Source: Ricordea florida
Taxonomy: Eukaryota; Cnidaria; Anthozoa; Corallimorpharia; Ricordeidae
NCBI GenBank assembly: GCA_949710005.1
Contig: OX453272.1
Location: forward strand, 26,712,130 to 26,776,129
Direction of reading: 5' to 3'
DNA length: 64,000 bases
Under the pieces are notes generated by a model that saw nothing but the letters and a program-made list of their open reading frames with translations, did not search any database and was not told the DNA's origin. Below are positions 1 through 64,000 of this stretch, in pieces. The position numbers and the translations under genes were made by a program. Positions within the stretch are counted from its first letter, which is position 1; each line of letters starts with the position of its first letter.

Positions 1-378
1 AGAGGTAGCTTTCACGGCTTTGAGACAGAAGGCCAATTTTGGCGAATTTTAAAGCCTCCAAATGGTCCGTGGTACATGAGAAAATACCATAAAATTACAA
101 CCACTGTAAACTCCAATCATTACTTTATAACATACTAAAAAATATCTGGCGGCAATCCAAAGCCCTTCCCGTGAGAGGTCAAGATGTAAAGTACTATTTT
201 ATGATATCGGCGAATCACGCCTGCAAAGTGCGCTGGTACTTTACTGTCACATTTTTAAATTTTACACACAAAATGGCCAATACGAAGACATTTTACTCTT
301 AAAGCACCGTATTAAAGATTTACTACACTGTTTTGAGTCGTGAAAGCATTTAGACATGAATCAAAACCATAATTTATA
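1..378. repeat. Left arm of a foldback repeat, cut by the window edge
   Basis: Bases 1-378 are the reverse complement of about 5560-5937 with few differences; for example the block around ccgccagatattttttagta occurs at both ends. The arm stops at ccataatttata (367-378), where the THAP/YqaJ transposon enters, and resumes at 5091. The outer end lies beyond the window start. It encodes nothing recognisable. Confidence 0.85.
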
Positions 379-399
379 AGCGAATTACGCTGTGGCTAT

Positions 400-1391
400 A
401 TGCCCGGCAGCCGGGCACGGTCTTAAATAGACTAAATGCCCGGCAGCCGAAAAATTTTAAGGAATTTCCACTGTAAGGTTCTTTTAAACTTCTTGAGAGT
501 ATTAGATGTGTTCTTAGAATTGTTGAGCGATTCCAATAACCATGTTGATTTTCTAGTTGACGAAATATCTGAACTTGGGCATACCATAAAATCGCTGTGT
601 TGTCGACACTTAGAAAATTTTGGCTCAGCCGGCATTCAGAAATAGTCACCAAATTCCGGCAGAAAGTCTCATTCAAACCTAACGAGAGTATTCGATGTTT
701 GTTAAGATATGCCAAGCGATCGTAAAAATTATTTTGGTTTTGTAGTGGACGAATTTTCCGAGCTTGTGCATACCGAGAAATCGCTTGTTTCTCCACACTG
801 AGAAGATTTGTGAATATCCGACTGACGGGCACTGTCTCAAATGCGCTAAATACTCGAGTGCCATTCCGCCGAATTAATCGGGTATCAAACGCAGCCACTA
901 CTGCAAAAGAACTGCACAATGTAAATCAGCAAGCATCAATCTCTAAAAGGGAGTCAGGCTTTTTCGTAATTCTTATTGGTTATCTTTTTATATAGACCCG
1001 TAAAGTTGTAGTAGCGAATAATTTGCCAACCCCGTTGCGTTCGCGGCCGTAAAATGAGAAATATCTAAATTAAAGCTAATCCCCGACACCCTTTTGTTCC
1101 TCGATGCTTAATGAATGTTCTGGCCAAATTTCATAATAATCCGTCCATTCTACATACCAGATTAATTCGGCGGAATGACACTCGGTCGTTTTCGGTTTAT
1201 TGGCTTCTTTCTTCTCAATAATGGCTCTGCCAAACAACGGATATTTTTTTCGAATTCTACAGTTCTTTACCTTTCTATTGATATATAGTTTGTGGTAGTT
1301 TACTCTAAGACCACGCGCATACGAATTTTTTTCCGAAGGACACCCGCGAAGGTATTGTGTAACCTTAAGACCGTGCCCGGCTGCCGGGCAT
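400..1391. mobile_element. MITE of about 990 bp inside the transposon's left terminal repeat
   Basis: Terminal inverted repeats: atgcccggcagccgggcacg then gtcttaa at 400-426, mirrored at 1365-1391. Removing it restores ggctatagagtaccg, which matches the transposon's right end (ggcttatagagtaccg in reverse complement), so it inserted at a TA/AT-type site. The interior carries two diverged tandem units of about 190 bp (about 470-630 and 675-825). Open frames here look like chance; no transposase was seen. Confidence 0.8.
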
Positions 1392-1503
1392 ATAGAGTAC
1401 CGAAGCGCTGACGTCACGTTACCATGGAAGCATTTTGGCTGGTTCTAAACAAAAGATCAACATAGCGTCTCTCTTTGGGTAACGTAACGTGGACAAGTCG
1501 AAA

Positions 1504-3055
1504 ATGGTTCAATGTTTTGCCCCAGATTGTAATCATCAATCAGAAAGGGAGACATGTAAATTTTTTAGGTTTCCGAAGGATCCTGTGGAGTTCAATTGGT
1601 GGAAAAAGCTCCTAAGGTAAGGTAAAACACGCTAGAAATACCGGCGCTAGTTAGTGGCGTGACGACTCGAACAATTGAACTCTGACTCTTTGAATTCTTC
1701 TTATTGTTCTTAATCTTCGATATCCCTCATCAGTTACTCTTTAAAACAACGGTTTTTAATATGTATCAATATTCGTTTGAAATGAATCTGCTTTTAATAG
1801 ACGAGAAGACCGAAGTCCGGGAAGCAGTTCTCGAGTTTGCAGCTGCCATTTTCGTGAAGGACTGAAAGTAAACGGCCCTGAGATATTTAAAAGAAATGCC
1901 GATAAACTCTTTCCAAATGCTGAAACACGTACGCCAAAGCGAGCTAAGACGAAGAAGACAAGTTCAGAAGACTCGGTTCCGGTTTCTGATATAATCAAGC
2001 AGTTAAACGATTCGTACTCATCAAGTGAGGAAGCCTCAAAGTGTGAAACCAGCAATGCCTCTAAGCAAAATGTCCTTCTTGAAGTCGAACTGGAAAACTT
2101 GAGAAAGGAATTGCAGGACAGGAAGTCAAATGAACAATATCAAAGAGAAATATACTCGGTAATGGCTTTAAGAGATGAAGTAATATGTATGGAAACAGGA
2201 CTACCAAACAAGCAATTATTTTCAATTGTTGTGAACTATGTCAGACGGTTCTCGGCAGAAATTAACTTTTTTTATGGCTGGAGGGTTGAAAGGATCCTGT
2301 TGGAAGATCAAGTTTTTATAACCCTTATGAAGTTACGACAGAACTACACAAACCTGCACTTGGCTGAGCTCTTTCACTGTAGCACTGCAACAATCAGTAA
2401 TATAATACTTACATTGGTTCATGTATTATACAGGCTACTATATGAAGACTGTTTACAATCTGTGCCATCCAAAGAGAAGAACAGAACCTCTATGCCAGAA
2501 TCTTTTTCACTGTTTGGGCATTGCAAAATGGTCATCGACTGCACTGATATAGAAATTGCAGCACCTGGTTTAATGAGTGACCAAAAATTGACTTACTCAA
2601 CATACAGGGGAATGAACTCCTTCAAGACACTTATTGGTGTTGCACCAAATGCTGTTATTACCCATGTTAGTAAATTGTTTCCAGGCTCAACATCAGATAA
2701 AGCCATTGTGGAAAAATCTGGTGTACTAGAACACTTTAAACCAGGGGATCTGATACTTGCTGACAAAGGCTTTTTGATAGCTGATATTGTTCCAAATGGT
2801 GTGTCTGTTAATATTCCCCCATTTTTATATAATGGGAAATTTAACGAGAGTGAAATTAAGCTAACTAAGACTATTGCACAGTGCAGAATTCATGTGGAAA
2901 GGGCAAATACACGCATCAAAGATTTCAAGATTCTAACCTTCATTCCACCATACTTGAGATGCTACACTGAAAAAGTTTTGAAATTATGTGCTGGCTTGGT
3001 AAACTTACAAAACTCCCTCATTAGAGAAGTTAGAGATTCTGTTGACATGGAATAG
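1504..3055 (+). CDS. THAP-domain DDE transposase (two exons: 1504-1616, 1801-3055)
   Basis: Predicted transposase that cuts and joins the ends of the surrounding element. Exon 1 starts MVQCFAPDCNHQ and gives the first half of a THAP zinc finger (C-x4-C, then a conserved FPKDP). A GT-AG intron (1617-1800) joins in frame to exon 2, which supplies RVCSCHF, the remaining Cys and His ligands. A basic, Ser-rich linker and a short coiled-coil-like stretch follow, then a DDE_Tnp_4-type core with an acidic residue in VIDCTDIE, GSTSDKAI, LADKGFL and a late Glu in HVERANTRIK. The joined frame is 455 codons with no internal stop. It is convergent with the nuclease gene. The exon join is my inference from splice signals and frame. 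Confidence 0.82.
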
Positions 3056-3773
3056 AATTATTTTTTTCTAATTCTTGGTTGGGTATAGTTGAGATGAAAC
3101 ATGCATCCCTAGCTGTGAGCTTAATTTTGATACTTAGAACATGCTGCATGTATAGCATAATATGATTTTGTTTGATTCCATTAAATGTTTATATCCCTAC
3201 AGTCTTGATTGCAGTGTTTTGAGTATTCACTTTTGCAAAACTTAAAATAAAAGTGAGTGTTTCAACTGACATTCATCTCTGTTTATTTCATGTTAAGATT
3301 TTACTGTAATTATAGTTGTTACCATCTATTTGAAAAGGAAGAAAAAGGAGTGGCTTAACCTGGTAAATGTGTATTAATTACGGTAAGCTAGTGTATATAA
3401 AAAACAAATAAAAGAAATTATGGAATAGTGGAGCTGCACTCCTTAAAAACAGTGTTTTTGAAAAAATGTTGAATTGCATTTTACAGTTTATAAGTTACCC
3501 AAAGACTTAAGTTAATTAACATCACAAGTTTGCAAAACACAACCAATTTATTCTGTACATCACATCAGATGACCACAACCCAAAGTTGTTTTTCACAATG
3601 CTGAAAAAAACATGCATGAGATTTTAACAATGTTCAGTCTCCAACAATTTCATATGTTCATGAAAATCAGTCTGCAGAGCTGCTGACTGCCTGTAGCCTT
3701 ACAGTAGATCATTAGAGAATGCTGGAATAATATGCTTAATATAAAAGGCCTTTAAGAGTTGAAGATTGTCAGC
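3056..3773. other. Non-coding spacer between the two convergent transposon genes
   Basis: AT-rich, with no gene seen. It should hold both 3' UTRs; aataaa-type signals lie near 3245 on the + strand, and a tttatt (minus-strand aataaa) lies near 3547. Confidence 0.5.
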
Positions 3774-4998
3774 TCAGGCAGGATCTTTCTTGATTTGGAG
3801 GATGAGGGTTTCTTTTGTTGTCCATACAACAAAAAAGCAAATCTCCCTTCCAGTTAAATATAACTGTCCTTGAACTTGATGCCAGTAAACATGTCCTTTA
3901 TCGAGTTCATAGTGTCCTTGTGAATTCTTCTTGATATAAAATTTACCTGATGATACTGCTTCTTCTATGGTTAAATCTCTTTGAGTGAATGGGCACTTCA
4001 CCTCCAGCAGTGCATACGTGCCTACCAAGCCATCAGGGGAGGCACCTAGCATTCCTGACAGCTCAAGCCAAATCCCAGATTCTTCAACACATAGCTTTGT
4101 TTTTTGTTCAAACACTTTCTTTGCCTGATTTTCGTTAATTATGCCCCAATTAATGGCTTGTACCCTTGATAAATCGTACTGGCCAAGCACTCGCTTTAGA
4201 AGGGATCGAGTGACTCTCTTGCAGTTTAAGACATTTCCAAAATTGCTGGCTGTGAGTCTTCCTTTCCTTATCATTTGCCAGGAAGGATACGGTGGCTTTA
4301 TTTACGGCTATACGCTGCTCTTCAGAGATACGAAGTTTCTCGGTAAGGTATCTCTTCTTATCCGCATGATTTAGAAATTCCCGAGACAACGCAATGTCTT
4401 CTACAGTGATCGCAGGCAGGGCGTTGTTTTTTTCAGGCTCTGGAGAGAGAAGCCACAAAGTGCCGGTAAAGTTGCCGTACTTTTTCAGTTCTTGGTAGAA
4501 CCAGGAACGATCCTCTTCGTTTACTTCTCTTTTAAGGCAATTATACTCCTTTGAGCAAGGATATAACTCTTCTACGGATTTCACTTGGTTTGGGGCCCTG
4601 GGCTTTTTCCATTTGCATTCTACATCTGTTTGGCTAAGATTATGGATTCCATAGATAATAAGTGCCGCGGCATGGCTACATTTATAGTTTCCACGGGGAC
4701 ATTCGCACTTAGCAGACTTTATTTCATTCCCCTGAAGAGAAACCTGTACTGCAAAGTAAACATAGGGAACATTAAAGTTTTATACAAACGATTACGAGTG
4801 TTCCGAACTTGTGAGTTTACTTACCGTGACCTTGTAAGACTTGTCCTTCATACTGGCATGTACCAATCCTATAATCATTCCATTGGAATACTGAAAAGAC
4901 TCTATATGGTCGGATTTGTAATGATTTTCACCACGTTCGATTGATTTCGGCTCACCAGAAAAGAAAGAAGTAAGAGAAGTTATCGTTATGGCCGCCAT
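3774..4998 (-). pseudogene. SWIM zinc-finger / YqaJ-type nuclease gene with one frameshift
   Basis: Second gene of the transposon. Exon 1 (4998-4825) starts MAAITITSLTSFF; a GT-AG intron (4824-4744) leads in phase to exon 2, which encodes a SWIM finger (CECPRGNYKCSHAAAL) at about 4700. The C-terminal half is a YqaJ-type exonuclease fold: KGRLTASNFGNVL, then LGASPDGLVG and LLEVKCPF as the acidic/Lys metal site, then YWHQVQGQLYLTG. YqaJ proteins are lambda-exonuclease-like; the role in transposition is not known to me. One extra base near 4279-4286 shifts the frame just before KGRLTAS. The rest is open, so this is either a recent lesion or an assembly error. Confidence 0.75.
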
Positions 4999-5090
4999 GT
5001 TGGTTCGAATGCTCTTTGTTTATAACCACTCAAATCGTGCCCATGGTAACGTGACGTCACACTTCGGTACTCTATAAGCCACAGCGTTAT

Positions 5091-5557
5091 AACTCATCAA
5101 CCGATACACTGGAGTTGCGTGTCAACATGTCACACAATCACCCATAAAATCAACGCCTGGAAGAAAGAGAAACTGTTCTTTACGTTTGCTGGAACTTCAA
5201 GTTGACATTCAATCAAGTTTTCAATCAACTGGTTTTCAACGGAGCACAATAGCATCATGTAAGTTGACTTTATTTACCGTAGAGTATTGCTGTTTTCGTA
5301 ACATCGGAATGTCGGTAATGTTGTAATATCGATTTGAAAATTCGACTTCAGTCCTTTTTGTTGTAGTTCATACTATGTTCGAAGAAAGTCCAAAAATCGA
5401 AACTTTGTTGTTTTTAAAACACAAACCTGAATATTTTCTTTACTTTCGCCCGCTTTTTGAATTCCATTGCTCTAAAGAAACTATTTTTGAATCAGTGAGC
5501 GTGACAATGTGTTTGTGTTTTGAAATGACACGCAACTCCTAGTGTATCGGTTGATGC
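5091..5557. repeat. Foldback inner segment: resumed left arm plus loop
   Basis: catcaaccgatacact and ggagttgcgtgtca (5095-5124) mirror 5526-5553. These are the inner ends of the foldback arms; the loop between about 5125 and 5525 has no gene. Confidence 0.7.
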
Positions 5558-6060
5558 GTGATAAATTATGGTTTTGATTCATGTCTAAATGCTTTCACGA
5601 CTCAAAACAGTGTAGTAAATCTTTAATACGGTGCTTTAAGAGTAAAATGTTTTCGTATTGGCCATTTTGTGTTTAAAATTTAAAAATGTGACAGTAAAGT
5701 ACCAGCGCACTTTGCAGGCGTGATTCGCCGATATCATAAAATAGTACTTTACATCTTGACCTCTCACGGGAAGGGCCTTGGATTGCCGCCAGATATTTTT
5801 TAGTATGTTATAGAGTAATGATTGGAGTTTACAGTGGTTGTAATTTTATGGTATTTTCTCATGTACCACGGACCATTTGGAGGCTTTGAAATTCGCCAAA
5901 ATTGGCCTTCTGTCTCAAAGCCGTAAAAGCTACCTCTTTGCTCGCTCAAATAGTCACATAAAGTTTTGAAATAAAATGATTTTTGTGTAGAATTGTGAAG
6001 TATAAGGATGGACTTTGATGGTGTAAAAAGATGGTTGTAATACGATAAACGGTTATTCGT
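5558..6060. repeat. Right arm of the foldback repeat and its outward continuation
   Basis: 5558-5937 is the inverted match of 1-378. The sequence continues with tttgctcgctcaaatag beyond the point where the left copy is cut off, so the true arm end cannot be set. An 87-codon open frame on the minus strand lies entirely within the arm and is judged chance. Confidence 0.75.
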
Positions 6061-6613
6061 CACGACCGCCTTTAAAACTTCTATATTTCACCGGTCTTTT
6101 GCGGCCTAAATCCGCCAAATCCAACTTTTCGTAATTTCTCGCAAAATAAAAGGCGCTGGGACTTTTCAGTTATATTTTCGAAAACAACTCACCAAAGGGG
6201 TTCTTTGGATAAAATAAAAAGAATTTCGAATTTTCCTAACTGACGTCGCATTCTCGAGATTTACGGACAGGCGCTCTTAAGAACTTATGCCTACCCCTTT
6301 ATATTCACGGCGCAGGCTTGGTTGTAAATGGCACACCTGATGGCGTACGGCTTACTATTTGGTGAGAGCTCGTGACTTCTGGCAGATACAGTGCAATATA
6401 GTTACCGTAAGCGATGCACTAATGGAAATTATCAACGGTAACTTAAAAGCAATGAAGTATTAACTAATATATGTTAGATTTTGTATGTACAAAATGTGGT
6501 AGCAGTTATCTACGCGGAAATATATTAGATATTTAAACTATAACAAAATTCTCAAATCTGATTGGCTATCAACTGCCCTGATTTCAGCCTTAATAGAACA
6601 GTTAAATAGGACA

Positions 6614-6648
<35 letters not shown>

Positions 6649-6766
6649 CACTTAAAAGGCTTTTTTTCACTGATAGCAAAAAAAACCCTTGGAATTTCAT
6701 GTGTTTTCATTTAAAAAAAAGAAGTTTATATATCACAAATTTTGTTAAAGTTACGATTAATTGGTA
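6061..6766. other. Non-coding stretch with foldback-family similarity
   Basis: 6090-6290 contains motifs (tttcgaaaacaactcacc, gaatttcgaattttcctaac, gatttacggacagg) that resemble the foldback at 40626-40980, suggesting a related decayed element. The rest is AT-rich with no gene. Confidence 0.4.
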
Positions 6767-9113
6767 ACTAGAAATACGACTCCCGCAAAAACCTCGCGAA
6801 GCTAGTTTTTGAAGAAGTCACAATGCTTTCATATTTTATTCTTTATTTTTTTATATTATATATTTTATTTTTTATATCAGCGTAATCCCCATTATTTTAT
6901 TTCTTATGCTGTGTTTGGTACACAATTAGTGACACCTGGTGCAAATTACATGATCAGTATACCGCTCAACACAGTGCTTAAAAATTGACCTTCATTTAGC
7001 TCTTTCACTGCCACTGAGATTGCTCCAGAGGGAATAGAAGTAAAATTATTTATTATCTTGACAGGGAATACAGAGTCGATGAAGTATCACAATAATATTC
7101 ACTTAACACAAATTGAAAATGATTGTAAATCTTTTGCAGGTGAAATCTTGAAGAGTTGATATGAATGCTTGTGTTTACCATGGTGTAAAAACCTGTGTTT
7201 TTTTTTTTAGTTTTATTTTCTTAGTCTCTACTGCTTTGTCTTCTTTGTTGTACATCACTTTTGAACACAATATGTTCTTACACAGAGGATGAGTTGAATG
7301 CTCCAATTATTTTTTGTTTATGTTTTTTGGTTATAATTGCATGAGATTCATTGTAAGAAGAATCTTCTGATTAGATATTTTATCGTCTACTGCAGTCATT
7401 ATTTCATTCCCGGGTAACCACAATTGAGAGCATTATGAATAGTGCATGTTTTAATGTGTGTACTCTTTTCAGTTGCAATGGTACCCCCAGTGGTAGATAG
7501 AAAAATTCCTCTTCCCTCAAAAGAGATGCCATATCAACAGAAGTGTGAGATACAATGTCATTACATAACAAAAAATTGGGGGTAAAACAATTGGATTCTA
7601 CAAAAGCTTTGAATAAAGGTTTGGTAATAGTGAGTGCCGACTGTATAGTATGTGGTTGTGCTATTTTTAGGTCATATCATAAAAACAATACATGTAAGAA
7701 AGAGTTATTGAAATCTTAATATGTTCAAAAAGATTGCTGCACTACATACTCCTGTAAAAAAATAATGTGAAATCAACATCAATCAGTCAAAAGTATATAC
7801 CACATGAAAGTTTAATTGTGCTGTTACAGAAACAGGCAAAATATCCATACCCAACCATAGAATAGTACATTATTTTGAATATATGAAAATTTCTATTATA
7901 AAAACTGCAGAAGAAAGATTTAATATAAGGATGGTATTTCATCGAAAAAGTCATGGCAGCCAGAGGTATTGAACTTGTAACCAATGACTTATAGTAACGA
8001 GACAAACTTTCATTATATTATTATCATTATTATTATCATTTCTATTATTATTACTGGTATTGATATTATTATTGTTATATATTTTTTATGTTAAACATAA
8101 AATATTTTTATGGGGTGGGATTCATGTCCTAATCTTGGTAAAGTTATTGTTACTCTACAACTAAAAACAATACAAAAATCTTCTTAATAGGCTTTCCATC
8201 AGAGGTGGTAGTAATCAAAACAGCTCCAAACAATACCATTTCTTCTTAAAGGCTTAGAATCTAGTGCAGTCATTTGTCATTTGTCTATTGATCACTGATA
8301 ATATTGCAGAACCAGTACTTTATAGTGACACAGGGTATATATTCTGTTGAAAGTGTTTAACATAACTGCTAGATCAAGAAAATTGACAATATTTTCACTG
8401 TTGCAATGATATCACATCACATCGTTATAAATGATTGCTATAACAACTGCAAATCTGTGTGTTGGGAATTACTTCAAACTGGAAACGCGATCGTTTTATT
8501 ATGAAAAATACCTATTTACATTCTCTTGTAATCTGTTGGGCGTCTTCCGATTCCGTTTTTAGACTAATAGAATTATTTTCCAGAGACATCTCCAATCGCT
8601 GAAGTCGTTCTTACTCGGTGTCCCTTCTAAGTCGTTTTGCTAAATGTAGTACACCAATATATTTCGTTATGTAATCGTTCACTCATGTCCTGTATTTCTA
8701 TCAATAACACATTCAAATTCAAAACTAACTTGATTGAATTCCTGGTCCTTTTCCCTGCTGTTTCGTTTGCCTTTTTCTGGAACAAGCAGTTGTTGTCTTG
8801 GCTGCGATTTCTGTTGTTATTCTCCCTGCTGTCGTTTCTCTATCCCTGCTTTGAGTCGTGCTTTCCTCGTGTTGATTTTCACGGTATTCGAACTTACTCG
8901 GCGACGATCTCGGGCTAATCTTTCTTGAATATCTCGGAGATAACCTTGCTGGGATGTACTTCCAGGACGAGTGAAATCGATTTCCACAAAATTTACATTA
9001 CTTTCAAAAAGGCATCACCGAATAATGGCGGAAATTCAGCGTTCTCAAGTGCGTTACTATTGCCAGGTAACCTGGCCTGCGAACGGACAACTTTAAAATA
9101 TAGATATATATAT
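6767..9113. repeat. Tandem repeat unit 1 (about 2.35 kb)
   Basis: Starts actagaaatacgactcccgc and ends in a short (AT) run after gcgaacggacaactttaaaa. It is about 90% or more similar by eye to unit 2 (9114-11990) over most of its length. It lacks a block of about 530 bp that units 2 and 3 share, so it carries a deletion. Short frames such as 8637-8918 are not convincing genes. It also contains an imperfect (ATT)n tract near 8019-8080. Confidence 0.85.
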
Positions 9114-11021
9114 ACTAGAAATACGACTGCCGCAAAAACCTCGCGAAGCTAGTTTTTGAAGAAGTCACAATGCTTTTATATTTTATTTTTTATATCAGCG
9201 TAGTCCCCATTATTTTATTTGTTATGCTGTGTTTGGTACATAATTAGTGACACCTGGTGCAAATTACATGATCAGTATACCGGTCAACACAGTGCTTAAA
9301 AATTGACCTTCATTTAGCTCTTTCACTGCCAATGAGATTGCACCAGAGAGAATAGAAGTAAAATTATTTATTGTCTTGACAGGGAATACAGAGTCAATGA
9401 AGTACCACAATATTCACTTAACACAAATTGAAAATGATTGTAAATCTTTTGCAGGTGAAGTCTTGAAGAGTTGATATGAATGCTTGTGTTTACCATGGTG
9501 TAAAAACCTGTTTTTTATTTTTATTTTTAATCTCTACTGCTTTGTATTCTTTGTTGTACATCCCTTTTAAACACAATATGTTCTTACACTGAGGATGAGT
9601 TGAATGCTCCAATTATTTTTGGTTTATGTTTTTTGGTTATAATTGCATGAGATTCATTGTAAGAAGAATCTTATGATTAGATATTTTATTGTCTACTGCA
9701 GTCATTATTTCATTGCTAGGTATCCACAATTGAGAGCATTATGAATAGTGCATGTTTCAATTTGTGTACTCTCTTCAGTTGCAATGGTACCCCCAGTGGT
9801 AGATAGAAAAATTCCTCTTCCCTCAAAAGAGATGCCATATCAACAGAAGTGTGAGATACAATCTCATTACATCCAAAAAATAAAAATTGGGGGTAAAACA
9901 ATTGGATTCTACAAAAGCTTTGAATAAAGGTTTGGTAATAGTGAGTGCCGACTGTATAGTATGTGGTTGCGCTACTTTTAGGTCATATCATAAAAACAAT
10001 ACATGTAAGAAAGAGTTATTGAAATCTAAATATGTTGAAAAAGATTGCTGCACTATGTACTCCTGTAAAAAAATGTGAAATCAACATCAATCAGTCAAAA
10101 GTATATACCACATGAAAGTTTAATTGTGCTGTTACAGAAACAGGCAAAATATCCATACCCAACAAGAGAAGATTATATTATTTTGAATATATGCAAATTT
10201 CTATTATAAAAACTGCAGAAGAAAGATTTAATATAAGGATGGCATTTCATCGAAAAAGTCATGGCAGCCAGAGGAATTGAACTGTTACCAATGATATATA
10301 GTAATGAGAAGGACTATCATTATATTATTATCATTATTATTATCATTACTATTATTATTACTGGTATTTATATTATTATTATTACTATTGTTATATTTTT
10401 TACGTGAAACATAATATATTTTTATGGGGTGGGATGCATGTCCTAACCTTTGTAAAGGTATTGTTACTCTACTACTACAAGCAATACAAAAATCTTCTTA
10501 ATAGGCTTTCCATCAGAGGTGGTAGTAATCAAAACAGCTCCAAACAATACCATTTGTTCTTAAAGGCTTAGAATCTAGTGCGGTTATTTGTCTATAAAGT
10601 TTGTGTGGAAAATCATTATTGAAAGCATAGGGCATTTAAAAAACTTGAAACACTTGTTACTACATACAGCACACTTGCAATGAATATGTGAGAAAGATCA
10701 CAAACATTTTGGCATTACAAAATTTATTTTATTCTTTATAAAGTTTTTCCAACGTAAAATGTTAACTGTATGTTGTAGTTGTTATTAAATATTGATATTT
10801 GACATCATAAAAATGAAGTAAACAGCACAAAGTGACAAGGTTAATATCTTAATTACGGCTTGAATTAACATTTCATTTGTGGGAAATGGGCCAGGTTTTT
10901 TAGATTGCAATATTATCAGGGGGGGGGGGTCCTTGAACTCTAAGGTAAAACTGACCCATTGTGAAAAGGCTATGAAATTTGCTGTCTATGCGCAATATTA
11001 TTGAAACCTTCCAATCAGAGA

Positions 11022-11067
<46 letters not shown>

Positions 11068-11952
11068 CAAAGAGAAATACTACTCAGAAGTAAGTTATAA
11101 CATTTGCTTTATTTTCAAATGATCGCATTGTTCACTGATGATATTGCAGAACCAGTACTTTATAGTGACACTGGGTATATATTCTGTTGAAAATGCTAAA
11201 CATAACTGCTAGATCAAGAAAATTGACAATATTTTCACTGTTGCAATGATATCAGATCACATCGTTGTAAATGATTGTTATAACAACTGTAACTCTCTGT
11301 GTTGGGAATTTCTTCAAAATGGAAACGCTATCGTTTTAATATGAAAAATACCTACTTACATTCTCTTGTAATCTGTTGGTCATCTTCCGATTCCGTTTTT
11401 AGACTAATAGAATTATTTTCCAGAGACATCTCCAATCGTTGAAGTTGTTTCTACTCGGTTTCCCTTCTGAGCCGTTTTGCTAAATTTAGTACGCTAATAT
11501 ATTTCGTTATGTAAAATAAGAAATACAGAACTCATGTTCTGTATTTCTATCAATAACACATTCAAATTCCAAACTAACTTGGTTGAATTCCTGGTCCTTT
11601 TCCCTGCTGTTTCGTTTGGCTTTTTCTAGGGCGAGCAGTTTTTGTCTTTGCTGCGATGACGGATGTCTGTCGTTATTCTCCCCGCTGTCGTTTCTCTATC
11701 CCTGCTTTGAGTCGTGCTTTCCTTGTGTTGATTTTCACGGTGTTCGAACTTACTCGGCGACGATCTCGAGCTAATCTTTCTTGAATATCTCGGAGATCAT
11801 CTTGCTGGGATGTACTTCCAGGACGAGTGAAATCGGTTTCCACAAAATTTACATTTCTTTCAAAAAGGCATCACCGAATTCGAAATGGCGGTTCAGCAGT
11901 TCTCAAGTGCGCTACTATTGCCAGGTAACCTGGCCTGCGAACGGACACCTTT

Positions 11953-11990
<38 letters not shown>
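9114..11990. repeat. Tandem repeat unit 2 (about 2.88 kb)
   Basis: Head-to-tail duplicate of unit 1, starting actagaaatacgactgccgc. It keeps the block at about 10597-11128 that unit 1 lost, which includes a G-run (10919-10929) and a (TA)n microsatellite (about 11034-11066). It ends in an AT microsatellite (about 11957-11988). No protein recognised. Confidence 0.85.
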
Positions 11991-11992
<2 letters not shown>

Positions 11993-12004
11993 TACATATA
12001 TAAA

Positions 12005-12249
12005 AACTGTCGGCTCGATTTACTCGGGCTTGCGAGCCACGTGGTCTGACCGGAAGCGACACGATTAGTAACCTCGCTACGCTCGGCCTTCGGCCTCGCT
12101 TCGCGAGGAATAAGACTTCGTGTCGTCCATTCGGTCTGCAATCATACTCGTGATTAAACAAATCGGACTCCCGCTACGCGGTCGTCCGATCTTGTTAATC
12201 ACTCATACGATTACAGACCGAATTGGACTCCACTCAGTCCTATTACCAT
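12005..12249. repeat. GC-richer dispersed repeat with internal inverted pieces
   Basis: 12009-12110 (gctcgatttactcgggcttg and onward through cacgtggtctgaccgg) recurs at about 44345-44431, also just beyond a copy of the tandem unit. 12118-12225 has mirrored tcggtctgcaatcatac and gattacagaccga pieces, giving a foldback. No gene. Confidence 0.65.
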
Positions 12250-12366
12250 TACAAATGCCCAGATTGTATGTTCGAATGCAACAGCAATGATATTTACTAA
12301 TCGCGCGAGGGAATATAATTTTGTATGCATAGATTGTGGTAAACAATTTGATATTGAAGATAATGA
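12250..12366 (+). pseudogene. Zinc-ribbon fragment, possible start of the TFIIB-like relic
   Basis: Reads KCPDCMFECNSND in one frame and FVCIDCGKQFDIED in the next, giving two CxxC knuckles separated by a one-base frameshift. A LINE then interrupts it. If joined past the LINE it would precede the TFIIB-like sequence at 14396. The link is inference; it could be an unrelated zinc ribbon. Confidence 0.4.
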
Positions 12367-14395
12367 CACTTTATTTATTTATTCAATTATTTATTTCCAT
12401 TTACATAATAGTTACTTTAAATACACCTAAGTTAGTGGAGAGGAGACCTCAGGAAACCACAAGGTCTATAGGAGAGGCCACCTCGAAGGATAATATAAGA
12501 GTATATAATTTGGTGCTGTGTGAGTGCGGCATAACAGATTCAGGATTGTTTAAAAAAAATCTAACATTTTTTTCTTGAAGGTAAGAAAACTTGCTGAACA
12601 GGTAATTGAAGTAGGGAGAGAATTCCAAATCAGAGGACCTTGAAAGAGAATTGTAAATTGCTTAATGTTTGTACGACAGAAATGAGGGCGGTAACATTCA
12701 GCCGTTCTGGTGCCATAATTATGAATTTGACTACTTGTCCAAACAAGTTGAGGAACATCGAAGGCAAAAATTGATTGTGATAGTAAAACATAAGCTTGGC
12801 TATTTGAAATGAGTTCACTTGAAAAATATCAAGGATACCCAATTTAGCAAACAATGGAGCAGAATATGCACGATAATATATAGGAATTGGTGATGGCTCG
12901 CAAAGCACGCTTTTGCAAAATGAAAATCCTGTTTAAGTTCTTGAGTGCTTAATAATTTTACGATTTCATTTAATAATTCAATTTGAGTGGCATCCATAAC
13001 TCAATTTAATTATAACATAAAAAAAAGGAAAAAACATTTACATTTATTTTGCTTCCATGCAGGCTATATACTGAAACCTCGATATCAAGCTAAATTAAGA
13101 AAAAATGCTAGCGGAACTTTTAACTTAAATTGAACAAATTGTTGGTGGCAAGAAAAATAGCTTTTAATCCACTGCAAAGCGACACCACGGATACCATAAT
13201 GTTCCAGCTTGGAAAACAGAATTTGATGGTAAAGAGTGTCAAATGCATTAGAAGGTTCTAAAGACCGCCCATGCAGTAGTTTCATGTCGATCAGTTGCGG
13301 AGGAAATTTTATTGATGAGATAAGTTAATGCGAACGAAGTTGAATAATCTGTCCGAAAGCCAAACTGATAACAATGTAATATTTTCTATTTTTCAACAAA
13401 ATGTATTATCCTGTTATACATAACTCTTTCAAAAATTTCGAAAAAATTGGTTATAAAGAAATTGGTCTACAATTTACAAAAAGTGCGGGATAGCCTACTT
13501 TATAAATGGGAATCACTTTAGCAATTTTCAGTTTATCCGGAAAAATACCTTTAGAAAGAAAAAGATTGATAGTGTCCATCAGAGCTGCAGACATGTATTG
13601 AAAAGAATTTATATCACGTGCATTGGGATGTCATAGCCCGGGGCTTTCCTCAATGCAAATGAACTGCAGATATCTTCCAATTCATTCATACTGGTTGGAG
13701 TAAGGATGATATATAGCTGAGTTGTTGTTGTCAGTGAGGAAAGAATTAAAAGAACAATTAAATATAGGTATAGAATTTGCCAAATTGGGACCAATATTAG
13801 TGAAATATTTGCAAAATTTATCAGCAATCTCAGCGGGATCCGTTGTAGTACTGTTCTCTGACTCAAATGATGAGGGGAAAGGGGACTTGCACTTTCGTTT
13901 GTTGATAACTTCATGCAACAGTTTCCAATTAAGTTTGTCTCAGATCTTTTTTCGCACTCTCAAACTGATTGCCATAATATGAGCGCTTGACGACGCAGAT
14001 TAAATGATTTGGTTTGTTTTTGTATGCCTTATACTGCGATTCAAGGATCTGTTAGATGACCGGATTAATCGTTTGTAGAGTCTATTCTTCTCCTTAATAG
14101 ATTTGAGGAGGCCAGGGGTTAACCAAGGGGAGTCGAGTTTATTTAACTGTCTGCTTCTAATGTCCCTCAAGGGGAAGTAGACGTTGAAAAGTCTGGAATA
14201 CTCGTTGATAAAGCCGTTGTAAGATTAATTTGGGTCACTGGCTCGTTGAGAAAAGTGGACCAATTTGTGTAAGAAAGAGAATCATTGAATTTCTTAATGT
14301 TGTCTCCAGAAAGAGCGCTCGTAAATTTTCTTTACTCCAACGTGTGGTGTAATTTCATCATGAACATATACGCAAAGACGGGAAGATGATCGAAT
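12367..14395 (-). mobile_element. Decayed LINE (non-LTR retrotransposon)
   Basis: Read on the minus strand, pieces of a reverse transcriptase ORF appear in several frames: a linker region with FCKYFTNIGPNLANS (about 13810), LRKAPGYD (about 13640), then NAFDTLYHQILFSKLEHYG and GVALQWIKSYFS (about 13150-13260), and a C-terminal LFAKLGILDIFQ segment (about 12830). The 3' end at 12367 is an A/T-rich tail (repeats of aaataaat in reverse complement). A possible duplication, atgacactt/atgtcactt, flanks it (about 12352 and 14390). A rearranged junction at 12955-13107 recurs at 38440-38760. CR1/L2-like by eye. Confidence 0.7.
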
Positions 14396-14499
14396 GTCAC
14401 TTAAACTGATCATATATTAACTACAATGAGCCCCATGATGATGAATACATGCTCAAATTGCCGGACAGTAATTATCTAGTACAAATGGAATTAGATTTA
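14396..14499 (+). pseudogene. TFIIB-like relic, zinc-ribbon part, left of the Polinton
   Basis: An open stretch ending LVQMELD runs straight into the Polinton's left end. In a neighbouring frame it shows TCSNC. The reading frame resumes on the other side of the Polinton as FVCTDCGTYF at 30762. So this is the left half of the gene into which the Polinton inserted. Confidence 0.5.
14494..14499. other. Polinton target-site duplication, left copy (gattta)
   Basis: Six bases gattta before the element pair with gatttt at 30762-30767, one mismatch. Polintons usually make 6-bp duplications. Confidence 0.65.
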
Positions 14500-14767
14500 G
14501 GTAGGGGTAAATCCCCGATTCTGGCACAAAAATAAAAAATCAATTTTATTTTATCATATTTCGATTCTTGTACAAAATAAAAAATTATTTTAAAAGAAAA
14601 TGGCGAATCATGCAAAGTCTCGGCTAAGCCCGCCTGTCAAGAGGAGCCGACGGGCGGAGCGAGCGGAGGGCGAGGCAATCCCCTGTCTAGCCAAGTCTCT
14701 GCAAAGTCTTATGTGAAAATCGGAGGAGATTCTGGCCCGAAATAAAAATAAATTATGGTTTAAAGAA
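14500..14767 (+). repeat. Polinton left terminal inverted repeat
   Basis: Starts ggtaggggtaaatccccg (the right copy begins agtagggg). It is AT-rich except for a CpG-rich patch at about 14630-14690 with complementary segments (cggct/agccg, cccgcc/gggcgg). It ends with ggtttaaagaa, which contains the promoter-like motif for PolB. Confidence 0.92.
14759..14764 (+). promoter_or_regulatory. Promoter-like motif TTTAAA before PolB
   Basis: tttaaag lies inside the terminal repeat, 27 nt before the PolB ATG at 14791. The same motif at similar spacing precedes most genes of the element, and the copy in the other repeat serves the terminal gene at 30468. Confidence 0.55.
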
Positions 14768-14790
14768 TTGTGCCAGAATTAACAATTAAT

Positions 14791-17700
14791 ATGGATGATC
14801 AATTGAAGAGTGAAAATCTCCGAGAACTTATAAGAAAAGCCGTAAACGAAAACGGTAAAGGGTTGAAAGGACTAATAGAAAAACAACTAGAAAAATTAAT
14901 GAAGAAAAAAGGTAATAAAATGCCAGAAAAGAAAGTATTAAAATTTTTACGCAAAACTCCGGAAATTGCCGCCGCTTTTGATAATATAAAAAACAAATCA
15001 CAAAGAATAACAGGCGAGTTAATACCTGGGCTTAATATTCCGGAAATTGTTTCGGCCCCCGCCGGTTCCAAAAACAAAACGCGGGGAATAATTATGGATG
15101 AGCCAATACCAAAAAATAATATTCCCATTCTGAAACCACAACCAGCAAGAAAAGTTTTCAAATCGATAACTAAAGAAATTAGCAAGTTGGAAGATTGGAT
15201 TCAGCCTTATATAACCGAATCCGGCAAAAAGACGGTGAATAAAAGATTTGGCGGTTTGAAGAAAAAGGTTAACCAAGCACTTTCTGATCTAATCAATAAA
15301 AACATATCTGAACTTACCAATAATAAACCAGCAAAATCTAAAAGAAAGGTAAATATTTCTGATAGTGTGAGAGATGAATTGAATGAAAGGGGTAGCCAAT
15401 TTACTCCAAGACAAAATCAAACAGCATTGAGGGGATACCTGAAAACATATAGGATAGATGGGCGAAAAGGGCAGGGTCCATATACATTTATTAATAAAAT
15501 AAAACCAAAAGTTTTAGATCTTATTAATAAGCAAAAGAAGCCTATCAAAATAAAGTTCATCTTTACCTGCAGATTCAAAAAAAGTAATCCTGATAAAGAT
15601 GATCTTTTTCATCCTTTTATTTATTCTTTAGGTTACTTTCATTCAAAAAATATGGAAATAATAACAGAAGCAACCGATTTTTCTGAATTATACGATACAA
15701 TGACAAATTACTTACTCGGCAAGGGCGAAGATTTTCAAAATTTAGGTTCTGGATGGAAATTTGACGGGGTGGAATACTTTGATATCTTCATCGATCCTTA
15801 TGAACCTTTATCTGGAAGCTCCTATATTCCATTACCACGAATATTGGAATTAAAGAAGGCAATTATAAATGTCAAAAATGAGAATGACCATGAATGCTTC
15901 AAGTGGGCAATAACCTCCTTCGCATTTCCCAAAAAGAAAAATCCTCAAAGATTAGATAAACAAATGAGAGAAGATTCCAAGAATTTTGACTTCAAAGGAA
16001 TTGAGTTCCCCGTTAAACTGAAAGATATTGATAAGTTTGAGAAACAAAATCCCTACTATGCAATTAATGTGCACGGATTTGATAAAGATACAAAAGAAGT
16101 ATATCCCCTGAGAATAAGCAAGAAACAAAACGGCATTTTGATTGAATTGCTTCTAATAACGAATGAAGAAGGAAATAGTCACTACTGTTTGATAAAGAAT
16201 TTTAGCAGACTTGCTTCAAAGCAAAAAAATAATAACCAACACGAACTTAAATATTGCAAAAGATGTTATAATTCATTTCAAACAGTAAAATCATTGGAAA
16301 AACATCTCGAATATTGCTCCAAAAATGAAGAAGTCAAGATTAATATGCCAAAAGATGAAGATGGCAATCCAAAGTATATTAATTTTATTAATTATTGCAG
16401 AAAAATGAGAGTGCCATTTGCTGTATACGCAGATCTTGAGAGCTTTTTAAGGAAAATATACACCTGCTCGCCAAATGAATGTAAGAGTTTTACTAATCAA
16501 TACCAGAAACATAAAGTATCAGGTTTCTGTTATCTCATAAAGCCTTTCGATGAGGAATTATTTCCGCCCAAGCTTGTTCAATACACAGCCAAATCCGAAG
16601 ATGAGGATATTGCACAGATATTTGTTGATAATTTAGAGCAGGATATTAAGAAAATTTACAATAATACAAAATACCACAAAAAAGCGGTAAATATGACAGA
16701 AATGGATAAAAAAGAATATGAAAATGCTACTCACTGTCATATTTGCGAAGAAAAATTAGGTGAAGATAAGGTCATAGATCACTGCCATCTCACAGGAAAG
16801 TACAGAGGAGCGGCTCATAACGCATGCAACTTAAATTACAAGATTCCGAAGTTCTTTCCTGTAATATTTCACAACCTATCTGGTTATGATGCTCATCTTT
16901 TTATTAAAAACCTTGGAGTTACAGAAGGTAAAATAAATTGTATACCTAATAATGAGGAAAAGTATATTTCCTTTACAAAACAGATTGTCGTTGATAAATT
17001 TACGAATAAAAAAGGAGAACAAGTTGAGGTGAAGAGAGATATTAGATTCATTGATTCATTTAGATTTATGCCGAGCGGCCTTAGTAATTTGGTTAGTAAC
17101 CTCACAAATTGCGGAAAATGCGAGGCGTGCAAACCTGGAGATTGTATAAAGAGATACATAGAAAATGAAAAGATTGTCCAGTATAAAGGCGAGGGCGTTT
17201 GCAAAAAATGTAAGAATTGTTTATTAGCGAAAAGCGAATGTCTTTCGCCTACGGATAAAAGCATGCGTGAAACTAAAAAGTTTTTCAAAGGCGAAGAATT
17301 AGGGTTATTGATGAGAAAGGGCGTATTTCCTTATGAATATTTTGACAAATTAGAGAAACTAGACGAAACCAAGCTTCCGTCAAGAGATGAATTCTACTCT
17401 AAACTAAATGACGAAGAAATAAAAGAAGGCGATTACCTGCATGCTCAAAATGTTTGGAAAACCTTCAAAATGAAAACAATGAGAGAATACCATGATTTGT
17501 ATCTCAAGACGGATGTGTTACTTTTAGCGGATGTATTTGAGAACTTTAGGGATGTTTGCCAAAAGAATTATGGTTTAGACCCTGCCCACTATTATACTGC
17601 ACCAGGACTAGCTTGGGACGCCGCATTAAAGTATACAAAAGTGAATTTGGAGCTACTAACCGATCCTGATATGCTGCTTATGATTGAGAAAGGCATCCGG

Positions 17701-19011
17701 GGCGGCGTCTCTATGATATCTACCAGATATGGGAAAGCAAATAATTCATACATGAGAAAATATGATCCTAATCTACCTAAAATTTTCATTCAATATCTAG
17801 ACGCAAATAATTTGTATGGCGGAGGAATGAGTAGGCCTTTACCAACCCACGGATTTAGATGGATGAAAGATCAGGAATTCGAAAATTGGGAAAATATCCC
17901 CTGCATACTAGAGGTTGATTTAGAATACCCGGCCCACCTTCATGATTTGCACAATGATTATCCACTAGCCCCGGAGAGGCTTGTAGTTAATAAAGTGGAG
18001 AAATTAATCCCAAATCTAAACAATAAGGAAAAGTATGTTGTCCATCGCGAAACACTAAAACTTTACCAATCCTTAGGAATGAAAGTTACAAAAATCCATA
18101 GGGGGATCGCATTTGAAGAGTCAGAATGGTTAAAACCTTACATTAAATTTAATACTGACCTCAGAGCTAAAGGAAATAACGATTTTGAGAAAGATTTTTT
18201 CAAGTTAATGAACAATTCTGTGTTCGGCAAAACAATGGAAAATATCAGAAAAAGGGTTGATATTAAATTAGTAACAAATCAAAAAGATGCGAAAAAATTA
18301 ATAACAAAACCTAATTATCAGCATCGTACTATCTTTTGTGAAAATCTTGTGGCTATTCATATGAAGAAAACAAAGTTAGTATTCAATAAACCAGTTTACT
18401 TGGGTATGTGCATTCTGGATTTAAGCAAAACAATAATGTTCGACTTTCATTATAATTATATCAAACCAAAGTATGGGGAAAAGTCTAAATTGCTTTTTAC
18501 AGATACGGATAGTCTTGCATATTTGATAGAAACGGAAGATTTCTACCAGGACATTGCCGCAGATGTGAAAGAAAGGTTTGACACTTCTAATTTCCCCGCA
18601 AACCATCGATCTGGTATTAAGACCGATAAAAACAAAAAAGTAATCAACATGTTCAAAGATGAGGCGGGCGGAAAGCAAATATCAGAATTTGTCGGTCTAA
18701 GAGCCAAGCTTTACTCGTACAAGCTGGATGAAGGCGACGAGATAAAAAAGGGCAAAGGCGTAAAAACGCCAGTATTAAAAAAGACAATAAGCTTTGATGA
18801 TTACAAAAATTGTCTTTTCAATAAACAACGGCAAATGAGAAAGATGAATGTATTTAGAAGTCGTTTGCATGATGTTTATACCGAAACTATTAATAAAGTC
18901 GCGCTATCATATGACGATGATAAGAGAATAATTTGCGAAGATGGAATAAATACCTTTGCCTACGGACATTATCGTTGCAAAACAGAATCTGGCGGCAACT
19001 TAGTATCATAA
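14791..19011 (+). CDS. polB: Family B DNA polymerase, protein-primed type (Polinton PolB)
   Basis: Replicative polymerase of the element, predicted to copy it from its ends. I chose the ATG at 14791 (1406 aa), 27 nt after a promoter motif. Order: a basic N-terminal region (to about 270); a conserved Polinton N-terminal region (about 270-490) ending in a CKRC...H..YC finger; exonuclease I in YADLES (about 547); a Cys/His module like endonuclease VII (CHICEEK to DHCHLTGKYRG, about 648-670); exonuclease II NLSGYDAH (about 694); a Cys cluster (about 770-815); exonuclease III LKTDVLLLADVF (about 905); polymerase motif A DANNLYG (about 1001), motif B KLMNNSVFGKT (about 1137) and motif C FTDTDSL (about 1235). 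All key residues are present. Its last 43 bp overlap the convergent integrase gene. Confidence 0.95.
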   Translation: MDDQLKSENLRELIRKAVNENGKGLKGLIEKQLEKLMKKKGNKMPEKKVLKFLRKTPEIAAAFDNIKNKSQRITGELIPGLNIPEIVSAPAGSKNKTRGIIMDEPIPKNNIPILKPQPARKVFKSITKEISKLEDWIQPYITESGKKTVNKRFGGLKKKVNQALSDLINKNISELTNNKPAKSKRKVNISDSVRDELNERGSQFTPRQNQTALRGYLKTYRIDGRKGQGPYTFINKIKPKVLDLINKQKKPIKIKFIFTCRFKKSNPDKDDLFHPFIYSLGYFHSKNMEIITEATDFSELYDTMTNYLLGKGEDFQNLGSGWKFDGVEYFDIFIDPYEPLSGSSYIPLPRILELKKAIINVKNENDHECFKWAITSFAFPKKKNPQRLDKQMREDSKNFDFKGIEFPVKLKDIDKFEKQNPYYAINVHGFDKDTKEVYPLRISKKQNGILIELLLITNEEGNSHYCLIKNFSRLASKQKNNNQHELKYCKRCYNSFQTVKSLEKHLEYCSKNEEVKINMPKDEDGNPKYINFINYCRKMRVPFAVYADLESFLRKIYTCSPNECKSFTNQYQKHKVSGFCYLIKPFDEELFPPKLVQYTAKSEDEDIAQIFVDNLEQDIKKIYNNTKYHKKAVNMTEMDKKEYENATHCHICEEKLGEDKVIDHCHLTGKYRGAAHNACNLNYKIPKFFPVIFHNLSGYDAHLFIKNLGVTEGKINCIPNNEEKYISFTKQIVVDKFTNKKGEQVEVKRDIRFIDSFRFMPSGLSNLVSNLTNCGKCEACKPGDCIKRYIENEKIVQYKGEGVCKKCKNCLLAKSECLSPTDKSMRETKKFFKGEELGLLMRKGVFPYEYFDKLEKLDETKLPSRDEFYSKLNDEEIKEGDYLHAQNVWKTFKMKTMREYHDLYLKTDVLLLADVFENFRDVCQKNYGLDPAHYYTAPGLAWDAALKYTKVNLELLTDPDMLLMIEKGIRGGVSMISTRYGKANNSYMRKYDPNLPKIFIQYLDANNLYGGGMSRPLPTHGFRWMKDQEFENWENIPCILEVDLEYPAHLHDLHNDYPLAPERLVVNKVEKLIPNLNNKEKYVVHRETLKLYQSLGMKVTKIHRGIAFEESEWLKPYIKFNTDLRAKGNNDFEKDFFKLMNNSVFGKTMENIRKRVDIKLVTNQKDAKKLITKPNYQHRTIFCENLVAIHMKKTKLVFNKPVYLGMCILDLSKTIMFDFHYNYIKPKYGEKSKLLFTDTDSLAYLIETEDFYQDIAADVKERFDTSNFPANHRSGIKTDKNKKVINMFKDEAGGKQISEFVGLRAKLYSYKLDEGDEIKKGKGVKTPVLKKTISFDDYKNCLFNKQRQMRKMNVFRSRLHDVYTETINKVALSYDDDKRIICEDGINTFAYGHYRCKTESGGNLVS

Positions 19012-19979
19012 GGTATAACTTGAAGTTCTTCCCTTACAAACCCCCGCCTCGGCCCATCCAATAAATAATATAAAACAGGTTGATTAGGCGAAACGACGCT
19101 ACGCGTAATATCATAAACTTTGATACTCCAAATAGGATCAGTAGCGCGTCTTTTTTCCCCGCCCTCAAGTTCGCCTGGGGATAATAAATATCTAACTTTA
19201 ACGCCCGGCGGCAATCTAACCTCATCAGGCCCCACAACGCGATGATATCTTTTGGTTTCAATATCAACCTCTTTCAGTTTTATAGCCTCAGCAGGCTCTT
19301 TACCGGTTATTCTCGTTTTTGTATTATTCAAAGTTTTTAGAATAGCTGGTAATCTTTTCACCCACACTCTTGATCGATCATCACTAATCATTTCTTGCGC
19401 ATATTGATGCCTAAATAATCTTTCTCCTAATATTCTATTTGCATTTTCCACAAATGCTTGGGCTCTATGATTACCAGCTTCACTTCTTTGTATCCTCACA
19501 TTATGGTAATTCATGAGTTTACTAACTTCGCCCATAAATTCTTTCCCAGGATCAACCATTAATGTTTTGGGATATTTTAATCTTCTAGAATATATTTTTG
19601 TAAAAGCTTCTGATATCTCTCGACTTTCTTTTGAGGTTAATGGCTCAGCATCTTTATATCTCGAGGCGATATCAACCAAAACTAACGCATATTTATATGT
19701 TTTTCTTCCAACTCTATCGTGCGGTAAAAATAATAAATCCGCTTGATGAATCTGATTGGGGTTATCCACAGTCCAGTGCGGCCTAGGAATATACTTTGGG
19801 GCAGGAAGATAGATTTGCCATATTGCCTGTTTCTGTAACCATTGTTTTGCATCATTTTCACTTACTTTAGCCCTCTCAGCCAATTTAGGAATCGCGGCAT
19901 ATCCTTTCCAATACCCCTCGGCTGAATAATATATCCGCTCGAAGAGCGGAGCCGGCGAAGCCGATATTTTTGACATCAT
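18969..19979 (-). CDS. int: Retroviral-type DDE integrase (Polinton)
   Basis: 336 aa, inserts the element into host DNA. An N-terminal helical region is followed by an rve core with D81 (HQADLLF), D143 (VDPGKEF) and E178 (FVENANR), giving the D,D-35-E spacing. The C-terminal third (about 235-330) has a basic, beta-rich segment ending RRGFVREELQVI, consistent with an SH3/chromo-like DNA-binding domain. Start ATGATG at 19979; either Met could be used. The gene runs opposite to PolB and shares 43 bp of coding sequence with its end. A TTTAAT on the minus strand lies about 27 nt upstream, a weak form of the element's promoter motif. Confidence 0.93.
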   Translation of the reverse strand: MMSKISASPAPLFERIYYSAEGYWKGYAAIPKLAERAKVSENDAKQWLQKQAIWQIYLPAPKYIPRPHWTVDNPNQIHQADLLFLPHDRVGRKTYKYALVLVDIASRYKDAEPLTSKESREISEAFTKIYSRRLKYPKTLMVDPGKEFMGEVSKLMNYHNVRIQRSEAGNHRAQAFVENANRILGERLFRHQYAQEMISDDRSRVWVKRLPAILKTLNNTKTRITGKEPAEAIKLKEVDIETKRYHRVVGPDEVRLPPGVKVRYLLSPGELEGGEKRRATDPIWSIKVYDITRSVVSPNQPVLYYLLDGPRRGFVREELQVIPYDTKLPPDSVLQR

Positions 19980-19984
19980 TTAAA
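19979..19984 (+). promoter_or_regulatory. Promoter-like motif TTTAAA before the 63-aa gene
   Basis: TTTAAA ends 27 nt before the ATG at 20011. A second shared block, atcttataaatta, lies directly before this ATG and before the capsid gene at 20232. Confidence 0.5.
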
Positions 19985-20010
19985 AATAAACAATTATCTT
20001 ATAAATTAAA

Positions 20011-20202
20011 ATGGTAGCCGAGGAAGAAAAAATAAAATTTAGTGAAAACCAAATTAATCTCATGAAAAAAATTATCAGGAAAAAAATTCTATATATGGAA
20101 GATGGCGAGAAAATTTTTAATATTATGGTTTTAATTCCCGAGGCGAGAGAATGTTTATTAAAACACATTGGTGAGTTAGAAAATAGGACAACGCCGATTT
20201 AA
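20011..20202 (+). CDS. Small charged protein, 63 aa, unknown function
   Basis: Starts MVAEEEKIKFSENQ; mostly charged and predicted helical, with no membrane segment. It lies between the divergent integrase gene and the capsid gene. It has both the TTTAAA motif at standard spacing and the atcttataaatta block found before the capsid gene, which argues for a real gene. I do not recognise a family. Confidence 0.6.
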   Translation: MVAEEEKIKFSENQINLMKKIIRKKILYMEDGEKIFNIMVLIPEARECLLKHIGELENRTTPI

Positions 20203-20203
20203 A
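20198..20203 (+). promoter_or_regulatory. Promoter-like motif TTTAAA before the capsid gene
   Basis: tttaaagg ends 29 nt before the ATG at 20232; tatcttataaattacaatg follows at the start codon. Confidence 0.5.
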
Positions 20204-20231
20204 GGTTAACCAAAGTATCTTATAAATTACA

Positions 20232-21470
20232 ATGACGTCTGAAAAAATTAACCCAAATAGAATTCCAAAAGAACCCTTTGGTTTGAAGGCAGAATCAACC
20301 TTGAATAGAATTACTCTAAATCCATCCTCAGCCAGCCCGGGAGAAACATTATACATAAATATTCCAAAACTCGCTGAGAATTTGGTGATCGTACCCGGAA
20401 GCGTATCTCTTCTATTTGACTTGGATGTTGAGGGTCATGCTAATAATACGGTTGTGAATAATCTGGGTCGCAATCTTGTAACCAGACTAAAAGTTCTTTT
20501 TGGAGGAGAAACATTGCAAGATACTCAAAGATATGATTTATTTCAAACATATCACGATTTATTCTTAACCGAAGAAGAGCGAGAAGATAGATTAAAACAG
20601 GGCATTTCTTCTATAGATATTAGAAGGCATAGAACAAAATCTGGAGATGCAAAAACTGGAATAGATGTAAAAGAAATTGCCCTAGCTAAAGTTCACGGTT
20701 CAAAGTATAGAATACCAATAAATCACCCTATTTTAAACGATCACGGAGTTTTTTATCCGAAAGCGTTGGAAAATCATCTAATATTTGAGATTACTCTTGC
20801 GCCAATCAATAATATTGTTATTTATTCTGATACCACTAAAGCACCATCTTATTCAATCAAAAACTTAGAGTTAGAATATTCTTCAATTTCAAGCGAATAC
20901 TTAGCCCGTGAGGCTCAAGCAACATATCAAGTTGGTAAAGGATTCTTTTATGAAAATATTACCTTACACAAAACTTTTACATTTTCAATTGGCGGTGATG
21001 GTGTTATTAATCAGCATATTAATTTGCCGAGAAGATCAATGACGGGAATATTGTTTTTGTTTTTATTGCCTCAAGCCGCGGGATCAAGGGATTCAGAAAA
21101 TTTTTATAATCCTGGTATATCTTCCGTCGAAATTGATGTTGATGGCGTACCAAATAGAATATACTCTAGAGGAATGATTCCGTCTGATCTTTGGGAATCC
21201 GTGAAAAAACGCTTCCGATCAACGGGACAAATTTCATTGAAAGAAAAAGAATTTTACGCGGATAAGTTTGCTCTTTGGGTTGATACTAGAACTCATCCAG
21301 ATAATGGTATTCATGGCGGCGGACTTGCTCTAAATAATACTCATGATGGTGTGAAAATAGAAATTAAAAGGAAACAAAGCGGATCCGGTACAATAACTTG
21401 TCATATGTTTGTCGTAGCGGATGCAATGCTGGAGATTATGAATTCAAGTTTGAGATCAATTAAGTACTAA
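20232..21470 (+). CDS. Major capsid protein candidate (double jelly-roll type)
   Basis: 412 aa, beta-rich, no membrane segment. Features include PGETLYINIPKL (about 37-48), LVIVPGSVSLLFDLD (about 51-65), DHGVFYPKALENHLIFEITL (about 169-188), PRRSMTGILFLFLLP (about 262-276) and a C-terminal VKIEIKRKQSGSGTITCHMF. I recognise this family as one that recurs with PolB and integrase in cnidarian Polintons; its length and strand-rich pattern fit a double jelly-roll major capsid protein, but the fold assignment is inference. It precedes the packaging ATPase, the usual capsid-ATPase neighbourhood. It could instead be another structural protein. Confidence 0.65.
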   Translation: MTSEKINPNRIPKEPFGLKAESTLNRITLNPSSASPGETLYINIPKLAENLVIVPGSVSLLFDLDVEGHANNTVVNNLGRNLVTRLKVLFGGETLQDTQRYDLFQTYHDLFLTEEEREDRLKQGISSIDIRRHRTKSGDAKTGIDVKEIALAKVHGSKYRIPINHPILNDHGVFYPKALENHLIFEITLAPINNIVIYSDTTKAPSYSIKNLELEYSSISSEYLAREAQATYQVGKGFFYENITLHKTFTFSIGGDGVINQHINLPRRSMTGILFLFLLPQAAGSRDSENFYNPGISSVEIDVDGVPNRIYSRGMIPSDLWESVKKRFRSTGQISLKEKEFYADKFALWVDTRTHPDNGIHGGGLALNNTHDGVKIEIKRKQSGSGTITCHMFVVADAMLEIMNSSLRSIKY

Positions 21471-21491
21471 CCGAAGGGAAGAATCTGACCG

Positions 21492-21497
21492 TCTAAA
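21492..21497 (+). promoter_or_regulatory. Promoter-like motif TCTAAA before the ATPase
   Basis: gtctaaaaac ends its AAA 27 nt before the ATG at 21524, supporting that start over the ATG at 21509. Confidence 0.55.
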
Positions 21498-21523
21498 AAC
21501 ATAATGTTATGATACAAAAAATC

Positions 21524-22150
21524 ATGGAAGATTTACGAGATAAAATACCATTCCATTGTATTATAACAGGACCCACAAACTGTGGAAAAACAAAGTACTT
21601 AATTGAACAGCTCCGAGGCCCATTCCGAAAAGTTTTTGAATATATTGTGTTAATTTGTCCGACTTATTCTAAAAATAAAACTTATCATAATTTTGCCTTG
21701 GGGGATAAACATTTCTATAAATTGTCGCCGGATGCTAGTAACGTTGAGGAGATTAATGAATTACTAACTGATTGCCAAACTTTATTCTCCGGAACCAATA
21801 CGCTAATAATTCTAGATGATTGCGCAGTATCCACTGATCTGAAGAAAAGATCCAATAAATTTATTGATTTGGCGTTCTCCGGAAGGCATCACGGATTATC
21901 AGTTTGGGTTCTAACCCAGCAATTAACATCCATAGCAAAACCATTCCGCGAAAATGTAGCTTGCGTTGTTACTTTCCATAATCCATCTCAGAAAGGTATG
22001 AAAATGTTTTTCGAAGATTACGGAGGTGATTTGGATTATGAATTGGAGAAAAAGTTTGTTAAACTCCTGAAAACCGAAAAATATTCTAGGTTATGTTTAT
22101 CTTTGCGATATCCATTTAATTGCTATTTAGAGATTCCCGAGGTGGTTTAA
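21524..22150 (+). CDS. Packaging ATPase (FtsK/HerA, A32-like)
   Basis: 208 aa. Predicted to pump element DNA into capsids. Walker A GPTNCGKT (about residue 16), Walker B LIILDDC (about 95) and a sensor-like SVWVLTQQLTS (about 126) are all present. An in-frame ATG at 21509 would add five residues; I prefer 21524 (MEDLRDK) because the promoter motif is 27 nt away and the relic copy at 31813 starts at the same residue. A six-base gap separates it from the next gene. Length fits Polinton ATPases. Confidence 0.92.
   Translation: MEDLRDKIPFHCIITGPTNCGKTKYLIEQLRGPFRKVFEYIVLICPTYSKNKTYHNFALGDKHFYKLSPDASNVEEINELLTDCQTLFSGTNTLIILDDCAVSTDLKKRSNKFIDLAFSGRHHGLSVWVLTQQLTSIAKPFRENVACVVTFHNPSQKGMKMFFEDYGGDLDYELEKKFVKLLKTEKYSRLCLSLRYPFNCYLEIPEVV
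22126..22131 (+). promoter_or_regulatory. Variant promoter-like motif TTTAGA before the 174-aa gene
   Basis: tttagagatt ends 26 nt before the ATG at 22157, inside the ATPase coding end. The same TTTAGAG variant precedes 23421 and the relic gene at 33363. Confidence 0.4.
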
Positions 22151-22156
22151 CAAAAG

Positions 22157-22681
22157 ATGTCTAATATTGAAGATTACATTGAAGAAAAAACTGACCGACC
22201 GGAGGGAGGATCTGGAAAATATAATGAGGATCTTGAAGTTAAACAAGAATCTCTTGCGATTCTCGCCGCTCTTGGAACCACAAAGGAATATTTAGGGGTT
22301 GATATGAGTCTGGGTGATGTAAAAAAATTATCGGAAAAAGATGTAGAAAAATATTTTAATCGTTACCAAGCAGTAATGGGTAAGAAAATTAACGGAGGAT
22401 TAGTAGATTCATCCCTTCAATTAGTTTCCAAAATTATTTCTTATTTAGTTCCGGTTGATGATATAGAATCTCTTTGCAATGATCTGAAGAATGATGATTT
22501 GGTTAATCGTGAACTATCAAACATTGTGGGCCTCTTAGCATTGAAAGCAGGAAGACTGGCAGCACTTGCTAGCGGTATATTTCAAGTAGCTAAACACGTT
22601 AAATTCAACAAAAATCAACAAGAACCAGTTAATGATAGCACAACTGAGTATAATACTAAGCAATATGCTGAAGGGGGTTGA
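22157..22681 (+). CDS. Conserved Polinton protein, 174 aa, unknown function
   Basis: Soluble, helical, acidic N-terminus; core EKDVEKYFNRYQAVMGKKI and GLLALKAGRLAALASGIFQV. A relic homologue follows the relic ATPase at 32505, so gene order is conserved between two elements. I recall the family from other cnidarian genomes next to the same partners. Function unknown; a virion or scaffold role is guesswork. Confidence 0.75.
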   Translation: MSNIEDYIEEKTDRPEGGSGKYNEDLEVKQESLAILAALGTTKEYLGVDMSLGDVKKLSEKDVEKYFNRYQAVMGKKINGGLVDSSLQLVSKIISYLVPVDDIESLCNDLKNDDLVNRELSNIVGLLALKAGRLAALASGIFQVAKHVKFNKNQQEPVNDSTTEYNTKQYAEGG

Positions 22682-22699
22682 TACTGTGTATTAAACAGA

Positions 22700-22705
22700 T
22701 CTAAA
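22700..22705 (+). promoter_or_regulatory. Promoter-like motif TCTAAA before the 141-aa gene
   Basis: gatctaaaaac ends its AAA 27 nt before the ATG at 22732. Confidence 0.5.
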
Positions 22706-22731
22706 AACTTATTTACAGCATCCAAATAACA

Positions 22732-23157
22732 ATGTCTGAACAAAATGAACAAGTTGAGCAAATTACGGCAGATCCCAAACCTGAAAATAGAGATACTAAA
22801 AAGAAGGAGAAAGATCCAAAAAAAGTCGCAGCAGGAAAGAAATTAGCTGAATATAATAAAAAAGCAAAAGATGCATTAGCTAGGGAGATGAAACGCGAAG
22901 AAAAAATTAAACAGGAAGAGGAGCAAAATGAAAATACAGTTAGCGAAGCGAAATCGTGGATTCCAGAGCTATCTTTTACTACTGTTTTATCCGTTATTGG
23001 TTTAGGATTTACAGCATTTGATCTTTTTATGAGATATAAGGAAAAAGCTAGGGTTGAATATTCTAATAGGATACCTGATTTATCACAAGTCCCCCAATTA
23101 CCCCAAACCTCAAAAATTCCATTGCATCTAACTCCAAAATCTTTAGGAATGGAATAA
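22732..23157 (+). CDS. Lys/Glu-rich single-span membrane protein, 141 aa
   Basis: Charged N-terminal half (KKKEKDPKKVAAGKKLAEYN, then a likely coiled coil) followed by one hydrophobic span, TTVLSVIGLGFTAFDLFM (about 83-100), and a Pro-rich tail. A relic homologue at 33034 keeps the order. Probably membrane-associated; role unknown. Confidence 0.72.
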   Translation: MSEQNEQVEQITADPKPENRDTKKKEKDPKKVAAGKKLAEYNKKAKDALAREMKREEKIKQEEEQNENTVSEAKSWIPELSFTTVLSVIGLGFTAFDLFMRYKEKARVEYSNRIPDLSQVPQLPQTSKIPLHLTPKSLGME

Positions 23158-23175
23158 TCTCAAAAGTCATTTAAA
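23070..23175 (+). promoter_or_regulatory. Region before the 72-aa gene with motif TTTAAA at 23170-23175
   Basis: catttaaaag at 23169 places its AAA 28 nt before the ATG at 23203. The relic counterpart uses TTTAGA at 33332 with 26-nt spacing. Confidence 0.4.
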
Positions 23176-23202
23176 AGTTTCTTAATGATACAGTAAAAAA
23201 TT

Positions 23203-23421
23203 ATGTCAACTGAAAACAAACTTGTGAAAACTGTAACTGATTCAGCCGTACTTATTGGATTGGGAGCTGGGGTTGGGTATTTAGCCAAAAAGATGATGAA
23301 AGAATCATTTTTGAGCGACCCATCCTCAAGTATTACAAATTATGCAAAGTGGGTAGCAGTATTATCCGGAAGCATGTACCTTAAAACATATTTAGAGGAT
23401 CAAAAGATTTTACCAAAATAA
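23203..23421 (+). CDS. Small two-span membrane protein, 72 aa
   Basis: Hydrophobic segments AVLIGLGAGVGYLA (about 15-28) and YAKWVAVLSGSMYL (about 47-60), with DPSSSITNYAKW between them. A relic homologue lies at 33363. The stop codon overlaps the next start by one base (taatgg). The family recurs with these neighbours in cnidarians, from memory. Possibly a virion membrane component. Confidence 0.72.
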   Translation: MSTENKLVKTVTDSAVLIGLGAGVGYLAKKMMKESFLSDPSSSITNYAKWVAVLSGSMYLKTYLEDQKILPK

Positions 23422-23819
23422 TGGCATTAGCATCAATAGCAATGATGATTGGAGGAGCTGTATTAAATGCGTCGGCATTTACTGGAGGAAATATTCTTGC
23501 AAAATATTTAACTGGAAGAAAGGTTGATACAGAAAGAATAAGACACGATAAAGCAATGGAAAAATATCAAAGAGATTACGCCGAATATCAGGAAAAAAGA
23601 CTAAAAAGGATTGATTGGGAAAATAAGAAAAAAGATGAAAAATATCAAGCATCAAAAAATATTTCGACTACAAATCAGGCTTTTGAATTGTACGCTCAAA
23701 TGAATGAGCCAAAATTCTCTGATTATTACAAACCAAGCGATGATCAAAAAACAGGAGAAATGGCATATGTCGGGGCTGGAATGTTAGGTTTAGGTTACGC
23801 GGCCAGTAAAATATTATAA
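23421..23819 (+). CDS. Membrane-associated protein, 132 aa, Gly-rich ends
   Basis: N-terminal hydrophobic ASIAMMIGGAVLNASAFTGG, a charged helical middle (RHDKAMEKYQRDYAEYQEKR), and a C-terminal hydrophobic VGAGMLGLGYAASKIL. Starts on the last base of the preceding stop; a TTTAGA variant motif lies 25 nt upstream. A relic homologue sits at 33577. Function unknown. Confidence 0.7.
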   Translation: MALASIAMMIGGAVLNASAFTGGNILAKYLTGRKVDTERIRHDKAMEKYQRDYAEYQEKRLKRIDWENKKKDEKYQASKNISTTNQAFELYAQMNEPKFSDYYKPSDDQKTGEMAYVGAGMLGLGYAASKIL

Positions 23820-23829
23820 ATTATTTTTT

Positions 23830-23859
23830 GTTATGTAACCCGTAATTGGGTTATATAAC
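23830..23859. terminator. Palindromic hairpin between convergent genes
   Basis: gttatgtaaccc-gtaatt-gggttatataac: 12-bp stem with one G-T pair, between the + gene ending at 23819 and the - gene ending at 23875. An almost identical hairpin is at 29280-29309. A shared 3'-end signal for both strands is inferred. Confidence 0.6.
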
Positions 23860-23874
23860 ATAATCTTAATCTAT

Positions 23875-24711
23875 CTAATTTTCCATTAAATCAAATGATG
23901 AAAGGCTTAAGGAATCTGAATATTCATCATCATTCATAAAATCTGCAGCTGATTTACTATCTGAAATAATTACTTCTGGATTATATTTTTTGCGCGGAGC
24001 TAATCTTTTAATTTCCTTTTTCGTTTCAATAAGAGCATCATAAAGTTTTACTTGCAAGGAAATACGCGCGCCAATAAATATTGATTCAATTTTGATTGAG
24101 CACTCTGCGTGGCAACCTTTATTGATTAAATCCTTGGGGTTTATTGTCTCATTGCAATCCTCACTTCTAATATCATAAAACTTTGTAAGAAATTCTCCCT
24201 TTTTGTACGAAATTAATTTGGGATATAATGTCGGCCCTCTTTCAGGAACTCTTTGCATATAAGGTTTGTTTTTACCATCTTCAATTTTTTCCATTTTCCA
24301 ATAGAGAGGATTAAGACCTCCCTTTGTTTTCGTAAGATCAGATCTTTCCAACTCAAATAGTTCAATTTCTTCTTTATTTTCTAAAATATGATCAATGCAG
24401 CAATCTACTATTTCATTAAATTTTTCTATCCATTTTTCCTCTTCATCGGTGGGTTTATTTCCACTCCATAAACATAAAGGAAAAGAATAAGTTGAAAAAC
24501 TTTCGGAAACTCCAAATGAATACAGCCGGTTGGTTGGAATAACTAGTTCTCCTTCAGTTCCATCTTCATTTTTTGTAAAAATTTTTATTCTTCTAAATTC
24601 AACCTTTGGTTTTTTATCTGGAACTTCGCCTAAGATTGGTTTGGAAAAGATCATGCTTGTTTTAGGATTATAAGTATTAATATCAATTAATTGTGTATTT
24701 TCGTTCATCAT
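23875..24711 (-). CDS. Conserved protein, 278 aa, possible single-strand DNA-binding OB-fold
   Basis: Soluble and beta-rich. Residues about 17-75 and 160-225 have the strand pattern of viral ssDNA-binding proteins: TLYPKLISYKKGEFLTKFYD, then CSIKIESIFIGARISLQVKL. The C-terminus is acidic and serine-rich (DDEYSDSLSLSSFDLMEN), as often in such proteins. A protein-primed polymerase needs an ssDNA-binding partner, and no other candidate is present, but the assignment is inference. Starts ATGATG; a TTTAAA lies 32-35 nt upstream on its strand. Confidence 0.5.
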   Translation of the reverse strand: MMNENTQLIDINTYNPKTSMIFSKPILGEVPDKKPKVEFRRIKIFTKNEDGTEGELVIPTNRLYSFGVSESFSTYSFPLCLWSGNKPTDEEEKWIEKFNEIVDCCIDHILENKEEIELFELERSDLTKTKGGLNPLYWKMEKIEDGKNKPYMQRVPERGPTLYPKLISYKKGEFLTKFYDIRSEDCNETINPKDLINKGCHAECSIKIESIFIGARISLQVKLYDALIETKKEIKRLAPRKKYNPEVIISDSKSAADFMNDDEYSDSLSLSSFDLMEN

Positions 24712-24760
24712 TTTATTTTCTTTTATTTTATATTTTTTTTATTTTAAATCATTTTCTTCG

Positions 24761-24766
24761 TCTAAA
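24761..24766 (+). promoter_or_regulatory. Promoter-like motif TCTAAA before the 326-aa gene
   Basis: tctaaag ends its AAA 28 nt before the ATG at 24794 and only 13 nt before an earlier ATG at 24779, favouring the later start. Confidence 0.5.
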
Positions 24767-24793
24767 GATTTCATACTGATGAGTAAAAAAATA

Positions 24794-25774
24794 ATGGCGG
24801 AAGGAGGAGATTTAGACCCAACTGAACTAAACGAAACAAAAAATGATAATGGCGGCTTGGAATGGGATGATACAATTTATTTACCGCCAATTACAAAAAC
24901 ATCCAAATCTTATCCAAATTATGGTTATGGTGATGAGGAAGAAGAAACTTCATTTGGCGCTAATGAAAAAACTCTATTATTAGGAAAAACAAAAGAAGAA
25001 GAAGCACAAAAGGAGATAAAAGAGTTTTATTTGAAGCCAAAATTTAAACAATTTTTTTCATCGCTCAAAGATATAGGGCAAGGAATAGAATTACCTTCTA
25101 TTAGATTGAAAAACAGAAGTAATGCGGCTGAATATGTTCTAAGCGACGGGGAATTTAGAAGATATGATGAAAAAAAGGGAATAATGGAAAAACTTAAACC
25201 TGGAAAATTAAAAGATGCTTTAGGCCCAAGTAAACAAGAAATTTTAGAAGAAAAAAATAGTGATAAAAAAAAGACAAAAGAATCACAAAACAAAAAGAAG
25301 GAAAGGATAAAATTTCTTAAAGAACAACCATTGAAAACACCAGAGGTGAGAACAGAAATAGAGACATTAGATAGAGAAGTTGAAGAGGATGAAAATGAAA
25401 TGGAAAGCATTGATCGAGAGTCTGAGCAAATACTCGAAACAATGTCTTTGAGAGAGCGAATAAAGTATATCTTTAAAAAGTATGGATTTACAGTAACTGC
25501 TATTCTCATTTCTGTAGGTACAGTAATTGGGGTGATAATTTCTAATCTTTCAAAGGGTTTATCTGCTTTGGGTAGAGGAGTTGGAAATGGCCTGAAAACC
25601 CTTGGAAAAAAATTAGGCGAAATATTGCCGGGGATGGTTGGCGCAATAGTTAGCTTTCTTTTCAAAACAGCGGGTGAAGTTATTGGGTTTTTGGGTAAAA
25701 ATGCTTGGTTATTAATAATGGCGGTTGTTCTATATTTTGTGGAACAAATTAAAGGTGGGAAGAAGAGAAAGTAA
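24794..25774 (+). CDS. Coiled-coil protein with C-terminal membrane segments, 326 aa
   Basis: Starts MAEGGDLDPTELN; an in-frame ATG at 24779 would add five residues. The N-terminal half is acidic, followed by a Lys/Glu-rich coiled coil (about 150-225). The C-terminal region has hydrophobic spans TVTAILISVGTVIGVIIS, MVGAIVSFLFKTAGEVIGFL and NAWLLIMAVVLYFVEQI, separated by Gly/Lys stretches. I recognise this C-terminal pattern from other cnidarian Polintons. Likely a virion or membrane-remodelling protein; function unproven. Confidence 0.75.
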   Translation: MAEGGDLDPTELNETKNDNGGLEWDDTIYLPPITKTSKSYPNYGYGDEEEETSFGANEKTLLLGKTKEEEAQKEIKEFYLKPKFKQFFSSLKDIGQGIELPSIRLKNRSNAAEYVLSDGEFRRYDEKKGIMEKLKPGKLKDALGPSKQEILEEKNSDKKKTKESQNKKKERIKFLKEQPLKTPEVRTEIETLDREVEEDENEMESIDRESEQILETMSLRERIKYIFKKYGFTVTAILISVGTVIGVIISNLSKGLSALGRGVGNGLKTLGKKLGEILPGMVGAIVSFLFKTAGEVIGFLGKNAWLLIMAVVLYFVEQIKGGKKRK

Positions 25775-25778
25775 CAAA

Positions 25779-25784
25779 TTTAAA
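25779..25784 (+). promoter_or_regulatory. Promoter-like motif TTTAAA before the 199-aa gene
   Basis: tttaaaga ends its AAA 29 nt before the ATG at 25813. Confidence 0.5.
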
Positions 25785-25812
25785 GATATCGCGGTGATCA
25801 GTAAAATACAAT

Positions 25813-26412
25813 ATGGATGACTACAATAAAATTTACCCTGTATTACCCAATAATACAGATCCTATTAATTTCAGACTTCAAAAATCAAGCGAGGTATTAC
25901 AAAATCTTGAGAAAGAAATCAAACATTACGAAGAAGTACGAAAAAAATATAATAGAGCGAGAGGAATATGTTCAAAAATTAGTGTTTCTGGTGGTTTGAT
26001 TTCAGTTATTCTATCAGCAAGCGGATTAGGAACTTCTCTCACAGGTTTTGGTGCTATTGTTGGTGTGCCTTTGGGTGTTGTTGGCGGGTTTTTTGGTGGA
26101 TTATCGGTTGGATTTGGAATTGCAGCAAAAAAACTTTCTGGTAAAGTTAGTAAACACGAACAAACCACCGCAATTGCAAAATCAAAATTAAACACAATTA
26201 ACGATTTGGTTTCAAAAGCTCTGAAAGATAATGTTATATCCGACCAAGAATTTTCCATAATTTTGGCGGAGTTGGAAAAGTTCCAAAAACTAAAACAAGA
26301 AGTTCGACAAAAATTTAGAAAAGACGCAGAAAAAAACTTCGACATGTCGATTATAAGGAAGAAAGTTCGCGAAGATATATTGAAAGAACTTACCGGAGGG
26401 AAAGGACATTAA
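25813..26412 (+). CDS. Gly-rich hydrophobic-core protein, 199 aa
   Basis: A charged helix (about 20-50), a long Gly-rich hydrophobic stretch (SVILSASGLGTSLTGFGAIV through VVGGFFGGLSVGFGIAAKKL, about 60-108), then an amphipathic helical C-terminus with AKSKLNTINDLVSKAL and FSIILAELEKFQKLK. The family recurs in cnidarian genomes in my recollection. The layout resembles membrane-inserting proteins, but no function is established. Confidence 0.75.
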   Translation: MDDYNKIYPVLPNNTDPINFRLQKSSEVLQNLEKEIKHYEEVRKKYNRARGICSKISVSGGLISVILSASGLGTSLTGFGAIVGVPLGVVGGFFGGLSVGFGIAAKKLSGKVSKHEQTTAIAKSKLNTINDLVSKALKDNVISDQEFSIILAELEKFQKLKQEVRQKFRKDAEKNFDMSIIRKKVREDILKELTGGKGH

Positions 26413-26472
26413 AGCTTGTATATGAGAAAACTGAAGTTGGTTGTAATTGTTTTACATCTTATTCTTAAAAGA

Positions 26473-26478
26473 TCTAAA
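26473..26478 (+). promoter_or_regulatory. Promoter-like motif TCTAAA before the 532-aa gene
   Basis: gatctaaagatc ends its AAA 31 nt before the ATG at 26509. Confidence 0.5.
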
Positions 26479-26508
26479 GATCACATTATTTGAAACACAA
26501 AGAATAAG

Positions 26509-28107
26509 ATGTTATTTGATGATTTCAGAACTCGATATCCAAACGCGAACCTAAATAAATTTTCATTTGTGAATGATCCATTTGGTGGATATATTAAATG
26601 GAAAGTTAATGGAACAACAATTATGTCCGATGATGATCCTTCTGGGGAAACTTGGACTGCAAATCTCTCAAATAATTTGAAAACATTATTATGGGAAGAT
26701 TTGGGTAAAGAAAATAAAGTTAAGGTAAGTTCATTTCCAAAAAGTTTATCATTTACAAAACAAACATATCCAATACCTGGAGTTAGATTCGATGAATTTG
26801 CAAACGATGTAACAAAAATGTTAATACTTTTAGATATATATGTTTCAGAAAAAGATCATTTCACCGCATCAATGAAAAATGTTTTTAAAAATCAAACTGT
26901 GGAGCTCACTAGCGGAAAAGAAGCCAGATCTTGGTTGAGTAAACCAAATATTAATCACTGGCCGCAGCAATTAAACATGGCGGTTTGGTGCGCCACATCT
27001 GGATGTGGTGTAAGTTTAAGTGGTATTTTTAGTTACCCAAAAGTTATTAGAAGTTTTTTTGTATTTCACGTGTACTTTACCATCAGAAGAATAATATATG
27101 AATTAAGTGTACCATTACCCGACGAAAAAACTTTTTCTTCAAAAAATAACCCATACAACAAAAATGCTTATAATCGTTTATGCGGAGAATTTGGTTTAAG
27201 TAATAATCAAGATTACAAGGGATTGAATAAACCTTTAGCTGATTTTAGATTTAAGGGTGGCGCAAATCATGGAGCCGGAGATGTATTTATCGATTATGGT
27301 AAAGGATACATCCCTCCTGGAGGTGGTAGTTCACAAGCAGTAGGAGGAGGAAAACAAAATGTTAGAATTGTAAGAAATTACGACCCTGATGCAAATATTT
27401 GGCCAAGCGATTCTGCTAAATTTTCAGATTATGGCGGAAAAGCAATAGATGGAAATTTAATATCCATGCTGCGAAATGATCATTTCGTTGATTTTCAATA
27501 TTCATGGTTTATACCAGAATCTGGATATGGATTAACAAAGGCGGGATTGGGAAGAATAAATAGATCGATTGAAGCTTTTGTTTATTGTGTTTTAGGATCT
27601 CAAGTTAATACCAGAACTTCAATTGTTAGTAAAGGAGGGGGCGGTTTTGAAACACAACAAAACTTTATAACTTTATTTGAAAGTTCTGTGATTGAAAATG
27701 ACATATCCAAATCAATTCAAAGATACCAAACAGCTGTGCAAGAATCAAAATCTCGTCTTGATTTAGCTGTGGCTCCCGGCGTTTGGTTAATGCCAAGCAA
27801 TTTAATAATAAATACAGAAAGCATTATTGGGTACAATAATGATTTGAAAAGGGTAACAGAAGATATGACCTTTGGAGTAAATAATTCAATAAATGTTGAG
27901 ACAAAAACCGTTGGAATACCTCACAGTTTAGGAACTTCAAAGGTTTTATTAAATACCAATCCTCAACCAAGTAATCCTAAATTAAGCAATAACGATAAAT
28001 CTGACAATGAGGAAAAAGTTAATAATATAGAAACATCTTCTCATCAAAATAATCTTATTGTTTTAATGTTTGCCGGAGGATTATTGTCTTGGTTTTTATT
28101 TCGTTAA
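26509..28107 (+). CDS. Tail-anchored protein, 532 aa, probable virion surface or membrane protein
   Basis: Large, mostly soluble and beta-rich; a hydrophobic patch VIRSFFVFHVYFTIRRII (about 179-196); a Gly-rich loop IPPGGGSSQAVGGG (about 268-281); a low-complexity Asn/Ser/Lys stalk (about 480-510); and a C-terminal membrane anchor LIVLMFAGGLLSWFLF. No signal peptide. The recurring cnidarian family is known to me only as uncharacterised. A surface or minor structural role is inferred. Confidence 0.72.
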   Translation: MLFDDFRTRYPNANLNKFSFVNDPFGGYIKWKVNGTTIMSDDDPSGETWTANLSNNLKTLLWEDLGKENKVKVSSFPKSLSFTKQTYPIPGVRFDEFANDVTKMLILLDIYVSEKDHFTASMKNVFKNQTVELTSGKEARSWLSKPNINHWPQQLNMAVWCATSGCGVSLSGIFSYPKVIRSFFVFHVYFTIRRIIYELSVPLPDEKTFSSKNNPYNKNAYNRLCGEFGLSNNQDYKGLNKPLADFRFKGGANHGAGDVFIDYGKGYIPPGGGSSQAVGGGKQNVRIVRNYDPDANIWPSDSAKFSDYGGKAIDGNLISMLRNDHFVDFQYSWFIPESGYGLTKAGLGRINRSIEAFVYCVLGSQVNTRTSIVSKGGGGFETQQNFITLFESSVIENDISKSIQRYQTAVQESKSRLDLAVAPGVWLMPSNLIINTESIIGYNNDLKRVTEDMTFGVNNSINVETKTVGIPHSLGTSKVLLNTNPQPSNPKLSNNDKSDNEEKVNNIETSSHQNNLIVLMFAGGLLSWFLFR

Positions 28108-28143
28108 TGTTTTGATTACATAATCATTAGATCAATCAAAACA
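28108..28143. terminator. Palindromic hairpin between the 532-aa gene and the Rpb7-like gene
   Basis: tgttttgatt (28108-28117) and aatcaaaaca (28134-28143) form a perfect 10-bp stem. It begins just after the + gene's stop and overlaps the stop of the convergent - gene. Confidence 0.6.
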
Positions 28144-28599
28144 TAATGTTCCAATACATTCAAAATCTCCTTCATTAAATCTAACTGCTTTTATTTCTAC
28201 TTTTATTTTATCGCCCTTTCCAATTCTGTTATTATTATTTTCAAATGTATTGGAAAAGGCATCAAAAGTATAATCTTTTATATAAATATGCGGGATTAAA
28301 GTTTTTACTTTACCAAGAACATTAACAAAAATACCATGATCATAAACCATGCACACTGTCCCGCAAACTTTTTGATTAGCTTTTGGCTTGTAAGTTTTCA
28401 CCTCAATTTCTAAAAGAAAAGTAGTATCTTCATTATGCAAAATTTTTATTATTTGCTCCACAGAAATAATATGCCCATATTCCTTATCAACTTTTCTTTC
28501 TAATTTCTTTTCAATTGTCCTAAATAAATGACTCATAATATTTTTATCGAGATATTTGGGTTTGAGATATATTCTCTTTTGAATTATTTTATTTTCCAT
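28132..28599 (-). CDS. rpb7-like: Rpb7-like RNA polymerase subunit with S1-type domain
   Basis: 155 aa, close to the usual Rpb7/RpoE' length of about 170. The N-terminal half has the tip-domain pattern (RIYLKPKYLDKNI, KKLERKVDKEYGHIISVEQI, then a short EIEVKTYKPKANQKVCGTV strand pair). The C-terminal half reads as an S1/OB domain: GTVCMVYDHGIFVNVLG, LIPHIYIKDY, a GKGDKIKVEIKAV strand and FECIGTL near the end. Rpb7 works with Rpb4 as the stalk of RNA polymerase II and binds emerging RNA; large cytoplasmic DNA viruses carry their own versions. In a Polinton it suggests element-specific transcription, or recruitment of a host or helper polymerase. No partner subunit was seen here. Confidence 0.78.
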   Translation of the reverse strand: MENKIIQKRIYLKPKYLDKNIMSHLFRTIEKKLERKVDKEYGHIISVEQIIKILHNEDTTFLLEIEVKTYKPKANQKVCGTVCMVYDHGIFVNVLGKVKTLIPHIYIKDYTFDAFSNTFENNNNRIGKGDKIKVEIKAVRFNEGDFECIGTLCFD

Positions 28600-28607
28600 T
28601 TTCCTGG

Positions 28608-28613
28608 TCTAAA
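28608..28613 (+). promoter_or_regulatory. Promoter-like motif TCTAAA between the divergent Rpb7-like and 211-aa genes
   Basis: ggtctaaaaac ends its AAA 25 nt before the ATG at 28638. For the divergent gene (start 28599) a TTAAA on the minus strand at 28625-28629 lies 26 nt upstream. Confidence 0.5.
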
Positions 28614-28637
28614 AACTAATATAATTTAATCAAAAAT

Positions 28638-29273
28638 ATGTTCAGTATTACAATGTGTGATTCGGAAACTAGAATTTATTTAGATCCTCCGCTGAAAAAT
28701 ATTCGGGAGATACAGCTTCTGGATTGCAATATAAAGACCAAAAGATTGATTAATTTCAAGGACCACCAGACATTATTCAATGATAAGAATAAATTCTTCA
28801 TAAAAATTCAATCCGGTACATATTCTCTTCGTAATTTTCAATCAGTCTTTCTTAATGATCCTGAAGTGGAAAAAATAACAATAATTGAGACTGATACTGT
28901 TGACTATCTTTATTCAAATAAGAACTTCAAAATTGGTCTTTCTAGTGGGTTGGCGTTTGGTTTAGGAGTGCCTGAAGTTATAAATCCTGGTAAATTATAC
29001 CCCATAAATATTCAGATTAAGGAGCCTTTGAGACTTATGTGCAGTATAGTGGATAATAAGTCATCATATATGAATAACACTAAATATGGAGAACTTGTGA
29101 AACTCACACCATCTAATTTACTAGCAAACATACCCTCAAAGGATTATCCGGCAATTCCGGTTCAAAAATATGAGAGCCTCATAAACCACTTTGATTTAAC
29201 TATCTTAGACACTGAATGGAAAAAACTTGATTTAAGGGGATTGCCAATAACTTTTAGTTTAAGATTTAGATAA
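28638..29273 (+). CDS. Minor capsid (penton-like) candidate, 211 aa
   Basis: Beta-rich with IYLDPPLKNI at the start (about 12-21), GTYSLRNFQSVF (about 60-71), and a C-terminal FDLTILDTEWKKLDLRGLP followed by ITFSLRFR. This opening and closing pattern matches proteins I recall as jelly-roll pentons of cnidarian Polintons. No membrane span. Confidence is limited because the fold is inferred from pattern only. Confidence 0.55.
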   Translation: MFSITMCDSETRIYLDPPLKNIREIQLLDCNIKTKRLINFKDHQTLFNDKNKFFIKIQSGTYSLRNFQSVFLNDPEVEKITIIETDTVDYLYSNKNFKIGLSSGLAFGLGVPEVINPGKLYPINIQIKEPLRLMCSIVDNKSSYMNNTKYGELVKLTPSNLLANIPSKDYPAIPVQKYESLINHFDLTILDTEWKKLDLRGLPITFSLRFR

Positions 29274-29279
29274 ATTTTT

Positions 29280-29309
29280 GTTATATAACCATTTATTGGG
29301 TTATATAAC
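29280..29309. terminator. Palindromic hairpin between convergent genes (second copy of the motif)
   Basis: gttatataacc-atttatt-gggttatataac: an 11-bp stem; the right arm and following cataat match the hairpin at 23830-23859. It lies between the + gene ending at 29273 and the - gene ending at 29325. Confidence 0.62.
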
Positions 29310-29324
29310 ATAATTATTTTTAAA

Positions 29325-30023
29325 CTAATCTATTCCCCATCTATTTTTCAAACCCCTCAACTCTTCAAAATCAATGCACCAATCTAAAACTCTAATTGGA
29401 TCCCATGCTGTGGCCATCAAATCATTATGCAAATCATTAAAAAATTTCTTTTTGTGTAATACCTTATGCGCGTCTTTGCATAATGTGATTTTAATTGAAT
29501 TAATAATAAAATCATTCATGTTATTTGAATAATCTTCATCTTCATCTTCTTCGTCTGATTCTACATATTCATCTTCTTCATATCCATTTTCGAGATGATA
29601 AACTTGCATAAGATATTTTTGTTTTTGATAATTATTATAATAAATTTCATTCGCATTTTCCATTAATATCTCAGAAATTTCATCAGCGGGCAATATAAAC
29701 CCCTCATCAAAATCTATTTCATTATCTTCGCCGCAATAATATTCGAAAATTTCCCCGTCATTCTTTCCAGAATATATAATTTCAATATCTGGCCAACTAT
29801 CTTTATCTAAAAACCCATAATTTTTTGATATTACTTTTAACAAATCCTTGTTCATTGAATCAATGAAATCGCTGATTTCCTGCTCTTTTTCATTAGAATA
29901 CAAAATAGTAATAATTCCATTTTCAATATATTCTTGACTTGACAAACCTTCCATTTTTGATTGATAATTCTTTTTTCTTCCTTTTAAATCATAATTTTTT
30001 TTTGGCCGAAATGCGGGTTTCAT
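29325..30023 (-). CDS. Acidic protein, 232 aa, unknown
   Basis: Basic N-terminus (KPAFRPKKNYDLKGRKKNY), then soluble sequence with a long Asp/Glu run (YEEDEYVESDEEDEDEDYS, about 146-164). The C-terminus has an aromatic, Trp-rich pattern (WDPIRVLDWCIDFEELRGL). Its start overlaps the end of the preceding - gene by 35 bp, so the two may share a transcript. I do not recognise a characterised family. Confidence 0.65.
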   Translation of the reverse strand: MKPAFRPKKNYDLKGRKKNYQSKMEGLSSQEYIENGIITILYSNEKEQEISDFIDSMNKDLLKVISKNYGFLDKDSWPDIEIIYSGKNDGEIFEYYCGEDNEIDFDEGFILPADEISEILMENANEIYYNNYQKQKYLMQVYHLENGYEEDEYVESDEEDEDEDYSNNMNDFIINSIKITLCKDAHKVLHKKKFFNDLHNDLMATAWDPIRVLDWCIDFEELRGLKNRWGID

Positions 30024-30468
30024 AACGTAATATTAAACATTCTTTGCAATAATGCTTTTGTTTATTATGTTCGCATATTTGCGATCCGCCGCATTCTTTA
30101 CATTGTTGTTTTTGTTTGCCATGTTTACATATCCGCGACCCACCGCATTCTTTACACTGGTACTTATATTTAATGTGCGAACATATTTGTGACCCTGCGC
30201 ATTCTTTACACTGATGCTTATTTTTATTGTGAATACATATTTGCGACCCGCCGCATTCTTTGCAGAAATATTTACAAATTCCGTGGGCACAAACATAATT
30301 ATTATTAATTATAACTTTTTGTTTTTTCTCATTAATCTCTTCTTCTGAAAATTTCCCTATCTCTTCAATCAATTCTGCTTTATTCATTCCATATAATCTT
30401 TTAATTTTTAACCCCACCGCAATTTTTTTCAATTGCGGCAAATATAATTTTTGCAATTTTTGTTCCAT
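29989..30468 (-). CDS. SAP domain plus CxxC/CxH zinc-repeat protein, 159 aa
   Basis: Residues about 5-40 fit a SAP motif (LPQLKKIAVGLKIKRLYG, MNKAELIEEIGKF), a DNA- or chromatin-binding helix pair. From about 57 there are repeats of roughly 19 residues with C-x-H and CKECGGSQIC units (five knuckles), likely zinc-binding. It is the terminal gene, transcribed inward from the right repeat, whose TTTAAA motif lies 29 nt before the ATG. Similar Cys/His repeats occur in giant viruses and protists, from memory. Likely nucleic-acid binding; function unknown. Confidence 0.7.
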   Translation of the reverse strand: MEQKLQKLYLPQLKKIAVGLKIKRLYGMNKAELIEEIGKFSEEEINEKKQKVIINNNYVCAHGICKYFCKECGGSQICIHNKNKHQCKECAGSQICSHIKYKYQCKECGGSRICKHGKQKQQCKECGGSQICEHNKQKHYCKECLILRYETRISAKKKL

Positions 30469-30493
30469 AATTAATTTAATGACGCATCTTCAT

Positions 30494-30761
30494 TTCTTTA
30501 AACCATAATTTATTTTTATTTCGGGCCAGAATCTCCTCCGATTTTCACATAAGACTTTGCAGAGACTTGGCTAGACAGGGGATTGCCTCGCCCTCCGCTC
30601 GCTCCGCCCGTCGGCTCCTCTTGACAGGCGGGCTTAGCCGAGACTTTGCATGATTCGCCATTTTCTTTTAAAATAATTTTTTATTTTGTACAAGAATCGA
30701 AATATGATAAAATAAAATTGATTTTTTATTTTTGTGCCAGAATCGGGGATTTACCCCTACT
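30494..30761 (-). repeat. Polinton right terminal inverted repeat
   Basis: Inverted match to 14500-14767 over 268 bp; only the outermost base differs by eye. It contains the promoter-like motif for the gene starting at 30468. Confidence 0.92.
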
Positions 30762-30767
30762 GATTTT
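30762..30767. other. Polinton target-site duplication, right copy (gatttt)
   Basis: Pairs with gattta at 14494-14499; it is also part of the interrupted TFIIB-like reading frame. Confidence 0.65.
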
Positions 30768-31502
30768 GTTTGTACTGACTGTGGAACGTATTTTAGCAGC
30801 TATATTGATTACAAGCCAGAATGGTGAAGCGATATAATGGAGGATCTGAGTAGATGAGATATTGCCGGAAAGTTACCGGCGTTGCTATCCACACTAACGC
30901 TAATCAGGCAGAATGTGATTTACAGCGTCGAGCCGTATGGAATGCCGTGCCATATAATGAGCGGGCTTTACGCGTTAAATTGGATTTATTGCATTTGTCA
31001 GACAAACCATATTGCCAAAGGCATCGCTGACTATGCCAAAAATCAATACCGTACACTGCTACAACAATTAGAAGCCAAAAAATTTACCTAGACCACGTGG
31101 TAAACGCGATCTTGGATTGCAAGCTGGGGCTTTGTACTTCGCTTTGCGGGATTATGGTAAACCGCGTACTTATCAAGATGCAGATTTATTCAACATTCAA
31201 CCGAGATATGTGAGTAGAGGAATGAATTTATCAGATGAGCTTGTCACTATATATTCTGATTATATTGACTATTTTTGTCGTATTCTATAGATCTAAATTA
31301 ATACAGATGCCGTTGATGGGTTCGTTGAAGTTGCAGACATAGTAGAGGAGTTACTTAGCCTAGACCGAAATAAGCCACCAAGCACTACTGCAGGTTGTAT
31401 CCACTATGTGGTTTATTATATAGATAACCAATTCCTATTAACCATATTTTGGATATCTGGTAAGTGTCTGCCTCCACGATTCGGAGATTATATCAGCTGT
31501 TA
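30762..31502 (+). pseudogene. TFIIB-like transcription factor relic, right part
   Basis: Pieces in several frames follow the TFIIB order. A zinc-ribbon end with FVCTDCGTYF and IDYKPEW (30762-30827) comes first. Next is a linker/first-cyclin start with VWNAVPYNERAL (30854-31030). First-cyclin sequence follows with IADYAKNQYRTLL and then LQAGALYFALRDYGKPRTYQ and DLFNIQPRYVSRGMN (31005-31290). A second-cyclin segment has PPSTTAGCIHYVVYYI (31297-31502). Stops and frameshifts break it. It is too diverged to look like the host TFIIB gene, and it leads into Polinton relic genes, so I infer it came from an older virus-like element. A decayed host Brf/TFIIB copy is the alternative. Confidence 0.65.
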
Positions 31503-31512
31503 ATTAGATATA

Positions 31513-31806
31513 AACAAGTTATAATATTTAACAATTATTCGCCGAAGGCGAAGTGATTATCGGTGAGTATTCACCGATAATCACTGAACCTGAGGCGAAT
31601 AATTGTTTTAGTATAAATACACAGGTGATTACTTCAAAAAAAATGGAGAGAAAAAGGATTCTACAACACGAAAAAATTTTATTTCATCAAAAGCGCGCGA
31701 TCGACTGGCAGCGATTTTGTTCGTCGAGGTGATTATCGGCTGATAATCCGAGATAGCGAACCAATCAGAGCGAGCGATTTTGTATAATCAGCAGAGTATT
31801 TATACT
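31513..31806. mobile_element. Foldback-type MITE
   Basis: aacaattattcgcc (31529-31542) and ggcgaataattgtt (31592-31605), plus nested cgaagtgattatcgg and ccgataatcactg, form strong inverted repeats. The tail ends gcagagtatttatactaaaa directly before the relic ATPase. It resembles a repeat I recall from coral genomes. No gene. Confidence 0.6.
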
Positions 31807-31812
31807 AAAATG

Positions 31813-32495
31813 GATTAATTACGAGATAAGGTCCCATTCCATCTAATTATAACGGGGCCGAGGGTTTGCCAAGAACGATCCTAGATTTATAGTGTTATCG
31901 CCGGATGCTAGTAACAGTGATGAGATTAACCAGTAATTAACTAATTGCCAAAATTCGTTTTCTGATACTAATTCACTAATAATTTTAGATGATTGTGCCT
32001 TTTCTAAGGAATTAAGGCAACGCTCTAATAAGGCCATTGGTCTAGCTTTTTCAGGTAGGCACGATAAATTATCTGTATGGGTATTAACTCAAACAATTAA
32101 CAGAGGGTCTCAATGGGGTTAACCGTTAGCCGTAAAAAAAAAAAAATAGCCGTTAGGCGTAAATATTGAAAACTTTTAGCCGTTAGCCGTAAAAAATATT
32201 AAACTTTAGCCGTAAAACAGCAAAAAATATTAACCGTTAGCCGTAAAATTCACCACCCCATTGAGACCCTCTTAACTTCGTTATCCAAACCTTTCCGAGA
32301 TAACGTTGCCTGTGTAGTTGCATCCATAATCCATCTGAGCCTAGTACAAAGATGCTTTTTGAGTATTTCGCTGGGCATTCGGATTGAGAAACTCGCAAGA
32401 AATTTATACAGCTACTCCGATCTCAAAAATACTCAAGACTATGTTGATGTTTATGGCATCCGTACTCATGCTATTAAGAAATTCTTACCGTTATA
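31813..32495 (+). pseudogene. Relic Polinton packaging ATPase
   Basis: Starts at the same Met as the intact ATPase, then loses most of the region after Walker A by deletion and frameshift. It keeps LSPDASN, a Walker B LIILDDC and SVWVLTQ. A small repeat element at 32102-32276 splits it; after that, SKPFRDNVACVV resumes. It is the first of five relic genes in the same order as the intact element. Confidence 0.85.
32102..32276. mobile_element. Short inverted-repeat insertion with agccgt mini-repeats
   Basis: agagggtctcaatggggt and accccattgagaccctct bound 175 bp; flanking taac suggests a 4-bp (or ttaac 5-bp) duplication. Inside are four or five copies of a ttagccgtaaaa-like unit. Confidence 0.7.
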
Positions 32496-32504
32496 GATTA
32501 AAAG

Positions 32505-32968
32505 ATGTCAGTTAAAGAATATATGGAAGCGCCTGGGGTTAAACCAAAAGATAATGCATCATCTGAAGATAATATTGAAACTAAACGAGAGAGCTTTGCT
32601 ATCCTAGCTTCTTTGGGAGTTATAAAGAAATATCTTGGCACTGAAATAAATGTTGGTGAAATTAAGAAGCTCTCTCGTAAAAATGTAGGAAAATATTACA
32701 ACCGATACAAGTTGTACTGGGAAAGCAATTAACTAGTGGGTTAGTAGAATCTGCTCTCCATACTGCATCCAGAGTGATATCATATCTTTTACCTATTGAT
32801 GACTGTGAATTGTTAAAGACTAATAAAATGATGAGTTGGTAAAGCGTAAAATAAGTAAATTTTCTGGACTATTAGTACTACGTGGAGGTCGTTTTGTAGC
32901 ACTTGCTAGCGGTCTATTCAGATTTGCTAAACACATTTAAATTAGGAGATACTGAAGAGAATGACTAA
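32505..32968 (+). pseudogene. Relic of the 174-aa Polinton gene
   Basis: KRESFAILASLGVIKKYLG and NVGKYYNRYK match the intact homologue; a frameshift near 32705 and later stops break it, with IGGG-like ALASG sequence still visible near 32900. Second gene in the conserved order. Confidence 0.82.
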
Positions 32969-33002
32969 ATTGTTGAGCTTGATAGTAATACTGAACCGGT
33001 TA

Positions 33003-33336
33003 GTTAAAGATTACTGCATCGCTAAGAACAAAGTTGTCAGAAGAAACTGAACAAATTACTAAAGAACCACCACCTGCTAAATCGGAAAAGAAAAAGAACC
33101 CTAAAAAGGTAGAAGCAGGACGTTGGATACAAGAATATAATCGGAGGGCTCGAGAGGCATTAAAGTGGGAAACAAAACGTGTGGCTGAATCTGAAGTACC
33201 TAAGGAATCATCTCTAGGGTTAACGGCTTTGGATTTGTTTATGAAATACTACCGAACGCCAACACCGAAACCAGTTATATACCCCAATCCACGTGGTAGG
33301 GCTGAACCTACACAACCTATGGTTGGTATGATTTAG
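33003..33336 (+). pseudogene. Relic of the 141-aa Polinton gene, with conserved upstream motif
   Basis: KKKNPKKVEAGRWIQEYNRR matches the intact protein; the ATG has become TTG (33034) and the membrane span is partly deleted, leaving ALDLFMKYY. gttaaag at 33003-33009 sits 26 nt before the start, like the intact element's promoter motif. Confidence 0.78.
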
Positions 33337-33569
33337 AGATTCCACTCTACGTAAGTTAGAATATGAGTGCACAAAATAATAAGTTAGTGAAAATAGCAAC
33401 TGATGCTGCTGTGTTGGTTAGATTATCTGTTGCAATGGTTATATCAGTAAAAATACTTATGAAGGAATCATTTATCGGTGACACATCATCGAGTATTACA
33501 AATTTCGCTAAATGGGTCGCAGTGTTATCTGGAAGTTTAGCATTAAGAAACGCAAAAGATCTTACCTAA
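33332..33569 (+). pseudogene. Relic of the 72-aa membrane gene, with conserved upstream motif
   Basis: TDAAVLVRLSVAMVIS and DTSSSITNFAKWVAVLSGS match the intact gene; the C-terminus is frameshifted. TTTAGA at 33332-33337 lies 26 nt before the ATG at 33363. Confidence 0.8.
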
Positions 33570-33576
33570 AACCATC

Positions 33577-33716
33577 TAGTTACCAAATATATATTGCATC
33601 AATTGCGTTAATGATTAGTGGGGCTACTTTAAATGCTATCTCCGGTAAAAAAGCGGATAAAGAAAGGGTCAGACATTATAAAGCTACGGAAAAATACCAT
33701 CCAATACAGATGACAT
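33577..33716 (+). pseudogene. Relic of the 132-aa Polinton gene, truncated
   Basis: IASIALMISGATLNAISG and DKERVRHYKATEKYH match the N-terminal half of the intact protein; the similarity ends at 33716, where the relic stops. Confidence 0.75.
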
Positions 33717-35755
33717 AACGCCAATAACACTGTATTTCCCTTTTTTCCGTTTTTTCACACACAGGATATCATTTTCCCATTAGACTTCCGTATCGCCCCA
33801 TACTTCTTTGTGCATGCTATAGCTGAGTTTTTAAGGGTACTGCACGCTAAAATATTTCTTGTTTGCAAAGAACAAAGCAGTACAGATACATTATGCATAA
33901 TTAAGAATGAGGTGATACGGAAATCTAACTTAAAAATGATATCCTTTGTGTAAACAAGGCGAGGAGAAGGGAAATATAAAACACACGAACACCTAGCTAA
34001 CTTGTTGAGATAAATATATAGAACCGGCGTCTTGGACGCATGTTCATCCAAAAATTGGCTGGTCATCATTAGCACGCAAAGGTGTGGGGCCAGAGGAATT
34101 TATTCCACCGATTGGTCTGTTTTTCCGTGTCTCTTCTTCTTCAGTGGTCGGTCTTGCCCTTCGTATATTCGTTCTTGGTTTAACGAGTCGTAGACGCTAC
34201 GCGTAATGACCAGATTGGTAGTGTGCTAGAGTTACTGGGCACTCTGGAGACCCCGCTCAACCTGGTGCTTAACCCACAAGAGCTTCACCTAACACTGGAG
34301 TGTTAGCACACTCTATGTATGTTGACGTTGAACGGGCAAAGAGAGGAGTACCAGGTCTCACTCGTATAAATCTTTATTAAGGTCAATAAAAAAAGACAAG
34401 AAGGAATGAATTTTACAACTTCTAGGGATACATCTAATCAGCACTGAAATTTGAACTTGACCTAATAAGCTCATAACGTTTCTTTAAGTAAAGGGAAAAC
34501 GTCATGCGAAATCTCTTATCAAACGAAGTTTTGGCCATTCAGTTAAAGAATCTTTTGATCACTTGAGTTTCCTATTTTTATTTCTTTTTCCCTACGAAGA
34601 TAATTGATGATGCCTAAACTTCAAAGCAGTTGGGGTTGATCCTGAAAGACTAAAATCTGTTCTGATTAAAAGCTTCACAGCAAAGCTCAACACAATGGTA
34701 CTGCTCTCCGAGAAACATTCTTCAGTTAAGTACAGTCTACATTTAAGCATCACGTTTATAAGCACTATACTACAAAAAGCGGTTAATCTGTGCAGTTAAG
34801 CTTAATCTATTCTAGGCCAATAAACAGCTGACATTCGTAACGCTTCACGGTCTCACTCCTTGACATGCATGTGTTCCGGTGTTGGACTGCAAATGTATAG
34901 TTTGTCAGAATCCATTCACCATTTATTTGCCAGGGGTAAGTAGCAAATCTCACTCTAAAAGGCAGCTGCATTGTCCACCCCGCCTTTTGGTCGGGTACCC
35001 ATTTCCCCTTCTCGATGAATGTGCTCTATGTAGTAGGCCAGATTTTCATTGCCTCGCACATTACGCATCTCTACATCTTTCCCTTGCTGGTCTCCTATCT
35101 TATCCTTTGGGGGGATGCAACTGGAAAGAATAAAAAACACATCTTCATTACACCTTGGTCAGTACACATGGAGTATGATCCGGCATGTTTACGTGGTCAT
35201 CGATTCACTTTTATAGTCAGCACGCGTTGCTCATAAGTATCATATTCATGAGATATTTAGTAGTGGATTGAAAAGAATCCCATGTAAATATCAATATATG
35301 ACAACCTACTCCTCCCCCATTGTCTTTCATTGTTAATCATTACGATGTGGTCATTGGTTGTCTTCTATAGTTGGCATGCTATGGGCTGGCCATGGGTTTA
35401 TTCGTGAAACCCTTGTCAATGACTTGGCGAGGATCTCATAGATACACCAATATATGGTAATATATTCCTCGCTACTGTCTCAAATTGCTCATAGAGGTGT
35501 GATATTATTTTCTATTGACAGGCCAAGGGTATATCCATGAGATTCTTCCCTTGTACACTGAAAATCGTTAGATCATTGCAAATTACTGTTCATTTTTACA
35601 GCCCTCCGAATACCGATTACATCCCTCCTATGTCAATATTCCCTAGGTATAATATATAGATTTAGCCAAGCCTAAAAGTGGGGCTCCCGTTTAGTACTTT
35701 CATTTCACTTTAAACTGTAAAAGCATTCTAAAATATTGCGAAGGAATTCACAAAC
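33717..35755. other. Intergenic stretch, nothing recognised
   Basis: About 2 kb of mixed composition with short chance frames only. No inverted-repeat element, RNA gene or protein similarity was visible to me. Confidence 0.5.
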
Positions 35756-35768
35756 GTTTTTAATTGTA
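35756..35768. other. Target-site duplication, left of Penelope copy 1
   Basis: gtttttaattgta is repeated exactly at 38098-38110. Confidence 0.8.
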
Positions 35769-37889
35769 ATTAAAATTGTAACTAAACGAACCGATGAATT
35801 CGCAATCAAACAAGATGTCGAAAAATTCCTTCGCCGCGTCCAATTGAAAGCTTTTTTCCATAACAAAGACAACAATTCTGACACCTCAGAAAAAGACATT
35901 TTTGAAACAATTAACATTCGAAAATCTAAATGGACTCCCCCAGAGGGCCAATTCACTTCTGTAGACTTCTTCGTCCAAAAATGCCGTTATGATGTTCAAC
36001 AACTAAAATTCAATCGTAACACTAAATGTTCTAACCTTTCCACTGAAGAATGGGCGGCCCTAAAAAACCTTAACAAGCGGAAAGATGTTGTCGTTAAACC
36101 TGCCGACAAAGGCGGTGCGGTCGTCGTTTGGCGGTCCGACCTTTACCAACAAGAAGCTTTTCGACAACTTTCCGACAAATCTTTTTATGCCAAAGTAGAC
36201 AAAGACCTCACCTTAACCAACCAAAAACTCGTCAAGGAAACTATTCAAGATCTAATTTCAAAACAAGAATTACCCGTCACGGCTAAGAATCTGATCATCA
36301 CTACTCCTAGAACTTCACGAATCTACTTCAAACCTAAAATCCACAAACCGAACAATCCCGGCCGACCCATTGTTTCTGCATGCAGTTGCCCAACCGAACT
36401 CATCTCCAGCTATTTAGACAAAATCATGGTACCCATTGTCAAATCTTTACCGTCCTACATTAAAGACACCAACCACGCACTAAAAATTTTCCGCGACTTC
36501 AACTTCTCCGGCGAAAACAAGTTTATTTTCACCATGGACATCACCTCTTTATACACTGTCATACCGAACAACGAAGGACTTCTAGCACTCAAATTTTATT
36601 TCGATCAGCGCTCTACAAAAGAGCCTAGCTCACAAACATTACTTCGCCTAGCCGAACTAGTTTTAACACTCAACTGCTTCTCATTCTCCAACAACTACTA
36701 CAAACAAATCAATGGCGTCGCTATGGGCACTAAAATGGGACCTAGCTATGCCAATCTCTTCGTAGGCTACATTGAAAATCAATTTTTCCGCCAATACAAC
36801 GGACCTAAACCTAAACTATATCGCCGCTACATTGACGACTGCGTTGGCGCAACTTCATCCACCAGGGAAGAACTTGAGCACTTCATTAATTCTGTCAATT
36901 CGTTCCACCCAGCATTGAAATATACTTGGCAAATTTCAGAAACCTCAATAGCTTTTCTCGATATCAACGTTTCAATCCACAACAACGGCCTATCAACTAG
37001 TGTGTACTACAAACCTACAGACTCCCATAGTTATTTATTGCACTCGTCTTCTCACCCCACCCATGTTAAAAATTCCATTCCATATTCTCAATTCCTCAGA
37101 CTTCGACGTTTATGTAGTGATGAGTTGGACTTCTCCAGCAAATCAGAAGAAATGCTTCAGTTCTTCAAGAACCGTGGCTACCCTGACTCAGTTGTGAAGA
37201 CAGCTCAACAACGCGCTCAAACAACTGACCAACGCTCAGCACCACAAACGTCACAAAAGGAAGAGAACCAGAGAATACCGTTCACACTCACTTTTCACCC
37301 ACTCAACCTACCTGTCAAGAACATCATTCTGAAGAACTTCAAGTTACTTCAGAATGACAACGAAACAGGCAGCATCTTCTCACTACCACCACTCATTTCA
37401 TTCAAACGTAACAAAAACGTAAGCGATTTTTTAGTTAGAAGTACACTAAAATCAGACGAATCACCCGGCACTTTCAACTGCACACGCAAAAGATGCAAAA
37501 CTTGCCCTTTCGTCCATAACACAAACAAAATAGCAGGACCTAAACGATCGTTTAAAATCACCGAACGTTTCACATGCACTTCCGTCAATGTTATCTATTG
37601 CATAAAATGCACCTTATGCAAGAAGATATACATCGGCGAAACCGGAAGAAGATTAGGTGACCGTTTCCGCGAACATCTGCGTGACGTCGAACGAAATGAC
37701 AAAGATGCATCGAAACCTGTAGCGCGACACTTTAATCTACCTAACCACTCAACTCACAACATGGCGGTATGTGGACTTTCCATGCATCAGGGCAATACGG
37801 AAAGCCGTAAAAACCTAGAACAGAAGTTCATCTTCCAACTCGGTTCTCTTAATCCCCACGATATCAACGAACGTTTCTCATTCATTTAA
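35769..37889 (+). CDS. Penelope-like reverse transcriptase with GIY-YIG endonuclease (N-terminally truncated)
   Basis: About 706 residues, open to the stop at 37889. Reverse transcriptase: KPADKGGAVVVW and [20 protein letters not shown] upstream, then [30 protein letters not shown], catalytic [10 protein letters not shown], and [11 protein letters not shown] Cys motif CTRKRCKTC (about 590) precedes a GIY-YIG nuclease ([20 protein letters not shown], then [10 protein letters not shown]). The first 11 codons of the longer open frame, before 35769, are flanking DNA. No stop or frameshift, so it decayed little after insertion, but the missing N-terminus makes it inactive. Confidence 0.9.
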   Translation: MKIVTKRTDEFAIKQDVEKFLRRVQLKAFFHNKDNNSDTSEKDIFETINIRKSKWTPPEGQFTSVDFFVQKCRYDVQQLKFNRNTKCSNLSTEEWAALKNLNKRKDVVVKPADKGGAVVVWRSDLYQQEAFRQLSDKSFYAKVDKDLTLTNQKLVKETIQDLISKQELPVTAKNLIITTPRTSRIYFKPKIHKPNNPGRPIVSACSCPTELISSYLDKIMVPIVKSLPSYIKDTNHALKIFRDFNFSGENKFIFTMDITSLYTVIPNNEGLLALKFYFDQRSTKEPSSQTLLRLAELVLTLNCFSFSNNYYKQINGVAMGTKMGPSYANLFVGYIENQFFRQYNGPKPKLYRRYIDDCVGATSSTREELEHFINSVNSFHPALKYTWQISETSIAFLDINVSIHNNGLSTSVYYKPTDSHSYLLHSSSHPTHVKNSIPYSQFLRLRRLCSDELDFSSKSEEMLQFFKNRGYPDSVVKTAQQRAQTTDQRSAPQTSQKEENQRIPFTLTFHPLNLPVKNIILKNFKLLQNDNETGSIFSLPPLISFKRNKNVSDFLVRSTLKSDESPGTFNCTRKRCKTCPFVHNTNKIAGPKRSFKITERFTCTSVNVIYCIKCTLCKKIYIGETGRRLGDRFREHLRDVERNDKDASKPVARHFNLPNHSTHNMAVCGLSMHQGNTESRKNLEQKFIFQLGSLNPHDINERFSFI

Positions 37890-37997
37890 TCATTCATCTA
37901 ATTTATTCACTTCCATTCACACAATGCTATGGTTCCACCAATAGCATGGCTCCAAACTTCTCTATATAAATTGAACATAACCCACAATCCTCTCATT

Positions 37998-38035
37998 CGC
38001 TCCGACGAAGGGCTAACGCTCGAAACGTCAGCACC
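37998..38035 (+). ncRNA. Hammerhead-like motif in Penelope 3' region
   Basis: gacgaagggctaacgctcgaaacgtc resembles a hammerhead core: a CNGANGA-like box, a small stem (gggc/gctc) and GAAAC then GTC. The first box reads ccgacga rather than ctganga, and there is an extra A before the stem. Copy 2 has the same at about 54604-54640. Penelope elements are known to carry hammerheads; this assignment is tentative. Confidence 0.3.
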
Positions 38036-38097
38036 TCCTTTTTACCTTACGGTGGTATAACTTACTTAATCAACTCGTTTGATTTACCCATTTTCTT

Positions 38098-38110
38098 GTT
38101 TTTAATTGTA
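38098..38110. other. Target-site duplication, right of Penelope copy 1
   Basis: gtttttaattgta, identical to 35756-35768. Confidence 0.8.
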
Positions 38111-38440
38111 GTTTAGTGTCGAGGTCGGTTAACTCGCTAAGTTTTTCTCAAAACTTTCGTCTGCCATTAGTACGATCTTTCTACCTACAAAGTCATGGAG
38201 TATATTCTACAAAAAACACAAATTATCAATGTACTGTATTCTATTCCTGATGAAATTAACCATTCTTTTTGCGTAAATGTATTTAAAAGATTTGTACACG
38301 CTACTGGGAAATGCAGGACACAACTCTTGTCATTTTCGTGTTAGAACGAACACCTCGGTAAAATAAATGTTTACTCCAAGGTATGGTAAAATGTATACAA
38401 TAGGGCTTAGATATAACTATCTATATAAAAACACATTTAG
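38111..38440. other. Non-coding stretch
   Basis: No gene, repeat boundary or RNA was recognised. Confidence 0.5.
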
Positions 38441-38765
38441 ACAGTTCCGCTAGCATTTTTTACTTAATTTAGCTTGATATCTATAAGGCCCGTTTCAAAC
38501 GTCGAACTTCACATGTGCCGAATCTAATGCAAATGAGAAAAATCTATTGTTTTCTCTCATTTGCATTAGATTCGGCACATGTAAAGTTCGACGTTTGAAC
38601 CTGACCTAAGTTCCAGTATATAGCCTGCATGGAAGCAAAATAAATGTAAATGTTTTTCCTTTTTGTTATGTTATAATTAAATTGAGTTATGGATGCCACT
38701 CAAATTGAATTATTAACTGAAATCGTAAAATTATTAAGCACTCAAGAACTTCAGGGTTTCCTTCA
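38441..38765 (+). mobile_element. LINE fragment, same rearranged junction as at 12955-13107
   Basis: agttccgctagcatttttt and gcctgcatggaagcaaaataa then atggatgccactcaaattga repeat the minus-strand LINE at 12955-13107, on the opposite strand. A palindromic MITE at about 38484-38610 interrupts it. Confidence 0.75.
38484..38610. mobile_element. Palindromic MITE of about 125 bp
   Basis: gtttcaaacgtcgaacttca and catgtgccgaatctaatgca, with mirrored tgcattagattcggcacatg and ttcgacgtttgaac, form arms of about 55 bp around a short spacer. It sits exactly where the other LINE copy runs uninterrupted. Confidence 0.8.
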
Positions 38766-38833
38766 ATCCTATAATTCATCATCATGAGCAAAAAACCTCT
38801 GCTTTACCCTAGGAGCCGAGGTTTCTCTCTTGC

Positions 38834-39120
38834 ATGGCTTTTAGCAGGGTATCTCGGCGTTCTTCGCTACAATTTGGTCTGTTTTCCACAGCACGGAGTC
38901 TTTCCGCTTCTCGGCGTTCTTCGCTAAAATTTTGTCTGTTTTCCACAGCACAAAGTCTTTCCGCTTCTCGGCATTCTTCGCTAAAATTTTGTCTGTTTCA
39001 CACAGCACAAAGTCTTTCCGCTTCTCGGCATTCTTCGCTACAATTTTGTCTGTTTTCCACAGCACGGAGTCTTTCCCCTTCTCGGGGTTCTTCGAGAACC
39101 CCGAGAAGGGGAAAGATTTT
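38834..39120. repeat. 57-bp tandem repeat, about five copies
   Basis: The unit, beginning tctcggcgttcttcgctaca, starts near 38852, 38909, 38966, 39023 and 39080. The period is a multiple of three, so both strands have open repeated frames (minus strand: 19-residue units with KTDKILAKNAEKRKDFVL). The minus frame could be the end of a repeated coding region. Confidence 0.8.
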
Positions 39121-39121
39121 G

Positions 39122-39340
39122 TCAGTTTTCTCGAGCCCGGACTCTTTCTGCTTGTCGGCGTTCTTCGCTATAATTTCGTCTCCTTTCTCTTTCCCGAGCT
39201 CGCCTTCTTTGGCGATCTTCTTCGCTCATTCTTCCCCAGTTAATTCTTGCTCTCTTCCGCTCTCTTTCCCGTTGCTTATCACCTGAACCCGGTGTTCTGC
39301 AAATTATATTTTCTCTGCTATTGTTTGTTGACAATAGCAA
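39122..39340 (-). CDS. Arg/Glu-rich repeat-like fragment, 72 aa, doubtful
   Basis: MSEEDRQRRRARERERRR and YSEERRQAERVRAREN resemble the Arg-rich N-terminal repeats of some mobile-element proteins. It runs toward the 57-bp satellite on the same strand. Low complexity makes any assignment weak. Confidence 0.25.
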   Translation of the reverse strand: MLLSTNNSRENIICRTPGSGDKQRERERKRARINWGRMSEEDRQRRRARERERRRNYSEERRQAERVRAREN

Positions 39341-39439
39341 TGGAAATTGTTTCGTTTATCCTTTAGTAGAACTTAAACATTGTAGAGTAATAATATTGTC
39401 TCAAAAAGACAATGAACTGAAAATTTCTTTTCAGTCGTC

Positions 39440-39790
39440 AACACAATTTCCCGCCAAAAATACGCGGGCTACCAGAACTCGATGAGTTAACACATGAGCC
39501 CACAATTTGGTCATGTGATGCTGGTCAGTGGCTAGTCCGTTTTGACAGCTGTCAATTGACCATATTGTGAATGTCCAATATAAAAGATGTGGATTTGCCA
39601 AGACACGCCTGAGATACCCCTCCCTTCCTTTTGATAGTCTCCCCTACCCTACCCGTAAAATCTGTAGACGCGTACGTACGTATGCTCGGTCAGTTACGTG
39701 ACAACCAAAAGAAAAGAGGTTGACCATATTCCATGAGTATGGGGCTCTGTCCCACGCGCGCTTCGCGCGCATGGGAGCCCCACTATGATT
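39440..39790. repeat. Dispersed repeat ending in a GC-rich hairpin
   Basis: Ends with tggggctctgtcccacgcgc then gcttcgcgcgcatgggagcc, a long near-perfect hairpin (about 39743-39785). The rest (cagctgtcaattgaccatat and around) looks like a coral dispersed repeat I recall, not a gene. The remaining bases to 40171 contain no recognised feature beyond the host gene's expected 3' UTR. Confidence 0.5.
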
Positions 39791-40171
39791 GTTGTGAACC
39801 TACAATTACGTTTGTCGGGATTGTGTGAATGGCTTGGATTCCGGACGTTCTAGGGCGACAATTTAAAACAATCATGGGAATTTGATTTCTTCTTTCGTTT
39901 AGAGAACTGTTAGGACTGTTGCATTCTTTAAGAATTGAAGGAAATAACGCTTATTAATGCTTGTGACTATGCTTGTTGACAAACGTTTACGAGGACTTTT
40001 CAATCATTAAATATCTGTCTACCGCAGTGCACATATATGAAATTTTCATATCTATGCATTCAATGTCAAGCATGTCATCTTCGATTTTGCAAGCAACTAG
40101 TTTTCATCAAACCAGATTTTCCTGAATATCCTGTCTTTAGTGCAGGTTTAGGCTTAAGAGAGCGAGAAATC

Positions 40172-40589
40172 TTACTTTTGAGGCTTCTTGCTATGAGAAA
40201 TGACACCGAGGACAATAACAATGAGCACAATTCCTCCAGCAACGCAGCCAGCGGTGATGTTAGCCATGGCGTTGGGATCCTTCTTATCTATTGGGCCTGG
40301 TGAAATCGCTGACGGGCCTGAAGTGGAAGGCGGTCCAGTTACAAAAAGAGATTTAACACTGGAGATGTTAAGGTTAGTGGCTTGTGAAATATCTGCCAGA
40401 GAATTCTTGACTACTGAAACTAGCACGTCTTTGCTGATCGCACTTTGCGAAACGTCCGGTGGAAACTGTAAGTAAAAAGCTATACTAGCTGTCAGTGGAA
40501 TTAGGGAGATCTGTTTTGGATATCCTGGCAGAATGTGGACCTGGTTCTGTGTAAAAACGATGTTTCTTGTGGCCATCTTGCGTCGGGAA
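40172..40589 (-). CDS. Last coding exon: SEA-like end, membrane span, short tail
   Basis: [20 protein letters not shown] and [11 protein letters not shown] continue the extracellular region; a Ser/Pro stalk leads to the membrane span [20 protein letters not shown] and the basic tail SHSKKPQK before the stop. It anchors the protein in the plasma membrane. Confidence 0.85.
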
Positions 40590-42373
40590 CTGCGAAGATA
40601 GGAAAAATATGTCGTCTGTTATTAAGAGCGGTCGTCTGTAAATATTGAGAATCCGGCGACATTTGTCAAATTGTCGAAATTTTGTTTATATTGCCGAAAA
40701 ACCCCTTTAAGTGAGTTATTCAACTCGACCACACAGGAAAACGAAAACAGACATGGTTTTGACACGTATAATTTTTCCTCAATTTCGCATATAGTCAGAA
40801 GCCAAGATTTTTATACGTTCCTCGATTTTCAGGAAAATAAAGCGCTCTTGGAATTTTAGATCAGATTTTCGAAAATGACTCACTGAAAGGGATTTTTCGG
40901 CGACGTAAACTGAATTTCGAAATTTTGACAAGTCTTGCCGGATTCTTGATATTTACAGACCGTCCCTTTTATGTTTGTGCTTTACACCACGGAAACAGTT
41001 ATTGGAACATGGAAAACGGATTGATAGGTGTTAATGTAATACATAGTTCTGAGTACTTGGTATTGATGCAGGCAGGGTATTATACCCATGTGCATTAGTG
41101 CTAAAAACACATGTGTTCGTATATATGTAATGGCCGTCGATCATTAAATGTTGTTGTTACTCATCGTTCTCGCCTCGGGACAACCAACAATAGGTACTTT
41201 TTTAACTATCTAATTTAGTGTTTCGTATTGAGTGCAATGAGATATGTCTAAAACTCTACTTAATTGAAGCAGCAAAACAATTAAAGTAATGCAACTCTGA
41301 ACGGCTCATGAACTTGTTTGATGCTGAGCATGAAAGGCGAGATAATGAATCCACGATTTAGCTCTTCTATCTAATTGCATTCGCTTATTATTGGTGATCG
41401 AATTGTAAATAGACTACCCTCAATGTTCTATATATATTTCGGCTGGCCAAACTGGCCTTTTTTCAGGTTCACTGGGAATTTACAAGTGTGTTTATGTGGT
41501 GATCACGGTGCTTTCATACTGGAGTAAATACGTACAAATAAATTGATAGACAATACAAGCAAAGAAGATTGATGTACTAGCTTAAATGAGTTAGAGATGA
41601 AATAGATCATAAAATGAAAGATAGAAAACTTATACCTTACTCCATCGCTTAATAGTGCTGTTATGTATGTTTAGAAACTGAAGCGCCGCACCAGGTAATG
41701 GTAAGTCACAACGGACGTAAAGGAAAGGGCACTTTTTAGTGCTCCACAACCTAGGGAAAAGACTTTTTACTTAAAGCATCCGAGGATCGTTGACTAAAGG
41801 TAAGACCACGTTGCATTTTTTGGAAAAATATAGCAGTGTTTTCCCCTGAATGAAAACATAAATAACTCGGACTGTAATATTGGTGGCCACATTGCATTGC
41901 ACATCAATCCTTTTGGTTATGGCTTTCTCAATAGAGGTTTCCGCACAGAAAAATGAGATCCATTGACCAATTACCTGTTAGGGGCAGTGCACGCTTCTAA
42001 CTGTTGACAGTACTGCGTTGCAGCATTTGCCACTGATGTTTTCAAAGACTTCTTCACTGTTTCGTTCCACTTATAGGAAGCAAAGGAAAAACAAATGTTA
42101 GAATTCATAACAGAAGTAAAGGACATGATTGGACAAAAATGTTTGGTCTGAAAGGTATTTATTTCTCAATATCTCAAGAAATGGAGTAAAATTAGCAGAT
42201 AGATTTACATTAAATTGTTGCCATAAGTACGACTCCCGGAAAAGCTCACGAAGGTAGCTTTTAAAGAACTCGTGTCAGGGCTAAATAGACCTCAGTTATT
42301 GTATTCATCTCGTCATTGCATTAACGCAGGAGTACATGATAGGCTCCTGATCATTATTCATAATATTTCTATG

Positions 42374-42411
<38 letters not shown>

Positions 42412-44038
42412 CATTATCATAAGATTATCATTATTTGACAGTATATTTTTTTATGGGGGTAGGGGTGTATGCCATATTCTGGGAGAAGGTATTGTACCCC
42501 TACTATTACATACAATGCAGTTTTCCCCAAAGTAGGGTTTCTATTAGAGGTGGTAATGACAGATTATGACAACTATTGCTATTAAGCAGCCCTGGACAAT
42601 ATAATTTCTTCTTTGAGGCTTGGAATCTGTTGCAGTCATTCTTCCATTCAGTTTAAGTAGAAAACCATGATTGAGTGCCTTAGGAATTTCAGAAACACAT
42701 GGCACACTTTCCATGAATATAATGTATATGTTCTTTGTGGTTTTTATGGTATCAATGATGCTCTGAGAGGTACACAGAAAAGGTTTCCCCTTCCCCTGAA
42801 TAGAAATGTCACATCAATGCAACTACCAGATAGAAAGATTACAAAACGTTTGTGGTTATAAACATTTGCTTCCCAGAAATAGAGATTTTCCAAATGGGGA
42901 ATGTTAACCATATAGTGTGTGGTTGTTATTCAATATTGGCATTTGATATCATAAAAATGAAGCACTGAAAGAGCAGTAGGGTAAAAGGATAGTAGTTTAT
43001 GTCAAATTCTATAAAGTAGGCTTTAAATGTCACAATTTTCGTTAAACTCTAAATCTGTTTCCATTGTCGCTCGCCTTCTGATTATGTCTGACAGTGTATT
43101 CAGTTATGACAATTTTTCCAAAGATTTTCAATATGTCTTGTTGGTAGGCTTCGGATTCCGTTTGTAGACTACTAGAACTATTTTCCGGAAACCCCTCAAA
43201 CGGGGGGACCACAGGTTAAGTACTAAATCTGTGGTCCCCAAAAATAAATAAGGCACGCATACGTCATGACAGAAATTTGTCACACGTATGCTACACCTTA
43301 GTCACGCCCTGCATAAAAATCTACCTTGTTTCCCTTACGTGAATCCGCTACAAATTTGTAAAAGTAATTTACGCGGCTCACACTATGTATAAATACAAGC
43401 CTGTAATTCTCATTTGTAAAACTCCCTGAAGAAGTCCGCGACAGTCGGACGAAACGCGTAGGAGAATAAATCAGTTTTACAAACCCTGTTCGCAGAGTGC
43501 TGCTCACAAGTTCACTATTATAAAATTCGTCTAAGTTCTTTTGCTAAATTGTTTTCGCCAATTTCGTTATGTAATTGGTCGCTCATGTCCTGTATAGCGA
43601 AAACGAGTCTTTTTGTTCCTTTTCTATAGATAACACATTCAATTTCAAATTATACTTGGTTGAATTCCTGATCCTTTTCCCTGCTTGTTTTCTGCAATTT
43701 ATTTTCTTTGCTGCGATGTCTATTGTTATTCTCCCCGTGGTCGTTTCTCTATCTCTGCTTCGTGTCCTAACTTTTACGATATTCGAACTTACTCGACGAC
43801 TACCACTTGCTGTTCTTTCTTGTAATGTCTCGGAGATCTTCTTGCTGGGATGTACTTCCAGGACGAGTGAAATAGGTTTCCACAGAATTTACATTATTTT
43901 CATAAAAGTATTCACCGTGCCCACTCGTCAGGCTTGTAGGGATAAACGTGCAGATTGTTTGTGTGCTTTTTCTCCCGCAACATCTATTTCGCTCTACTTT
44001 AATGTACTGAGCACTGTTTTACGTAAATCAACTTTTAC

Positions 44039-44091
<53 letters not shown>

Positions 44092-47000
44092 CTTGTGTAC
44101 AGAAAGTTTATCAAACGAAGAGCTCTCAGTTGAAGGATCCAGTAAAGGATGCAATGTTCTTTCGAGAAATTGTAGCTAAACATACTTGGGATAATAGAAC
44201 GAAACAAACTTCTAAAAGGTCCGACAATTTTATAACGTTTCGCACGTTTAGCCTTCCTCAGACATACAGGTAAAAGCGTAAAAACCTAAAAATAAAGTCT
44301 AAGACGTGAAAAACGCTTATAAAGGAAAAATAACAAAAGCTAACTAACTCTCAGCTCGATTTACTCGGGTTTGCGAGCCACGTGGTCTGGCCGGAAGCGA
44401 CACGATTAGTAGCCTCGCTTCGCGAGGAACAAGGAGAAAGTGACACTTTATTTAGTACTAACACCAAATGAGTATCAATTAAACTAACCTGAGAGATGTT
44501 TAATCCTATCGTTCTAATCTCAACAGCCTCGAGTTTTTCCTCCTCCGATGCTGTTGGAAGTACCGCAGTGGCTGCGGTAGATTGAGGCGTGACACCTGTC
44601 ATGGGCTCTTAAAGAAAAACGCATGAAGCGAATGAGTTTAAGGAGGTCATTTTTTTTTATCCCATGGATCTCAAACTTAGTTTAGTGCGTACATAAGCAT
44701 CGGACAATATAAGCATAGTCTTTATCAAACCGCAAAGTATCTTGGTGAGAACATGGAAAAGTATTGCACTAATTTTCATCGATTTTACCCTTTTAATGGC
44801 CCACAACAGAGCCAGAAATTGAAGCTGTTTTCTCCTTCTGAATTTCTTATAATAAAGCGATCCTTGGAAGAACGTGTATGTACAGCTGAACATTTCTTAC
44901 ACCAATTTTAATTTTGAGTTGTGCTTTTTCAACATTAAGATTCCAAAACCAAAAGCCGACTTGTAAAGATAACCCGAGTGTCATGATAAGGCCATTTGGT
45001 GAAAAAACCTAGATTTGTTTAGGCAAATAAACTTATCTCGTGCATCTTATTTTATATTTTATGGACTATATGCTAGGTTGAAATTCACTGTCATTATTCC
45101 TATACTGCATACATTAGCTATCACGCGGACCCTGTGTGTGGACAATTATCCCAGCAGGAGATTGTATCTAAATATTTATGTCTCCGCAAACCGTTTGTTT
45201 CCCTGAAGGAATAAGGTCCTTTATCCTTTTATATTTCTGTGCAGAAATTGCTGACTGCTTAATAAGTATCGAGCTATCTTGATCTCAGACTTGGTTGATA
45301 ACCCACATAAATAGATGTACCTTGGCACTTGTTATTTATCAATTGCAGCCCTTCCTCGCAGATACAGTTGTAGTGCCCGTGTGTATTTTTGCATGACATT
45401 GAGTCATCCGGGCAATTGAAAGTCCATTCAAGGCACTCATTCACGTCTGAAATGTAAGATCATATGCAAGATCAACCATAAAGGTTCTGGCCCTTAAAAT
45501 TTTCGCAATTGACAAAAATGAGGAAAACGCCCAGCTATTTCTCGCATCCCCAACGTATTAAGTAAAACCGCTATAAAAAAGGAACATACATATGTAGTGT
45601 TAAGTGAAATGAACCTAAGACGACACAGATAGACCGTAAAACCATGTTAACACAGATCAAGTATTGTTCAATAGCTTTCCAAAGAATAGTCACACTGCTT
45701 GGTTTGCCTAACAAATAAAAGATGTCCCACACTCCATGATAAAACAAACATTACCACAGTACAGTTCTTTCTCGAAGCAATCCCCAATTCTCTTCCCTTT
45801 TTCACAGAGAAAAGTGTCATACTGTACAGATGGGCGCACAATACAGCTTTTTCACTAGCCTTACAAAGAATGGCTACACTGTATGGTTTCATTCACAGAT
45901 GAAAGCGTTGGAACAACACTGTACACTAAAAACAAACAGTGTCACAGGAGAGTGCTGTTCAATAACTTTGTAAAAATGGTCACATTGTACGGTTTGATCC
46001 CGGCTCAGATAGAAACGTTTGTAGCCACAAACAGTATAACAGTGCGGTAGTGTTCAGTAGCTTTCCAATGAATTGTCACCCCGCACGGTTTGATCTACAG
46101 ATGCAAATGTTAGAACAGAACTGTATAGCAAAACAAACAATACCACAGCAGAATACTGTGCAGTGACATACCATTACACGTGAAGTTGTCCTCACTGAGT
46201 CTGAACCCATTGTCACAAGAACAGTAGTAGCCTCCCATTGAGTTGTGGCAGTTCTGATTGCAGCGATTTTTGTTCGGCTCGCATTCATCAATATCTGAGA
46301 ATACAATAAATAAGTACTCTGAGTGTAAATGGCACTGCTATAAATCACTTACTGAAGTTGCACTGAGCGTTGGCCCTAGTATCGGGAAAAATGATGAACC
46401 GCACAAGGCAAAGGAAACTATGTTTGCATTGGTGGGAATCGTAGCCACGACCTCCAGGAAAGATTTACTGTTGCTCCCCCGACTCACCTACGAGGCCAGA
46501 CTGGAGTAGTAAGTAACTATGATCGTTAGTTGCAGCGAGGAAAACAGAGTTTATTAATTGCTGCGCAATGTAGTACTTATCGTTCAGTGAAAATATGTCT
46601 CTTACAATGGTGTACTGGTTCATACTTTAAATCAGATGTTTCAGCTAAGAAGCTTCTTTCAGTATTCTTAACAACTATTAATTACACAGGAAACTCCCTG
46701 TTAGAGCATTGACCATTTTTTTTTCTTTCTTCTTATCCCGATTAACCGATCTCCTGCGTGTTTGGTAGGCCTCATAGGTTACCTGTACAAGATAGTCCAT
46801 CCTGATTAAGTGTATATCCTGAAAGGCAGTCACATCTCTGCCTTCCCCCAGAGGAGTAGCAGATGTGTTTACACTCCAGCTGATTCTGATGGCACGGATT
46901 CTTGGCTGAAACAGGATCAAGCACGAGAATCGTACCATACCTTTTCCTGAACATAATCACTGGCCGTTAAAAACTGCGAACAGCATCTCTGTTTTTGAAT

Positions 47001-50000
47001 GCAGATTTTATGAAAACTTTACAATAAACAAAACTGAAAATTCTAAATTTACCTCTCTACTAACTGTAAATAGACAACATTATAATTAAGATAACTATAT
47101 TTATCATCAATTGGTTAGCCCCTTAAAAAATAACAAAATATTAAGCAAAGGCTTTTGTTAATATATACAAGTAAGCATTTTTGGAATAGTATAAAGGAAT
47201 TAAAAGGGATATTGCATCATTTGAGTGCCTGGAGCAACTGTAATCCATCGTACTGAGAACATGAAGGAACCCCACCGCCAAAGGTCAATAAAACCAAAAT
47301 TGTATGCGAACAAAAGGAATTCAAGGTTAAGTTTATATTTATACTTTCGAGCTTTTCTATGGAATACCGGAACACCTTGCCTCGTAACATTCGAATCGTA
47401 ATCTAAGCCAGTATGTATGACAAATAATATCCGAGCTGAAAAGTTGTATTTGAAACCCTGAGTGATTTAATCTTGTTTAAATGCATCGGCCGAATTTGTC
47501 CCCCGAAACAAATTCTAAGTTCTAGATATTACTATACGTGTGAATGTAGCTGCAATCAAGAAAGCAGTTAGTAATGGGACGCCATGTTTTCCGTTTCAGT
47601 TTGTGGACAAGACCAAACGCCAGGACGTCTGAGTTGGTAAATCACGCATTTAACTCACACCAAAATTGACTCCATTCAAATTACATAACAATCCCATAGC
47701 TAGCTATTGGTATACTTCACATGTCGCAGCTTGCAAATTAACTTCCAAGTAACAATTTTTTTGCAAACTATCAGCTTTAATGGACACTTGTTCGAGTTAA
47801 TAATGCCTGCAGTTATTGTGTACTTACGTATGCAGTTCTTAGGGTTGCGGAGATCGACTTTGAAGTCTTCATTACAGCTACAGTTGTATCCACCAGGGAA
47901 ATTATCACAGTTCTGCGCACAGTCACTCACTGGAGAACACTCATCGATGTCTGCGAAATAAAAGAGCCTACAATTTAGATAATGAGGTGAAAAGAGAGCA
48001 TAAGCAAAGCCAAATACAAACACTCAACCGCACACATGAAACAAGCAAATAAAAATGTTTGCAAGCAGCTTCAACTAAGTCATTGACATTCTGATATAAT
48101 CAAATTGTTACAGAAGAAACTAAAGGAATGAGTAGGAGGAAAAGCTATGAAATTTTCGTGTAAAAGAAAGTTAAGGTGATTGTTTGCGAGCTCATCAAGC
48201 TGCTCTTTTCTTAATCACACACATGAAAAAAATTCAATGCGCTGATTGGCTGCGAGCATGTCAATGACAAAGATGAAATTGAGTAAAGAAATTTGAAATT
48301 AAACTTTTGCATGTATATTATAAAGAAGTAATCAAATGGTTTCCAGTGCAATTGTAGTGTGCAATGTAAATCGAGTGCAACGGGTGCATAAAATAAGCAC
48401 TCGTAAATTTTTTTTAAAGACAACAAATTGCACTCGCCCTAAAGGCTCGTGCAATTTTCTCATTCTCAGAATAATTTAGTTTTGCTTACTTTTTCCAAAT
48501 TGCACTCCTTGCCATTTGATTAGCTCTACTGGTTGCAAATAATAGAATTTAGTTCGACAGGATGACCTTGTGCGCTGACATTAAATGACGAGTTAGCGTA
48601 ATGCTTGATTAGGACTATTCTTAAAGTTAGTGAAAAACCGTACCATTACAGGACTTTTGGTCCACATTACTGAGTTCATATCCACTATCACACGCACAAA
48701 CGAATGAACCAGGGCTGTTGAAACATTGCTGGCTGCAGCCACCGTTATTTGTTGAGCATTCATTTAGATCTGAAAGAAATATATGTTTGTCCAGTTACGT
48801 AAATTAAAAGGCACAAACATTTAATAGTGAGGGTAATAAATAGCAATGATTGGAGTTCTTTATCGAGGCGTCAGTTAGGTGTAACTATTGCCTAAAGAGG
48901 CAAATTTTTGAGTAGGAACACGACTGACCGTCTAAAAGCTGAATTTCGTTCGAGGGGCAATACAATAATACACGGTTTGTAGATAATTTTTGCAGTTTGT
49001 TTTCCTAGCTAGAATAAAAGCATCAAAATATTGGTGTCAAATAGCAAGAAAACACCTCTATACCAGAAAATACAGCCAATCAAAAAGCGAGAACTGTGGT
49101 ATGTCACGTAGAAATTTGTTAAATACTCTTGTATGAAACTTGTACAGGTTATTCTGCAGACAGTCGTATAATACAGCCCGTTACTTCTTAAAGCCACTAT
49201 TTATTTTTCCGAGCTTTGTATCAAGTTTAATTCATTGAGGAAGAAAGATCTAGAAACCTTCTCGACTCTCTTGTGGGCCATATCTAGAGTACAACCGAAT
49301 GAAAAGAGCTCAACATGTTCTCACTGGCATTAGAGAACTGTATATTGCACAATAAAATAGATACCCCCCCACCCCCCCCCCCCCACGGCTATGTTGAGAA
49401 TACTCTCCAGAAGACTCCTCTGCCTACGAGGAAAACCCAAGTAACCCGAAGGGATATTCCACGTTCTATCACCCATCATTGCATTATAGATGATATATCG
49501 TTTTGAGCAAGGAAAGCGATTAAAGATTGTGTTAAATTACCTAAGCAGTCCGCTCCATTTCCAGTAAAACCTTTCGGACAGGGTCCACACTGAAAACCAG
49601 ATGAGTTAGCAGGGGGAGGTAGATCAACACACCCTACCCCAGGGTAGCAAGGTTGGAAGTTTGCTTCGCATGCGTCAAGGTTGGCTTCGCAAAATGAACC
49701 AGTATATCCATCATCGCAAACACAAGAAAGAATATTGAACATCTCTACGTTTTCCTTGGCGACGCAGGTTCCTTGGTTGTGACATGCGCAGACACTGATA
49801 ACTGGTCGCAGAACAGATGAAGCGCCTTTGCTGTCGGAAACCACAAATTCTAAATCGATCTTAAAGAAAGAGATCTGGAGGTTAGCCTAGCCAATTGAAA
49901 GATAAGGTTGCGTATTAGCCAATCATATTGAATAGACGATGAACGATCAGTTTTCTTTAATGAGAGATATTTTGCTGTACTGAGCCATAACGTTTACTGG

Positions 50001-53000
50001 AGTACTTGCAACTCAAACCCATAATTCCTTAACCGAGGACAAAGGCATACATTTACGGTGAAGCACATGTATAAGCTATAACTATGATAAGTGACCACTT
50101 TCGATTAGTGTCTTACTGTACACCTTGAAGTTCACCAAAACCACGCGCTACACTTTGTGTTCTCAACTCTCATTTTCGTGCCAAGTTAGTGATCAAACAT
50201 AGTAATCCTAAGATGTTCAGCCAGTGTTGTTATCAGATACTATAAGACATTTCCCACTAACTTTGGGTGTGGATGACATGGACTGAAACCTGAAAGGGCA
50301 GGCTTACTGTTTTTTGACAAGATCGCCACAAACGAAGCCACCTTTGCCTCCCTCTGGACAATTCATTTGAAATTGTGTTCTTGTTTTGCACCATAAAAGA
50401 GAGTAAATTTGAGAGATGGTAGTTTCACTTTCAATTGCAACAGTGCCCCTTTCGTGAAACATGCATTTCTAAAAGTATCATGGAGTTCAGTTTGTATCCT
50501 TGGTATACCTGCTCCGTGGTAACTTCCCAAGATATCGTGACAGATGAGTCGTTTGTTGAAACCACTGCATCTGTTGGCAGAGTCCCGATCACACGGAAGG
50601 TCATTGTATCACCGTTGGGGTCTTCTGCCGTTATTGTTAAGCTTTCCGATGTGTTGACAGTGAGATTAAGCTGCGCAGGGGCAACCGCAATGTTTGGAGG
50701 GAAATTTTCTGAGTGAAAGAAAAGGAAGGAAAGGTCGATGATAGGCAATTGGCCTTTGCCGAATACAATCTAAAACATAGGTGCTACGAAGGTTATTTTT
50801 TACAGTTTTAAGAACACTTTTTTGTCTTCTAAGGACAGAAATACACCTCTAAGCTAAGTTGGTACAATTTTCCTCGTCTCCGAGACTTGGAGCAATTGAT
50901 CATGACCAGCCTTAAAACCTTAATCAAAGGGGTTCGTAGTTGTGTGTGAAACCACTTTTTCACATTAAAGCATTGAGCAGCCGTCAGATCCAGTTCAAAG
51001 TACGAGTCCTACTCCTTTTCTTTCTTCTAAACTATCGAATATATCATTATTTCACACTAGATTGAAGAGGCTGAGGAGACACAATTTCCTGGCTAAGATA
51101 TTACGTGTAAATTGACTATAATAAGTACATCTAAACTTACGAAGTTCTTCTTTTTCGCTTTCCAACTCTACTGAAATTTGGAGAGTAGTTTGTCCAACTG
51201 ACACGTCATTTGTAGAGGCCACGTCAAAAAGACAGTTGATGTCCCCTTGACAGACTCTTTCAGCTTCTTCTTGTAGCTCTTTGCTTTCAAACTGCAATTC
51301 ATCCAGGAAAAGGGGCACAAACGAATAATTGGAAAACGTTGAGCTATTTTCTCCAGGGTTGTAAGTAAACAAAGATGTTACAGAGGTGACGTTCCCTGAG
51401 GAAAGAACACATCACTTCCAGTAATAAGTATGAATCTTAAACCTTTAAGGAGACAAATGATCTTTAAGTTCGTGAACAAAAATGCGACCATGCTCCGATG
51501 AAGCTATCAATGGCTTTTTTTGGCATACACAGATCACTTTTAAGTATCAGTCTGCGTCAATTTTACCCCGAGGCTAACTACTGTTTTGCATGTAATATAA
51601 ATGGCTGAAACTATTTTAAGCGTTTTTAGCGACGCATTTCTTCCAAGCTATAACCGGAATTTGTAACATAGTACATAAACCTACTGATCACATTTTCGGG
51701 AGATTATGTGTACTCACAAAGTAAGCCAAAGTCAAAGTGGATTTGCCTGGCAGTGGCATTGGGAGGTAGTGTGGTACCATCGGGTCTCAAGAAATCATCC
51801 AGTGGATTATCATTCCACGTGCCTAGCAGACCTTTAGTACTGTTTTTTAACGACACTGGCCCGGCAAATACTATAGACAGGGAGCCAATAACATCAGTAA
51901 TTGAGACTGATATCCCGGATGGAAATGTAGCAAGGAAGGAGGCGTTAGTTGGACGTGACACGGCCACCGAGCCATCGAGGGTGACGCTTGTATTCGTTAA
52001 ATTTGTAAACCCATGGTATATTTGTCCATCTACCAGTAACCGCAAGCCTCCTACAAGTAGCAGATACCAGAGTATGAGGAAACGGGACAAAAGAAAACAG
52101 TAAGACTGAGAGACGAGATCTGAAAATTTCGGCCTGTTTTAAATCTAAAAGACACTACAGTGTAGCATTAATTTATCTGAAGCGATACGTAATTGAGTTA
52201 TCAATATTAGTAATTGGGTGTGAAAATGAAAGGAAGAGAAAAGAACACAAAGCATATAAAACAGAATGTGCGGACCCTAGTTTATTCCGTAACATACCAA
52301 AAACCAATTTATTAAGAAAACTTTTACTTACCATTATCATTAAGCCCAACTTGAATGGTGCTTGTATTTTGCTCTTTGGCCACTGCTTCAGCAAACACGG
52401 TAGCGGTTCCCCCGCCTTTGGCAAGTTTTGTTCGGGCTTGCAGCTGGAAGAATGTCTCTTTAACGTCGACTACAATAAACTCACCAAGGCCATTGAAAGT
52501 GTAGTTTTGTTCATCCAAAGTGACGAAGTGTGGATCTCCCCATAACCAGCCTGGAAAAAGGATTGCATTTCATTGATAGGACATGGAGTGTCCTTAAGTG
52601 CCAAATGGATACGAATCTCACGATTTGTAGCGTTCATTTCGGTTCGACATTTGGGCTACTGACCAATTGACAGACTTTGTTGACCAAGACGAAAATAATA
52701 GAATAACAGCAACACACTGAAATAACGTTAAGCATCTTCGTGCTTGTTCTACAATTTTGCACAGAAGCGTAAGCCCGACCGTAAAACAGACAAGTAGACA
52801 AAGACCTCACCTTAACCAACCAAAAACTCGTCAAGGAAACTATTCAAGATCTCATCTCAAAACAAGAATTACCCGTCACGGCTAAGAATCTGATTATCAC
52901 AACTCCTAGAACTTCACGAATCTACTTTAAACCTAAAATTCACAAACCGAACAATCCCGGCCGACCCATTGTTTCTGCATGCAGTTGCCCAACTGAACTT

Positions 53001-56000
53001 ATCTCCAGCTATTTAGACAAAATCATGGTACCCATTGTCAAATCTTTACCATCCTACATTAAAGACACCAACCACGCACTAAAAATCTTCCGAGACTTCA
53101 ACTTCTCCGGCGAAAACAAGTTTATTTTCACCATGGACATCACTTATCATGTATACACTGTCATACCGAACAACGAAGGACTTCTAGCACTCAAATTTTA
53201 TTTCAACCAGCGCTCTACTAAAGAGCCCAGTTCAGAAACATTACTTCGCCTTGCCGAACTAGTTTTAACTCTCAACTGTTTCTCATTCTCCAACAACTAC
53301 TACCAACAAATTAATGGTGTCGCTATGGGCACTAAAATGGGACCTAGCTATGCCAATCTCTTCGTAGGCTACGTTGAAAACCAATTTTTCAGCCAATACA
53401 ACGGACCTAAACCTAAACTATATCGCCGCTACATTGACGACTGCGTTGGCGCAACTTCATCCACCAGGGAAGAACTTGAGCATTTCATTAACTCTGTCAA
53501 TTCGTTCCACCCAGCATTAAAATATACTTGGCAAATTTCAGAAACCTCAATAGCTTTTCTCGATATCAACGTTTCAATTCACAACAACGGCCTGTCAACT
53601 AGTGTGTACTACAAACCTACAGACTCTCATAGTTATTTGTTGCACTCGTCTTCTCACCCCAGCCATGTTAAAAATTCTATTCCATATTCTCAATTCCTCA
53701 GACTTCGACGTTTATGTAGTGATGAGTTGGACTTTTCCAGCAAATCAGAAGAAATACTCCAGTTCTTCAAGAACCGTGGCTACCCTGACTCAGTTGTGAA
53801 GACAGCCCAACAACGCGCCCAAACAACTGACCAACACTCAGCACCACAAACGTCACAAAAGGAAGAGAACCAGAGAATACCGTTCACACTCACTTTTCAC
53901 CCACTCAACCTACCTGTTAAGAACATCATTCTGAAGAACTTCAAGTTACTTCAGAACGACAACGAAACAGGCAGCATCTTCTCACTACCACCACTCATCT
54001 CATTTAAACGTAACAAAAACGTAAGCGATTTTTTAGTTAGAAGTACACTAAAATCAGACGGCGAATCACCTGGCACATTCAACTGCACACGCAAAAGATG
54101 CAAAACGTGCCCTTTCATCTATAACACAGACAAAATAGCAGGACCTAAACGATCGCTTAAAATCACCGACCGTTTCACATGCATTTCTGCCAATGCTATC
54201 TATTGCATAAAATGCACCTTATGCAAGAAGATATACATCGGCGAGACCGGAAGGAGATTAGCTGACCGTTTCCGTGAACATCTGCGTGACGTCGAACGAG
54301 ATGACAAAGATGTATCGAAACCTGTAGCGCGATACTTTAATCTACCTAACCACTCAACTCAAAACATGGCAGTATGTGGCCTTTCCGTGCATCAGGGCAA
54401 CACGGAAAGCCGTAAAAACCTAGAACAGAAGTTTATCTTCCAACTCGGTTCTCTTAATCCCCACGGTATCAACGAACGTTTCTCATTCATTTAATCATTC
54501 ATCTAATTTATTCACTTCCATTCACACATTGCTATGGTTCCACCAATAGCATGGCTCCAAACTTCTCTATATAAATTGTACGTAACCCACAATCCTCTCA
54601 TTCGCTCCGACGAAGGGCTAACGCTGGAAACGTCAGCACCTCCCATTCACCTTACGGTGGTATAACTTACTTAATCAACTCGTTTGATTTATCCAATTTC
54701 TCGTAAAACAGACACCCCAATTTGAGGGTTAGAGGTTAGAGGTTCTCTGCATTTTATTTCCAAAAAAATACTAAGCTTCACCTCCGGCTTAACGTTCTAC
54801 CATATTCGTTCACACAATTTCTGGAAAATTCCAGGCCCTTGTAAATAACACTTGCACTGTGGCCGTTTAGATAAATGTAAGTACCTAACTCTCCTAACCC
54901 AACATTAACACTGACTTTTTTACTTATTATAACTTGTTGGGTTACGGGAGGGGTAGGTGCACAGTTGCCCAGATACTTAAATTGATCCAACCCTTTTTTC
55001 CCTTTCCCCAGATTTTTTTTGTATTAATCACAAATGAAATTTTTGTAAAGTTAGCTTTTTTAATCGTGCCGCTATGTGTAAAAATGTTAAGAGTAAGAAT
55101 AACTCGTTACCTGTAGCCATTGTGTTAAGAGGCCCATACGACCTCGAAATAAGAATCAGCTGCAGTTAAATATCATTAGTATCACCCAACTAGTGGACTA
55201 ATGCAAATGCCGCAATCTAATTGGCTACACTACTAGAGGACTATTAGTAATAGTCCTCAAGTAGCGAAATTCGTGGCGCGTTCTTTTTATTCCCAAATAA
55301 ATCTTTCATCAACTTGCATTTGCTAACTTTATTATTGCTTTTTCTGTCCGACTAGTTGGGTGATACTAAAACAATTAGACCCTTCGCCCTCAAGGGCTAC
55401 GGGTATAATTGTTAATTATCACAAATGAACTACCCTGAAAACAGGATAGAACATATTTCTATAAAAAATTTGAAACTGAACTTACTCCATACTGGAGGAC
55501 TGTACTTCTCACATCCCTCTGAAGGTCGCCTCTCGTAAAACCGCTCACACATTCTGGACTGAACACAGCAGTACTGATATCCGTGCACATCACTTAACTC
55601 GTGCTGTTTATTGAACGTTATTTGGTGGTACCGGTCCACCGTACCTCCGCCTGGACCCACTATGAGGGCTCCAAACCTTTCCCAGAAGCTGTAGTAGCAG
55701 CAGCGACGACCGCGTTTCGCTTTAGTGGGGAATCGTGTGTACACACAATAGGAGTCGAAAGAGTCTGATTGAATCCACTGAAACCTCTCATCAAAGTAAG
55801 CCTGCCTAATTGTGCAGGGACAAGGTTCCAGGTAGTCTGAGTATTCCCTAGGGTCTCGCTGTTTTTTAAACCAGCGTATGCACATTAATTCGCCATCTTT
55901 TTCACCCACGGAATTTTCAAGTCTGAAAAACCACTTTCCGGTTAAGTTAGTGTTGCCAAGAATGCTGTCGATTTTCTCTGTTTGGACGGATCCTGACCTG

Positions 56001-59000
56001 CCGAAGATAAATAAGAGAACCCCGCGGTTGAATGAGTTGAATGTGATAAAACAATATTCGCAGACTAAACGTACAAAAGAAAGAGATATTTGGTACTGGC
56101 CCGGCCCAACTTTAGCATCAGAGGATTACTAGTGACCAAGAAAGGAGACCCAAGACTAAGTATCGTGGTCACTACCCCACTCCGCGCAGATTGACACAGC
56201 AACGATCGGAAGAAAGTTTTGCTGAAAAAGGTGTAGAAGAAAGAAAATAAGTGCAACATGAAGGATCTTTATAGACAAAAAGTGTGAGTCGAAAAGCTTT
56301 TATTGCTTCTATACAAACAATACCATTGTCAGAAGAAAACGAACCGTTGGTAGTTGAACAGATGTTGCTTTCTGTCTCCAGCGTTCCAGCCAATCACGGG
56401 AAGGCCCCTGGATTCCATGTAATACTCATAGTTGAACCTAGCACAAACATAGTATTGAATTAAGAAACAAACACCTCAATTATGTTAATTTTGTTATTTC
56501 CTACGTTTCCATGGCAACATATAATACACCTTTTGCTGTTCATTTACAGAAATTATCCGTATGTACTTTTTTCAATCGTATTGTTACAATCCTTTCCATG
56601 CAGATATAAATTCGGCCTATTACTAACCTTTTGAGTACGAATCAGAAGGCGCACTACAGTAAACAAGTTACATAAAGACAGTTAGATTTCCCCAGAAATC
56701 CCATGAAGAAATAGAGTCCCATTTGGACACTGCGGAAGGATAGTCAGAACCTTTGAAGATGTCAGCGATGACTATTTAATAGTTGAAGATACACTTGGAA
56801 TCAACAGATCCATAGCCAGAATTATTGTATTGAGATATGTAGGGGAAGGCAGAATCGCGGAAAGACAACGAGTAGGCCCAATCCATGTTAGGTTAGATAA
56901 TGAAATGAGAGACTGCCTCAATGAAATCTTGAACGAAAATTGCTTACTGACGCGAGCACAGCTTAATCAAGAATTGAGACAACGCCTTCCTCGAAAACCT
57001 AGAATCTGGGACGGCACTGTGGTGAAAACCATGGAAGGAATTATGCTGTTTTGTGTAAAACTGGCCAGGCCTGTTCCTGCGGACGGAAACCGTCCTGGGA
57101 CCCGTTTCTCGAAAGGTCTCTTTCACTTAACGGGCCCGAAGCTACACCTATTGAATATTCTGTAGTTCCTGACATACAAACCAGCCCAACGTGCGACCTG
57201 ACTTACACCTGCCTGAATTAAACTTAAGAGCAGCAAAATTGTAACTTCCGTTGCAAACATTGTTATCATAAACAGCTGGCGGGCACGATAAGTTACTGGG
57301 CCTTTCGAGAAACGGGCACCTGATGTCGCTCAGAAACGTTTGGACTGTGCCAACTGGTTCATGGGCCATGCTCTGGTGAACCATAGTGTTTTCATAAACG
57401 AATGTGGTTACAATATTTGGACTTCAAGAAGTCACGGAAGAACAACAAGAGGAGAAGAGGCCTGTAGACAGGTCTGTGGTCAGCGAGGAAGAATTGTTAC
57501 TGTCACAATGTAATAAAAATAAATATACATATATATGTATATAAAACTATAAAAAAATTACGACAACTGTTCTAGAATACAATCAGAGAAATATCACATA
57601 CAATTAAAAGATCAACAATTTAGATGCTATCTTATCGAATAAAAGGATAGCAATAAGAAATAGAATGTTAAAGAATGGGTTGTTGTTCATCCTGGAAAAT
57701 GTGATGATAATATAAATTCTTCTTTTGTCACACGATGCAGTCACTGGATGTTGATCGCGACTGCTTACCGCTAGTCTTCTTCAGGCGATGGGGTCGACAA
57801 AATGGTGAGCCGAAATCAGTCGACCCGATCGCCTTAAGAAGACTAGCAGTAAGCAGTCGAAACGTCGTCACGGTCAACATCCAGTGACCACATCGGGTGA
57901 AAAAAGAATTTATGTTATCAGAAATAGAACGTTAAATTTACTAAGCATCTATGACTTAGGTTGTCCGAATTTAGTTAAAAAACTATATAAGGCAGCTTTG
58001 ATTGGTTTATATTTCATGCCGGTATGGCATGAGGTATAAACTACAGGGACTCGAGGGAAAACAAAACTAACTAGTTTCCCGAGGGACCATACATTAAGTG
58101 CTTTGGCGATAAATGTGTTGCAGGAGAAGGAAGCACTTGTTCAGCGATAGTAGTAAAGTGGTTGTTCATTGCGTCGGAAACCTCTTTGGGGTTCGTCAGG
58201 AATTTGTTATTAAAAATCAGTTTGTCGATGTTGCAAGGTTTACACTTCCCAGGAAGAACTTGTTTTAGATCTTTCCAGAATGATTTAAGATCCCCTTCAT
58301 ATTCCAATAACTGATGTTTAAAATAATCCCGTCTTTGTTTTCGTAATTGAGAAGTGATTTGGTTTCTTAGTTGTCTATACAAAGTCCATTTAGCTTTGTC
58401 TCCGGTACGCTTAGCGCGATTGTGAGCTTGATCTCGCCTTGTCATGATCATGAGTTTGAGGATGTTGTTATCTAGCCATGAATGAGTTTTCTGCCTTATT
58501 CGTTTCTTTTTGATAGGGAAGTGTTTGTCTAGATTTTCTTGAAAATGTTTGAGCCAGATTTCGAGCTTCTTGTTAATATGGCAGGTTTATCTGAAATCAT
58601 CCCATGGGATGTTTTTACATCAGCTTGAAAAGAGGATACCTTTTGATTGTCCCAAGGACAGGTAGATATAACTCGTTGAATATGACGAACAGATGAATTA
58701 GGAACAACTGCGTAAATTGATTGATGGTTACTGAGAGCGGTATTATTGGAGTCGATGTAACCAACAAGTCAATCAGCGTAGAGCTTGATTGTGTGTATCT
58801 TGTGCATTCAGTTATCACTTAAGATAAACTATAAGCGTAGATGAATTCAATTGCTCGTTTAGATTGAGATGAGTCTCCTTTAGATTACAGTTTACACCCA
58901 CGATGATGATTTCTTTTCCCTTTGTTGCTTCCATTCGCATCACATCGTCTAGATAGCCAAAGAAGTGGAATGAGGATAGTCCGGTGGTCTGTATGCACAT

Positions 59001-62000
59001 CCAATTACGTAATTCACCCACCAGTGGTCTGGTTATTGGTGGAATGAATACGCAAAGAATTAATGACGTCTTAGCACAAAAAAGACGAAACCTCGATCCT
59101 GACGAACATGTTATCTTCATTTATGACGGAGCGCCAGTCCACCATAACCCTGCTATTCCAAGCTCCATTACCAGAAATCCGAGTCATATTGCGTCACGAA
59201 TACCGCACGTCAATCAAAACGGCACTTTAAAATGGCTCTCCGATGTTACAAAGAAATGTATGGACACTACAACAAAATCTTATTTTTTGCCAGTTCAAAT
59301 AAATCAAATTCTGCGTGCCGACCTCTCATTGATAAATTATATGTAACTGAACTACGGAGCAAACGTTTTTCTACAGTTTCGTTTCTTCCTTTGGCCGCCA
59401 AACAGAGCTTCACAAACCACGATTATTTTTTACACTCCGTATATATTTTCACCAAATTTCCTTCACTTACCCTGACTTCCGAGCTTTAAGCTGCCGGCGT
59501 CGATCATGCTTCCATAGGTGCCGACCTCTCTAAAATTTCCTCAGTTTACGATCTTTTTTAACATGTAAAGTAAAGCCTTTCCTGATAAAATAGGAGGCTG
59601 CAAATCAACTAAGAAAAAAGGTATTTTTCACGAATGGATAGCCTTCATTTGGGCTCACGGATCCAATGTAGGACGCACAGAACAAACCCTTTCCATTGCT
59701 TCCCTTCACAAAAAATACTGCCATGTTTACTTCAGCTTAGCAGCCGAGCATTTCTATGGTAGGTACTTCATGTATCCATGCTTTCTCCTAAATATGCGGT
59801 CGAAAGAGTAAGCTCTACGACTCCGCCAGGCCATGTTTCACATGTAAACGTAAACATGAAATCAGACTCCACAGTAGTACATACCGAAACCACTGACCGA
59901 TTTAAACGCGGGAGTAAAATGTCTTGGATTTCTGGTAATGCAACACAGAACTAAAAATGTTACCACCGTATAGTCCATACTTGAACATTGTAGAACAACC
60001 AATAAGTTCCTTGAAAGCGGCAATCAAAGCAGACATCAGCCGTCCTGAGATACAGGAACAGATGAATAACAGAGAAGAAGCAAGACGGGAATTTCTCTGG
60101 GAAATTATAGCACTCAACTGTTGCTGCAAGCCCCACAACGAAATATTGGTACCATAACCGCAGCTTAATGTGGACAATGGTATCGTCTTATGCAAACATA
60201 TTTGCCACGATGCCTCAATAGTAAGGCAATAGAGACATAAATCGTTCGGCGAATTTGATATTCTTTCTTTAAAAAATAAATGTTGTGGCTGTAATGTTTG
60301 TCTCACCGCACTAAAGATTGTTAACTTCATGGAAATGGTTGTATAATAATGCAATTAATTGTGAGTTCTCATGCAAATTGTGTTTTTGAAAGTACTTTGT
60401 TCGAAAAGGATTGTTCAAAAATGGAAATGGTTGTAGTTTCAGGGGAACGAATTTTATTGAAATGAAAATGAAAATACATTTACAGCCAATGGTGTCAAAG
60501 GAAGGTATTGTTTGTCTTTTGATGATTTTGAATGTTAAGACACATGCAAGTGTTATTCTTAAACGTTTCTTTCGAGCAAATGAAGGTCATATTAGTGTTA
60601 ATGAGAGGATATTGACCATAATGAAATACATTAACACAAATGAATGGATATTCTTTGTAAACGAACAGCAAAGAGTGCAAATCATTGCAAGGCAATACGT
60701 CTACAGCTGACTGAAAGTCTGCGTGATAAAATTTGTAAAAATTGAAGGCATTGAAACTTGTAATTGTGTAGTTCATTTATTTACAGGTGATCAGAATATA
60801 GGTCCCTCAAAGTATTGTACTTTTCACCAAGATTTAGCATGACTATATTAAGACACAAGCCAGGATTTTCCTTATGTTTTTTCTTTGAGTCATTGTTGGA
60901 CTTGCATCATGTGAGAAGATAGATTTGGAAATTGCTATTCGGAACTGCTTGAACGTAATAAGGCAAGGCAACTCAGATTAGGAGGTTCGGTATAACAACC
61001 AAGGCTATGTGTTGTCCCTTAGACACGGACACTGCCACTGGCAGTCCCTATAAGGCTGGAATTAAGCATGTGATTAATTGGCATTCCATCCAGGATGGAG
61101 TAGCAAAGCCTGAATGCATACCTACAAAAACCAGGATAACCTCCTGTCGCTTTGGCGTCTTTGTCGCGGAAGTGAAAGCGTCGTTCATTACTATGGAAAA
61201 CATTCTGTTCAGCGCTATTTTAAGATTATCCGACATAAGAATCTAAGAAACATGTCCAATCATTGGTTTTCTGTATTTTGCCGGCGTATGAACACACGGT
61301 AGGGATGACTTCACCGTGAGTGGGCTACCTTACAATAATGTTTATCTACCCTTGGTATCTCGCCAATAATCCTGAGGACTGACTGAATTTGTACCGACTG
61401 GGAAAGGGGCATAAGGAAACTCGATTTCTTCAAACTTTCTTAGGGGCTCTTAGGTGGTAACTGAGAAAAGAAATGGCAAAGTATTACATACACGTTGGCG
61501 GGGGCGGACCACTGTATTCCGTCTTCAGGATAGTTAAACATGAGGAATGAGTAAACACCGTCGGTGACGATGACGGCTTGAAATGTATTCATCTGAAATA
61601 GATAGGAAACTCTGCCATTTGATTGATGGTGGCAAACGTGCAAACCTGCCAAGAAGGTTCCAAGAGGATTGATACGGGAGCGATCAAACAAGGCGGAAGT
61701 CAATTCGTCAGTAAAGCAACTTTTCTTTTCAAGTTTTTTTTTTCTTAATAAGACTATAGAACAAGCCAAACGGAACACTGCATAATGTCATTCATCGCTG
61801 GGTTTAATCGTTTGCATCTAGAATTCCTATTCATTACAAACTAGACTTCAGCATTGTATGATCGACTGTCCAGACTCGATTTTACTCGATTCGTGAGAAC
61901 TTGGACATGGCAAAACATATATGAGCCCAAGGACAAAAGGCAAAAAGTGGAAGACGATTAAGAGCTACTGTTTTACCAGGGGTAAAAATTAAGAAAATAA

Positions 62001-62399
62001 AGTTTGGATGGAAATAACGGATTCCCGTGTACAACTACCGTAATTTACTTGAAGACTCACCAAGTCCTGTGTCTCAGTGCTAAGTTCTGAAGGGCGAAGG
62101 TTTACCCACGTAACAACGAGTACCCATGACGCCACGAACTTCGACGGTAGAGGACTAGAGAGAAGTCTGTAGATATCAGACGTTACCTGCCTCAAAATTT
62201 CTTTTGATTTTGGGCTCGAGTTCGCATACATGTGGTAAAAGACCTTTGAAACACCATAAGCGAAGGAGTTCCCCAGATCCACATCACTCCAATATGGAGC
62301 CAGCATCGGGACACCTCTAAGCCAGGATCTGAGTCCAAACCTGTATGGCCAGCGGTTGATGATAGAGTATTTGAACTGGAGTACTCCATTCGCACAAAT
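40172..62399 (-). CDS. Mucin-like extracellular matrix protein (NIDO-AMOP-VWD-EGF-TM), 5' end missing
   Basis: Seventeen exons with GT-AG sites join into one open frame of 1198 codons including the stop: 62061-62399, 61492-61592, 56345-56407, 55486-55997, 52332-52550, 51718-52050, 51141-51395, 50509-50708, 49541-49859, 48644-48769, 47828-47950, 46783-46905, 46172-46294, 45321-45446, 44489-44607, 41975-42069, 40172-40589. Domain order is NIDO, AMOP, VWD, a cadherin/Ig-like segment, six EGF-like, a SEA-like region, and a membrane span with a short basic tail. This matches mucin-like proteins of the coral skeletal organic matrix, which act at the cell surface or in secreted matrix. The signal peptide and first NIDO part lie upstream of 62400 or outside the window. 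The EGF exons are all phase 1 at both ends. Confidence 0.88.
40626..40980. repeat. Foldback repeat upstream of the last exon, in its intron
   Basis: ggtcgtctgtaaatattgag with gaatccggcgacatttgtca is mirrored by gccggattcttgatatttac then agaccgtcc (about 40920-40980). It is similar to 6090-6290. Confidence 0.7.
40981..41974. other. Intron sequence, no supported exon
   Basis: No feature supported. An exon-like open stretch at 41641-41750 was considered and dropped because the flanking exons join in phase without it. Confidence 0.5.
41975..42069 (-). CDS. Exon: SEA-like helix
   Basis: [20 protein letters not shown] then CQQLEAC. It joins in phase directly to the last exon. Confidence 0.78.
42225..44095. 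repeat. Third, diverged copy of the 2.9-kb repeat, inside an intron
   Basis: gtacgactcccggaaaagct at the start and the atgtacttccaggacgagtg block near 43851 match the tandem units at 6767-11990. It keeps the block deleted from unit 1. It holds an (ATT)n tract (42377-42412) and an (AT)n tract (44044-44091), and is interrupted at about 43198-43510. Confidence 0.8.
43198..43515. mobile_element. Insertion with hairpin and hammerhead-like motif
   Basis: ggggaccacaggttaag and its mirror ctgtggtcccc lie at its left edge. ctgaagaagtccgcgacagt then cggacgaaacgcg (43427-43460) shows a CTGANGA box, a gtccg/cggac stem and GAAAC, again with one extra A. Absent from the other copies of the surrounding repeat. 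Confidence 0.5.
44096..44488. other. Intron stretch including the dispersed repeat shared with 12009-12110
   Basis: 44345-44431 repeats gctcgatttactcgggtttg and the following block. Otherwise nothing was recognised. Confidence 0.55.
44489..44607 (-). CDS. Exon: Thr/Ala-rich linker and start of SEA-like region
   Basis: [20 protein letters not shown] is a mucin-like linker; [14 protein letters not shown] resembles a first SEA strand. Phases fit on both sides. Confidence 0.75.
44608..45320. other. Intron, nothing recognised
   Basis: 713 bp, AT-rich, no repeats or frames of note. Confidence 0.5.
45321..45446 (-). CDS. Exon: EGF-like module
   Basis: [19 protein letters not shown] and [12 protein letters not shown]; last EGF before the stalk. 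Confidence 0.83.
45447..46171. repeat. Intron with diverged tandem repeats
   Basis: About four imperfect copies of a unit containing caatagctttccaaagaata then gtcacactg (near 45669, 45850, 45957, 46048). The spacing is uneven, so they are old. Confidence 0.5.
46172..46294 (-). CDS. Exon: EGF-like module
   Basis: [20 protein letters not shown] then [11 protein letters not shown], calcium-binding type. Confidence 0.86.
46783..46905 (-). CDS. Exon: EGF-like module
   Basis: [20 protein letters not shown] and [16 protein letters not shown]; an EGF lacking the Asp-x-Asp/Asn calcium start. Confidence 0.83.
47828..47950 (-). CDS. Exon: EGF-like module
   Basis: [20 protein letters not shown] followed by YNCSCNEDF, calcium-binding type EGF. 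Confidence 0.87.
48644..48769 (-). CDS. Exon: EGF-like module
   Basis: [16 protein letters not shown]...[12 protein letters not shown], a single-exon EGF of calcium-binding type. Confidence 0.85.
49541..49859 (-). CDS. Exon: end of the beta segment plus EGF-like module
   Basis: [20 protein letters not shown] ends the beta segment; CACHNQGTC and [13 protein letters not shown] make an EGF module, followed by a Cys-rich [15 protein letters not shown]. Confidence 0.82.
50509..50708 (-). CDS. Exon: cadherin/Ig-like beta segment
   Basis: [35 protein letters not shown] and [10 protein letters not shown] give an Ig-like or cadherin-like strand pattern, as found after VWD in this family. Confidence 0.78.
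51141..51395 (-). CDS. Exon: end of VWD domain and linker
   Basis: [20 protein letters not shown] then [11 protein letters not shown] and [16 protein letters not shown], the Cys pair typical after VWD in mucin-4-like proteins. Confidence 0.85.
51718..52050 (-). CDS. Exon: middle of VWD domain
   Basis: [20 protein letters not shown] and [20 protein letters not shown], the conserved [13 protein letters not shown] block. The acceptor could also be four bases away; I used the site giving GGLRLL. Confidence 0.86.
52332..52550 (-). CDS. Exon: start of VWD domain
   Basis: [20 protein letters not shown] is the classic VWD opening; [20 protein letters not shown] follows. Donor gtaagt. Confidence 0.88.
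52780..52792. other. Target-site duplication, left of Penelope copy 2
   Basis: cgtaaaacagaca, exact repeat at 54702-54714. Confidence 0.85.
52793..54701 (+). mobile_element. Penelope-like retroelement, copy 2, in an intron of the mucin-like gene
   Basis: 1909 bp, more strongly 5'-truncated than copy 1, with an exact 13-bp duplication and the same 3' end. It lies antisense to the host gene between the VWD and AMOP exons. Confidence 0.9.
52794..54494 (+). CDS. Penelope-like RT/GIY-YIG fragment, 566 aa
   Basis: Open from the truncation point. It keeps [29 protein letters not shown] and the nuclease [19 protein letters not shown]. It differs from copy 1 by scattered substitutions and two in-frame codon insertions (near motif [10 protein letters not shown]; and DGESPG). 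No stop or frameshift. Confidence 0.88.
   Translation, partial: VDKDLTLTNQKLVKETIQDLISKQELPVTAKNLIITTPRTSRIYFKPKIHKPNNPGRPIVSACSCPTELISSYLDKIMVPIVKSLPSYIKDTNHALKIFRDFNFSGENKFIFTMDITYHVYTVIPNNEGLLALKFYFNQRSTKEPSSETLLRLAELVLTLNCFSFSNNYYQQINGVAMGTKMGPSYANLFVGYVENQFFSQYNGPKPKLYRRYIDDCVGATSSTREELEHFINSVNSFHPALKYTWQISETSIAFLDINVSIHNNGLSTSVYYKPTDSHSYLLHSSSHPSHVKNSIPYSQFLRLRRLCSDELDFSSKSEEILQFFKNRGYPDSVVKTAQQRAQTTDQHSAPQTSQKEENQRIPFTLTFHPLNLPVKNIILKNFKLLQNDNETGSIFSLPPLISFKRNKNVSDFLVRSTLKSDGESPGTFNCTRKRCKTCPFIYNTDKIAGPKRSLKITDRFTCISANAIYCIKCTLCKKIYIGETGRRLADRFREHLRDVERDDKDVSKPVARYFNLPNHSTQNMAVCGLSVHQGNTESRKNLEQKFIFQLGSLNPHGINERFSFI
54715..55176. other. Intron, nothing recognised
   Basis: No gene or clear repeat. 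Confidence 0.5.
55177..55369. mobile_element. Short MITE of about 193 bp
   Basis: ttagtatcacccaactagt and its perfect mirror actagttgggtgatactaa are the ends; an inner hairpin gaggactattagtaatagtc lies at about 55235-55260. Confidence 0.8.
55486..55997 (-). CDS. Exon: end of NIDO plus AMOP domain
   Basis: [10 protein letters not shown] closes NIDO. The AMOP domain follows: [47 protein letters not shown] and CCVQS...C, a Cys-rich extracellular adhesion module. Donor gtaagt at 55485. Confidence 0.88.
56345..56407 (-). CDS. Exon: NIDO domain, 63-bp piece
   Basis: [19 protein letters not shown] fits the NIDO segment after IQW. The phase matches both neighbours. The preceding intron is about 5.1 kb and filled with mobile elements. 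Confidence 0.75.
56738..57094 (+). pseudogene. DDE_3 (Tc1/IS630-like) transposase relic, part 1
   Basis: N-terminal helix-turn-helix region: [37 protein letters not shown] and [18 protein letters not shown]. It reads straight to ADGNRP, where a MITE is inserted. It lies in a mucin-like gene intron, antisense to that gene. Confidence 0.75.
57095..57318. mobile_element. MITE with 4-bp duplication inside the transposase relic
   Basis: ggacccgtttctcgaaagg and cctttcgagaaacgggca are the ends; cctg flanks both sides (57091-57094 region and 57319-57322). Excising it would leave the transposase frame continuous. Confidence 0.78.
57319..57512 (+). pseudogene. DDE_3 transposase relic, part 2
   Basis: Continues as [20 protein letters not shown] and [20 protein letters not shown], ending TVTM where a LINE is inserted. 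Confidence 0.75.
57513..59004 (-). mobile_element. LINE relic inside the transposase
   Basis: Minus-strand pieces: endonuclease-like [14 protein letters not shown] (about 58880-58920), then [20 protein letters not shown] and [15 protein letters not shown] (58071-58451). The reverse transcriptase core is missing. gtaat flanks both ends. An inverted repeat at 57719-57907 (arms of about 80 bp: gactgcttaccgctagtctt and mirror) lies in its 3' part and may be a separate insertion. Confidence 0.65.
59005..59163 (+). pseudogene. DDE_3 transposase relic, part 3
   Basis: [20 protein letters not shown] then [18 protein letters not shown]; the IYDGAPVH block holds the second catalytic Asp region. Confidence 0.75.
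59164..59945. mobile_element. Inverted-repeat insertion of about 780 bp in the transposase
   Basis: cattaccagaaatccgag at the left and cttggatttctggtaatg at the right are mirrored ends. The interior has no recognised gene. Confidence 0.65.
59946..60160 (+). pseudogene. DDE_3 transposase relic, part 4
   Basis: [20 protein letters not shown] and [18 protein letters not shown]; the third catalytic Glu is in NIVEQ. Stop at about 60157-60159. Confidence 0.78.
60161..61491. other. Rest of the large intron, nothing recognised
   Basis: Short chance frames only. No repeat boundaries were seen. Confidence 0.5.
61492..61592 (-). CDS. Exon: NIDO domain, middle
   Basis: [20 protein letters not shown] then YPEDGIQW, the typical NIDO strand pair. 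Acceptor ctatttcag, donor gtatgt. Confidence 0.85.
61593..62060. other. Intron between NIDO exons, nothing recognised
   Basis: 468 bp without repeats of note. Confidence 0.5.
62061..62399 (-). CDS. Exon: NIDO domain, first visible part
   Basis: Starts after taacag with [12 protein letters not shown] and contains [17 protein letters not shown], the NIDO core. Ends at a gtgagt donor, phase 0. It is the most 5' exon I can support; NIDO domains normally have about 30-40 residues before this point. Confidence 0.85.
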
Positions 62400-64000
62400 C
62401 TGTTAAGATGTGGATATAGAAAAATTAAAATAAGTAAATAACTGTAACTGCAAGAGCATTACCACTGATTTGCTAATTGTAGTTACTATAAAATGACAAC
62501 CAAAATCGATTGTAAACTTAAGAACGTGTCCACATGAAATCCACGCAATATCAAAATATGAGTCCACATGGTACCCTCCAGAATTTGATACTATTTTGTG
62601 TACAGACTGGTATTAGTCCAAGTTAAAAGCTTGCCAAATGTTTTTCCGAAAGTCCGAGCAGTTCACGAGATACAGTGGTTCTAGTGAAATGACACGCAAT
62701 TTTAACTAAAGCCATGGTAAATTCGCCCACGAAGTTTACAACTTGCTCGGAGACGATTCGGTGAAAAAAAGAATTTTTGCCAGTTTAAAATAAATAGTAT
62801 ACTTATTCTAGTCAACTAAATTTGAAGAGGATGCGATAACCATGTTCGAAAATATTAATGCATTCATGAAATCGAGAAACCTGAAAAAATCCAGATTTTT
62901 CATAATTCGAATTTCTAGTGAAAATCGCTTAAAATATCTCGGATGCGGCCATGTTTCTGCTCAAAATTACTCTATTTCCATAAAGTTTATTTGTTTAGGA
63001 GTATGTAGATGTGATAAAATCTATGTGAAGCTACGTACGTATAGCCATGCGAAACGGATATTTTGTGTCGGTATTTCGCTCACGATGACGGGCGAATGAC
63101 AATAAGGGACTATGACATCTATTGGCATCTGGTAAAACATGCTGCTGCTTCTGGTGAAGACTTTCTGAGCTCATAGCAGGTTTATAAAATGTACCTGATG
63201 AAACAAATTCAACTTGTAGTGCTAATAAAAGTGCACTTACCAAGCCTGGTGTACACAGGAAACTACCGGCCGGTCGCTGACTTTATACACACAACCGTAT
63301 GCAACATTTTTGAATGATGGCTGCGGCTCCAAACTGCTCAGAGATTCTTCAAGACTCACACTCGCCACTTGTTTGGATGATCAGTCGTTTGGATAGATAA
63401 GATATCTCAGCTAATAAAAAACGCTTTAAAGGATCTTTACACATCAAGAACCGCCGCCATCTTTATTTTGACAGTATCAGTACCACAGGCTACCCAAGGT
63501 ATCAGGGTGTTATTATCATTATCAGAGGATTACCGTTGGCGCGAAACTTTTAGGCATCAGAATAATTACAGCAAGTAAACTTTAACTAAATGCAAATAGT
63601 AAATAAAATAAAGGAAAAAAAGAAAGAAAGGCCAAAGCAGAGACCTTATCTTGTATGAAGTTTGCATTTCATCTGTTGCAAAATCATGTTTTCCTTTCTT
63701 TCAACTTTTAGCCTTCAAAAGACACCCCAGAGCACGATTTTAATCCCCAAGGGACGCACCATTATTTTTCTGGTGGTGGCGGGGCAAGGGTTTGCAAGCA
63801 ATTTATTTTGGTTCATCGTGCTTGCAAACAATTTACTTCGCTGTTCACGGCTCTGCAAAAACAATTTATTTCATAATATTTCAGTCCTCCCACCCAAATT
63901 AATAATGCTAATATGGTCCGTCCTAACAGATACAATGATCATCCCCTTTCGCTTGTTGTTGGGAGTCCCCATCCCTAACCCTTTCCCCCGGAAGAAGTAA
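62400..64000. other. Upstream intron or flank, no supported exon
   Basis: An open stretch with a gtaagt donor on the minus strand (63244-63366) could be an upstream exon, but it has no NIDO-type sequence. 62690-62780 shares ttttgccagttt-type pieces with 59280-59310. Nothing else was recognised. Confidence 0.4.

Follow-up and report, generated by a model that had tools for sequence, protein, structure and literature searches.

A Polinton in the genome of Ricordea florida carries a gene whose product, judged from its sequence, is a divergent, full-length homologue of the RNA polymerase subunit Rpb7, with the two domains in the order Rpb7-N and then S1, and comparison among copies makes the homology secure. 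The gene is recurrent but accessory in a multicopy Polinton family. In the window, by which we mean the whole stretch of 64,000 nucleotides that was analyzed, this rpb7-like gene is a 155-amino-acid (aa) ORF on the minus strand at positions 28132 to 28599, with matches to both the Rpb7-N and the S1 domains.

The original prediction had placed this gene in a Polinton, and the terminal inverted repeats (TIRs), integrase, and packaging ATPase around it support that placement. The element spans 16,260 bp (14501 to 30760) and holds 16 ORFs, all with open frames, between 270-bp TIRs that are 100% identical, the left one (14501 to 14770, plus strand) being 100% complementary to the right one with which it pairs (30491 to 30760, minus strand). 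Its flanks, GATTTA (14494 to 14499) and GATTTT (30762 to 30767), form a direct repeat matching at 5 of 6 positions; a 6-bp target-site duplication is a trait of Polinton/Maverick elements. Among the encoded proteins are an rve integrase of 336 aa (18969 to 19979, minus strand; Pfam rve, E 7.7e-9), an A32-type packaging ATPase of 213 aa (21509 to 22150, plus strand; Pfam Pox_A32, E 6.3e-12), and a DUF2738 protein of 278 aa (23875 to 24711, minus strand; Pfam PF10927, E 7.8e-58). A presumed major capsid protein of 412 aa (20232 to 21470, plus strand) has 657 relatives and a weak Pfam Capsid_N match that lies below the cut-off (E 6.2e-4). The 1406-aa protein (14791 to 19011, plus strand), which we take from motifs read by eye to be a protein-primed DNA polymerase B, has an Endonuclease_7 insert (Pfam E 3.7e-5), but none of the polymerase families in Pfam matched it at E <= 1. 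The rpb7-like gene is convergent with a 532-aa gene (26509 to 28107, plus strand), whose protein had no Pfam match at E <= 1, and divergent from a 211-aa gene (28638 to 29273, plus strand), its neighbor across copies. The right end is occupied by 232-aa and 159-aa genes (29325 to 30468, minus strand), the latter with a Rho_N domain (Pfam E 6.4e-6), and the remaining ORFs had no Pfam match near a cut-off. Adenovirus-type proteases are usual, not universal, in Polintons; none was matched by Pfam among the 16 ORFs, a profile search that can miss such a protease. Nor did any of the 16 ORFs match other polymerase-subunit families, Rpb4-like families included.

Several features of the element and its surroundings merit separate mention. 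The 159-aa protein (29989 to 30468) combines Rho_N with Cys/His-rich repeats (CKECGGSQIC) and is perhaps a nucleic-acid-binding factor, while in many copies the 232-aa and 159-aa genes are replaced by distant versions (232-aa protein 23 to 93% identical; loci L081 to L108), so that the right end resembles a variable cassette. About 1 kb to the right of the intact element lies a decayed second Polinton (31810 to 33700) that retains pieces of the ATPase and of the 174-, 141-, 72-, and 132-aa genes in the same order, at approximately 37 to 76% identity, with no Rpb7 match. Further on (35736 to 37889), a long ORF appears by eye to be reverse transcriptase-like with a GIY-YIG-type end, as in Penelope-like elements. 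DUF2738 is among the domains listed as enriched in Hydra in the available portion of the Hydra viridissima genome paper (PMC7642931), and perhaps such elements account for that enrichment.

The window copy alone provides modest evidence of Rpb7 homology. Its residues 71 to 140 match Pfam S1 (E 2.6e-6; 28.1 bits against a cut-off of 22), and residues 10 to 53 match SHS2_Rpb7-N (E 4.9e-5) at 23.8 bits, slightly below the cut-off of 24.8. Among NCBIfam models, archaeal rpoE' (PRK08563) matched with E 5.7e-12 and TIGR00448 with E 2.4e-8, each under its curated cut-off, and a phmmer search of PDB sequences found archaeal Rpo7 (E 4.3e-4) and yeast Rpb7 (E 7.3e-4). Comparison across copies carries the case further. 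Both the Rpb7-N and S1 families were matched by 13 of 13 diverse copies (E <= 0.01), and a profile built from these 13 found animal RNA polymerase II (Pol II) RPB7 at E 2.8e-8, aligning copy residues 6 to 152 with RPB7 residues 7 to 163. The nine top-ranked hits of this profile were Pol II RPB7 chains, followed by a plant Pol V subunit in tenth place and then archaeal Rpo7 (5.2e-4). An hhalign comparison with 21 archaeal Rpo7 sequences gave a probability of 97.3 and an E value of 1.7e-11 over 142 columns. The profile searches thus favor Rpb7, and the protein had been rightly read as an Rpb7 tip domain followed by an S1/OB domain at nearly normal length. The N-terminal domain is strongly conserved across the element copies in the 13-copy alignment, and in every copy aligned (13/13 in each of two alignments) the loop that we presume to be core-docking is about 7 residues shorter and missing its glycines. 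In cellular Rpb7, this tip loop serves to dock the subunit on the core of the polymerase. A structure model, built from 3 sequences only, had a mean pLDDT of 32.4, too low for judging the fold. Chance similarity and a pseudogene were also considered as readings of the rpb7-like gene and set aside.

We searched the host genome (538 Mb in 48 contigs) for further copies. Of 212 candidates, 150 were scored, and 149 of these lack an internal stop; their identity to the window copy falls in groups of 88 to 100%, 68 to 75%, and 59 to 71%. A PF03876 search, in which 150 of 207 candidates were scored, contributed 51 more element-type loci, and the host genome therefore holds at least 201. The median NG86 dN/dS was 0.25 in one and 0.24 in the other of the two groups analyzed, and 0.30 for pairs drawn across them (276 pairs of 24 sequences, with single pairs ranging from 0 to 0.66), a pattern indicating that the gene is under purifying selection. 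Its position between the convergent 532-aa gene and the divergent 211-aa gene, singled out in the original prediction, was found in all 41 distinct loci examined in this genome, the window included (24 from a set of 28 loci with four duplicates, plus 14 and 3); in one of them, L118, the 532-aa protein was matched over its last 46 residues only. The 211-aa gene itself gave 4674 loose first-look candidates in the host genome, and of the 150 copies scored, none fell below 84% identity with that of the window and 149 had no internal stop. The host genome seems to be very rich in Polintons.

The host-genome search showed the gene to be accessory within one genome. Among the 150 best 211-aa matches, which represent the nearest elements, rpb7 lies alongside 19 and is absent from 131, and since so many close relatives do without it, the gene is not essential to the element. 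We picked six rpb7-less elements from the best 211-aa matches with no rpb7 match nearby, and in each of the six the 532-aa gene is followed by 46 to 60 bp and then by the 211-aa gene. These gaps contain an arm, TGTTTTGATT, in 5/6 cases, and a TYTAAAG box and AATCAAAACA in 6/6. Where rpb7 is present, these arms pair into a hairpin at the junction between the 532-aa gene and rpb7, which in the window is an inverted repeat, ATGTTTTGATT/AATCAAAACAT, with a 16-nt loop (28107 to 28144) that spans the ends of both genes; of 37 copies, 36 have its 10-bp arms. Its loop differs among copies in both length and sequence, the strict box being kept in 8 of 36 loops, and a 27-nt segment of the loop of locus L106 recurs unchanged in the promoter stretch of locus L128. 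The simplest reading is that rpb7 was likely inserted between an old promoter of the 211-aa gene and the 211-aa gene itself. Alternatively, an identical empty site would result if rpb7 were lost through recombination between AATCAAAA repeats; it is solely the relic boxes in the loops that favor gain over loss. Across 36 loci, the identity of rpb7 correlates only partly with that of its neighbors (Mantel r of 0.46 with the 532-aa tail and 0.43 with the 211-aa protein), and discordant pairs occur both ways: in 12 of 630 pairs, the identity of rpb7 exceeds 92% although that of the 211-aa protein is under 62%, and in 40 of 630 the 211-aa protein exceeds 80% although rpb7 is under 70%. We therefore consider it likely that the rpb7 module has been exchanged between element backbones by recombination.

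The regulatory sequences of the element include a recurrent upstream box. The motif TYTARAR, which was found in the same sequences on which it was tested, so that its P value is overly favorable, occurs within 60 bp upstream of 13 of the 16 Polinton genes versus 9% of background windows, lying at -30 to -37 from the ATG in 11 genes and at -17 or -18 in two. In its strict form, it is absent before rpb7, the integrase gene, and the 232-aa gene. The 38-bp divergent promoter between rpb7 and the 211-aa gene (28600 to 28637) contains, in the direction of the 211-aa gene, TCTAAAA and, in that of rpb7, TTTAGA, and in 37 of 37 copies a single shared box reads TYTARAR in the former direction and TTTAGA, at -14 to -28, in the latter. 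The shared promoter motif of the original prediction holds for most of the genes but not, in its strict form, for rpb7, which has only the reversed variant. At the opposite ends of genes, the three nonoverlapping convergent gaps have much stronger folding than their mononucleotide-shuffled counterparts (z -4.9, -2.8, and -4.4). These include hairpins in the gap between the 132-aa and DUF2738 genes (23820 to 23874; z -4.9) and in that between the 211-aa and 232-aa genes (29274 to 29324; z -4.4). The other 12 gaps, including the overlapping polymerase/integrase pair, showed no such folding (z -1.3 or higher).

Taken as a whole, these observations are best explained, if only tentatively, by an accessory Rpb7 module that acts as an element-specific polymerase stalk. 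Under this model, the element Rpb7 would join the host Pol II, or its Rpb4, on element DNA, and its S1 domain would bind the emerging transcript. Element transcripts would then be favored, most simply through 3'-end formation at the convergent hairpins, or alternatively through changed initiation at the TYTARAR boxes. There is precedent for such a stalk, since the accessible part of one source describes a lone Rpb7-type stalk without Rpb4 in the polymerases of African swine fever virus (ASFV) and vaccinia virus (VACV), which probably binds RNA as it emerges and links transcription to capping and to the formation of 3' ends (PMC10881513). We prefer Pol II to the polymerase of a helper virus because the integrated copies lie in nuclear DNA, because the nearest profile is that of Pol II RPB7, and because no other polymerase subunit was recognized in the element. 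Against the stalk model stand the lack of a strict promoter box before rpb7, the 131 of 150 nearest elements that lack the gene, and the recovery, at E <= 1, of just two relatives from outside this genome.

The shortened docking loop, found in every aligned copy, also speaks against a stalk and makes repurposing of the Rpb7 fold a serious rival, if a rather doubtful one. In that case, the protein would join no polymerase and would instead serve as an RNA-binding or decoy protein, for instance by binding Rpb4 or transcripts, and so dampen host transcription or protect element mRNA. That S1 scores better than Rpb7-N in the window copy and that no Rpb4-like or other subunit was recognized in the element are both consistent with such a role. 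However, repurposing sits less easily with the retention of both domains in full-length order and with the high conservation of the N-terminal domain among copies.

We regard it as improbable that transcription of the element depends on a large DNA virus infecting the same cell, to whose polymerase the element Rpb7 would adapt or for which it would compete, much as virophages live on giant viruses. Large viruses do encode Rpb7, the Megavirus set being given as RPB1-2, 5-7, and 9-11 in the part of the source available (PMC11464507), and boxes about 30 nt before the ATG together with hairpins at convergent ends recall the layout of yeast virus-like elements with a virus-type polymerase, as far as the accessible text describes it (PMC6211774). 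Nevertheless, no helper is known here, and among the cellular sequences compared it is Pol II RPB7 that comes closest. Rpb2 is also not multiplied in the genome: of the 14 Rpb2-type pieces matched, 13 lie at three intron-split loci and the remaining one stands by itself, and the core gene has been multiplied neither by these elements nor by recognizable viral inserts.

No relative was confirmed when IMG/VR was scanned with Rpb7, DUF2738, the 532-aa protein, or the capsid protein, the last both singly and as an alignment. PF03876 matched none of 13 viral records, which are 13 of the 19 contigs from an Rpb2 search and are all possibly fragments. Prokaryote genomes likewise yielded no Rpb7-like relative. 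At E <= 1, the protein database returned two relatives of the rpb7-like protein from outside the genome; one (P0002) clears both Pfam cut-offs and groups with the own-genome copy L111 (tree support of 99), whereas the other (P0003) clears neither. No contig of either of their lengths (13855 and 14749) occurs among the contigs that carry the 59 relatives found for the 211-aa protein, nor among those of the 120 capsid relatives listed out of 657.

The host has polymerase genes of its own. Three non-element places in the PF03876 search are host genes, two of which we read as RPC8-like and RPA43-like, and the host RPB7 is intron-split and closely resembles animal RPB7. Because two element copies compared with the partial host RPB7 were only 20 to 25% identical to it over 104 columns, recent capture from this gene appears unlikely. 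Recent capture with carriage as a neutral passenger, for which one might cite the accessory nature of rpb7 and the general knowledge that elements can pick up host genes, is disfavored to the point of being scarcely credible by this low identity to an intron-split, animal-type gene, by the grouping of element copies in one deep clan (support of 100, branch of 1.85 substitutions per site), by dN/dS values of 0.24 to 0.30, and by the 149 of 150 frames without stops. On so long a branch, the tree does not place the clan. The original suggestion of element-directed transcription or of a captured polymerase stays a conjecture; the 16 ORFs gave no other polymerase-subunit match, no strict box precedes rpb7, and recent capture of the host RPB7 is unlikely.

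Like Polinton/Maverick elements and meldviruses, the element has TIRs, an rve integrase, and a packaging ATPase and, presumably, a capsid-type protein and PolB. The available portion of one account of Polinton/Maverick elements and of meldviruses with replication genes resembling those of adintoviruses, and with capsid genes of the kind found in larger DNA viruses, mentions no polymerase stalk subunit (PMC11071296). The protein shares with cellular Rpb7/Rpo7 (Pol II RPB7 and archaeal Rpo7) a two-domain order, near-normal length, and significant profile matches, yet it is only about 20% identical, has a docking loop about 7 residues shorter, and is encoded by a mobile element. As with ASFV vRPB7 and VACV Rpo18, Rpb7 is encoded here without Rpb4; in the passages available, however, those viruses encode a whole polymerase rather than a single subunit, and ASFV vRPB7 has an extra C-terminal domain that the element Rpb7 lacks (PMC10881513). 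Yeast cytoplasmic virus-like elements offer a further parallel, being described in the accessible text as linear elements that have a promoter motif in common and stem-loops ahead of termination sites (in our element, hairpins predicted from sequence), but their genes include those for a two-subunit polymerase, a helicase, and a capping enzyme, whereas here there is only the stalk homologue (PMC6211774). Within the literature covered on Polintons, adintoviruses, virophage-like elements, and Hydra, which took in few subscription journals and not bioRxiv itself, the portions available contain no report of an Rpb7-like gene in a Polinton.

It is possible, although we hold the idea with some doubt, that an animal Polinton lineage steers a polymerase by means of one subunit: the element stalk would join or replace the host stalk on Pol II, recognize element transcripts, and so give promoter- or terminator-specific transcription without a polymerase of the element's own, while the stalk gene would spread as a module. 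According to the part of the source available, RNA polymerase subunits are encoded by all cytoplasmic Nucleocytoviricota, and a lack of them is taken to indicate replication in the nucleus (PMC11253617). That division does not accommodate a small element of which about 200 copies, integrated in nuclear DNA, maintain a stalk homologue under selection. With closely related elements in one genome that have or lack this single gene at a defined site, the question of how Polintons transcribe their own genes becomes testable.
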